Assembly: GCA_030617105.1 (NCBI GenBank)
Contig: JAUWWC010000006.1
Span: 1-36,656, forward strand
Origin: Candidatus Nealsoniibacteriota bacterium
GTDB lineage: Bacteria; Patescibacteriota; Minisyncoccia; Minisyncoccales; GWA2-38-27
Reading direction: 5' to 3'
Length of the DNA: 36,656 nucleotides
Part shown: positions 1 through 36,656 of the stretch, one piece after another
Numbering within the stretch: position 1 is the first letter of the stretch
How the letters are laid out: each line of letters opens with the position of its first letter
The notes under the pieces: generated by a model
The model's input: only the letters and a program-made list of their open reading frames with translations
The model's database searches: none
Told to the model about the DNA's origin: nothing
Translations under genes and position numbers: made by a program

Positions 1-818
1 AACAATATTTAATATGTCTAATTCTTAAAAAATACTCAAAAGAGCATTTTGATATTGTCCATATTCATCCAGCAGACAGAGCTTTGCCTTTTGGATATCT
101 ATTTCCTAAAATTCCTTTTGTTTATACTCTTCATGATCCTGTTTCTTTATGGAGAAAAAAAATATACCGTCTTTATAAGACAAAAAATCAATATTTTGTC
201 TCAATTTCAAAAGCTCAACAAAAACCAGCCCCTGATTTAAATTGGATCGGAACGGTTTATAACGGAATAAAATTAAAGTCCTTTTCTTTTAATCCAAATC
301 CCAAGAATTATCTTTTATTTATTGGAAGACTTCTTGAAAAAAAAGGAGTGGATACAGCGATTAAAATCGCATTAAAAACAAAGCAGAATTTAATTATTGT
401 TGGCCGTCCAAACAAAGGAGCATTCTGGGAAAAACGGATTAAACCCTATCTTAAAAGAAAAAATATAAAATACGTGGGCTACGTTTCCTACGAAAAAACC
501 CACAAATACTATAGAGAAGCAAAAGCCGCCCTTTATCCAATAAAATGGGACGAACCATTTGGTTTAACTTTCATTGAAGCCATGGCTTGCGGAACGCCTG
601 TGATTGTTTTTGATAGAGGTTCAGCAAGAGAAGTGGTCAAGGATGAAAAAACTGGGTTTGTAGTCAAAACTATTAAAGGAGCGGTTGAGGCAATTAAAAA
701 AATCGATCAGATAGATCGAAAAGAATGTCGAAAGCATGTAGAAAAAAACTTCACTGTTCAAAAAATGGTGGATGAATATGAAAAGATATATTATAAGATT
801 ATAAAAAAAGAAAAATAA
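1..818 (+). CDS. GT4-family glycosyltransferase, 5' end cut by the window
   Basis: The reading frame is already open at base 3 and stays open to the TAA at 816-818, so the gene starts before the window and any internal TTG or ATG start is spurious. Visible early residues DIVHIH and YTLHDP fit the end of the N-terminal Rossmann domain of GT4 (GT-B fold) glycosyltransferases. The C-terminal nucleotide-sugar domain is clear: FIGRLLEKKGVD, then PIKWDEPFGLTFIEAMACGT, which carries the conserved E-x7-E donor-binding motif, then GTPVIVFDRGSAREVV. The family transfers sugars from activated donors to lipids, glycans or proteins, usually at the cytoplasmic membrane; the acceptor cannot be predicted. 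It converges on mscS with a shared terminator between them. Confidence 0.9.
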   Translation, partial: QYLICLILKKYSKEHFDIVHIHPADRALPFGYLFPKIPFVYTLHDPVSLWRKKIYRLYKTKNQYFVSISKAQQKPAPDLNWIGTVYNGIKLKSFSFNPNPKNYLLFIGRLLEKKGVDTAIKIALKTKQNLIIVGRPNKGAFWEKRIKPYLKRKNIKYVGYVSYEKTHKYYREAKAALYPIKWDEPFGLTFIEAMACGTPVIVFDRGSAREVVKDEKTGFVVKTIKGAVEAIKKIDQIDRKECRKHVEKNFTVQKMVDEYEKIYYKIIKKEK

Positions 819-831
819 TTTAATCGCTAAA

Positions 832-871
832 TAAAAAAAACAGCCTTATGTTCAATAGGCTGATTTTTTTT
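832..871. terminator. Bidirectional Rho-independent terminator
   Basis: A six-pair stem (CAGCCT / AGGCTG, 841-862) has an A-run on its left and a T-run on its right, so it can terminate both the + strand glycosyltransferase and the - strand mscS. Confidence 0.8.
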
Positions 872-873
872 AT

Positions 874-1404
874 TTATTTCCTAGAAAAATTGGAGGCGGT
901 TTTGACCTGGCCGTTTGGAATATAGTGCATTATTCCTTCTGAATCTTTGATAACTGTTCTCCTTAAATTCAAATCTGCAACCTGTCCTTTTTTCCCAGAT
1001 ATATCTACTTCTTCTCCAACCCTATATTGGTCTTCAAGAAGTATGAAAAGGCCTGATAAATAATCCTGGATTACATTCTTAGCTCCCATGCCTATGGCCA
1101 AGCCAATTAATCCGGCTCCAGCTAAAAGCGGGGTGGGATTAACTCCAAACTCTGGCAAAAGCATTAAAATCGCTATCACCCAAATCACTATCTTTAAAGT
1201 GGAGCTAAAAACCTTACTAAGGGTTTTTGCTTTCTGTTCTTGAATTTTGCCATTGCTCTTTTCAATAACAGTCCTGACCGCCTTTGAAACAAAAACTTTG
1301 GCAACCTTGCTGATTACTAAAGCGAAAAACAAAATTACAATCACTTTTATGCCTGGACCAATAACCCAAGATATTAAATTTTGAATAATGTCTTGATAGT
1401 TCAT
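874..1404 (-). CDS. mscS: Small-conductance mechanosensitive channel, short MscS type
   Basis: A 176-aa membrane protein with two to three hydrophobic helices. The last is the Gly/Ala-rich pore helix GLIGLAIGMGAKNVIQDYL, followed by the MscS beta-domain (ILLEDQYRVGEEVDISGKKG and a YIPNG turn). MscS channels open under membrane tension to release solutes during osmotic downshock. The protein ends soon after the beta-domain and lacks the long C-terminal alpha/beta vestibule domain of E. coli MscS (286 aa). The frame continues upstream to 1488, but those 28 residues are translated tRNA-Ser; I use the ATG at 1404, three bases past the tRNA 3' end. No Shine-Dalgarno sequence is possible there. Confidence 0.9.
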   Translation of the reverse strand: MNYQDIIQNLISWVIGPGIKVIVILFFALVISKVAKVFVSKAVRTVIEKSNGKIQEQKAKTLSKVFSSTLKIVIWVIAILMLLPEFGVNPTPLLAGAGLIGLAIGMGAKNVIQDYLSGLFILLEDQYRVGEEVDISGKKGQVADLNLRRTVIKDSEGIMHYIPNGQVKTASNFSRK

Positions 1405-1407
1405 ATG

Positions 1408-1494
1408 CGGAAGGACAGGGATTCGAACCCTGGAAAACCTCTCGGCCTTACGGCTTTTCCAAAGCCGCCAGTTAAACCACTCCTGCATCCTTCC
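1408..1494 (-). tRNA. tRNA-Ser(GGA)
   Basis: A class II tRNA folds on the minus strand: acceptor GGAAGGA/TCCTTCC, anticodon stem CGGCT/AGCCG with loop TTGGAAA (anticodon GGA), a long variable arm, and T arm CAGGG-TTCGAAT-CCCTG. CCA is not encoded; the discriminator G is followed by CAT, which runs straight into the mscS ATG. The 5' end abuts the stop codon of the zinc-ribbon gene, so the tRNA is probably cut from a longer transcript. Confidence 0.96.
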
Positions 1495-2025
1495 CTATCT
1501 CGGCAGTTGTAAGATTAGTTTAGAAATCACTGGATGTTTAGTTGCAAACTTGTAATTCAGGAGTTTCAGAATTGTCAGAAAATCCAGTATTTCTTCTCTC
1601 AATGGTTCAGGCCCAGCAAAGATTTCAACTAATTCTTCAAATAAATTCTTAGCGTAGTTATTCAAAACCTCATTGTCAGCTTTCTGTTTAAGCCATTCAG
1701 TTATTTTCTTAAACTCTGCTCTATCCAGCCAAACTCCATGACAAAGATTGCAAACATCAACAATTATTCCTGAATCTCCATAATATACCTCATAAAGAGG
1801 AACTCTGCAAGAGGGACAGAGCCGCATCCCATAAGAGATTTTAAACTTTTTCTCATTCTTCCATAAATCAATATCCAGCCATTTTAAATCCTTGTCTTTT
1901 TCATCTTTTGCCCACCTTAATTCTTCTTGCTCAAACCAAAGACCAAGACAGCTGGTGCAGTAATTTACCTCAACATTATACAAGATTGTGCTGGAAAGTT
2001 TAATTTTGCAAATAGGACACTTCAT
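1495..2025 (-). CDS. Zinc-ribbon protein with two zf-TFIIB-like domains
   Basis: 176 aa. The N terminus is MKCPICKIKLSST with a second knuckle YCTSCLGLWFEQEEL. A repeat of the unit follows around residues 70-105: CPSC then CNLCHGVWLDRAEF. This paired CPxC ... CxxCxGxWLDxxE layout is the zf-TFIIB family (PF13453-type), a presumed zinc-binding module of unknown role. The remaining C-terminal part is helical and not recognised. The start codon overlaps the htpX stop by 4 bp, and the stop codon touches tRNA-Ser(GGA), so it is the last protein gene of the lemA-htpX operon before the tRNA. No function beyond zinc binding can be assigned. Confidence 0.85.
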   Translation of the reverse strand: MKCPICKIKLSSTILYNVEVNYCTSCLGLWFEQEELRWAKDEKDKDLKWLDIDLWKNEKKFKISYGMRLCPSCRVPLYEVYYGDSGIIVDVCNLCHGVWLDRAEFKKITEWLKQKADNEVLNNYAKNLFEELVEIFAGPEPLREEILDFLTILKLLNYKFATKHPVISKLILQLPR

Positions 2026-2921
2026 ATCTTTATTCCTCTTAATGCTCTTGTACGTTCTTTTATTGGCGGGTGGGTCATAAATAACTTTGTGAGAAAACTT
2101 TTAGATTGTTTGCCTCTAAATGGAGAAGCAAAATAAAGATGGGCAGAAGAGTTGTTTGCTGTTTTTAAAGAATAAGGGCTTTGAGAAATTTTCTCAAGAG
2201 CCCTGGCTAAACCTTCTGGATATCTGGTTAAAAGAGCTCCTGCAGCATCAGCCAAAAATTCTCTTTTCCGAGAAATAGCTAATTTTATTAAAGTAGCAAA
2301 TAAAGGGGCTAAAATAGCTAAAGCCAGAGCGATTAAAAGCATAACTGCGCCTGCCTTGTTGTTTCTATTATTTCTGCGGCCTCCATAAAAACTAATCCGA
2401 AAGAAAAAATCAGTCATTATTATTACTACTCCGACTAAAACAACAATAATTGTCTGCAATAAAGCATCTCTGTTTCCAATATGCGATAATTCATGAGCAA
2501 TTACTCCTTCTAATTCAGCTCTCTCCAAACGATCTAATAATCCTTGGGTTACTGCTATTACTGCATGTTCTGGATTACGGCCAGTTGCAAAAGCATTTGG
2601 CTGGGCTTCTTTAATAATATAGATCTTTGGCAAAGGAAGACCAGCAGTAATGCAAAGATTTTCTACAAGGCGATAAAGTTCAGGATTATCTTTTTTCTCA
2701 ATAGGTTTTGCATGACTCATTGCCAAAACAATCTTATCAGAATACCAATAACTGAAAAAGCTCATTAAAACACTATAAATCACTGCAAACCATAAAATGA
2801 TATATGTTCCAAGAAAATAAGAGATTAAGTAGCCAAGAAGAATAATTAAAATTAAAAAACCAGCGAGATAAAACCAGGTTTTACGGATGTTGGATTCGGC
2901 GTGGGTATAAAGCGTTGCCAT
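2022..2921 (-). CDS. htpX: M48-family membrane metalloprotease HtpX
   Basis: About 299 aa from the ATG at 2921 (a TTG at 2930 is three codons upstream in frame). Two N-terminal membrane helices (residues 17-60) precede the zinc site HELSH at residues 143-147, and two further hydrophobic segments lie at about 160-215. The third zinc ligand fits the downstream REFLADAAG segment (Glu). HtpX degrades misfolded membrane proteins under envelope stress. PNAFATGRNPEHAVIAVT is a conserved family block. It follows lemA with almost no gap, the usual LemA-HtpX pair, and overlaps the zinc-ribbon gene by 4 bp. Confidence 0.95.
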   Translation of the reverse strand: MATLYTHAESNIRKTWFYLAGFLILIILLGYLISYFLGTYIILWFAVIYSVLMSFFSYWYSDKIVLAMSHAKPIEKKDNPELYRLVENLCITAGLPLPKIYIIKEAQPNAFATGRNPEHAVIAVTQGLLDRLERAELEGVIAHELSHIGNRDALLQTIIVVLVGVVIIMTDFFFRISFYGGRRNNRNNKAGAVMLLIALALAILAPLFATLIKLAISRKREFLADAAGALLTRYPEGLARALEKISQSPYSLKTANNSSAHLYFASPFRGKQSKSFLTKLFMTHPPIKERTRALRGIKI

Positions 2922-2926
2922 ACATA

Positions 2927-3481
2927 TCAAAACTTCACTTTGACTGGCTCTCTCGCCCCTGCCTCTTCTATTTCAAAAAAATCCATCTTTTTAAAATTAA
3001 AAAATGAAGCAATGATTTTTTCTGGAAATCTTTCAATCTTAATATTCAAGTCCCTGACATTTCCATTATAGAATCTTCTGGATGCCTGAATTTTATCTTC
3101 AGTATCACGGAGTTCTCGTTGAAGTTCTAAAAAGTTTGCCGCAGCTTTTAACTGGGGATAATTTTCCGCAACAGCAAATAAGCTTTTTAAAGTAGATGAG
3201 AGCATGTTCTCGCTTTTAGAATGTTCTTCCATTGTTTGAGCTCCCATTGCCCTGGTTCTGGCTTCAGTAACCTTTTCAAAAAGTTCTCTTTCATGACCAG
3301 CATAACCCTTTACTGTTTCAACTAAATTGGGAATTAAATTGTATCTTCTTTTCAATTGAACATCTATATCTGACCATGCCTCTTTTGAACGATTACGAAG
3401 AGTAATTAAGCGATTGTAAATGAAAATCGCCCAGAAAACTATTACAGCAATAACGGCTAAAATGATGTATAGAATTATCAT
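2927..3481 (-). CDS. lemA: LemA family protein
   Basis: 184 aa with one N-terminal membrane helix (residues 3-22), then the LemA helical bundle: NRLITLRNRSKEAWSDIDVQ, RYNLIPNLVETVKGYAGHE and a C-terminal RRFYNGNVRDLN block. LemA proteins are membrane-anchored helical proteins commonly next to HtpX; their biochemical role is not settled. It heads the lemA-htpX-zinc-ribbon operon. The upstream 45 bp are an A/T tandem repeat and I see no clear Shine-Dalgarno sequence. Confidence 0.94.
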   Translation of the reverse strand: MIILYIILAVIAVIVFWAIFIYNRLITLRNRSKEAWSDIDVQLKRRYNLIPNLVETVKGYAGHERELFEKVTEARTRAMGAQTMEEHSKSENMLSSTLKSLFAVAENYPQLKAAANFLELQRELRDTEDKIQASRRFYNGNVRDLNIKIERFPEKIIASFFNFKKMDFFEIEEAGAREPVKVKF

Positions 3482-3486
3482 AATGT

Positions 3487-3526
3487 TAAGTTGTTATTTT
3501 GTTAAATTGTTAAATTGTTAAATTGA
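3487..3526. repeat. Short A/T tandem repeat upstream of lemA
   Basis: Eight-base units of the form TTGTTAAA/ATTGTTAA are repeated about four times between lemA and the upstream surface-protein gene. Nothing else is visible in this gap. Confidence 0.7.
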
Positions 3527-3527
3527 A

Positions 3528-5435
3528 TTAAAACGGGGCTATTTCTTTCCACTCAGGAAGAGGCAAAGTTGCTGTTAAAGGTTCTTCTTGATAACAGGTT
3601 CTTAGTATTAGGTCAATTGTATCAGTTACATAAAGTCGGACAGTGTAAGGTCCTGCTACAAGGTAAGTATGGGTAATGGGAGTACCATCGGGTTTAGTAA
3701 CATCATCGATAACAGAATCATTATCAAAATCCCATTGATAAAGAGTATCTCCATCATTTTTGCAATTAGCAACTCCAGTATAGCAAGTTGAGGTATCTGT
3801 AAAAGTAACTTCTACTTCAGCTGGAGGACTTAACGGATCCCAACCAAAACTTGGGTTTGGATAAGGATTAGAAGATGTGCTAAAAGTTGTTGGACCTGAT
3901 TGCCATCCAGACCAATTTAGGTTTCCTGTTGCTGCTTTAACGTTTACTCGCCAGTAATAAGTAGTACCAGGTCCTGTGTAGTTAATTTGTAAAGACCTGC
4001 TACCTAATAACTCTCCATCGTTACAGACATCAGAAGGAGAAGAAACTACTGTCACAGCTGAAGTACCAGTCTCACCAGGTAAAACACCACCTTGGTCAAT
4101 GATACAATCTATAGCTTTGTTGATAAACCCTGAATCAGTGGCTACTTGAAGTTTGTATTGAGCTTGATTATCGCCGTCATCTTGATAAGTCCATTCAAAA
4201 CCAACCTGTCCAATCGGACTATTATTACAATATTCTTCATATTGAATATTTGTAGAACCAGGTTCAATATACGGCGGGAAATCAACGTCAGTCATTACTT
4301 TGTAATCTGAAAATAAAAGACAAGCATTTCGAGCTGCTGTTGGATTTTCACAAGTTTCTATACCCGGACAGTCTCCATCAGTAATGCAAACTTGATCAGT
4401 AATACTACAAATCTTTGCATTAATACAATTAAAACTAACCCAGCCAACTACAACATCTCCCCAAGCCCATCCTTCAAATTCAGAAGTGGGAAGAGTAGAA
4501 TTAAGTGAAACTCCATATTCTTGAGGAACAGCTTCATTGGTCAAACCTCTTAATTTTATCCAGCCATCCCAGCCACCTGCAGCTACCAAAGCTTTTGCCC
4601 AGCCAGAAACAACTCTAGTACTTAAATCAATCTCTGCTTGGCAAGAAGCAGGCGAATCAGGACAATCAGCTACATTCACATCTGCTGGCTCAAAACTAAT
4701 CCAACCAATATTCTCTGACCAGGCATAACCTGAAAACAAACCAGTAAAAACATCAACATCTACTCCATAATCAGCAGAACTTCCGCTCCCGCAAGAACCT
4801 CCATCAAGATTGCCGTCAAAATCGCTGTCGCAGTTTCCGCAACTAAAACTAATCCAGCCAATATTATCTGACCAAGCCCAGCCATAAACATTATGATATT
4901 CACAAGGCGGCGGATGGATAGTATAAGTTTCCTCAACCCCTGTTCCAGCCCGAGTAAAGTTAATTTCAGGTCCAGGAAACGCTCCAAGCACAGCACCATT
5001 TACTTTAACTATATAATTATCAGCAGTTGGAACTCCAACTTTATGAGTAACATTAATTGAGCTGGTTTCTTTCCATTCATTAACATAACCATCAGAAACA
5101 TTAGCACTGGAAAATTTGAAATCAGCTGTTCCTGCAGAAGGAGTAATTTCTAAAACTTTATGACCTGCGGTTTTCAAAAGAAAAGGAATGCCGTCCCAAA
5201 CTCCATTTACGGTTAAATCAGTCCCAGAAATAGTTAAAGAATCACACTTAGAACCAGAGGCAACATAAGTGGTGGTGTCCAAACCAGTCAAATCCAAAAT
5301 CACATCTTCTGGACCGAATTCAACCGTGCCTGGACTTGCTTTAGCATAATCAAGATTAAAAAAATAAAAACCAAAAACCAAAGCTAAACAAATCAAAACT
5401 ACAACAAAACCTGTTTTTCTATAATTTTTCACCAT
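3528..5435 (-). CDS. Large exported surface protein with GWxW repeats, Fn3-like and PKD domains
   Basis: 635 aa. An N-terminal hydrophobic segment (about residues 9-27) is a signal peptide or anchor. From about residue 190 come recurrent aromatic units: YGWAWSDNIGWISF, SGYAWSENIGWISFEP, VSGWAKALVAAGGWDGWIKL and FEGWAWGDVVVGWVSF, several carrying Cys pairs. A Fn3-like region follows (FEWTYQDDGDNQAQYKLQVA through YYWRVNVKA), then a PKD domain near the C terminus (YQWDFDNDSVIDD, ITHTYLVAGPYTVRLYVTD). Such modules are typical of extracellular adhesive or structural proteins. It lies about 20 nt after the C1q-like gene, so the two are probably co-transcribed. No sorting motif or C-terminal membrane helix is visible. 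Confidence 0.82.
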   Translation of the reverse strand: MVKNYRKTGFVVVLICLALVFGFYFFNLDYAKASPGTVEFGPEDVILDLTGLDTTTYVASGSKCDSLTISGTDLTVNGVWDGIPFLLKTAGHKVLEITPSAGTADFKFSSANVSDGYVNEWKETSSINVTHKVGVPTADNYIVKVNGAVLGAFPGPEINFTRAGTGVEETYTIHPPPCEYHNVYGWAWSDNIGWISFSCGNCDSDFDGNLDGGSCGSGSSADYGVDVDVFTGLFSGYAWSENIGWISFEPADVNVADCPDSPASCQAEIDLSTRVVSGWAKALVAAGGWDGWIKLRGLTNEAVPQEYGVSLNSTLPTSEFEGWAWGDVVVGWVSFNCINAKICSITDQVCITDGDCPGIETCENPTAARNACLLFSDYKVMTDVDFPPYIEPGSTNIQYEEYCNNSPIGQVGFEWTYQDDGDNQAQYKLQVATDSGFINKAIDCIIDQGGVLPGETGTSAVTVVSSPSDVCNDGELLGSRSLQINYTGPGTTYYWRVNVKAATGNLNWSGWQSGPTTFSTSSNPYPNPSFGWDPLSPPAEVEVTFTDTSTCYTGVANCKNDGDTLYQWDFDNDSVIDDVTKPDGTPITHTYLVAGPYTVRLYVTDTIDLILRTCYQEEPLTATLPLPEWKEIAPF

Positions 5436-5455
5436 GCTGTTATGGAATACAATTA

Positions 5456-6022
5456 TCAGAGTAAATGTCCGCTAAATAATGCGTATGGATCCTTATTCCA
5501 ACCCTGACCGGTCAGATCCCAATCCCAATTGTAAACATCCACATAATCATCCTCATTCAAATTCATTATAATACACTTATAGGACCCATCATAGTCAGGG
5601 CCCGCATTAGAATAGACTCGCCCTGCAACTGCCGCCACCCCATTGACACGAATATCCACATACGATCGTCCAGCCTTCGGATATTCTATCCCTCCAAAGC
5701 AAAACTGATATAAACCAGCTACTGGAGCTGTAAATCTCCCTGTAGCGGAGCTATAATGACTGCCATTATTAACTCCTATTACATCAAATAATATTACACC
5801 CCGTGTGGTCCAGTAATCAAACAGGGATACGGAAAATGCAGGACGATCCGGGACTAATACATAGCCGGTAACATAAAGATTATTCCCTACAGTAATATCT
5901 TCCCCAATAGTAGTAGTTCCAGGGCTGGACAAAACCCAATAGCCAATCCCAAAAGCAATGGTTAAAACACAAGCTCCAATTGCTATTTTGTTTTTCCAAA
6001 AGAAAGTTTTAATAAAATTCAT
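5456..6022 (-). CDS. Membrane-anchored C1q/TNF-like domain protein
   Basis: 188 aa. Residues 13-31 form a membrane helix, with an N-terminal cytoplasmic KTFFWKNK stretch. From about residue 57 to the end the pattern matches the C1q (PF00386-type) jelly roll: RPAFSVSL, VILFDVIGVNNGSHYSSATG, RFTAPVAGLYQFCF, VDIRVNGVA and the closing YALFSGHLL. In the family this fold forms trimers that bind proteins or glycans, so I infer an adhesin-like role outside the cell. The first about 47 residues and the upstream leader are nearly identical to those of the gene at 6433-7104, while the rest is unrelated. It has no Shine-Dalgarno sequence, and the leader carries AAAGGTCGA. Confidence 0.82.
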   Translation of the reverse strand: MNFIKTFFWKNKIAIGACVLTIAFGIGYWVLSSPGTTTIGEDITVGNNLYVTGYVLVPDRPAFSVSLFDYWTTRGVILFDVIGVNNGSHYSSATGRFTAPVAGLYQFCFGGIEYPKAGRSYVDIRVNGVAAVAGRVYSNAGPDYDGSYKCIIMNLNEDDYVDVYNWDWDLTGQGWNKDPYALFSGHLL

Positions 6023-6056
6023 ATTTCTTTAAATTATTTTCTAATGTCTCGACCTT
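5879..6056 (-). repeat. 5' cassette copy A (anchor-coding region plus leader)
   Basis: By eye this aligns with 6959-7149 at roughly 90% identity. The part from about codon 25 back through the leader is essentially identical apart from an 11-base tandem duplication in copy B. It includes the start codon, the membrane anchor and the GGTCGA leader motif. Confidence 0.85.
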
Positions 6057-6071
6057 TTTGAAAATGATGAA

Positions 6072-6400
6072 AATGGTGACGTTTCTGAATTTTTTAATTT
6101 TAATTCTTTGGTTTTGGTGGTCTTCCCCGTTTTTTAGGTTTCACTAACATTCCTAATTTTTCCATTATAGTTGTTATGTCTTTTTTGAATTTTTCTGAAC
6201 CTAGTACTCCTCCGTCCTGAAATAATAACCTCTTTCGTATTTTATCATCCTCTATACCTAAAACAAACTCTTGATAATTTTTCGCCATAAAACAAAGTTG
6301 ACACTATTTTCTACTATTTTCTATTTTTATATCATTGACGACTGTCATCAATGATCCATCAAAACGCCTAATTCCCTGTCTAAAAGAGAACCGTCCCCTT
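6072..6400. mobile_element. Degraded RAYT/REP-like element with imperfect inverted ends
   Basis: The left end AATGGTGACGTTTCT (6072-6086) and the right end (reverse complement AAGGGGACGGTTCT, within 6384-6400) match with one indel and two mismatches. Between them lie only a 62-codon C-terminal RAYT remnant and an eight-pair hairpin (6331-6355, ATCATTGA/TCAATGAT). The ends differ from those of the intact unit at 7171-7905, so this is a second element type. It fills the gap between the two surface genes. Confidence 0.6.
6100..6288 (-). pseudogene. RAYT transposase C-terminal remnant
   Basis: 62 codons opening with MAKNYQEFV. The segment GGVLGSEKFKKDI followed by a basic tail KPKKRGRPPKPKN corresponds to the C-terminal region of RAYT proteins; the intact neighbour has GRPLGSSTFIEKLE and KKKPGPKRK in the same place. 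The whole HUH catalytic domain is missing. It sits inside the degraded element at 6072-6400. It could also be an independently translated small basic protein, but a decayed transposase is the simpler reading. Confidence 0.65.
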
Positions 6401-6432
6401 ATACCGCCCTCACCTTAACCTCAGCAGTACTC

Positions 6433-7104
6433 TTATGGCGACCAAGAAGCTTTATTTACCCACGCACCACTACAGCTAGGGCCCGAATAATAACGTATAA
6501 TGAACTGGTTAGTATTCTTATCCACATGCAGAAGCCAGCTTTTCCCAGTGTTAGTATTGTCTAGGCAGATACTAGGATAGGTCGCGCTGGACTGTATTGA
6601 CCCCCTAACGTGTAATTTTTTCTGTGGACTCGTCGTCCCGATGCCGACGTAGCCTGTTGTATCAATTACCATTGCATTGTCGTTTAATACACTACCCCAA
6701 ATTCTGAAATCGCCACTAACATCTTCATTTAAAACATCCCAATAATCATTACCAGATGCAGTATCTTCCAACCTTATCGTTGGTTGCGAGCCTGCAAGAT
6801 GAACTAACTTGTTTGGCGTCGTCGTCCCGATGCCGACGTTGCCGCTGTCATAATAGATGTCGGAACCGCTTTGGGACCAAAGGCCGGAGCCTCCAGCACC
6901 AATACATCCAATAGAATCACAAATAGTACCTGATGCTACTATATTACCGACTACATCAAGATTATTCCCTACTGTTACATCCTCTCCAATAGAGGTAGTC
7001 CCAGGGCTTGATAAAACCCAATACCCAATCCCAAAAGCAATAGTTAAAACACAAGCACCAATTGCTATTTTGTTTTTCCAAAAGAAAGTTTTAATAAAAT
7101 TCAT
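6433..7104 (-). CDS. Anchored tail-fibre-like surface protein with VGIGTT repeats
   Basis: 223 aa. The N-terminal membrane helix (residues 13-31) and leader are shared with the C1q-like gene. The body has two tail-fibre-type motifs, GNVGIGTTTPNKLVHL and GYVGIGTTSPQKKLHVRG, which in phage fibres and bacterial surface proteins form trimeric beta-helical stalks. IRLEDTASGNDYWDV is a typical LamG/fibre-associated segment. This suggests an extracellular stalk or adhesin. The C terminus may be frameshifted: one frame over, the sequence reads LLGRHKSTAEVKVRAV and stop immediately after residue NK (near 6455). A degraded RAYT end begins right at that second stop. Confidence 0.75.
   Translation of the reverse strand: MNFIKTFFWKNKIAIGACVLTIAFGIGYWVLSSPGTTSIGEDVTVGNNLDVVGNIVASGTICDSIGCIGAGGSGLWSQSGSDIYYDSGNVGIGTTTPNKLVHLAGSQPTIRLEDTASGNDYWDVLNEDVSGDFRIWGSVLNDNAMVIDTTGYVGIGTTSPQKKLHVRGSIQSSATYPSICLDNTNTGKSWLLHVDKNTNQFIIRYYSGPSCSGAWVNKASWSP
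6631..6650 (-). repeat. GC-rich 20-mer coding VGIGTT, copy 1
   Basis: CGTCGTCCCGATGCCGACGT (+ strand) is identical at 6820-6839 and 8409-8428. It is far more GC-rich than its surroundings, has short inverted arms (CGTCG/CGACG) and encodes VGIGTT. Confidence 0.9.
6820..6839 (-). repeat. GC-rich 20-mer coding VGIGTT, copy 2
   Basis: Identical to the copies at 6631 and 8409. With the 8409 copy the identity extends to 26 bases. Confidence 0.9.
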
Positions 7105-7149
7105 ATTTCTTTAAATTATTTTCTAATTATTTTCTAATATCTCGACCTT
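6959..7149 (-). repeat. 5' cassette copy B (anchor-coding region plus leader)
   Basis: Partner of 5879-6056. It carries an extra 11-base duplication (TTAGAAAATAA unit repeated) in the leader, and the GGTCGA motif at 7142-7147. Confidence 0.85.
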
Positions 7150-7170
7150 TTTTATTTATAGTTATTTATA

Positions 7171-7905
7171 GGGACACACTACTTAATTATTGCTTGACTT
7201 TCTCTTCGGCCCTGGCTTTTTCTTCTTTAAAGGTTTTTTTAATGTATCTTCTAACTTTTCTATAAAGGTCGAGCTTCCTAAAGGCCTTCCTGTTCTTTCA
7301 TGGAGTTTAAATTTATTTACATCGGATTGGTTAGGAATTTCCTCAAGATATCCCTGCCACTTGCCTATCAAACCCTGTAGAAGATCATCATTTATAAAAG
7401 GAATCTTGGCTATTTTTAAGTGATGTCTTATGCTTGAATATCTATAGTCTTGGGGTCTTTTTACTATATTTGCTCTTACAGGATTAAGAAGAATATATCT
7501 TACAGCAGATATTAGATACGGCTCATCGAGTATGTAGGAACTGAACCTTCCCTGCCAAAGATACCCACGCCAGTTTTCTCTTAAATTAATCATCCTTGTG
7601 TATTTCTGATGGGTTCTTCCAATAGCAATGGATAGATTTTCTTTTTTATTTGGCACCACAATAAGATGAACGTGGTTTGGCATCAGACAATAACACAGTA
7701 TTTCAAGGTTGAAAAGTTTAGAATGAATGGAGAGTAAATTAAGATATGTCTGGTAATCTTTCTCGAAGAAGAAAACCTTTTGCCTGCGATTTCCTCTTTG
7801 TATGATATGATGTGGAAACCCTTCGGTTATTATTCTTGCTATGCGAGGCATGAAAGAATTGTGCCTTGTTCCATTTAAATATTAATGAATTAAGTAGTGT
7901 GTCCC
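7171..7905. mobile_element. RAYT unit bounded by perfect 18-bp inverted repeats
   Basis: GGGACACACTACTTAATT at 7171-7188 is exactly the reverse complement of 7888-7905. The repeats enclose one intact transposase gene, whose TAA stop (7183-7185) lies inside the left repeat. I see no target-site duplication, as expected for HUH/Y1 elements. It is inserted between two surface-protein genes. Confidence 0.85.
7183..7851 (-). CDS. REP-associated tyrosine transposase (RAYT, Y1 HUH nuclease)
   Basis: 222 aa, full length. The N terminus MPRIARIITEGFPHHIIQRG is the classic RAYT opening. The HUH metal site is NHVHLIV (His60, His62), and the catalytic tyrosine is probably Tyr84 in RTHQKYTRMIN. GYLWQGRFSS and YILLNPVRANIV are conserved family blocks. 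The C-terminal basic tail KKKPGPKRK probably helps bind DNA. RAYTs nick and rejoin single-stranded DNA at palindromic REP-like ends and are thought to mobilise or disperse such sequences. The gene is enclosed by matching 18-bp inverted repeats and appears potentially active. Confidence 0.95.
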   Translation of the reverse strand: MPRIARIITEGFPHHIIQRGNRRQKVFFFEKDYQTYLNLLSIHSKLFNLEILCYCLMPNHVHLIVVPNKKENLSIAIGRTHQKYTRMINLRENWRGYLWQGRFSSYILDEPYLISAVRYILLNPVRANIVKRPQDYRYSSIRHHLKIAKIPFINDDLLQGLIGKWQGYLEEIPNQSDVNKFKLHERTGRPLGSSTFIEKLEDTLKKPLKKKKPGPKRKSSNN

Positions 7906-7937
7906 CTTAACATATTTTGCACTGTTTTTCATAATTA

Positions 7938-8663
7938 CTACTCTGCTATTGCCATAACTAATAAACTCCTCCAATCTATAAAACTACCATTTACAATCAT
8001 TTTCTGTTGGATCTTTACCGTACGAGCACCACTAGCTACCCCAGTTTTTCTTCCGAGTAACGTAGAAGAACCACGAAAGTTAGTTTGGTGTTCATTTTCA
8101 CAAATACCAGTACCATCAATTACTAGTCTTATTCTACCCAGAGCACCCTCAGGCCCTGTGCTACCCACATATCCCCATGCCATAATGGTATATGTACTGC
8201 CTGCAGGAAGGTTTACTGAAACGGTAATACAATCCTGATAGGTACCTGATGCTGTGTTCGAGGCTGAAGTCAAATAATTATAGCCAATCACTGGAGCTGA
8301 AGGAACTCCGCCGCCTCCAGCACTCAACCAACTACTAGTGCTGCGTAGATATACATCATTTACATCAAGATTTCCGGCTTGAGCGTTTGGCGCCGGGGTC
8401 TCGGGACTCGTCGTCCCGATGCCGACGTTGCCGTTAGGGACAAGCAAAGCATTTCCGGTAGCTGAAACACCTAAAGCATTTACTATTAGATTACCTTGTT
8501 TGACTTGATCATCAATACTAACATTCAAAGGAGCAGGGACATTTCCTCCAGGAGGAGCTGCGCCTGGTTCTGTCCAGGCAAGGATATAAAAACTGAGAGC
8601 AAAACAGACAACTAAGATACTAAAAACTAATGAAACGATTTTGTATGAAATTTCTTTGCGCAT
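7938..8663 (-). CDS. Exported surface protein with a GNVGIGTTSP stalk motif
   Basis: 241 aa. A membrane helix or signal sequence covers residues 10-29. A Pro/Gly-rich linker follows (EPGAAPPGGNVPAPLNVS), then one fibre motif NGNVGIGTTSPE around residues 78-89, and a Gly-rich hinge SAGGGG. The C-terminal about 120 residues look like a beta-sandwich: alternating hydrophobics, TISVSVNLPAGST-like turns and a closing SLLVMAIAE. I cannot name this domain; it is not obviously C1q. It is probably an envelope-anchored extracellular protein. It is separated from the next surface gene by the RAYT unit, and no AAAGGTCGA leader is present upstream. Confidence 0.75.
   Translation of the reverse strand: MRKEISYKIVSLVFSILVVCFALSFYILAWTEPGAAPPGGNVPAPLNVSIDDQVKQGNLIVNALGVSATGNALLVPNGNVGIGTTSPETPAPNAQAGNLDVNDVYLRSTSSWLSAGGGGVPSAPVIGYNYLTSASNTASGTYQDCITVSVNLPAGSTYTIMAWGYVGSTGPEGALGRIRLVIDGTGICENEHQTNFRGSSTLLGRKTGVASGARTVKIQQKMIVNGSFIDWRSLLVMAIAE
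8409..8428 (-). repeat. GC-rich 20-mer coding VGIGTT, copy 3
   Basis: Identical to the copies at 6631 and 6820, but in a gene whose N terminus is unrelated. With the 6631 copy the identity extends to 25 bases. Confidence 0.9.
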
Positions 8664-8737
8664 AATTTTAAAAATTATGGAGATTAAACATCAATAAATA
8701 ATTTATTAAAGCCAAATCTCAATAATTTGGTTATTTA

Positions 8738-8769
8738 TTATGTTAAAATGTTTGTATGTTAAAATGTTT
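8738..8769. repeat. Two tandem copies of a 16-bp A/T unit
   Basis: TATGTTAAAATGTTTG occurs twice in a row, the second copy ending in A, between the surface gene and the small anchored gene. Upstream (8712-8734) is a weak six-pair stem (CCAAAT/ATTTGG) without a U-run. Confidence 0.7.
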
Positions 8770-8780
8770 AAATGATTAAA

Positions 8781-9077
8781 TTACTCTGGCGCTGTTAAAC
8801 TTTTTAAAATATTTTCTGTATCCTCTGATGATTCAGAACCATCAGAAGCTGATAAACTTTCCTGTAATTCCTCTGAAATTGGTTCGCCTAGCTCGGGAGC
8901 TGTAAGAGATTGTAATATTTCTTCCACTGTTTTGCCAGCTGGTTGTTCTTCCTCTTGTCTCTCTTCTATTTTTGTGTATTTTAAATAATAAAAATAGCCG
9001 ATGCAAACAAGAATGGCTATTATAATAATTATGCCCAAATACTGAAGAGATTTTTTGTCTGGTTTTTGTATTTCCAT
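8781..9077 (-). CDS. Small membrane-anchored acidic protein with TAPE repeats
   Basis: 98 aa: one membrane helix at residues 13-32, a charged KYTKIEERQEEE stretch, and an acidic Ser/Glu-rich tail. The tail repeats one short unit, EEILQSLTAPE in the middle and ENILKSLTAPE as the very C terminus. It belongs to no family I recognise. Its position just after the prepilin genes suggests a role connected with the pilus or the surface-protein cluster. The amphipathic leucine-containing repeats could be docking peptides; that is speculation. Confidence 0.7.
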   Translation of the reverse strand: MEIQKPDKKSLQYLGIIIIIAILVCIGYFYYLKYTKIEERQEEEQPAGKTVEEILQSLTAPELGEPISEELQESLSASDGSESSEDTENILKSLTAPE

Positions 9078-9103
9078 ATTATTGTATTTTACTATTTTAT
9101 AAT

Positions 9104-9640
9104 TTATATATCAAGGTTTCTTTGAGAAATAGTGGTTTGAATTTTTATTCTTGGCTGTGTCCCAATTCCCCCTCCTTCCATTTCCATAAAAATTGTTACT
9201 CTTGGCTGAAGATTAGGACTCTCTCCAGGTATATCCCCAGTAACTTCAACATTAAAATTACTTACTTTAAAATCTCCTGAGGTTAAATTATATATAGTTC
9301 CATCTTTATCTATTTTCAATTGTTCTGCTTCAATAAAAAATCTCCAACATTCAGTAGGATCATGATAGGTTGCGAATTTTATACTATTTGCAGTTTCCAG
9401 ATAATTTGAACCATCAATACAACCTATTTCATCTTTCTTTGCCATTCTTATTGCCCGCTCCATATATTCCACTGCATAACTAACTTGGCTTAAAAGCTGC
9501 TGGTGAGCTAAATTATATCTTTGCAACTTAATAGCTGAAACAAAAACTCCCATAGCAGCTCCAATAACTATAGAAAAAATAAGGGTAGTGACCAGCATTT
9601 CTATCAGGGTGAAAGCTCTATTTTTGTTTAGAATCTTCAT
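9104..9640 (-). CDS. Minor prepilin, PilW/PulJ-like
   Basis: 178 aa from the ATG at 9640. The frame extends upstream to 9715, but the extra 25 residues lie inside the previous gene; the short leader MKILNKNRA followed by FTLIEMLVTTLIFSIVIGA is a proper prepilin signal. Glu5 of the mature protein is present, and the -1 residue is Ala rather than Gly. The rest has a C-terminal beta-rich region. The start lies one base after the stop of the gene at 9642. The PilW/PulJ-like label is by position and size only. Confidence 0.82.
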   Translation of the reverse strand: MKILNKNRAFTLIEMLVTTLIFSIVIGAAMGVFVSAIKLQRYNLAHQQLLSQVSYAVEYMERAIRMAKKDEIGCIDGSNYLETANSIKFATYHDPTECWRFFIEAEQLKIDKDGTIYNLTSGDFKVSNFNVEVTGDIPGESPNLQPRVTIFMEMEGGGIGTQPRIKIQTTISQRNLDI

Positions 9641-9641
9641 A

Positions 9642-10046
9642 TTAATACCAATTATATAGATTTTCTTGGGCAGTAAGTGTATGGACATCGCCTTTCTCTG
9701 TCCATCTAACCTCAACTACGACCCCTAATTTATCAGCTACAGAATCATCAATGGTGATTTTTCTATCGTATTCCGGCAATTGGGAGTGAGTAACCCAGCC
9801 GGTGCTTTCCATGTTCTCATCCCAGTTATTTCCTTGAAGCCAATTGGTGTCCCTGGTGTTTCTAATGTTCTCAATCCCTTCTTTGGCAAGATAAGCAGCG
9901 CTCAACCGATAGCTAGAACTAAAAGTTTGGGAAATTATTTGTTGAACCATGGAATAAGCAGCTAATCCTCCAATTGTGAGCACCAAAACAGCAATTAAAA
10001 CCTCAAGAACTGTAAAACCCTTATTTTTGTCTAAAGCTCTAAACAT
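9642..10046 (-). CDS. Minor prepilin, PilV-like
   Basis: 134 aa: leader MFRALDKNKG, then FTVLEVLIAVLVLTIGGLAAY, the class III signal with Glu5. The mature part carries the AAYLAKEGIENIRNTRDTNW segment typical of PilV/GspI-like minor pilins. It is 2 nt after the FimT-like gene and 1 nt before the next prepilin, so it is part of one operon. Its likely role is in pilus tip priming. Confidence 0.85.
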   Translation of the reverse strand: MFRALDKNKGFTVLEVLIAVLVLTIGGLAAYSMVQQIISQTFSSSYRLSAAYLAKEGIENIRNTRDTNWLQGNNWDENMESTGWVTHSQLPEYDRKITIDDSVADKLGVVVEVRWTEKGDVHTLTAQENLYNWY

Positions 10047-10048
10047 TG

Positions 10049-10567
10049 TTATTCAATATCAATAAATCCTGCTTTATTTACAATAATATCTACGTTTTTG
10101 CTTGTATCGCTTGAAATAGCAATTTCGAGCGTAACATCATTAACGCCTAGATCAGCACCTCCTGGATTCTTAAAAAAAACTTCTGGATCTGGCGGAAGAA
10201 AAATTATAGATATTAAACTTGCAGGAATTATACTATTAATTTCTATGCCACTCTCTAAAGAAATATCTTCGACTTTTTCTGAAGGATTATCATATTCACC
10301 GTCTGAATCCACATCAGCAAATATGGTATAAGATGTACTAGGTGATGATAAACTAATTCCATAACCTCCTTCAGGAACTTCGCCTTCAAACTCTTTCACT
10401 GACATTGCCATTTCCTGAACTGTCCTTATATCTTGAGCCAATTTAAAAGCTGAGCGCTGAAGAGCAAGTTGCTGCTGAGCGGATTGGTAATTAGGGAAAA
10501 GAATTAATGACAAAATCGCAATAATGGCTACTACTATTAAGGACTCTACGAGAGTAAATGCTTTCAT
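10049..10567 (-). CDS. Minor prepilin, GspH/FimT-like
   Basis: 172 aa: a very short leader MKA before FTLVESLIVVAIIAILSLIL, with Glu5 and Ala at -1. Downstream is the beta-rich part seen in GspH/FimT proteins (YTIFADVDSDGEYD). Its start overlaps the pilD stop by 4 bp, implying translational coupling to the peptidase that would process it. Confidence 0.85.
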   Translation of the reverse strand: MKAFTLVESLIVVAIIAILSLILFPNYQSAQQQLALQRSAFKLAQDIRTVQEMAMSVKEFEGEVPEGGYGISLSSPSTSYTIFADVDSDGEYDNPSEKVEDISLESGIEINSIIPASLISIIFLPPDPEVFFKNPGGADLGVNDVTLEIAISSDTSKNVDIIVNKAGFIDIE

Positions 10568-11322
10568 ATGCTAAATAAATTTAAATACCATTGAATTATT
10601 TTTTGGCCCCAGAACAAGGCAATGAATGTTCCTGTTACCAAGAATGGTCCAAAAGGCACCTCGCTTTTCAAGGTTTTTCTTTTTGCTAAAACCAGTCCTA
10701 TTCCTATTATAGCACCAATTAGAAAGCTAAAAAACAAAGCAACTAAAATATATGGGAAACCGAGAAAAAGACCCATAAGAAATGCAAGTTTTATATCGCC
10801 AATTCCCATCCACTTGCCTCGGGAAATAAGCACAATTAATAGAAAAAACGCTGATGCTCCAATAGCGCTTAAAATTAGAGAATTGAAAATTGAAAATTGA
10901 TTAAAAATTAGAAATTGAAAATTGAAAATTAAGGCAATGATAATTGCCGGGTAGATTACTTTGTCAGGAATAATAAAATGTTTTAAATCATAAACGAAAA
11001 TAATGATTAAGAAACAAGAAATCAAAATCCAAAATCCAAATGTCAAACCAAGCTCAAAATCCAAAATCCAAAAAATCAAAACAAATAGAATTGCGGTGGC
11101 TATTTCGACCAATGGGTACTGCGGAGATATGGGTTTTTTACAATATCGGCATTTGCCTCTTAGAATTAAAAAACTAAAAACAGGAATTAAATCCTGCCAA
11201 GATAATTTATGCTTGCAATGAGGACAAAAAGACCTGCCTTTTGGCAGGGCTAAACGGTAAATCACACAATTTAAAAAACTCCCTACAGATAAGCCAAAAA
11301 GAAAAATAAAAATGCTAAACAT
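10564..11322 (-). CDS. pilD: Prepilin peptidase/N-methyltransferase (A24 family)
   Basis: 252 aa with about seven membrane helices. The N-terminal methyltransferase part has the zinc knuckles CPHC and CRYC. The two catalytic aspartates are in YDLKHFIIPD and GIGDIKLAFLMG. It cleaves the leader of each prepilin before Phe1 and methylates the new N terminus at the membrane. Two A/T-rich low-complexity tracts (10880-10931 and 11019-11086) are translated in frame into Phe/Ile/Asn/Leu-rich helices, including FNFQFLIFNQFSIFN between the catalytic motifs. It is followed by FimT with a 4-bp overlap. Confidence 0.95.
   Translation of the reverse strand: MFSIFIFLFGLSVGSFLNCVIYRLALPKGRSFCPHCKHKLSWQDLIPVFSFLILRGKCRYCKKPISPQYPLVEIATAILFVLIFWILDFELGLTFGFWILISCFLIIIFVYDLKHFIIPDKVIYPAIIIALIFNFQFLIFNQFSIFNSLILSAIGASAFFLLIVLISRGKWMGIGDIKLAFLMGLFLGFPYILVALFFSFLIGAIIGIGLVLAKRKTLKSEVPFGPFLVTGTFIALFWGQKIIQWYLNLFSI
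10880..10931. repeat. AATTGAAA-type low-complexity tract inside pilD
   Basis: Repeated AATTGAAA/ATTAGAAA units occur within the coding sequence, read in frame as alternating Phe, Asn, Ile, Leu and Gln. Confidence 0.75.
11019..11086. repeat. AATCCAAA-type low-complexity tract inside pilD
   Basis: Units ATCAAAATCC and AAAATCCAAA recur, interrupted by one GTCAAACCAAGCTC block. They are read in frame as a Trp/Ile/Leu/Phe-rich membrane segment. Confidence 0.75.
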
Positions 11323-11343
11323 TGTTTAATTATATCTTTCTTT

Positions 11344-11844
11344 CTACGGACAAACAATACTTGTTAGTTCCGCTCTGCAGTCACTGGCTCCCAATTCAAT
11401 CTCTCGGCTAGCTCCTTCTGAATCAACGCACCAACAATCTCCTAAATTCAAACTGGAAATAACAGCATAAGCTCCCGCCTCCTCCCTACAACCAATAACT
11501 CCATCAGGTCCATTGTGCTGATCAATATAATTTTCAATCCTCTTAAAATCCCCGCTCTCAGCCAAAGTATCATCACTAGTGTCGCAAACCCCTTCATAGG
11601 TTTCCTCGTTATTATAATACAATTCTCCTGCATTCCTAAGTTCTCTTAGAGCTGTCTTTACTGCTACATCTTCTCCTTGTTTTCTAGTAGCACCTGTCTG
11701 AACTAAAACAATAGCAGTTAAAAAACCAATTATAGCGATTACTACTAATAATTCAACTATAGTAAACCCCTCACCTTTTTGTTTTAAAAAGGTGAGGGGT
11801 ACATCTTTCCTACTCTTTTTTCCAATACAAATAAACTGAGACAT
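11344..11844 (-). CDS. Type IV prepilin with an unusually long leader
   Basis: 166 aa. The cleavage site is [26 protein letters not shown], so the leader is about 26 residues instead of the usual 5-10. Most of that leader (codons for DVPLTFLKQKGEG) is encoded by a perfect 15-bp inverted repeat at 11766-11800, which looks inserted. The mature part has four or more Cys and resembles the neighbouring major-type pilin in its C-terminal ISSLNLGDCWCVDSEGAS segment. It follows the first pilin gene by 34 nt and precedes pilD by 21 nt. Confidence 0.85.
   Translation of the reverse strand: MSQFICIGKKSRKDVPLTFLKQKGEGFTIVELLVVIAIIGFLTAIVLVQTGATRKQGEDVAVKTALRELRNAGELYYNNEETYEGVCDTSDDTLAESGDFKRIENYIDQHNGPDGVIGCREEAGAYAVISSLNLGDCWCVDSEGASREIELGASDCRAELTSIVCP
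11766..11800. repeat. Perfect 15-bp inverted repeat within a prepilin leader
   Basis: ACCCCTCACCTTTTT (11766-11780) and its exact reverse complement (11786-11800) are separated by five bases. The repeat is translated in frame. There is no U-run on either side, so it is not a normal terminator. Confidence 0.95.
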
Positions 11845-11878
11845 TGAAAGTCTGAAAAACTTAACTAAATATTAGTTA

Positions 11879-12325
11879 TTATGGACAAGCAGTTAGAAGA
11901 AAAGTAGCATCACAAACGTCGGTCAATATTAGCAGCTTTTGTGAAGTTCCTTGTGAGTCAACACACCACTGTTCATCAGCAGCATCATTTATAGGAGAAC
12001 AAGCTGCCCACTCACTAGCACTATCATTGCAGATAGCTGTTTGTCCATTATCAAGAATTCCAGCTTCGGCTCTTGCCCAGTCATCGCTGTCTGCAGTAAC
12101 GCAAAAACTCTCAGAAGGAGTTCCACCAGTATTATCATAATTACTCTGATGATCCATAGCCCACAATTCAGCTGATGACCTCAGGCCTGATAAATCCGCT
12201 TTTATAGCTACATCCCTTGCCTTGTTCCTGGCAGCGCCTAATGAAACCAAAACAATTGAAGCAAGAATTCCAATAATAGCAATTACCACTAATAATTCAA
12301 TCAATGTAAAACCTTTCTTTTTCAT
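11879..12325 (-). CDS. Type IV pilin, probably the major subunit
   Basis: 148 aa: leader MKKKG, then [20 protein letters not shown] (Glu5 present) and the conserved [17 protein letters not shown] helix. The C-terminal globular part has several Cys, including a closing [13 protein letters not shown] that suggests a disulfide-bounded D region. It is the first gene after a good extended -10 promoter and has its own about 60-nt leader, which supports high independent expression and so a major-pilin role. The leader carries AAAAGGTCGAG. No Shine-Dalgarno sequence is seen just before the ATG. Confidence 0.87.
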
Positions 12326-12358
12326 AAATATCTATGATTTATTTTTTAATTAGAGTAC

Positions 12359-12364
12359 TCGACC
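12359..12364 (-). promoter_or_regulatory. GGTCGA leader motif before the pilin gene
   Basis: AAAAGGTCGAG on the minus strand ends 33 nt before the ATG and lies inside the predicted 5' UTR. The same core precedes the two cassette-type surface genes and the second VirB2-like gene. Confidence 0.5.
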
Positions 12365-12392
12365 TTTTGGTTTTTTAATAACCTTTATCTAA

Positions 12393-12419
12393 ATTATACC
12401 ACACCTATGCCAAGTCAAG
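12393..12419 (-). promoter_or_regulatory. Promoter of the pilin operon
   Basis: Minus strand: TATAAT (12393-12398) preceded by TGG, an extended -10. A -35-like AACTTG lies at 17-bp spacing and TTGACT at 14. The predicted start gives a leader of about 60 nt, beginning near AAAGGTT. Confidence 0.75.
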
Positions 12420-12432
12420 TTGTGGAAAACTA

Positions 12433-13638
12433 TTACATTATTCCAATTGAGTAAAGAGGCATTAGAACTGCTCCCATTAAACCAGCAACCACTCCTCCTA
12501 AAATAATAATGAAAACTGGCTCAAGAAGTCGGATAAAATTATCTAAACTTGCATCTACATCTCGTTGATAAAATTCCACTACATTCATTAAAGATGAATC
12601 TAAGCTGCCTGTCTTTTCTCCTACTGTTATCATTTGATAAAAAAGAGGGAATATAAGAGAAGGATATTTTTCCAAAACTGAACTTATTGTTTCTCCTTTT
12701 TTAACTTCGTCCCTGGTTTCAATAAGGATTTCTTTGTAAAGGTCGTTATTTACAACCTCCCCTGTAATTTGCAGGGCTTGAGATATAGGGACACCTCCTG
12801 AAATCAAAGTAGAAAGATTTAAAGCGCAGCGGCCAAGATAAAGTTTTTTTAAGAAATTGCCCAATACAGGTAATCTTATTAAATTTCTATCAAAGAACTT
12901 TTTCCCTGTTTTACTTCTTGCAAACCGGAAAAGACCAATTATTAGTCCAAGTAAAACTATAAGCATAACCCACCATTGCTTTTCCAAAAAACCTGAAACT
13001 GCTATCACTATCCGAGTAACTAAAGGAAGCTCCTGGCCAGTTCCTTTTAAAACCTCAGAAAGCTGAGGAATAACATAAACCATTATTAAAGCAACTACTC
13101 CTATGAAAACAAGTAAAATAAAAATGGGATAGATCATTGCCCCTTTTATTTTTCCTCGAAATTCATGTTCTCTTTCCAAATAATCAGCCAAATACAGAAA
13201 AACATCGCTAAGCTTGCCAGAGGCCTCTCCTGATTTGACCATACTGATATAAAAAGGAGTAAAAAGTTTTGGATAAAGAGAAAGGGCCTTAGAAAGAGAT
13301 GTTCCCCCTTCTATCTCTGTAGTAATTTTTAAGATTTTTTCTCTGAAAACAGATTTTCTTGTCTGTTTAGCAATGGCTCGAAAGCTCTCAATTATGGGCA
13401 CATTGGACTTAAACATAATTGATGCCTGCCGGGAGAAAAGCACAATATCTTTTTTGTTAACTCTTTCAATAGCTTTCAACTTTTGAGCATAAAAAGGAAT
13501 AGCTGTTGTTTGTTCCAAAGCAGTTACGTAAAGCCCATGAGCTTTTAAAACACTAAAAGCAGCTTCTCTATTAGAAGCCTCCACCATGCCTGTTTGAATT
13601 TCCCCAGTTTTGCTTCTGGCCTGATAATTAAATTTCAT
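12433..13638 (-). CDS. pilC: Type IV pilus inner-membrane platform protein PilC (GspF family)
   Basis: 401 aa. An N-terminal FNYQARSKTGEIQTGMVEA segment is followed by two GspF domains of about 120 residues (FSRQASIMFKSNVPIIESF; YLGRCALNLSTLISGGVPISQAL). Three membrane helices lie near residues 165-190, 218-240 and 372-395, and SGEASGKLSDVF and VGEKTGSLDSS are family signatures. PilC sits in the membrane and couples the PilB and PilT motors to pilin insertion. Its start is 1 nt after the pilT stop. Confidence 0.96.
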   Translation of the reverse strand: MKFNYQARSKTGEIQTGMVEASNREAAFSVLKAHGLYVTALEQTTAIPFYAQKLKAIERVNKKDIVLFSRQASIMFKSNVPIIESFRAIAKQTRKSVFREKILKITTEIEGGTSLSKALSLYPKLFTPFYISMVKSGEASGKLSDVFLYLADYLEREHEFRGKIKGAMIYPIFILLVFIGVVALIMVYVIPQLSEVLKGTGQELPLVTRIVIAVSGFLEKQWWVMLIVLLGLIIGLFRFARSKTGKKFFDRNLIRLPVLGNFLKKLYLGRCALNLSTLISGGVPISQALQITGEVVNNDLYKEILIETRDEVKKGETISSVLEKYPSLIFPLFYQMITVGEKTGSLDSSLMNVVEFYQRDVDASLDNFIRLLEPVFIIILGGVVAGLMGAVLMPLYSIGIM

Positions 13639-13639
13639 G

Positions 13640-14707
13640 TTATCTTCTAACCAAACTCCTCAACTCAGCTGGATTGAGTGAATAATTCTGAGCAGCTTCT
13701 AAGGCAATCTCTTTTGACCTAACTAAATTAGCCAAATATCTATTCAAAGAAATCATTCCTATTTCAGCTGATGTCTCAATAACCAAAGGTATTTCGTGAA
13801 TTTTATTCTCTCTAATCAAGTTAGCAATAGCTGGAGTATTAAGCATTATCTCGCAACCAGGTATTAATCCTCCTTTAATTCTGGGCACTAATCTTTGAGA
13901 AACTACGCCGAGCAAAGACCCAGAAAGTTGAGCCCGAATTTGACTTTGCTGAGCGCCAGGGAAAGTATCCACAATCCGATGAACAGTTTGGGCAGCTGAA
14001 TTAGTATGTAAAGTAGCTAAGACCAAATGCCCGGTTTCAGCTGCAGTAATAGCAGTGGCTATTGTTTCAGGGTCTCTCATTTCTCCTACCATAATTACAT
14101 CTGGGTCTTGACGAAAGGTAGATTTCAATGCCCTGGCAAAACTTAAAGTATCTAAGTTTAGTTCTCTCTGGTCAATAATTGACCTATCATCTTCAAAAAC
14201 ATATTCAATAGGGTCCTCAATCGTAATTATATGGACAGCCCTGGTATGATTTATTTCATCAATCAAAGCAGCTAAAGTTGTGGATTTCCCCTGGCTGGAA
14301 GGACCAGTAATTAAAACAAATCCTTGAGAAGGACGAATAAACTCATGCAAAATCGGTGGAAGATTTAATTCTTCGATAGTTGAGATTTTACCAGGAATAA
14401 AGCGGAGAGCACAAGAAACATTTCCTTTTTGGAAGAAAATATTAGCCCTAAACCTTGCCTTGTTATTAAAACTGTAAGAAAAATCAATCTCTTTTTCTTT
14501 AAGAAATCTTTCTTGCTGCTTTTCATTCAATAATTCAAAAGCCAGTCCTTTAGTATCTTCTGGAGAAAGTTCCTTTCTTCTAACTAAAGGAACTAATCTG
14601 CCGCCTATTCGCAAAACCGGAGCATGACCCACAGAAATATGAAGATCGGACGCTCTTTGGGTCAGTGCGATTTCTAATAGATTTTTTAAAATAGGAGAAT
14701 AGTTCAT
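13640..14707 (-). CDS. pilT: Pilus retraction ATPase PilT
   Basis: 355 aa, normal length. The N-terminal PAS-like domain RASDLHISVG is diagnostic of PilT. Walker A is GPSSQGKST at 135-143, matching GxxxxGK[ST] but with SSQ where TGS is common. The Asp box is ITIEDPIEYVF, Walker B is DPDVIMVGEMRD (Glu209), and the His box is HLVLATLHTNSA. It powers pilus retraction from the cytoplasmic side. Its start overlaps the receiver-protein stop by 4 bp. Confidence 0.96.
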   Translation of the reverse strand: MNYSPILKNLLEIALTQRASDLHISVGHAPVLRIGGRLVPLVRRKELSPEDTKGLAFELLNEKQQERFLKEKEIDFSYSFNNKARFRANIFFQKGNVSCALRFIPGKISTIEELNLPPILHEFIRPSQGFVLITGPSSQGKSTTLAALIDEINHTRAVHIITIEDPIEYVFEDDRSIIDQRELNLDTLSFARALKSTFRQDPDVIMVGEMRDPETIATAITAAETGHLVLATLHTNSAAQTVHRIVDTFPGAQQSQIRAQLSGSLLGVVSQRLVPRIKGGLIPGCEIMLNTPAIANLIRENKIHEIPLVIETSAEIGMISLNRYLANLVRSKEIALEAAQNYSLNPAELRSLVRR

Positions 14708-15069
14708 TCTAATATCTTCTTTATTTCTTCAACTACCTCACTTGGTGTATAATGCGCTTTTACTAAATATCTCGCTGCGCCTAATTTCAATCCTTTTTCT
14801 ATCTCTTGTTTTTCACCAAGATTAGAGAGAACAATTATTTTTAAAGTGTTTAATTTTTCATCTCTTTCAATCTTTCTAAGAATCTCCCAACCATTAAAAT
14901 TAGGCAAAACAATATCTAAAAGCAAAAGGTCAGGCACATCTTCTTTCATTTTTTTCAAGGCCTCTTTTCCATCAATGGCTACTTGTACTGAAAATCCTGC
15001 CTCTTTTAATTTGGTACTATAGATGTCCACCAAAAATGGGTCATCTTCAACTAATAAAATTGTTTTCAT
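14704..15069 (-). CDS. Stand-alone response-regulator receiver protein
   Basis: 121 aa from the ATG at 15069, chosen because GAGGA lies about 8 nt upstream inside the end of pilB. It is a pure CheY-like receiver: acidic pair Asp9-Asp10, phospho-acceptor Asp52 in DLLLLDIVLPN, Ser82 and Lys104. There is no output domain. It lies between pilB and pilT, overlaps pilT by 4 bp and follows pilB by 1 nt, so it should be made together with the motors. I infer that it tunes extension or retraction by binding; no histidine kinase is in the window. Confidence 0.93.
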   Translation of the reverse strand: MKTILLVEDDPFLVDIYSTKLKEAGFSVQVAIDGKEALKKMKEDVPDLLLLDIVLPNFNGWEILRKIERDEKLNTLKIIVLSNLGEKQEIEKGLKLGAARYLVKAHYTPSEVVEEIKKILE

Positions 15070-15070
15070 A

Positions 15071-16801
15071 TTATTTTTCCTCCGCAACTCTTAATACTTC
15101 CTCCAAAGAGGTAACTCCCTCTAAGACCTTTAATATCCCGTCCTGCTTCATTGTGAGCATTCCTTGGCGCTCAGCTTCCTTTTGAATTTGGGCTTCTGAG
15201 GGCTTTGTTAAAATCAATTGACTAAGCTGGTCAGTCATTTCCAAAATCTCATAAACCCCAATCCGACCAGAATAACCTGCGTTATTACACCTTTTACAAC
15301 CAACTGGCTCATGGATATATAGAGTTTTATCTAATTTAATGCTCTTTTTAACGTTTGCTGGAAAGTTCTCTATTTCTTGTAAAATTATCTTTTTTACTTC
15401 TTTATTTGCTTTTATTTTCTTTTTGCAATGAATGCAAAGTTTTCTTACTAATCTTTGAGCAATAGCCAAACTTAAAGTAGAAGGAAGAAGAAATGGCTGA
15501 ATTCCCATATCAATCAATCTTGGGATTACTCCAAGAGTATTTGATGTATGTAAAGTAGAAAGCAAGATATGGCCAGTTAAAGCTGCGTGAATAGCTAAAG
15601 AAGCGGTTTCTTCATCTCTAATCTCTCCTACCATTAGGATGTCTGGGTCTTGTCTTAAAGTAAAACGGAGGCCGTTAGCAAAACTATAACCAATTTCAGG
15701 TCTTACTTGAGATTGGTTAACTCCTTCAATAAAATACTCTACTGGATCTTCCAAAGTCATTATATTCACCTCTTCTTTATTAAAAAGTCCTAAAATAGCA
15801 TAAAGAGTAGTAGTTTTACCTGAACCAGTAGGCCCAGTAGCTAAAATCATTCCATATGGTTTTTTCAATGCCCCTTCTATTGTTTTAAGGTTTCTTCCAA
15901 TTATCCCCATTCCTTTAAAGTCAGCTTTTCTCTGACCAGGGTCTAAAATCCTTATTGCTACTTTTTCTCCTAAAGTGGTTGGGAAAGTAGAAACCCTAAA
16001 ATCAATACTTCTATCCCCGATTTTAGTGCTAAACCTGCCATCTTGAGGAATTCGGGTCTCATCTATCTTTAAATTAGAAAGAATCTTAATCCTAGCTACT
16101 ATAGCTGGTAAAGTCCTCAGAGGTAAAAAAATGCTAGAATGCAATACCCCATCTAATCTAAAACGGACTCTTAATTTTTCCCTGCCTGGCTCAATATGAA
16201 TGTCTGAGGCATTGCCATCAACAGCATGTCTTAATATAACGGCTACTACTTTTGAAATTGGAGCTTCTTCTACTACTCTTTCAAGCTCAGTTGGCTTAAT
16301 TTTTTTCTTATCAATCTTTTCTTCCTTTTTAAGTTCGGTTTCTAATTCTTCCAAAGCTCTGGTTACTTCTTTTCTTAGAGTTCGGTATTTTCTTAAAAGC
16401 TCATTGAAATTTGATAAAGTAATTAGGAAGATGCGATAACTAAATTTGTTCTGACGGGCTAAAAACTCCAAGGCCTCTCTGGCTTTCAAGTCTTCAGGAT
16501 AAACCATGCCTACTTCTAAACGATTATCTTCTTTAGCCAAAGGTATCATCTGGTAATATCTTGCTGATTCTTCAGGAATTGTTTCTAAAACTTTTAAAAG
16601 AACATCTTGCGGAGAAACTACTTTAAGAGGTATTTTTAGGGTTTCGCTTTTCATTCCAAATAGAAAATCTTCAGAAACAATTCTTTTTTCTAAAATCACC
16701 TCTTCTTCTCTTTTGCCAGAGGTCTTAACTTCATATTCCAAACTAGTTGCCTTTTGTTTCTCTAATATTCCTTTTTTAACCAGTTGTTGAACTAAAGACA
16801 T
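15071..16801 (-). CDS. pilB: Pilus assembly ATPase PilB (GspE family)
   Basis: 576 aa. The N-terminal GspE_N-type domain (residues 1-140) is followed by the ATPase core: NASDIHIEPG, Walker A GPTGSGKTT from residue 323, Asp box MTLEDPVEYF, Walker B DILMVGEIRDEET (Glu393), and His box STLHTSNTLG. The C-terminal zinc site uses Cys456, Cys459, Cys502 and Cys505. It drives pilus extension at the inner face of the membrane. The N terminus immediately follows the small membrane protein gene (1 nt). Confidence 0.97.
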   Translation of the reverse strand: MSLVQQLVKKGILEKQKATSLEYEVKTSGKREEEVILEKRIVSEDFLFGMKSETLKIPLKVVSPQDVLLKVLETIPEESARYYQMIPLAKEDNRLEVGMVYPEDLKAREALEFLARQNKFSYRIFLITLSNFNELLRKYRTLRKEVTRALEELETELKKEEKIDKKKIKPTELERVVEEAPISKVVAVILRHAVDGNASDIHIEPGREKLRVRFRLDGVLHSSIFLPLRTLPAIVARIKILSNLKIDETRIPQDGRFSTKIGDRSIDFRVSTFPTTLGEKVAIRILDPGQRKADFKGMGIIGRNLKTIEGALKKPYGMILATGPTGSGKTTTLYAILGLFNKEEVNIMTLEDPVEYFIEGVNQSQVRPEIGYSFANGLRFTLRQDPDILMVGEIRDEETASLAIHAALTGHILLSTLHTSNTLGVIPRLIDMGIQPFLLPSTLSLAIAQRLVRKLCIHCKKKIKANKEVKKIILQEIENFPANVKKSIKLDKTLYIHEPVGCKRCNNAGYSGRIGVYEILEMTDQLSQLILTKPSEAQIQKEAERQGMLTMKQDGILKVLEGVTSLEEVLRVAEEK

Positions 16802-16802
16802 T

Positions 16803-17078
16803 TTAATACGGTAAAAATGGATTTTCTCGTCCTATCTCGCCTTCAAAAGGAGAAACTTGTTCAAATGGCTGAAGTTGTTGCAGAAATGGATTTTCTAAGA
16901 CACTAAAATCTATTTTTATTTCTTTTACCCCGATTAGCGGGGGAACTTCTTCTAAAACAGGTTCTGGCTTCCTAAAATACCCAAACCACAAAATAACACC
17001 AGTAATCACAAACACTGCTAATACAATTGCTATTAGATATTTTTGCTTTTTTCTTTCTTGAATAAAATCAATAGGCAT
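16803..17078 (-). CDS. Small pilus-locus membrane protein (pilP position)
   Basis: 91 aa: a basic cytoplasmic start, one membrane helix at residues 14-33, then a Pro-rich extracytoplasmic part with the repeated motif ENPFL (residues 57-61 and 85-89). It occupies the usual pilP slot after pilO, overlapping it by 11 bp, but I see no PilP lipoprotein signal or beta-domain. It may contact PilO/PilN. Function is inferred from position only. Confidence 0.7.
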   Translation of the reverse strand: MPIDFIQERKKQKYLIAIVLAVFVITGVILWFGYFRKPEPVLEEVPPLIGVKEIKIDFSVLENPFLQQLQPFEQVSPFEGEIGRENPFLPY

Positions 17079-17625
17079 GGGTTTCTAATGTTAGATTGAA
17101 ATCAAATAAATCTTTTTTTTCTTCAGAAGAAAAAAAGCTGATAGATTTGACTTCAATCAATCTGCTGTTTAGATAAACTGCAGAGAGAAAATTCTTAAAA
17201 GCAGAGTAAGAACCATTAACTGAAATAGAGAAAAACATCTTTTGAATTCTCTCTTCTGAATCCTCTAAAGTTGAACCCTCTAGAGAAAAAAGTTCGCTTA
17301 CATCAATTTCTGTTAGAATTAAACCGTTTTCCGAACTTATTTTCTGAAAAAAATTAAAAAGCGCAGCTACTGAAGGCTCTGTCGGAAGAGCAGAATCAAT
17401 CTTGGAAACTTCTTCATCATATCCTGACAACTTCTCTGAAAGAATCTCTAAGTTTGAAACATATTCTTCTTTGCTTTTAATATCTTCATCTTTTGTTTCT
17501 AATTCTGCTTTTTTGCCTTTAAATTCTTGATATTTAGGCCAGCAAAGAAAATATCCTCCTAAGATTAAAAGGATAAAAAGACAAATAAGAAGAATAATGG
17601 TGATTTTTTTAGAAGTAAGTATCAT
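17068..17625 (-). CDS. pilO: Pilus assembly protein PilO
   Basis: 185 aa: a membrane helix at residues 9-28, a coiled coil (KYQEFKGKKAELETKDEDIKS is its start, cut here to its key region), then an alpha/beta ferredoxin-like domain (FSISVNGSYSAFKNFLSAV) as in PilO/GspM. It pairs with PilN on the outer face of the membrane. The start overlaps the pilN stop by 4 bp. Confidence 0.87.
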   Translation of the reverse strand: MILTSKKITIILLICLFILLILGGYFLCWPKYQEFKGKKAELETKDEDIKSKEEYVSNLEILSEKLSGYDEEVSKIDSALPTEPSVAALFNFFQKISSENGLILTEIDVSELFSLEGSTLEDSEERIQKMFFSISVNGSYSAFKNFLSAVYLNSRLIEVKSISFFSSEEKKDLFDFNLTLETHAY

Positions 17626-18131
17626 TTAAATAAAAGTGAAAAAGTGAAATTAATATTTCCCTCTTCACCTACTGAAACCTCAGTAATTTTTGAGGCTCTT
17701 AAAACGGGTTCCTGTTTTAAAATATCAATTTGCTGTTCAAGTGTTGCAAAATTATCTGTCTGACCAAAAAGAGTTACTTCTCTTGTATTAGAACTGAAAC
17801 TAAACTCAGAAAACCAAACAGAAGGAAGACAGATGCTTTCTAAAAAAAGGAAAATATCTATTGTTTTTTTATGCTGAACAAGCAATTTATTAAAATCATT
17901 TATTTTTTGGTCAATTGGCTCAAGCTCTGCTTCTTTCTCTGCTATGACTTTTTCTAATGGAGCAACTGCTATATCTTTTTCTTGAAGTCCTTGAGACATT
18001 TTTCTAAGAGAGAACTCAAAATAAATATAAACGGCAATAAGGCCAATAAGCAAAATCAGCAAGACAAGTCCAGTAATAATTGTCCAGCCAGGTAGTTTAA
18101 TTTTTACTCTTGGAGTAATTTCTATAGCCAT
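17622..18131 (-). CDS. pilN: Pilus assembly protein PilN
   Basis: 169 aa from the ATG at 18131; a TTG at 18143 would add four residues and overlap pilM by 8 bp. The protein opens MAIEITPRVKIKLPG, a short cytoplasmic segment that in the family docks on PilM, followed by a membrane helix at about residues 18-38, a coiled coil, and a C-terminal domain resembling PilN/GspL (SVWFSEFSFSSNTREVTLFG). It sits between pilM and pilO as expected. Confidence 0.87.
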   Translation of the reverse strand: MAIEITPRVKIKLPGWTIITGLVLLILLIGLIAVYIYFEFSLRKMSQGLQEKDIAVAPLEKVIAEKEAELEPIDQKINDFNKLLVQHKKTIDIFLFLESICLPSVWFSEFSFSSNTREVTLFGQTDNFATLEQQIDILKQEPVLRASKITEVSVGEEGNINFTFSLLFK

Positions 18132-18135
18132 GATT

Positions 18136-19224
18136 TTATTCAAGTCCTTTCATTGCCAGACCCGTGGCAATAGCATAATTTATCCCTATTTCTTTTAGAG
18201 TATTGCTAAGAACTGCCGGGCAAGCAATGTTAAAAAAGGGATCAGCAATATCTACTTCTTTTTTTAACCCTGTAGAAAAGTATTCTTTTAAACCAGGCAT
18301 TGACACTAAACCTCCAGCTAAAATAATCTTTTCTATTTCTTTTCCTTCTTTTAGATAAAAACTGCGAAAGGCTTTTTTAATCTCTTCTAAAATTGAGTCA
18401 ATTAAAGGAATTAAAATCTTTCTAACACTTTTTGAGGATTCAATTTCATTGTTAGGAATTAGTCCCTGCTTTTTTTTCACCTCCTCAGCTTTATTATAAT
18501 CAATATTTAAAGATCTGGCTATAATCTCTGTTAATTCATTACCAGCAATGTTAAAACTATGACTTATTTTTAAAACCCCTTGTTCAATAACACTACAGGT
18601 AGTGCTTCTGGCCCCAATATCTATCAAGCCAATTATTTTTTTTACTTTCTCTTTTTTAACCAAAGCCCTAGTTAAAGCAAATACCTCTGATTCTAAAATT
18701 CTTAAGTTTAAATTAGCAAGATGGGCGATCTCTTGATACTGGTTAACAATATCATTGGGAATCGCCACTACCAAAATCTTAAGAGGGCTGTTAGGCGGCG
18801 TGCCTTCAATTATAGACCAATCTAAAATAACTTCAGCTAAAGGAAGGGGCACATAAGGCCTGACTTCATATTGAACTGCCTGAGGAATTTCATCTTTAGC
18901 CATTGCTGGGAGCTTGAAACTGGTGAAGAAACTGCAAAAATCAGGAATAGAAAAATTAACATCTTTGGTCTGAATTCCTGCCTCTTCAGAAATGACTTGA
19001 ATGGCTTTGGCTATTTCTTTATTTGAAAGAGAAAGAGTGTTTTTGTGAAAAATCCTAAAAGGTCTCTTTTTAAAAGATGAAGTTCCTACTTCTCCATAAT
19101 TCTCAAGCTTATATGCCTGCCTTTTACGGCTGAGCTCAATAATTCTTACAAAAGAGGTGCCAATATCTATGCCCAAGAATTTCTTAGGCCGAAATCCAAA
19201 TAAACTACTAATCTTATCCAGCAT
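18136..19224 (-). CDS. pilM: Actin-like pilus assembly ATPase PilM
   Basis: 362 aa. The actin/FtsA-fold phosphate-1 loop FLGIDIGTSFVRIIEL lies near residue 17, the second phosphate loop IIGLIDIGARSTTCSVI near residue 196, and the adenosine loop KIILAGGLVSMPGLKEY near residue 305. PilM is the cytoplasmic ring component binding PilN. It is the first gene of the machinery operon. A -10-like TAGAAT ends 7 nt before the ATG, predicting a leaderless mRNA. Confidence 0.95.
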   Translation of the reverse strand: MLDKISSLFGFRPKKFLGIDIGTSFVRIIELSRKRQAYKLENYGEVGTSSFKKRPFRIFHKNTLSLSNKEIAKAIQVISEEAGIQTKDVNFSIPDFCSFFTSFKLPAMAKDEIPQAVQYEVRPYVPLPLAEVILDWSIIEGTPPNSPLKILVVAIPNDIVNQYQEIAHLANLNLRILESEVFALTRALVKKEKVKKIIGLIDIGARSTTCSVIEQGVLKISHSFNIAGNELTEIIARSLNIDYNKAEEVKKKQGLIPNNEIESSKSVRKILIPLIDSILEEIKKAFRSFYLKEGKEIEKIILAGGLVSMPGLKEYFSTGLKKEVDIADPFFNIACPAVLSNTLKEIGINYAIATGLAMKGLE

Positions 19225-19231
19225 TACTTAT

Positions 19232-19237
19232 ATTCTA
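19232..19237 (-). promoter_or_regulatory. -10 box of pilM
   Basis: TAGAAT on the minus strand lies seven nt upstream of the ATG; a -35-like TAGTTG is 16 bp away, overlapping the tRNA terminator. Confidence 0.5.
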
Positions 19238-19245
19238 CCATATTT

Positions 19246-19278
19246 AAAAAAAACAACTATGTGGAAAACCACATAGTT
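19246..19278 (-). terminator. Terminator of the tRNA-Ser pair
   Basis: A ten-pair stem AACTATGTGG/CCACATAGTT with a four-base loop, then eight T residues on the minus strand, directly after tRNA-Ser(TGA). Confidence 0.9.
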
Positions 19279-19284
19279 CTTTTG

Positions 19285-19368
19285 CGGAGGGGGTGGGATT
19301 CGAACCCACGAGTCCGTGAGGACGTCGGTTTTCAAAACCGATGGAATAAACCGCTATCCGACCCCTCC
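19285..19368 (-). tRNA. tRNA-Ser(TGA)
   Basis: Acceptor GGAGGGG/CCCCTCC, anticodon stem TCGGT/ACCGA with loop TTTGAAA (anticodon TGA), long variable arm GTCC...GGAC, and T arm GTGGG-TTCGAAT-CCCAC. No encoded CCA (discriminator G then CAA). Confidence 0.96.
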
Positions 19369-19378
19369 AAAAAAACAG

Positions 19379-19464
19379 CGGAGGAGGTGGGACTCGAACC
19401 CACAAACCCGTTTCCAGGTTACATCTTAGCAGGATGCTGGTTTACCAATTCACCGCACTCCTCC
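19379..19464 (-). tRNA. tRNA-Ser(GCT)
   Basis: Acceptor GGAGGAG/CTCCTCC, anticodon stem GCATC/GATGT with loop CTGCTAA (anticodon GCT), variable arm AACC...GGTT, and T arm GTGGG-TTCGAGT-CCCAC. It is co-transcribed with tRNA-Ser(TGA) ten bases downstream. The discriminator G is followed by CTG, so no CCA. Confidence 0.96.
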
Positions 19465-19474
19465 AACTAATTTT

Positions 19475-19503
19475 ATTTTACCTCTAAAAACCAATAAAGT
19501 CAA
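19475..19503 (-). promoter_or_regulatory. Promoter of the tRNA-Ser pair
   Basis: Minus strand TTGACT (19498-19503), 17-bp spacer, TAAAAT (19475-19480). Confidence 0.8.
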
Positions 19504-19532
19504 TTGATTTTTAAAGAATTTTATGATAAATT
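19504..19532 (+). promoter_or_regulatory. Promoter of tRNA-Arg-recG
   Basis: TTGATT (19504-19509), 17-bp spacer, TAAATT (19527-19532). It is back to back with the tRNA-Ser promoter: the two -35 hexamers are adjacent with no base between. Confidence 0.7.
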
Positions 19533-19544
19533 GAAAAAGCAAAT

Positions 19545-19617
19545 GCGCCTGTAGCTCAGTGGATAGAGCGCTTGGTTGCGGACCAAGAGGTCGTAGGTTC
19601 GACTCCTACTAGGCGCG
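19545..19617 (+). tRNA. tRNA-Arg(GCG)
   Basis: Acceptor GCGCCTG/TAGGCGC (last pair G-T), D arm GCTC/GAGC, anticodon stem CTTGG/CCAAG with loop TTGCGGA (anticodon GCG), and T arm GTAGG-TTCGACT-CCTAC. Most bacteria read CGN with ACG (inosine-modified), so G34 is notable. The 3' end lies two bases before the recG ATG. Confidence 0.95.
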
Positions 19618-19619
19618 CA

Positions 19620-21737
19620 ATGAATCTTTCTACTCCTATTGAAAATATTGCGCGAATAGGGCCTGTTTTTAAAAAGAAATTGAAAAAGTTGGGAATTAAA
19701 ACAATTCAGGACTTGTTTTTTCATTTTCCTCATCGTTATGAGGATTTTTCTAATTTAATTCCTATCTCAGAAATAAAGATTAATGAGATTTGCACAGTTC
19801 ATGGAAAGATTCTTGAAATTAAAACCACTAGAACCTGGAAAAGAAGAATGTTCCTGACCCAAGCAGTTATAGAAGATAAAACAGGAGCAATAAAAGTAAT
19901 CTGGTTTAATCAGCCCTATCTGACAAAAACCTTGAAAAAAGGAAATAATGTTTTTCTTTCAGGAAAAGCAATAATATCAAAGAATGGCGTATATCTATCA
20001 AACCCTATTCATGAAAAAGGAGATTTGTCGTCTAATCTAACTCATACTGGCCGCCTTATACCAGTTTATCCAGAAACAGCTGGCTTGTCTTCAAGATGGC
20101 TCAGATATATTTTAAAACCTTTATTAACTAATCTTGAAAACCAAATTAAAGAAACCCTGCCTGAACAACTAATAAAAGAATATAATCTTATGCCTGTTAA
20201 GAAAGCTCTTTGGCAAGTTCACTTTCCAAGTTCTGTAGAATTGTCGCAAAAAGCACAGGATAGATTTTCCTTTGAACAACTCTTCTATATCCAGCTCTTT
20301 GTTTTAAGAGAAAGAAACCGTCTTAATCAAGAAAAAGCAGTTTCTCTTCCAATTAAATTAAAAACAATCCAGGACTTTGTTAAGTCATTATCATTCAAAC
20401 TTACTGATGCGCAGAAGAAATCCGCCTGGCAGATTTTAAAGGATTTGGAAAGACCAAGACCAATGAACCGTCTTCTTGAAGGAGATGTCGGTTCTGGGAA
20501 AACTGTTGTTGCTGCAATAGCTGCTTTAAACACTATTAAACATGGCTATCAAACTGCTTTTATGGCTCCTACTGAAGTCTTATCTAAGCAGCATTTTCAG
20601 GAAATAGCCAAACTGCTTCAAGATTTTAAAGTTAATATTGGATTATTAACTGGCAAGCAGGACCAATTTCGTTCAAAGAAATTAAAAAACCAAGTAATAG
20701 AAATCTCAAGGAAAAAACTTCTTGAAAAAATTGCAAGCAATGAAATGGATATTCTGATTGGAACCCATGCTTTAATTCAAGACAAAGTAAAGTTTGGGAA
20801 ACTTGGCTTGGTTATCTTGGATGAACAGCATCGCTTTGGCGTAGAACAGCGCGCCAAGCTTTGCAAAAGCCAAGATATTATTCCCCATCTTCTCTCTATG
20901 ACTGCTACTCCTATCCCCCGCACATTAGCTTTGACTGTTTATGGCGACTTGGATCTTTCTCTAATTGACGAACTTCCAAAAGGAAGAAAGAAAATAATCA
21001 CCCAAGTAATTAAACCAGGACAAAGAAAAAAAACCTATGCCTTTATTAAAAAAGAAGTGAAGAAAAAAAGACAGGTTTTTGTAATATGCCCAAGAATAGA
21101 AAAAAGCAATAATAATGAAGAATTGTCAGAAGCCCAAATAAGCTGGGCTAAAGTAAAAGCAGTGGAAGAAGAATATGAAAAGCTTTCAAAAGAAATCTTT
21201 CCTGATTTAAACATAGGCATACTCCATGGAAAAATGGCAACAAAGGAAAAAGAGAATATAATGAGGGACTTTAAGAATAAGAAAACAGATATCTTGGTTT
21301 CCACTTCAGTAATTGAAGTAGGAATTGATGTTCCTAATGCCACAGTAATGATGATTGAAGGAGCAGAGCGCTTTGGCCTGGCTCAGCTTCATCAGTTCAG
21401 AGGAAGAGTTGGAAGAGCTGGCTATCAATCATACTGCTTATTATTCACTGACTCACCTGCTAAGAAAACTCATCAGCGGTTAAAAGCTTTAATCAGTTCT
21501 GAAGATGGATTTGCTTTGGCTGAAAAAGATTTAGAAATCAGAGGACCTGGTGACTTTAAAGGAACTAGACAATGGGGAATTCCTGATTTAATGATGAGTT
21601 GTTTAAAAGACATATCTTTGGTTGAGAAAACCAGAGAATCAGCAAAACAGATTCTAATTCAAGACCCTCAATTAAAAAAACACCCCGCTTTACGGGATAA
21701 GTTATCAAGATTCCGCCAAAGAATACATTTGGAATAA
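19620..21737 (+). CDS. recG: ATP-dependent DNA helicase RecG
   Basis: 705 aa from the ATG at 19620; the open frame upstream is translated tRNA-Arg. The N terminus has helix-hairpin-helix-like IARIGPVFKKKLKKLGIKT and an OB wedge domain (CTVHGKILEIKTTRTWKRR region). The helicase core has Walker A GDVGSGKT, DEQH box LVILDEQHRFGVEQR, SMTATPIPRTLALT, the C-terminal helicase block LVSTSVIEVGIDVPNAT and QFRGRVGRAGYQSYCLL. RecG remodels stalled forks and branched DNA. The stop is directly adjacent to that of the convergent GT2 gene (21738), with no terminator between. Confidence 0.97.
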   Translation: MNLSTPIENIARIGPVFKKKLKKLGIKTIQDLFFHFPHRYEDFSNLIPISEIKINEICTVHGKILEIKTTRTWKRRMFLTQAVIEDKTGAIKVIWFNQPYLTKTLKKGNNVFLSGKAIISKNGVYLSNPIHEKGDLSSNLTHTGRLIPVYPETAGLSSRWLRYILKPLLTNLENQIKETLPEQLIKEYNLMPVKKALWQVHFPSSVELSQKAQDRFSFEQLFYIQLFVLRERNRLNQEKAVSLPIKLKTIQDFVKSLSFKLTDAQKKSAWQILKDLERPRPMNRLLEGDVGSGKTVVAAIAALNTIKHGYQTAFMAPTEVLSKQHFQEIAKLLQDFKVNIGLLTGKQDQFRSKKLKNQVIEISRKKLLEKIASNEMDILIGTHALIQDKVKFGKLGLVILDEQHRFGVEQRAKLCKSQDIIPHLLSMTATPIPRTLALTVYGDLDLSLIDELPKGRKKIITQVIKPGQRKKTYAFIKKEVKKKRQVFVICPRIEKSNNNEELSEAQISWAKVKAVEEEYEKLSKEIFPDLNIGILHGKMATKEKENIMRDFKNKKTDILVSTSVIEVGIDVPNATVMMIEGAERFGLAQLHQFRGRVGRAGYQSYCLLFTDSPAKKTHQRLKALISSEDGFALAEKDLEIRGPGDFKGTRQWGIPDLMMSCLKDISLVEKTRESAKQILIQDPQLKKHPALRDKLSRFRQRIHLE

Positions 21738-23270
21738 TTACTTCCTGACTTTTTCAGTAACCCAGAAGCCCATGTATTTGCCCAGCATCCAACGGGTCTG
21801 AGCATCAAGAGCAGGAAGAGAGCCAAAGAATATCATCATTATTGGAAACAAAAGCCAGCCAAAAATAAAGATTAGATATTTGTATTTGCCGTATTTTGGA
21901 GGTTTTGGAGGAAGCAAAAGAAAACTCAAATAAATAGAACTTAACAAGCCAATCATAGCTAATGTCATAACTCTGCTAATTATCTTTGGCAGATTATATG
22001 AGATTATGGTTTGGGAGAATTCCTGTCCTCCTAAAGCCAATGGAAGCCAGCCCAATAAGAAAATCATAATACTGGCAGTAGCCCAGGAAAAATGTCCTTC
22101 AACTAATTCAATGCCCAAAGATAATTTCTTCAGAAAAGGGATCTTTTTATTTTTATAAAATCCAAAAAGAAAATAAGCAATATCTCCTACTCCATAAGCC
22201 CATCTTCTTTGCTGGCGAAAGATATTAATCAAGGTTCTGGAAAAACTCTTTGCTACATTAGCATCCATAGAAATTGGGTAATATAAGGGTTGAACCCTAT
22301 AATCTCCATCGTATTTCAAAAAGCACTGCCAAAAGATTCTTGAATCATCTGAAACAACATTTGTCTGCTTAAAACCAATATCATTTAACGCCTGGAAGCT
22401 CATTGAATGAGAGGAAAAAGTTACTAATTTCTCTGCCCTTTCCTGGTTCATAGCATGCCAAAAAGTTGAGGAAAAAGAAAAAACCCTGGAAATCGCTGGA
22501 GCCTGCCATATATTGTTAATGAAAAGAGGAATGGGTTGGAAACTAGTTTTAGTTGGTTTTTCTGAAGACAAATAATGATAAGTCAGACAGGAAAAATATT
22601 TTGGGAAAACACAAGTATCAACATCAAAAGAAGAAAAAACTATATTCTCATAAGCAATGCCTAAAGGCTCAATAATCTTCTCTTTTGCTTTTTTGGCTGC
22701 CCAGGTTTCATTAGAGCCCTTGCCTGGGATTTCGCCTGGCAAATTATCAGGATGCCAGGTTACTAAGAATTTAAAAAACTTTGAACTGAATTCTTTTTCA
22801 ATTTGTTCTGCTATTGCCTGTGTAGAATCTTTAAATTTCTCTTCGCAAGCCAAGACAATAATCATTTTATCTTTTGGATAATCCGTACTCCCTAAACTCT
22901 TAAAACTATCTCTAACAATCTCTAATTGTTCTTTAGACATTGGAATAACAATTAAATGATAGATTCGTTTCCAATTGTGCAACTCATTAAGTTTTTTCAT
23001 CCAATCAGTTTTCTCATGTTCTGCCATCTTCTTATACCCTGACCAGAGATGTAAAGAAAAATAAATGGTTCGGAGAAACCAGAAAACCACAAAGATTATA
23101 ATAAAAATAGCAATCCAAAGGGGCTGCCACCAGGAGAGAAAAATAACTAAAAATAAAGCTCCCCAGGATAAGACTCCTGGGAAAATTTCAAAAAATCTAA
23201 AAAGAAATCTCTCTTTTAGATTTTTCAAATCCTTTGCTCTGGCAACTTTAAGATAATAATCTTGTTCCAT
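21738..23270 (-). CDS. Membrane-bound GT2-like glycosyltransferase
   Basis: 510 aa. Two N-terminal membrane helices (residues 32-72) precede a GT-A domain: VIPMSKEQLEIVRDSFKSL, an FSSFDVDTCVFP block (DxD metal site), a SDDSRIFWQ block (possible catalytic Asp) and the acceptor motif QQRRWAYG (QxxRW). Three or four further helices follow at the C terminus. This is the cellulose-synthase/hyaluronan-synthase-like layout of processive or polyprenyl-linked GT2 enzymes; substrate unknown. A TGC-TATTAT -10 box 10 nt before the ATG predicts a near-leaderless transcript. Confidence 0.85.
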   Translation of the reverse strand: MEQDYYLKVARAKDLKNLKERFLFRFFEIFPGVLSWGALFLVIFLSWWQPLWIAIFIIIFVVFWFLRTIYFSLHLWSGYKKMAEHEKTDWMKKLNELHNWKRIYHLIVIPMSKEQLEIVRDSFKSLGSTDYPKDKMIIVLACEEKFKDSTQAIAEQIEKEFSSKFFKFLVTWHPDNLPGEIPGKGSNETWAAKKAKEKIIEPLGIAYENIVFSSFDVDTCVFPKYFSCLTYHYLSSEKPTKTSFQPIPLFINNIWQAPAISRVFSFSSTFWHAMNQERAEKLVTFSSHSMSFQALNDIGFKQTNVVSDDSRIFWQCFLKYDGDYRVQPLYYPISMDANVAKSFSRTLINIFRQQRRWAYGVGDIAYFLFGFYKNKKIPFLKKLSLGIELVEGHFSWATASIMIFLLGWLPLALGGQEFSQTIISYNLPKIISRVMTLAMIGLLSSIYLSFLLLPPKPPKYGKYKYLIFIFGWLLFPIMMIFFGSLPALDAQTRWMLGKYMGFWVTEKVRK

Positions 23271-23280
23271 TGTATTCTGT

Positions 23281-23289
23281 ATAATAGCA
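23281..23289 (-). promoter_or_regulatory. Extended -10 box of the GT2 gene
   Basis: TGCTATTAT on the minus strand, 10 nt upstream of the ATG at 23270. Confidence 0.5.
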
Positions 23290-23307
23290 CAACAGCACTT
23301 TTTTAAG

Positions 23308-23343
23308 AAAAAAAAGGGGCGATTTCTTTATTAGAAATCGCCC
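23308..23343 (-). terminator. Terminator of the secreted coiled-coil gene
   Basis: An 11-pair stem GGGCGATTTCT/AGAAATCGCCC (23317-23343) with a five-base loop, followed on the minus strand by CTTTTTTTTCTT. Confidence 0.92.
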
Positions 23344-23358
23344 ATTTGCGCCGCAATA

Positions 23359-23886
23359 TTATTTCTTGGCTTTTTCAAGCTCTTGCTGGAGTTTTAATTT
23401 TTCCAGCTCCAATTTCAGCGCCTCTACTTCTTTTCGAAGTTCCTGGTTCTCGTTTTTCTGCGTTTTTGGCCTCTTCACTTGAAGAACTATTGGTCCTGTT
23501 TGCTGGTGCCTGAATGCCTGTTCTCTTTCAGTCATGTTTATCATCCGATTGTCTGTTGATATCTGATGATTAACCAGTCGATTGGTTGTTGATATCTGGT
23601 TTAGTCCGCCAAGTACATTCATTGCTAATCCGCCATAACCTGTTACTCTCCCGAGAGTACGGTCACGTCCATAACCATATCCGCCGTAACTGGACGATAA
23701 ACCACAACGATTCCATACATTTCCATAAGGAGTCCGGAAGGATCCACCGAGAAATCGACGTCCTCCATATCGGAACCCATGGGAAGATAATAAGCCACAA
23801 CGAGACCATACGTCGGCCACAGCTTTGTCAGAGATGCCCATCACTACCACTACCATTACCATCGTTAGAATTACTGTCCGTTTCAT
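23359..23886 (-). CDS. Secreted Gly/Tyr/Arg-rich protein with a C-terminal coiled coil
   Basis: 175 aa. A clean signal peptide (MKRTVILTMVMVVVVMGISD, probable cleavage after AVA). The mature N terminus has a duplicated unit, VWSRCGLLSSHGFRYGG and VWNRCGLSSSYGGYGYG, each with one Cys. A central Asn/Thr/Ile region (STTNRLVNHQISTDNRMIN) is followed by a leucine heptad coiled coil (EVEALKLELEKLKLQQELEK) to the end. No known family. It is a self-contained unit: consensus extended promoter, GAAAGGA Shine-Dalgarno sequence 11 nt before the ATG, own terminator. Codon use looks more GC-rich than in its neighbours, so it may be highly expressed or acquired. Confidence 0.75.
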   Translation of the reverse strand: MKRTVILTMVMVVVVMGISDKAVADVWSRCGLLSSHGFRYGGRRFLGGSFRTPYGNVWNRCGLSSSYGGYGYGRDRTLGRVTGYGGLAMNVLGGLNQISTTNRLVNHQISTDNRMINMTEREQAFRHQQTGPIVLQVKRPKTQKNENQELRKEVEALKLELEKLKLQQELEKAKK

Positions 23887-23935
23887 TTCCTGTTCCTTTC
23901 AAAAAGTTAATATTGTTGTTTAGTGTACTACCTAC

Positions 23936-23963
23936 ATTATAGCATGCCCACAGAACTTGTCAA
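23936..23963 (-). promoter_or_regulatory. Consensus sigma-70 promoter of the secreted coiled-coil gene
   Basis: Minus strand TTGACA (23958-23963), 16-bp spacer ending TGC, TATAAT (23936-23941). Both hexamers are perfect and the -10 is extended; the leader is about 43 nt. Confidence 0.93.
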
Positions 23964-23981
23964 GCCCTTTGGGCCTTTTTG

Positions 23982-24054
23982 CGACCCCACGGGGAGTCGA
24001 ACCCCGGTTTCCAGGATGAAAACCTGGTATCCTAGGCCACTAGATGATGGGGTC
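23982..24054 (-). tRNA. tRNA-Glu(TTC)
   Basis: Acceptor GACCCCA/TGGGGTC, anticodon stem CCAGG/CCTGG with loop TTTTCAT (anticodon TTC), and T arm CGGGG-TTCGACT-CCCCG. Discriminator G then CAA; CCA not encoded. Confidence 0.96.
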
Positions 24055-24067
24055 AAAACGTAATATT

Positions 24068-24096
24068 ATCGTAGCATAAAAATTGAAAAAAATCAA
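24068..24096 (-). promoter_or_regulatory. Promoter of tRNA-Glu
   Basis: Minus strand TTGATT (24091-24096), 17-bp spacer ending TGC, TACGAT (24068-24073). Confidence 0.65.
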
Positions 24097-24130
24097 GTTT
24101 TTAGTTAAGATAAACGAACAAACAAAATAA

Positions 24131-24143
24131 GAGGTTCGACCTC
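24131..24143. repeat. Short palindrome GAGGTTCGACCTC before tsaD
   Basis: A five-pair stem GAGGT/ACCTC around TCG, seven nt upstream of the tsaD ATG. It contains the GGTCGA core on the minus strand and would form a hairpin at the translation start region. Confidence 0.7.
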
Positions 24144-24150
24144 AATAGTT

Positions 24151-25146
24151 ATGAATATCTTAGCAATAGAAACATCTTGTGATGATACTTGTGTGGCAGT
24201 TGTAGAAGCTAAGGGGCGAAAACGGCCTCGTTTTAAGATTTTAGCAAATATTGTTTCTTCGCAAGTAGAAGTCCATAAAAAATGGGGAGGAGTATATCCA
24301 AGTTTAGCAAAAAGAGAACATCAAAAGAATCTATTACCTGTTTTAGAAAAGGCATTAAAAAAAGCTAAAAACCCAAAACTGAATTTAATTGCTGTTACAA
24401 ATGGTCCAGGATTAGAGCCCTGTTTATGGATTGGAGTGAATTTTGCCAAGGCCCTATCCTGTTATTTGGACTTACCGATTGTTCCAGTAAATCATATTGA
24501 AGCACATATAGTTGTCAACTTCGTTGACAAAGCTCAAAGCTCAAAGTTCAAAAGTCAAAACTTTCCTGCAGTTTGCTTAGTGGTAAGCGGTGGACATACT
24601 CAATTGATATTAATGCGGGATATTGGAAAATATAAAATTCTTGGAGAAACAAGAGATGATGCTGCTGGAGAATGTTTTGATAAAGTAGCGCGGATTTTAG
24701 GACTTGGCTACCCAGGTGGGCCAGCAATCGCTGCTGAAGCAAAAAAATACGGAGGACGGGCCTCTGTAAATCTGCCGAGGCCGATGATTAATCAGAAAAA
24801 TTATGATTTTAGTTTTTCTGGTTTGAAAACTGCTGTTTTGTATAAATACAAGGATAAAAAATATATCAAAGAGATGTGTAAAGAAGTTCAACAAGCAATA
24901 ATTGATGTGTTGCTTAAAAAAACTATCAAAGCAGCTAAAGATTACAAGGCAAAAACAATAATTCTTGGAGGCGGGGTTTGCGCAAACAATGAATTAAGAA
25001 AGCAGTTTAAGCAGAAATTCAATTGCTTAATTCCTCCAAAAAACTTATGCACTGACAATGCAGTAATGACAGCGATAGCAGGATATTTTGGAAAACCCAA
25101 AGACTGGCAGAAAATCAAAGCTGACGCTAATTTAAGAATATGCTAA
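24151..25146 (+). CDS. tsaD: tRNA threonylcarbamoyladenosine transferase subunit TsaD
   Basis: 331 aa, usual length. ASKHA-fold motifs: MNILAIETSCDDTCVAVVE (phosphate 1), GGVYPSLAKREHQKNL, metal-binding NHIEAHI, VVSGGHTQLI, GECFDKVARILGLGYPGGP, FSFSGLKTAV and CTDNAVMTA. With TsaB/TsaC/TsaE partners it makes t6A37 on ANN-reading tRNAs in the cytoplasm. The segment after NHIEAHI (about residues 121-138) is an insert: a perfect hairpin (24512-24530) followed by an A-rich tract (24531-24562), translated as KAQSSKFKSQN. It is followed by valS after 11 nt. Confidence 0.96.
   Translation: MNILAIETSCDDTCVAVVEAKGRKRPRFKILANIVSSQVEVHKKWGGVYPSLAKREHQKNLLPVLEKALKKAKNPKLNLIAVTNGPGLEPCLWIGVNFAKALSCYLDLPIVPVNHIEAHIVVNFVDKAQSSKFKSQNFPAVCLVVSGGHTQLILMRDIGKYKILGETRDDAAGECFDKVARILGLGYPGGPAIAAEAKKYGGRASVNLPRPMINQKNYDFSFSGLKTAVLYKYKDKKYIKEMCKEVQQAIIDVLLKKTIKAAKDYKAKTIILGGGVCANNELRKQFKQKFNCLIPPKNLCTDNAVMTAIAGYFGKPKDWQKIKADANLRIC
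24512..24562. repeat. Hairpin plus A-rich repeat inserted in frame in tsaD
   Basis: TTGTCAAC-TTC-GTTGACAA (24512-24530) is a perfect eight-pair hairpin, immediately followed by CTCAAAG/TTCAAAA units. Confidence 0.85.
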
Positions 25147-25149
25147 AAT
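25142..25149 (+). promoter_or_regulatory. -10 box of valS
   Basis: GCTAAAAT (TAAAAT at 25144-25149, preceded by TGC) ends 8 nt before the valS ATG at 25158 and overlaps the tsaD stop codon. Confidence 0.5.
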
Positions 25150-25157
25150 GAATATGT

Positions 25158-27209
25158 ATGAAGCTACCTAAAGCTTACAATCCCAAAATTGTAGAAGATA
25201 AGATTTATAAATTATGGCTAAGGTCTGGTTTTTTTAATCCAGACAAACTTCCTAAAACCCATAAAAAACCATACACAATTGTCATCCCTCCTCCAAATAT
25301 TACAGGAGAACTGCACATGGGTCATGCTTTAAATGCTGTTATTCAAGACATTCTAATCCGTTGGAAAAGAATGCAGGGATTTAAAACTCTCTGGCTTCCA
25401 GGAACAGACCACGCTGGAATTGCTACCCAGAATGTAGTTGAGAAGAAATTAAAAAAACAGGGGCTAACCAGGTTTGATTTAGGAAGAGAAAAGTTTATCA
25501 AAGAGGTTTGGAAATGGAAAGAAAAATACGGAGATATTATTTTAAATCAGTTTAAAAAGATTGGCTGTTCCTGTGATTGGTCAAGAACCAGATTTACTAT
25601 GGATAAAGATTATTCGCTAGCAGTCAAACAAACTTTCCTGCATTACTACAAAAAGGGGTGGATTTACAGAGGAGAACGAACAGTTAACTGGTGTCCTCGC
25701 TGCTCAACAAGTTTGTCAGATCTTGAAATTGTGTATAAAGAAAAGCCAGCAGAAATGTATTACATTAAATATGGACCTATTACTATTGCTACAACAAGGC
25801 CGGAAACAAAATTAGGAGACACTGCTATTGCAGTAAATCCTAAAGATCAAAGATACAAAAAATATATTAACAAGACAATTACTATTAAAACTGTATTAGG
25901 GCCAGCAAAAATGAAAATTATTGAAGACAAAATGGTTGATATGAAATTCGGAACTGGCGCTATGAAAATAACACCAGCTCATGATATCCTTGATTTTGAA
26001 ATAGGGGAAAGACATAACTTAGAAAAAAAACAAGTTATAGGTCCTGATGCACGAATGACAAAATTGGCTGATAAATATGCTGGAATGACAGTGGCAGAAG
26101 CAAGAAAACAAATTGTAAAAGATATGGAAAAAATTGGAATTTTGGAAAAGATTGAACCATATATTCATAACAGCGCCCGCTGCTACAGATGCGATACTGT
26201 AATAGAGCCGATTCTTTCCAAGCAATGGTTTTTGAAAATGAATGAGTTGGCTAAGATGGCTGAAAAGCCGGTTAAACAAGGAAAGATAAAATTTCATCCT
26301 AAAAGTTTTGAAAAACCATATTTTGACTGGCTGAAGAATATAAGAGATTGGTGTATTTCAAGACAAATCTGGTGGGGCCATAAAATCCCTATTGAAAAAG
26401 AAACAGATGTTTTAGATACCTGGTTTAGTTCTGCTCTTTGGCCTTTTGCAACATTGGGCTGGCCTAAAAACACAAAAGAGCTTAAAGCATTTTATCCTAC
26501 AGATGTTCTAAGCACTGCTCGGGATATAATAAATCTTTGGGTAGCAAGGATGATTTTTTCTGGAATAGAATTTAGAAAAGAAATTCCATTTAAACATGTA
26601 TATATCCATGCCACTATCTTAACTAAGGAAGGGAAAAGAATGTCTAAATCCCTTGGCACTGGAATAGATCCAATAAATCTTATAAACGAGTTTGGCGCAG
26701 ACGCTACCCGTTTTGGAATTGCATACCAAATTACAGGAGGCCAAGATTTTAGATTTGTTAAAGATAATATTGTTATGGGAAAGAAGTTTTGCAACAAGCT
26801 TTGGAACGCCAGCCGATTTGTCTTGGGACAAATAGGGAGCTCAAAGTTCAAAGCTCAAAAATCAAAACTACAACTTAAAGCTCAAAACTTAACTTCTGCT
26901 GACAGAAAAATACTAAAGCAATTAGATAAAACAATAAAATCAGTTAATAAAGATTTAGAAAACTTTAAATTTGGAAAAGCAGCTCATACTTTATATGATT
27001 TCTTCTGGCATGATTTCTGCGATAAATATATTGAGGCATCTAAAAAACAAGATAATGAAGAAACTAAGAAAGTTTTGTTTTACGTGTTATTTACTTCTTT
27101 AAAACTCCTGCATCCATTTATTCCTTTTATTACTGAAGAAATCTATCAAAAATTGCCTATTAAAGATAAAAAGAAATGTTTAATGATTGAAAAATGGCCA
27201 AAATCATAA
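25158..27209 (+). CDS. valS: Valine-tRNA ligase, short form
   Basis: 683 aa, against about 950 in E. coli. Class I signatures: PPPNITGELHMGHAL (HMGH at 53-56) and RMSKS at 494-498. The ValRS-type editing domain CP1 is present (TIATTRPETKLGDTA, GTGAMKITPAHD). WWGHKIP is joined almost directly to DVLDTWFSSALW, so the segment that usually separates them is missing. The protein ends right after LLHPFIPFITEEIY...MIEKWPKS, without the C-terminal anticodon/coiled-coil extension. An A-rich repeat tract (26838-26889) adds SSKFKAQKSKLQLKAQN at the start of the anticodon-binding domain. The last 16 bp overlap the PrsW-like gene. Confidence 0.95.
   Translation: MKLPKAYNPKIVEDKIYKLWLRSGFFNPDKLPKTHKKPYTIVIPPPNITGELHMGHALNAVIQDILIRWKRMQGFKTLWLPGTDHAGIATQNVVEKKLKKQGLTRFDLGREKFIKEVWKWKEKYGDIILNQFKKIGCSCDWSRTRFTMDKDYSLAVKQTFLHYYKKGWIYRGERTVNWCPRCSTSLSDLEIVYKEKPAEMYYIKYGPITIATTRPETKLGDTAIAVNPKDQRYKKYINKTITIKTVLGPAKMKIIEDKMVDMKFGTGAMKITPAHDILDFEIGERHNLEKKQVIGPDARMTKLADKYAGMTVAEARKQIVKDMEKIGILEKIEPYIHNSARCYRCDTVIEPILSKQWFLKMNELAKMAEKPVKQGKIKFHPKSFEKPYFDWLKNIRDWCISRQIWWGHKIPIEKETDVLDTWFSSALWPFATLGWPKNTKELKAFYPTDVLSTARDIINLWVARMIFSGIEFRKEIPFKHVYIHATILTKEGKRMSKSLGTGIDPINLINEFGADATRFGIAYQITGGQDFRFVKDNIVMGKKFCNKLWNASRFVLGQIGSSKFKAQKSKLQLKAQNLTSADRKILKQLDKTIKSVNKDLENFKFGKAAHTLYDFFWHDFCDKYIEASKKQDNEETKKVLFYVLFTSLKLLHPFIPFITEEIYQKLPIKDKKKCLMIEKWPKS
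26838..26889. repeat. CTCAAAG/TTCAAAG low-complexity tract inside valS
   Basis: Repeated CTCAAAG, TTCAAAG and ATCAAAA units read in frame as Ser/Lys/Gln/Ala-rich sequence; the same unit type as in tsaD. Confidence 0.8.
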
Positions 27210-27964
27210 CATATGTTATTTTTATCATTCTTGGTTTTGCTCCCAGCATTATCTGGCTTCTGTTTTACTTGCGCAAAGATGCTCATCCTGAATCAAATAG
27301 AATGATTTTAAAGATTTTCTTCTATGGAATGCTTGCAGCTGTATTAGCTGCTTTAATAGAAATAGAAATCTCTGCTGGCTTGTATTTCTTTGGAGGAAAA
27401 TTCTTAGAAACCCTCCCCTTTTTATTCTTTCTTGTATATCAATTTATTATCATAGCTTTAGTAGAAGAGCTTTCCAAGTATTTAATTGTTAATGAGAAGG
27501 CAATAAATAATCCAGAATTTGACGAACCAGTAGATGTTATGCTTTATATGATTATTGCAGCTCTTGGGTTTGCTGCTTTGGAAAATATCCTGGTTTTGTT
27601 TTTAGGACAAGAGCCAATACTTCTCCAAGAAGCCATAGTTATTAGCTGTTTCCGCTTCATAGGAGCTACTTTCTTGCATGCTTTATGCTCTGCAACTCTT
27701 GGTTATTTCTTAGCTCTGTCATTTTTTGAACCTAAAAAACGAATAAAATTGATTTTCAAAGGAGTAGCAATAGCAACTCTCTTGCACGGCCTGTTTAATA
27801 TATCTATAATGGTAATTGAAGCAAGTTTAACACAAGGAAATTCTATTTTATTGATTTCCTCGGTTGCTTTCTTAATTATTCTTTTAAGCGGCCTTGCTAT
27901 TTTTGTTTCTTCTGGCTTTAGGAAACTTAAAACATTAGCAAGTATTTGCAAAATAAGAACCTGA
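27194..27964 (+). CDS. PrsW-family intramembrane metalloprotease
   Basis: 256 aa with about eight hydrophobic helices. The family motifs are in order: VEELSKYL (EE pair, about residue 92), FAALENILV (E-N), FLHALCSATLGY (H) and LLHGLFNIS (H). PrsW-type proteases cleave membrane or anti-sigma proteins within the bilayer; the substrate is unknown. It starts inside the last codons of valS (16-bp overlap), suggesting translational coupling. A six-pair palindrome (27961-27975) covers the stop codon. Confidence 0.87.
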   Translation: MAKIITYVIFIILGFAPSIIWLLFYLRKDAHPESNRMILKIFFYGMLAAVLAALIEIEISAGLYFFGGKFLETLPFLFFLVYQFIIIALVEELSKYLIVNEKAINNPEFDEPVDVMLYMIIAALGFAALENILVLFLGQEPILLQEAIVISCFRFIGATFLHALCSATLGYFLALSFFEPKKRIKLIFKGVAIATLLHGLFNISIMVIEASLTQGNSILLISSVAFLIILLSGLAIFVSSGFRKLKTLASICKIRT

Positions 27965-27975
27965 GCTTCGCTCAG
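27961..27975. repeat. Palindrome CTGAGC-TTC-GCTCAG at the prsW-like stop codon
   Basis: A perfect six-pair stem with the same TTC loop as the palindrome in tsaD; no U-run follows. Confidence 0.8.
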
Positions 27976-27993
27976 AACCTTGATTCGTTAAGG

Positions 27994-27999
27994 TATAAT
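27994..27999 (+). promoter_or_regulatory. -10 box of the hsp20 gene
   Basis: Perfect TATAAT 19 nt before the ATG at 28019, with no convincing -35 or Shine-Dalgarno sequence. The predicted leader is about 12 nt. Confidence 0.55.
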
Positions 28000-28018
28000 C
28001 ATATATTCTTAAATTAAA

Positions 28019-28420
28019 ATGAAGAAAAAAATTGAAATAAAACCCGCCCCTGCTAAAGCTACGGCAGGCAAGCAAAAAGATTGGCTTGATGAGCCAGTTG
28101 GAGAACTAACAGTTGATGTTTATCAAACACATGAAGATGTTGTTATTCAATCTGCAATTGCTGGAATAGAGCCAGAGGATTTGGATATTTCTATTGAAAA
28201 GGATGTAGTTACAATAAGAGGGAAAAGAGAAAAACAATTTGAAGAAAAACAGGAGAATTATTTTTACCAGGAGTGTTTTTGGGGACAATTTTCAAGGAAA
28301 ATTATTCTTCCTGCTGAAGTTAATAGCTCCAAAGCTCAAGCTACAATGAAAAACGGAATCCTGTGTATCAGAATTCCAAAAACTAAAAGAAAAAAGAAAA
28401 CAAAAGTATCTATAAAATAG
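28019..28420 (+). CDS. hsp20: Hsp20 family small heat-shock protein
   Basis: 133 aa. The alpha-crystallin domain spans about residues 27-120: GELTVDVYQTHEDVVIQSAI, AGIEPEDLDISIEKDVVTIRG, GQFSRKIILPAEVNS, ATMKNGILCIRIPK. It is an ATP-independent chaperone that holds unfolding proteins. The C-terminal tail ends in basic residues. The N-terminal arm holds PAPAKATAGK (residues 9-18), encoded by a small palindromic insert (CCTGC...GCAGG, 28049-28068). It has its own -10 box and a strong terminator downstream. Confidence 0.95.
   Translation: MKKKIEIKPAPAKATAGKQKDWLDEPVGELTVDVYQTHEDVVIQSAIAGIEPEDLDISIEKDVVTIRGKREKQFEEKQENYFYQECFWGQFSRKIILPAEVNSSKAQATMKNGILCIRIPKTKRKKKTKVSIK
28049..28068. repeat. 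Palindromic insert encoding AKATAG in hsp20
   Basis: CCTGC and GCAGG arms flank TAAAGCTACG. The GC content is high against the surroundings. I recall similar AKATAG-type peptides in other CPR proteins, which I cannot verify here. Confidence 0.55.
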
Positions 28421-28426
28421 TAGTAA

Positions 28427-28456
28427 AAAAACCGCCTCAGACGGCGGTTTTTAGTT
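28427..28456. terminator. Bidirectional terminator between hsp20 and tRNA-Leu
   Basis: A ten-pair stem AAAAACCGCC/GGCGGTTTTT with loop TCAGAC. It serves hsp20 on + and tRNA-Leu on -. Confidence 0.93.
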
Positions 28457-28459
28457 TTG

Positions 28460-28541
28460 TGCGGACGGTGGGACTCGAACCCACAAGCCCTTCGGCACAA
28501 GATCCTAAATCTTGCGTGTTTCCCAATTTCACCACATCCGC
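28460..28541 (-). tRNA. tRNA-Leu(TAG)
   Basis: Acceptor GCGGATG/CGTCCGC (one T-G pair), anticodon stem CAAGA/TCTTG with loop TTTAGGA (anticodon TAG), a class II variable arm TGCCGAAGGGC and T arm GTGGG-TTCGAGT-CCCAC. Discriminator A followed by CAA; CCA not encoded. Confidence 0.96.
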
Positions 28542-28553
28542 TCTTGTGAATTT

Positions 28554-28581
28554 ATTATACCTTTTTTATGAAAAAAATCAA
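28554..28581 (-). promoter_or_regulatory. Promoter of tRNA-Leu
   Basis: Minus strand TTGATT (28576-28581), 16-bp spacer, perfect TATAAT (28554-28559). The -35 overlaps the terminator of the upstream operon. Confidence 0.8.
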
Positions 28582-28610
28582 CCCCGCCGTCTACTGTAGA
28601 AGGCGGGGTT
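28571..28610 (-). terminator. Terminator of the VirB2-like operon
   Basis: A nine-pair stem AACCCCGCC/GGCGGGGTT, with inner TCTA/TAGA pairs, followed on the minus strand by GATTTTTTTC. Confidence 0.9.
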
Positions 28611-28638
28611 AAAAATAGTAAACAATATGAAGAAATTA

Positions 28639-28995
28639 CTACGTTGCTGGTTGAACTATCAATCTTACCAACTCCACTAATCCCCTAGCAGCAAAAGCCA
28701 CCAATACTCCAATTAAGGCATAAAGCACAAAATTTCTTGCTGTTTTTGTCTTATCAGGATCTCCAGACGCAGTAACAAACGTATAAGCAGCAACTATAAT
28801 AAAAATAGCAGCTACAACTAATAGAATTGCAAACATCCAATTCATAAGACTGCCAAGTATCCTCATTACATCTGTTTCAGGTACTGTCTCTGGTGATGTT
28901 TCTCCTCCGAATAGATCTGACCAGATGTCTGCCGATGCCATTAACGGTACAGCTAAGAGACTAATCAAAGTTAAACTTACTAAAACTTTTTTCAT
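28639..28995 (-). CDS. VirB2/TrbC-like small membrane protein (copy 1)
   Basis: 118 aa: signal peptide ending MASA, a short Thr/Pro/Glu stretch, then two membrane helices (about residues 48-75 and 86-112) separated by a short loop SGDPDKTKTARN. This layout matches VirB2/TrbC pilin-type subunits of type IV secretion systems, which are widespread in CPR. No other T4SS genes are in the window. Its leader carries ATAAAGGTCGAAC just after a TATAAT. It is paired with a paralogue 44 nt upstream. Confidence 0.78.
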   Translation of the reverse strand: MKKVLVSLTLISLLAVPLMASADIWSDLFGGETSPETVPETDVMRILGSLMNWMFAILLVVAAIFIIVAAYTFVTASGDPDKTKTARNFVLYALIGVLVAFAARGLVELVRLIVQPAT

Positions 28996-29024
28996 TTTTT
29001 TGATAACTTAAACTTATTTTAAGT

Positions 29025-29030
29025 TCGACC
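29025..29030 (-). promoter_or_regulatory. GGTCGA leader motif before VirB2-like copy 1
   Basis: Minus strand AAAGGTCGAAC, 29 nt before the ATG. A TATAAT formed by the last codons of copy 2 lies 12 nt upstream, so the motif would be near the mRNA 5' end. Confidence 0.5.
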
Positions 29031-29039
29031 TTTATCTTA

Positions 29040-29375
29040 TTAATTATATGGTGTTTCTACTCCAAAGATTTCTCCGAAAAGCATAATCAATCCTTTAGCG
29101 CTCATAACAACAAGCAAGCCAATTAAAGTCCAAAGAATCATTTTTTTTGCTGTTTCAATCTTGGCTGGGTCGCCAACTGCAGTAATAAAGTAAAAACCAG
29201 CAATAATAAACATTATCGGAGCTATTGCTATGGCGAGTATAAAAATAAAGTTAATGATATCATCTATAAGTTCAGCAAAAGTATCAGCTGCTAAAGGATT
29301 GTCAATCGTAACTCCTTCAACTGTTAGAGGAGCAAGAACAACAATTAACAGAATTAAACTTAAGTATTTGCGCAT
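29040..29375 (-). CDS. VirB2/TrbC-like small membrane protein (copy 2)
   Basis: 111 aa: signal peptide, then the same two-helix plan with loop VGDPAKIETAKK, aligning with SGDPDKTKTARN of copy 1. The sequences otherwise differ considerably, so the duplication is old. An extended -10 box (TGATATAAT) lies 9 nt before the ATG, predicting a leaderless mRNA. Probably an exported pilin-like or membrane-pore subunit; role unknown. Confidence 0.77.
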   Translation of the reverse strand: MRKYLSLILLIVVLAPLTVEGVTIDNPLAADTFAELIDDIINFIFILAIAIAPIMFIIAGFYFITAVGDPAKIETAKKMILWTLIGLLVVMSAKGLIMLFGEIFGVETPYN

Positions 29376-29384
29376 ATTGTATTT

Positions 29385-29393
29385 ATTATATCA
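29385..29393 (-). promoter_or_regulatory. Extended -10 box of VirB2-like copy 2
   Basis: TGATATAAT on the minus strand (TATAAT 29385-29390), nine nt before the ATG. Confidence 0.6.
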
Positions 29394-29396
29394 TAA

Positions 29397-29921
29397 TTAA
29401 GGTTTTTCGAAAATCAATCCATAGTGATACTTTCCTGCTTCAAATTCTTTTTCTAATTTAAACCCTTCTCCTTCAGCTATCTTCTTTACTTCTTCTGAAG
29501 AAACTCTGCCTTCCACTGGTCCCTGAGTCGCCTCAGGCAACCAGTCAATCACTACTAATTTTGCGTTGTTTTTCAATACTCTTGATGCTTCGGATATTAT
29601 AGCATCTTTATCATCTGCTTGAAATAAAACATTGGGGATAAGTATTAAGTCCAGAGAAAGTGGAGTTAGGGTTGAACCTTTTGGTTTTTCCAAATCAGAA
29701 CGAGTAATTTTAATGTTAACAATATTTTCCAATAGAGTCCGGCTTTTTAAAGCAGACAAAGGAGCTTGTTGAATATCTATAGCATAAACCAATCCTTGAT
29801 CTAATCTTTTAGCTAAAGGAATAGCAAAACCACCTGAGCCACAACCAAACTCAGCAGCTACCATATCTGGACTTATCTCAAGTTCATCTAATATTTCTTC
29901 TGGATTTAAAAAATCCTTCAT
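29397..29921 (-). CDS. Class I SAM-dependent methyltransferase
   Basis: 174 aa. Motif I is AAEFGCGSGGFAIPLAK (SAM-binding glycine loop, about residue 23), the acidic residue ending beta-2 is in VYAIDIQQ, and LDLILIPNVLFQ and SRVLKNNAKLVVIDW are motifs IV-VI of the Rossmann fold. It resembles UbiE/arsenite-type small-molecule methyltransferases, but no substrate motif is readable. It starts 2 nt after gyrA ends, so it is in the same operon. Confidence 0.87.
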   Translation of the reverse strand: MKDFLNPEEILDELEISPDMVAAEFGCGSGGFAIPLAKRLDQGLVYAIDIQQAPLSALKSRTLLENIVNIKITRSDLEKPKGSTLTPLSLDLILIPNVLFQADDKDAIISEASRVLKNNAKLVVIDWLPEATQGPVEGRVSSEEVKKIAEGEGFKLEKEFEAGKYHYGLIFEKP

Positions 29922-29923
29922 AT

Positions 29924-32383
29924 TTATATACAGGTAGCAGAGGCAACCTTATCTCCTTCTCCTAATCTCATTATTTTCACTCCTTGAGTTGCTCTGCTAA
30001 TTTTAGCAATTGAAGAAATCTTTGTCCTAATTACCTGGCCTTTTTGAGAAATAACAATTAAATCTTCCTCCTGATCTGTTATAATCTTTGAGAAAACTAA
30101 TTCTCCAGTTTTTGAAGTAACATTAGCTGTCTTAATACCCATTCCTCCTCTTCCTTGCAATTTATACTCTTTCAAATCAGTTCTCTTTCCATATCCATTT
30201 TCCATCACAACCAGTAAATACTGGTTTTCTTTTGCTTCTATAATATCCATTCCAACCACTTTATCTCCTTTTCTCAGATTAATCCCTCTTACGCCAGAAG
30301 CTGGTCTGCCCATTTCTCTAATATCCTGCTCCTTAAATCTAATTGACTGGCCCTTCTTGGTTACTATAATTATATCATTTTGACCAGAGGTCTTGGCAAC
30401 CTTTTTCAAAAGGTCGCCTTTTCTAAGTTTTATTGCAATCAAGCCAGACCTTCTAACATTTTTAAACTCGTCCAAACCAGTTTTCTTTATTATACCATTT
30501 TGAGTAATCATTACTATATTTTTTATCCCCTGAGCAATATTCTCCTTGCCAATAGTCATTAAGGATAAAACCTTTTCTTCAGGAGAAAGCTCAAGGAAGT
30601 TCAAAAGACCTCTTCCTCTAGCTACTCTTGTGCCTTCGGGAATTTCATAAACAAGGGTTCTAAAAACTTTTCCTGAATCAGTAAAGAAAAGCAATGAGTC
30701 ATGGGTTTGAGCTGAAAGAAAATGCTCAACCACATCATCCTGCAATGTTTTCATTCCTAAAATTCCTTTTCCTCCTCTTCTCTGGATTTTGTAAATAGCA
30801 GGATTTATTCTTTTAATATAGCCACCTTGAGTTAACGTAATGATTGTTTCTTCTTGAGGAATTAAATCCTCTTCAGCAATGTCCCCAACCTTTTGAACAA
30901 AAAGCTTTGTTTTTCTTTCATCTTCAAAAGTCTCTTTAACTTGTTTTAATTCTTTCTTAACAACTGCTTTTATCTTTTGAGGGCTTTTCAGAATTGCTGT
31001 ATATTCTTTGATTTTTGCTTTCATTTCTTTAAGTTCATCTTCAATCTTTTTCCTTTCTAATTTTGCTAAAGCAGATAATTTTGTTTCTAATATTGCATTT
31101 GCCTGAATCTCGGTCAATTTAAATTTCTTCATCAGGTTTTTCTTAGCATCCTCCCTGTCCTTAGACGCCTTGATTGTCTTTATCACTCTATCAATCTTTC
31201 CTAAACATTTATTCAGACCTTCCAAGATATGAGCTCTTTCTTTAGCGCGCTCTAAATCATATTTTGTCCTTCTAACAACTACTTCTTTTCTATGAACAAT
31301 AAAATAGTTCAAAACATCAAGAAGCGATAATACTCTTGGCTGAATACCATCTATTAAAGCCAGCATATTTAAGTGAAAGGTCCTTTGCAAATCAGTGAAT
31401 TTGTAAAGTCGGTTTAAAACCTTGTTAGGATAAGCATCTCTTTGCAAATCAATTACAATCCTCATTCCTTCTTTATCTGACTCATCCCTAATATCTTTTA
31501 TTCCCTGAATCTTCTTATCCTGAACCAGCTTAGCAAACTGTTCAACCAAACTTGACTTCTGGACTTGGAAAGGAATCTCTGTGATAATAATCTGTGTCCT
31601 GTCTTTTTTTTCTTTTTCTACTATATCTGCTTTTCCACGAACTACGATTGGTCCCTTGCCTTGAGAATAAGCAAAGATTATATCTTTCTTGCCGTAAATT
31701 GCTCCGGCAGTTGGAAAATCAGGCCCTTTAATAAACTGAAAAACATCTTCAATTGCTGCTTTAGGATGGTCAACTAAATGAATTAAAGCATCAGAAACTT
31801 CAGTAAGATTATGAGGAGGAATATTAGTTGCCATGCCAACCGCAATCCCCAAAGAGCCGTTTAAAAGAAGTTGAGGCAGAGGAGAAGGAAGAACTATTGG
31901 CTCTTTTCTTGTGCCGTCATAATTAGGTCGGAAATTAACCGTATCCTTTCCAATATCTTTTAACATCTCCTCGCCAATTCTTGATAAACGACACTCTGTG
32001 TAACGCATTGCAGCTTGTTTGTCGCCATCAACGCTCCCCCAGTTACCTTGGCCTTTTATTAAAGGATATCTTAAAGAAAAATCTTGAGCCATTCTGGCTA
32101 AAGAGTCGTACACAGCAATATCTCCATGGGGGTGATAGCGGCCTAAAGTCGATCCCACAACAGTTGCTGATTTTCTAAATTTAGCAGTGGGGGTTAAACC
32201 GTCTTCTAACATCGCATACAAAATTCGGCGATGAACTGGTTTCAGGCCATCGCGGACATCAGGAAGAGCCCGGGAAATAATAACTGACATTGCATAGTCA
32301 ATATATGAGTCCTTCATCTCTTCAGTTATTTCCCGAACTTTTATATTCCCTGTCTTAACTGTTGTTCTATGTTGTTTATCCAT
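29924..32383 (-). CDS. gyrA: DNA gyrase subunit A
   Basis: 819 aa. The N-terminal breakage-reunion domain has [20 protein letters not shown], catalytic Tyr128 in [11 protein letters not shown], and the quinolone-region segment [10 protein letters not shown] at 84-93. The C-terminal beta-pinwheel carries the GyrA box QRRGGKG (near residue 540), which marks a gyrase rather than topoisomerase IV. With GyrB (not in the window) it introduces negative supercoils. Ile89 occupies the position of E. coli Ser83. The start overlaps the small upstream gene by 43 bp. Confidence 0.97.
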
Positions 32384-32544
32384 TGTTCTTTAATAATTTC
32401 TTTTGACTGAAGATTCTTTATTCTCTGATAAGAATTATGAATCCAGAAAATCCCCAAAATCAAAGCAACAATAATAACTATGGTCCAGAGAATTAGCTTT
32501 CTAACATGCTCTGGCTGTTTTAGAAGTTTGTTTAAGATATCCAC
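32341..32544 (-). CDS. Small membrane protein upstream of gyrA
   Basis: 67 aa from a GTG at 32544, two nt after the MBL gene stop. A cytoplasmic start [16 protein letters not shown], one membrane helix (about residues 17-36) and an amphipathic charged tail. The last 43 bp overlap gyrA in another frame, which would couple their translation. No family recognised; its tight fit between two real genes and the clear membrane helix support it. Confidence 0.68.
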
Positions 32545-32546
32545 GA

Positions 32547-33200
32547 TTACGGTTGCAATAAAATTGTTTTTGTCTCTTCAGAAGAAATGTCTTTCTTTTT
32601 GATAGACAACCTGGGCAAGGACTCTGGTTTTTTTATGCCTAAGCTTTTTAAAAACTTATCAATATTATGTAATTCTATTTTCAACTTAGGAATCTTGTAA
32701 TGCATTGGTATTATGATTTTGGGTTCAATTTGAGCAATTACCTTTACTGCTTCTGCAGCATCAATAGTATAAACTCCTCCAACTGGAATCATTAATATGT
32801 CAACATCACCAATCTTATCAAGCTGGATAGAAGATAATTCTTTTTGGCCTAAATCTGCTAAATGGCATAATCGTATTCCTTCTGCTTCAATAGTATAAAT
32901 CGTTATATCTCCCCTTTGCGCTCCTTGAGCATTATCATGATAACCAGAGATTCCTTGAATGAAAACTCTTTTTACATCATATTCACCAGGTCCTTTTATA
33001 ACCAAGGGCTGGCCAGAAACTGCCTTAATATTATTATGGTCATGATGGTCATGCGTGATTAATACAATATCAGCCTGAAGCCTTGGAACTCTCAAGCCAG
33101 TATTTTCATCAAAAGGATCAATCACGATTGAGACGTGATTGTCTTTGTTCTGAGTTGAGGAAATCTGAAAGCAACTTTGTCCGTACCAAGTAATATTCAT
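32547..33200 (-). CDS. MBL-fold metal-dependent hydrolase, UlaG-like
   Basis: 217 aa from the ATG at 33200; an in-frame start 10 codons upstream would run over the promoter. It begins MNITWYGQSCFQI, as UlaG-like proteins do. The metal motif HxHxDH is THDHHDH (His50, His52, Asp54, His55), further ligands fit GPGEYDV and IIPMHYKIP. The substrate cannot be inferred; such proteins include lactonases and nucleases. An extended -10 box (TGATAAAAT) lies 8 nt before the ATG. Confidence 0.9.
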   Translation of the reverse strand: MNITWYGQSCFQISSTQNKDNHVSIVIDPFDENTGLRVPRLQADIVLITHDHHDHNNIKAVSGQPLVIKGPGEYDVKRVFIQGISGYHDNAQGAQRGDITIYTIEAEGIRLCHLADLGQKELSSIQLDKIGDVDILMIPVGGVYTIDAAEAVKVIAQIEPKIIIPMHYKIPKLKIELHNIDKFLKSLGIKKPESLPRLSIKKKDISSEETKTILLQP

Positions 33201-33208
33201 ATGTTTTA

Positions 33209-33217
33209 ATTTTATCA
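33209..33217 (-). promoter_or_regulatory. Extended -10 box of the MBL gene
   Basis: TGATAAAAT on the minus strand (TAAAAT 33209-33214), eight nt before the ATG; predicts a leaderless mRNA. Confidence 0.55.
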
Positions 33218-33237
33218 CATCCGAGTCCAAGTTTCAA

Positions 33238-33262
33238 TTATCCGAGGACAGACCTCGGATAA
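33238..33262. repeat. Perfect ten-pair palindrome between divergent genes
   Basis: TTATCCGAGG and CCTCGGATAA around loop ACAGA. No U-run on the + side until six nt later. It sits one base before the -35 of the next + gene and could act as an operator, transcript boundary or repeat element. Confidence 0.85.
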
Positions 33263-33263
33263 C

Positions 33264-33291
33264 TTGACTTTTTTAAATAATATGATAATAT
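33264..33291 (+). promoter_or_regulatory. Promoter of the 82-aa protein gene
   Basis: TTGACT (33264-33269), 16-bp spacer ending TGA, TAATAT (33286-33291). Leader of about 57 nt ending in a strong Shine-Dalgarno sequence. Confidence 0.75.
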
Positions 33292-33354
33292 TTAGAATCA
33301 GTTAAAGTTCTTTTCCAAATATTAAAAACATATAGATTTGAAAGGAGATAAATT

Positions 33355-33603
33355 ATGACACAGAAAACAATCACAGTCTATGTAGCAAGGGATGACCGAC
33401 CCGCTTTTAATGGAGAATTTGATGAAACTAGTCTCTTCGCAACTAAACCAACTCCTTATGGCGTAGCAGAAAACCCCAGAGGAAAAAAGTGGTCAGATGG
33501 TAAATCCTATAGAGACCACTCTACTCTCCCGAAAAATAAAGCAAAAAGGTTGGGATTGAAACCAGGCGAATGCAAAAAGGCAAAATTAGTAATCGGGTCT
33601 TGA
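33355..33603 (+). CDS. Small basic protein of unknown function
   Basis: 82 aa. GAAAGGAG lies 8 nt before the ATG, one of the best ribosome-binding sites in the window. The sequence starts MTQKTITVYVARDDRPAF and ends in a Lys-rich half (KNKAKRLGLKPGECKKAKLVI). There is no signal peptide, membrane helix or recognisable motif, and one Cys near the end. It is a monocistronic unit with its own promoter and a strong terminator immediately after the stop, suggesting an abundant protein. Function unknown. Confidence 0.75.
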   Translation: MTQKTITVYVARDDRPAFNGEFDETSLFATKPTPYGVAENPRGKKWSDGKSYRDHSTLPKNKAKRLGLKPGECKKAKLVIGS

Positions 33604-33617
33604 ATGACCCACAAATC

Positions 33618-33646
33618 AAAGCCTTGCTTTAGCAGGGCTTTTTTTA
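33618..33646 (+). terminator. Terminator of the 82-aa protein gene
   Basis: A ten-pair stem AAAGCCTTGC/GCAGGGCTTT with loop TTTA, running into seven T residues. Confidence 0.93.
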
Positions 33647-33675
33647 TTGCATTTATGGTAAATCTATGTTATAAA
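33647..33675 (+). promoter_or_regulatory. Promoter of the S1-domain gene
   Basis: TTGCAT (33647-33652), 17-bp spacer, TATAAA (33670-33675). The predicted start is near 33682, within a few nt of the ATG at 33685. Confidence 0.65.
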
Positions 33676-33684
33676 CAATATATT

Positions 33685-34755
33685 ATGAAAAATATCTTGG
33701 AGAAAGACAACTTAATGAAGCCGCCGAAGATTGGTGAGATTGTTCAGGGAAAGATTGTTAACAAAGGTAAGGCCTCTGTTTTTTTAGATTTGGGGCTTTG
33801 GGGAACAGGCATAATTTATGGTAGAGAGTTTTATGAGGCAAGACATAAACTAAAAGATTTAAAAATTGGAGATAAAGTTTTTGCAAAAATAGTAGACCTT
33901 GAAAACGAAGAGGGCTTTATTGAACTTTCTCTAACTAAAGCAGGTAAAGAACTTGCCTGGGAAGAGCTTTCTAGAAAAAAAGAAAGCGATGAAACTATTA
34001 AAGTAAAGATTTCAGGGGCAAATAAAGGAGGGCTTCTGGCAGAAGTATCAGGAATCCCAGCCTTCTTGCCTGTTTCTCAGCTATCTCCAGCAAACTATCC
34101 AAAAGTAGAAGGAGGGGATACTCAAAAAATCTTAATATCCCTGCAGAAATTCATTGGCAAAGAAATGGAAGTAAAGATATTTGACTTTGACCAAAAAGAA
34201 GAAAAGCTTATTTTATCTGAAAAAGCAAAAGAAAGTAAAAAGATAAAAGAGATGTTGAAAAACTATCAAATAGGGGATGTAGTTGAAGCAGAAGTCACTG
34301 GTATTGTAGACTTTGGAGTTTTTGTAAAGTTTAAAATAGATGAAACTCCGGAATCTTTAGAGGGCCTTATTCACATCTCTGAGTTAGATTGGCAGCTAAT
34401 TGAAAATCCTTCAGAAATAGTTAAACTGGGTCAAAAAATTAAAGCAAAAATTATTGATATTTCAAATGGAAAAGTATCTCTATCCCTAAAAGCTCTGAAA
34501 AAAGACCCCTGGAAAGATATTGAGAAAAGCTATAAAAAGGGTGATATTGTAAAAGGGGAAGTAACTAAATTTAATCCTTTTGGCGCTTTTATTAAAATTT
34601 CTCCTCAAATTCAAGGATTATGCCATGTTTCTGAATTTGGTTCTCAGAAAAAAATGGAAGAAACCCTGAAAATTGGAGAAAAATATGACTTTAAAATTTT
34701 ACTAATTGAGCCGCTTGAACACCGAATGACCTTAAAGCTCTTGACAAAAGATTAG
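33685..34755 (+). CDS. rpsA: S1-domain RNA-binding protein (ribosomal protein S1-like)
   Basis: 356 aa. Four S1 (OB-fold) repeats: PPKIGEIVQGKIVNKGKAS from residue 14; IKVKISGANKGGLLAEVSG; GDVVEAEVTGIVDFGVFVKF with GLIHISELDW; and GDIVKGEVTKFNPFGAFIKI with GLCHVSEFG. S1 binds mRNA on the 30S subunit, which matters for mRNAs without a Shine-Dalgarno sequence. I use the ATG at 33685; the ATG at 33715, with GGAGAAAG upstream, is a real alternative. Earlier starts would read through the terminator and promoter. Its 3' end carries the next gene's promoter. Confidence 0.9.
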   Translation: MKNILEKDNLMKPPKIGEIVQGKIVNKGKASVFLDLGLWGTGIIYGREFYEARHKLKDLKIGDKVFAKIVDLENEEGFIELSLTKAGKELAWEELSRKKESDETIKVKISGANKGGLLAEVSGIPAFLPVSQLSPANYPKVEGGDTQKILISLQKFIGKEMEVKIFDFDQKEEKLILSEKAKESKKIKEMLKNYQIGDVVEAEVTGIVDFGVFVKFKIDETPESLEGLIHISELDWQLIENPSEIVKLGQKIKAKIIDISNGKVSLSLKALKKDPWKDIEKSYKKGDIVKGEVTKFNPFGAFIKISPQIQGLCHVSEFGSQKKMEETLKIGEKYDFKILLIEPLEHRMTLKLLTKD

Positions 34756-34769
34756 CTTTCCTGTATAAT
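34741..34769 (+). promoter_or_regulatory. Perfect consensus sigma-70 promoter
   Basis: TTGACA, 17-bp spacer, TATAAT; the -35 overlaps the last codons of the S1-domain gene. It drives the zinc-ribbon gene at 34817. Confidence 0.95.
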
Positions 34770-34816
34770 GTAGATATTGAACGGGCAAGGATAGATAGAA
34801 AAGAAAGGGGCTAGTC

Positions 34817-35296
34817 ATGAACAATAAAAAGACGAACGATAATGAAATATGCATGCTTTGCGGAGAATGGAAAGAAGAAAAAAGTCTCATTTGCCGAAAC
34901 TGCTTCAAGGCCTGGCTTGCAGAATGGGAAAAAAATGAGGAATTTCCTCTTATTGTATGGACTTTCCAAAAAGCTGAAATCTGTTGTGCTTCAATAGACG
35001 AACAATTGAAAAAAACGACAGGAAACTTTAGTGAATTCCAAAGAAGCATTAAACAGCAAGCATATGATAAAGTAAACATGGCCTTGCAAGGCGTTAGAGT
35101 TTCAGATTTTTCTGATATGCTTGAAAGAAAACGGCAAAAACTATGGAAAGAAAGAGACGGCGATAAGCTTTTTGGCCAGTGGAAGCGCTTAGAAGCGCGA
35201 GCTAAAATGCTTCCGGGATTCTGGCAAGGACTTAAAACTAAAATTGACAAGCACGACGAAGAAGCGCGACAAACACAAACACAAAAACAAGAGTAA
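34817..35296 (+). CDS. Zinc-ribbon protein of unknown function
   Basis: 159 aa. The N terminus has a CxxC...CxxC zinc ribbon (MCMLCGEW-type, then ICRNCF, about residues 12-30). The remainder is helical, charged and Trp-rich (KAWLAEWEKNEEF; LWKERDGDKLFGQWKRLEA) with two further Cys at EICCAS, and a Gln/Thr-rich tail. Not a family I recognise. AAAGGGG lies about 9 nt before the ATG. With a perfect promoter and its own terminator it is an isolated, probably highly expressed unit. Codon use is less AT-biased than in flanking housekeeping genes. Confidence 0.78.
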   Translation: MNNKKTNDNEICMLCGEWKEEKSLICRNCFKAWLAEWEKNEEFPLIVWTFQKAEICCASIDEQLKKTTGNFSEFQRSIKQQAYDKVNMALQGVRVSDFSDMLERKRQKLWKERDGDKLFGQWKRLEARAKMLPGFWQGLKTKIDKHDEEARQTQTQKQE

Positions 35297-35328
35297 TAAA
35301 AATAATATTTTTTATCTCCATGCCCGAT

Positions 35329-35363
35329 AGCCCCTGCTATTTTAATGTCAGGGGCTTTTCTTT
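35329..35363 (+). terminator. Terminator of the zinc-ribbon gene
   Basis: An eight-pair stem AGCCCCTG/CAGGGGCT with a 12-nt loop, followed by TTTCTTT. Confidence 0.88.
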
Positions 35364-35367
35364 ATAA

Positions 35368-35396
35368 TTGAAATTCTTTGAAAAATATGGTAAATT
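35368..35396 (+). promoter_or_regulatory. Promoter of ftsH
   Basis: TTGAAA (35368-35373), 17-bp spacer, TAAATT (35391-35396); the -10 ends 7 nt before the ATG. Confidence 0.55.
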
Positions 35397-35403
35397 AAGT
35401 AAT

Positions 35404-36656
35404 ATGAAGTTTCTGATTAAGAATTTTGTTTTTATTCTGCTTATCTTTCTGATAATTTCAGGGGTTTTTGCTTTGTTCTTTAATCCTTTTGAAGAAGAAA
35501 AAGAGGTTTCTCTGACTCAATTAGTTGAAGAAATTAATCAAGAGAAAATTAAGAAAATTACTGTTGCTGGTTCAGAGATTTCTATCCTGTATCAAGATGA
35601 AACAGAGGCAAAATCAAGAAAAGAATCAGAAAGCTCTCTTACGGAATCGTTAATAACTCTTGGCGTAGATTCAGAAAAATTAAAAACAGTAGAAATTGAA
35701 GCAAAACCAGAAGGAGGAGTTTGGATTTGGCTCACACCTGTTTTAATGTTTGGATTGCCTGTTTTAATCTTTGTATTCTTCTTTTTTATGATCTTCCGCC
35801 AGGCAAAAGCTGGAGCTGGTCAAGCTTTTAGCTTTACTAAAACCAAAGCCCGCTTATTTGGAGCTGAAGGCCATCCGAAAGAAAAAATCAGCTTTAAAGA
35901 TGTTGCTGGATTAAAAGAAGCAAAAGAAGAATTAAAAGAAATTGTTGACTTTTTGAAAAATCCCAAAAAGTATTTAAGAATGGGGGCAAGAATTCCACGA
36001 GGAGTTCTATTGGTGGGTCCGGCTGGCTGCGGAAAGACATTGCTCGCGCGCGCTGTGGCAGGCGAGAGCAGTGTTCCATTCTTTTCAGTTTCTGGCTCAG
36101 AATTCGTTGAAATGTTCGTAGGTGTCGGGTCTAGTCGAGTACGGGATCTCTTTTCTAGTGCTAAGAAAGCTGGGACTTCAATTATCTTTATTGACGAACT
36201 TGATGCTATTGGCAGACATAGAGGAGCTGGAGTCGGAGGAGGACACGATGAAAGAGAACAAACATTGAACCAGATTTTAGTAGAAATGGATGGATTTGAA
36301 AGAAATACCAATGTCATTATTTTGGCAGCTACCAACAGACCAGATATTTTAGATCCAGCTCTTTTAAGACCTGGGAGATTTGATAGAAAAGTGGTCTTAG
36401 ATATGCCTGACATTAATGGCAGAGAAGATATTTTAAAGATTCATTGTCGGGGAAAACCATTAGCTTCAGACGTGAACTTAAGAGAAATTGCTGAAAGAAC
36501 TCCTGGCTTTTCTGGCGCTGACATAGCTAATGTTGTTAATGAAGCAGCAATTTTAGCTGCTAAAAGGAATAAAACACAGGTTTATCAGCAAGAACTTTTA
36601 GAATCAATTGAAAAAGTATTATTAGGCCCTGAAAGAAAAAGCCACATCTTATCTGT
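35404..36656 (+). CDS. ftsH: ATP-dependent zinc metalloprotease FtsH, 3' end beyond the window
   Basis: 417 codons are visible and the frame is still open at the window edge. Membrane helices at residues 7-27 and 108-131 flank the small extracytoplasmic domain. The AAA domain follows: [18 protein letters not shown], Walker A GPAGCGKT at 205-212 (GPPGTGKT in most FtsH), pore motif FVG at about 238, Walker [12 protein letters not shown] at 260-270, and arginine-finger segment RPGRFDR at 322-328. The HEXXH protease site lies outside the window. FtsH extracts and degrades membrane proteins. No Shine-Dalgarno sequence is present before the ATG. Confidence 0.96.

Follow-up and report, generated by a model that had tools for sequence, protein, structure and literature searches.

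A duplicated membrane anchor with a replaced ectodomain in predicted mosaic adhesin genes of a Nealsoniibacteriota bacterium, and a 24-nt candidate crossover element in their fibres

Two neighbouring genes at the end of the type IV pilus operon, here called A and B, share a leader and a membrane anchor and continue into unrelated ectodomains. We consider it fairly probable that the anchor was duplicated and an ectodomain replaced, that the two genes belong to anchor/tip mosaic adhesins found throughout the order, and that the fibres of these adhesins exchange modules at a 24-nt element. The window, the whole 36,656-nt stretch of DNA that was analysed, is contig 16 of a genome of 543 kb that is 96% complete. 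Gene content points to the CPR type, and the bacterium would be CPR-like, ultrasmall and of the episymbiont type. On the minus strand the genes run in the order type IV pilus operon (19224 to 9104), a gene for a 98-aa protein, gene C, a RAYT-like (REP-associated tyrosine) transposase gene, B and A; 3′ of A lie genes for a PKD protein and then for LemA, HtpX, a zinc-finger protein and MscS. A and B are predicted to be membrane-anchored mosaic surface adhesins. No known RNA family was matched in the region, and sigma-70 promoters were no commoner there than in shuffled sequence. The features are as follows, with the basis of each in brackets (MAT, mosaic adhesive trimer).

3528-5435, minus strand: PKD/Ig-like surface protein, conserved downstream flank (domain search, relatives' loci)
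5456-6022, minus strand: gene A (188 aa), whose residues 62-188 form a C1q/TNF-like tip (Pfam PF00386)
5854-6022, minus strand: anchor cassette of A (codons 1-56), with a transmembrane anchor at the N-terminus and the start of the stalk (repeat)
6023-6059, minus strand: 5′ leader of A, common to B, with AAAGGTCGA at 6049-6057 (repeat)
6105-6300, minus strand: possible C-terminal RAYT remnant (KKRGRPPK-type tail by eye, degenerate frame)
6433-7104, minus strand: gene B (223 aa), a fibre of two VGIGTT repeats with a small tip at the C-terminus (match to MAT fibre)
6631-6654, minus strand: second copy of the 24-nt element in B, its one change being TAC in place of AAC (motif search)
6820-6843, minus strand: 24-nt element, copy 1 of B (motif search; high GC3)
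6936-7104, minus strand: anchor cassette of B, codons 1-56 (repeat)
7105-7152, minus strand: 5′ leader of B, common to A, plus an 11-bp tandem duplication, with AAAGGTCGA at 7142-7150 (repeat)
7183-7851, minus strand: RAYT-like transposase, 222 aa, apparently intact (Pfam, NCBIfam)
7938-8663, minus strand: gene C (241 aa), with an anchor of the second type and a variable ectodomain (anchor recurs in the order)
8403-8663, minus strand: anchor of gene C, residues 1-87 (conserved region)
8409-8432, minus strand: copy of the 24-nt element in gene C, where the conserved anchor region ends (motif search)
9104-19224, minus strand: type IV pilus operon, upstream (gene order)
11879-12325, minus strand: major pilin, with leader element AAAGGTCGA at 12359-12367 (motif search)

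The shared part of A and B is a direct repeat (5854-6045 / 6936-7127) of 192 nt at 89% identity, or 175 nt at 92% in an alternative alignment, far above chance expectation. It comprises a leader of 37-48 nt and 49-56 codons, which agrees with the common leader and roughly 47 codons at about 90% identity, identical in their most 5′ part, that a sequence-only reading of this DNA had described. Codons 1-15 are identical, and the longest identical run covers 70 nt (5976-6045 / 7058-7127). From there the identity falls to 93% in codons 16-30, 78% in codons 31-45, 67% in codons 46-60 and 29% in codons 61-100. Codons 1-49 differ at 11 synonymous and 2 non-synonymous positions (pS 0.34, pN 0.017), which indicates purifying selection on both copies; synonymous divergence is about 0.4 across codons 16-49. 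Gene conversion, considered for the identity of codons 1-15, was not relied on, as placement alone gives P of about 0.04. To judge from the sequence, the leader-plus-anchor module was duplicated in tandem in this lineage and one copy or both then received another ectodomain, the order of the two events being presumed.

Beyond the anchor the two proteins do have unrelated domains, as was claimed. Residues 62-188 of A match the Pfam C1q family (PF00386; E 6e-13, 49.6 bits against a curated cut-off of 23.7) over the full profile, positions 1-127 of 127. A also matches solved C1q-family chains and carries the sole C1q domain in the genome. The nearest solved structure to B is the MAT fibre Bd2133 (E 3e-10, residues 93-201 of B), with weaker matches to 8ojn and 8oml; further matches of B are to cyanophage tail fibres and to that of a roseophage. 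AlphaFold modelled B with a mean pLDDT of 39, predicting a helix at residues 2-31, with low confidence elsewhere.

Mosaic adhesive trimers of Bdellovibrio bacteriovorus have a constant N-terminal part and swapped tips (Caulton et al., 2024; PMC10769870). As described there, Bd2133 and Bd1334 are 75% identical in the fibre with the tip exchanged, MATs have VGIGT-type beta-helix repeats with TNF/C1q-like, S74 or non-S74 tips, and they measure about 600-1,100 aa with a conserved beta-rich N-terminal domain of about 130 aa after the signal peptide (PMC10769870). Its main text does not mention VGIGT, and no DNA-level element was noticed in the sections consulted. B resembles MATs in its VGIGT-type repeats, which are homologous to the solved fibres, and tips vary on a constant base both between A and B and in gene C across the order. 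However, in A and B a short transmembrane anchor takes the place of the N-terminal domain of about 130 aa, and the window genes encode only 188-241 aa and lie in a pilus-operon context. Since homologous fibres and swapped tips are shared and the MAT N-terminal domain is absent, we regard these proteins as MAT-like rather than as MATs. An alignment of B with a MAT-like ORF of Bdellovibrionaceae (L466) was confined to the VGIGT region. By analogy with MAT tips, the likely targets of the tips of the window proteins are glycans or proteins on the surface of a host or prey cell.

Apart from A and B themselves, no close copy of the cassette was found in this genome or in 246 other genomes of the order. 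Its anchor has two weak relatives among these genomes (G071 and G186), attached in one case to a beta-helix-like protein and in the other to a beta-propeller-like repeat protein, fold names that were read from the repeats. In the syntenic locus of four relatives (G001 of the same genus, G005, G004 and G006) the order is pilus operon, 98-aa gene, C, PKD, LemA and HtpX, with the 98-aa gene replaced or not recognised in G004; A, B and the transposase gene are missing from all four, and the A/B pair is therefore a recent local addition. With two copies only and no close copy in the order, the pair is best described as a private tandem duplication with ectodomain replacement and not as a switching system. 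The sequence-only reading held that an identical arrangement across all relatives would speak against cassette exchange; the arrangement is not identical, yet no sign of a switching repertoire was seen either.

The joint absence of A, B and the transposase gene from the relatives, and the resemblance of B to phage tail fibres, would also fit ordinary horizontal transfer, in which phage- or plasmid-derived fibre genes were brought in by the RAYT or another mobile element with no special mechanism. We consider this rather unlikely. The cassette was found in none of the viral contigs, phage records or genome records searched, the GTDB search being limited to two peptide patterns. Fibre repeats and S74 chaperones are shared with phage tail fibres and tailspikes, but the window genes are cellular and anchored, have no phage genes nearby, and carry a DNA element that most phage VGIGTT sites lack (see below). 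The transposase itself resembles RAYTs in its Y1 domain (Y1_Tnp, Pfam E 1.5e-12, 48.1 bits over a cut-off of 23) and in the 23-bp inverted repeats that flank it (7166-7188 / 7888-7910); with the NCBIfam model REP_Tyr_transpos (E 4e-19) it reaches 69 bits, below the cut-off of 80. However, it is present as a single copy, no further RAYT being found in the genome, and it lies outside the repeats, upstream of the leader of B at the outer edge, not at the anchor/ectodomain junction. It would thus be a bystander and not part of the swap. The possible remnant at about 6105-6300 gave no significant match when searched as a RAYT, and transposase remnants exactly at the junctions, as had been proposed, were not confirmed. 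In L563 (G049:C48) a RAYT-like ORF adjoins a C-type anchored fibre gene, like in the window.

Gene C points to the same organization on a larger scale. Its anchor is present in 94 of the 246 genomes of the order, in 1-8 copies each, and the ORFs that hold it range widely in length, from about 40 to 1282 aa, contig ends truncating some of them. The ectodomain of gene C differs in each relative examined and ends in S74 in G001. Pairs of this anchor within one genome have 80-99% DNA identity and drop to the random level in codons 75-125. Anchor and ectodomain identities are 0.88 and 0.55 in G065, 0.90 and 0.53 in G090, 0.90 and 0.48 in G049, 0.84 and 0.51 in G139, and 0.80 and 0.52 in G032. Upstream of the VGIGTT motif 74% of anchor pairs are above the shuffle null, against 13% downstream. 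In G246 (L552, G246:C56) tandem fibre genes have anchors identical at 304 of 308 positions and then unrelated ectodomains. The border in L552 is abrupt after ELCISGDC, and B and other fibres have comparable stretches with Cys. G006 apparently contains two C-PKD units, read over a contig break with 102 shared bases. A constant anchor with a swapped ectodomain is thus recurrent in the order, with A/B as a further instance that has a private anchor, and joining interchangeable ectodomains to a constant anchor appears to be a general way of building adhesins in this order.

The fibre genes have a second peculiarity, at the DNA level. The 24-nt sequence GGCAACGTCGGCATCGGGACGACG encodes GNVGIGTT. 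B and C together hold it three times, and one of these copies differs by a single change. The same count, again with one single change, holds for AACGTCGGCATCGGGACGACG, for which no copy is expected by chance. GC3 of the element in B and C is 1.00, whereas in the rest of these genes the same amino acids have a GC3 of 0.29, and across loci GC3 of the motif is 0.70 against 0.34 (higher in 26 of 31 loci, p 3e-5). An exact 18-mer was present in 24 of the 246 genomes and its reversed control in none; among the matches listed, one DNA string accounts for 39 of 150 VGIGTT sites. At CPR sites the 18-mer was found in 8 of 55 cases where 0.001 were expected from the codon usage of the same ORFs, in loci that were fetched by a degenerate pattern. 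GTDB genomes contain a 21-mer in at least 118 stretches, from many phyla (CPR, DPANN archaea, Elusimicrobia, Bacteroidia, Acidobacteria, Planctomycetota and Bdellovibrionaceae), of which single records may be MAG contamination. The full 24-mer is present in 104 of the 118 stretches, 19 of these in loci of at most 40% GC. The codon preceding the 21-mer is GGC in 112 of 122 cases, though it lay outside the search pattern. Among phage fibre VGIGTT sites sampled without codon bias the element was found in 0 of 196. The VGIGTT codons are thus conserved as DNA, beyond coding need, which is new here; a search of the papers available yielded no mention of VGIGTT peptides, and the 18-mer was not seen among those listed. 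The 21-nt motif was also seen in DPANN-titled records (L437, L439, L465, L473, L417, L461 and L475), some of about 33-35% GC.

Conservation of these codons could also result from codon selection, acting for example through translational pausing that aids trimer folding, or through mRNA structure, with homology blocks ending merely where structural modules end. Of the scored copies, 123 of 124 are in the VGIGTT frame, which means that protein-level selection sets the place of the element, and the motif apparently corresponds to the capping-loop position described for MAT fibres (PMC10769870). However, loci ranging from 28 to 67% GC all have these same codons, so that codon rarity varies between them. 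The DNA remains conserved even in copies with P, A or R as the last residue, and the near-invariant residues just outside the element (P at +8, L at +12) show an ordinary codon spread. In addition, homology blocks end within a few bases of the element edges. We therefore consider codon selection unlikely as the explanation.

Breakpoints cluster at the element. Internal ends of fibre-region alignment blocks (at least 100 nt, at least 85% identity) were scored as coinciding when they lay at the element in both partners. This was the case for 36 of 111 block ends, and for 0, 0, 0, 2, 1 and 0 when the element was shifted by 60-180 nt; a motif conserved as DNA slightly biases alignment ends toward itself. 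Left block ends are mostly on the first base of GGCAAC. The boundary cases come from 19 locus pairs, mostly within one genome or contig and a few between genomes or contigs, and as about 10 of them are repeats within one gene or contig, the independent cases number about 16. The clearest pair comes from two species (L249 544-878 and L250 1495-1829), which share a 335-nt fibre module at 99.1% identity; the element bounds this module on either side, and the sequences beyond are unrelated. This pattern is what a crossover inside the element would be expected to leave. In L434 (2381-2533) and L497 (7056-7208), a Parcubacteria and a Bacteroidia record with possible MAG contamination, a module of 85% identity begins at the element. 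VGIGTT-type fibres of B, C and the relatives have thus probably had modules exchanged and duplicated by recombination with breakpoints at the 24-nt GNVGIGTT-coding sequence, and we infer that the element is kept as DNA because it serves as a crossover site for fibre modules. More tentatively, and somewhat short of probable, GGCAACGTCGGCATCGGGACGACG could be a common-currency crossover site across phyla that shuffles adhesin and fibre modules within genomes and between species. Exchange in the relatives is often at VGIGTT-coding DNA, but this is not used at the A/B junction: neither A nor the junction (codons about 47-56) has a VGIGTT element, so the crossover model leaves the A/B swap itself unexplained.

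CPR and DPANN cells live attached to other cells, and the locus bears on how they diversify what they bind: it ties mosaic fibres to a type IV pilus operon and displays tip swapping. A junction conserved as DNA would provide a searchable and testable mechanism for adhesin exchange between very distant lineages, and a handle for tip mining. Shufflons and site-specific inversion systems likewise have a pilus-linked adhesin with a constant N-terminus and alternative C-termini, as A and B do, but the A/B locus has no inverted array or recombinase gene and two direct copies only. That recombination between the 5′ cassettes, possibly helped by the RAYT, exchanges or silences ectodomains in a phase-variable manner, as had been proposed in outline, seems very unlikely, although the 70-nt identical run in the same orientation and the RAYT adjoining the repeat speak for it. 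Recombination between two direct copies can only remove the B unit or double it. Neither a third copy nor a silent or alternative cassette, a third ectodomain or a variant junction was found in the genome or the 246 relatives, and the synonymous divergence of codons 16-49 shows that conversion has not been frequent over the whole cassette.

The part of that proposal which stands is a cassette joined to variable ectodomains, for which the leader, the ectodomains in G071 and G186 and the order-wide pattern of gene C all argue. The element AAAGGTCGA sits 35 nt (A) and 46 nt (B) before the start codons. The major pilin gene of this genome also has it upstream, as do those of most genomes of the order with a fetched pilin locus and some other secreted or membrane genes. 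There are 30 unique occurrences in 747 kb of a pilin-biased sample, compared to a mean of 4 and a maximum of 14 for permuted 9-mers, and nearly all lie 26-51 nt ahead of an ORF start. When a TATAAT-like box can be made out, AAAGGTCGA is downstream of it and may thus be located in the 5′ UTR. In a literature search the 9-mer gave only incidental primer-type matches. The leader would carry a regulatory element common to the pilin and other surface genes, and as AAAGGTCGA most likely sets surface-gene expression, the cassette is plausibly an expression-plus-anchor unit. In the window AAAGGTCGA is also present at 29025-29033 on the minus strand, before a VirB2/TrbC-like gene, the distance to the start codon being 35-46 nt at all four sites of the window, and at about 12511 of G000:C17 (L005) a secreted metalloprotease-like gene (HELGHGAGLDDL) has the same leader element.
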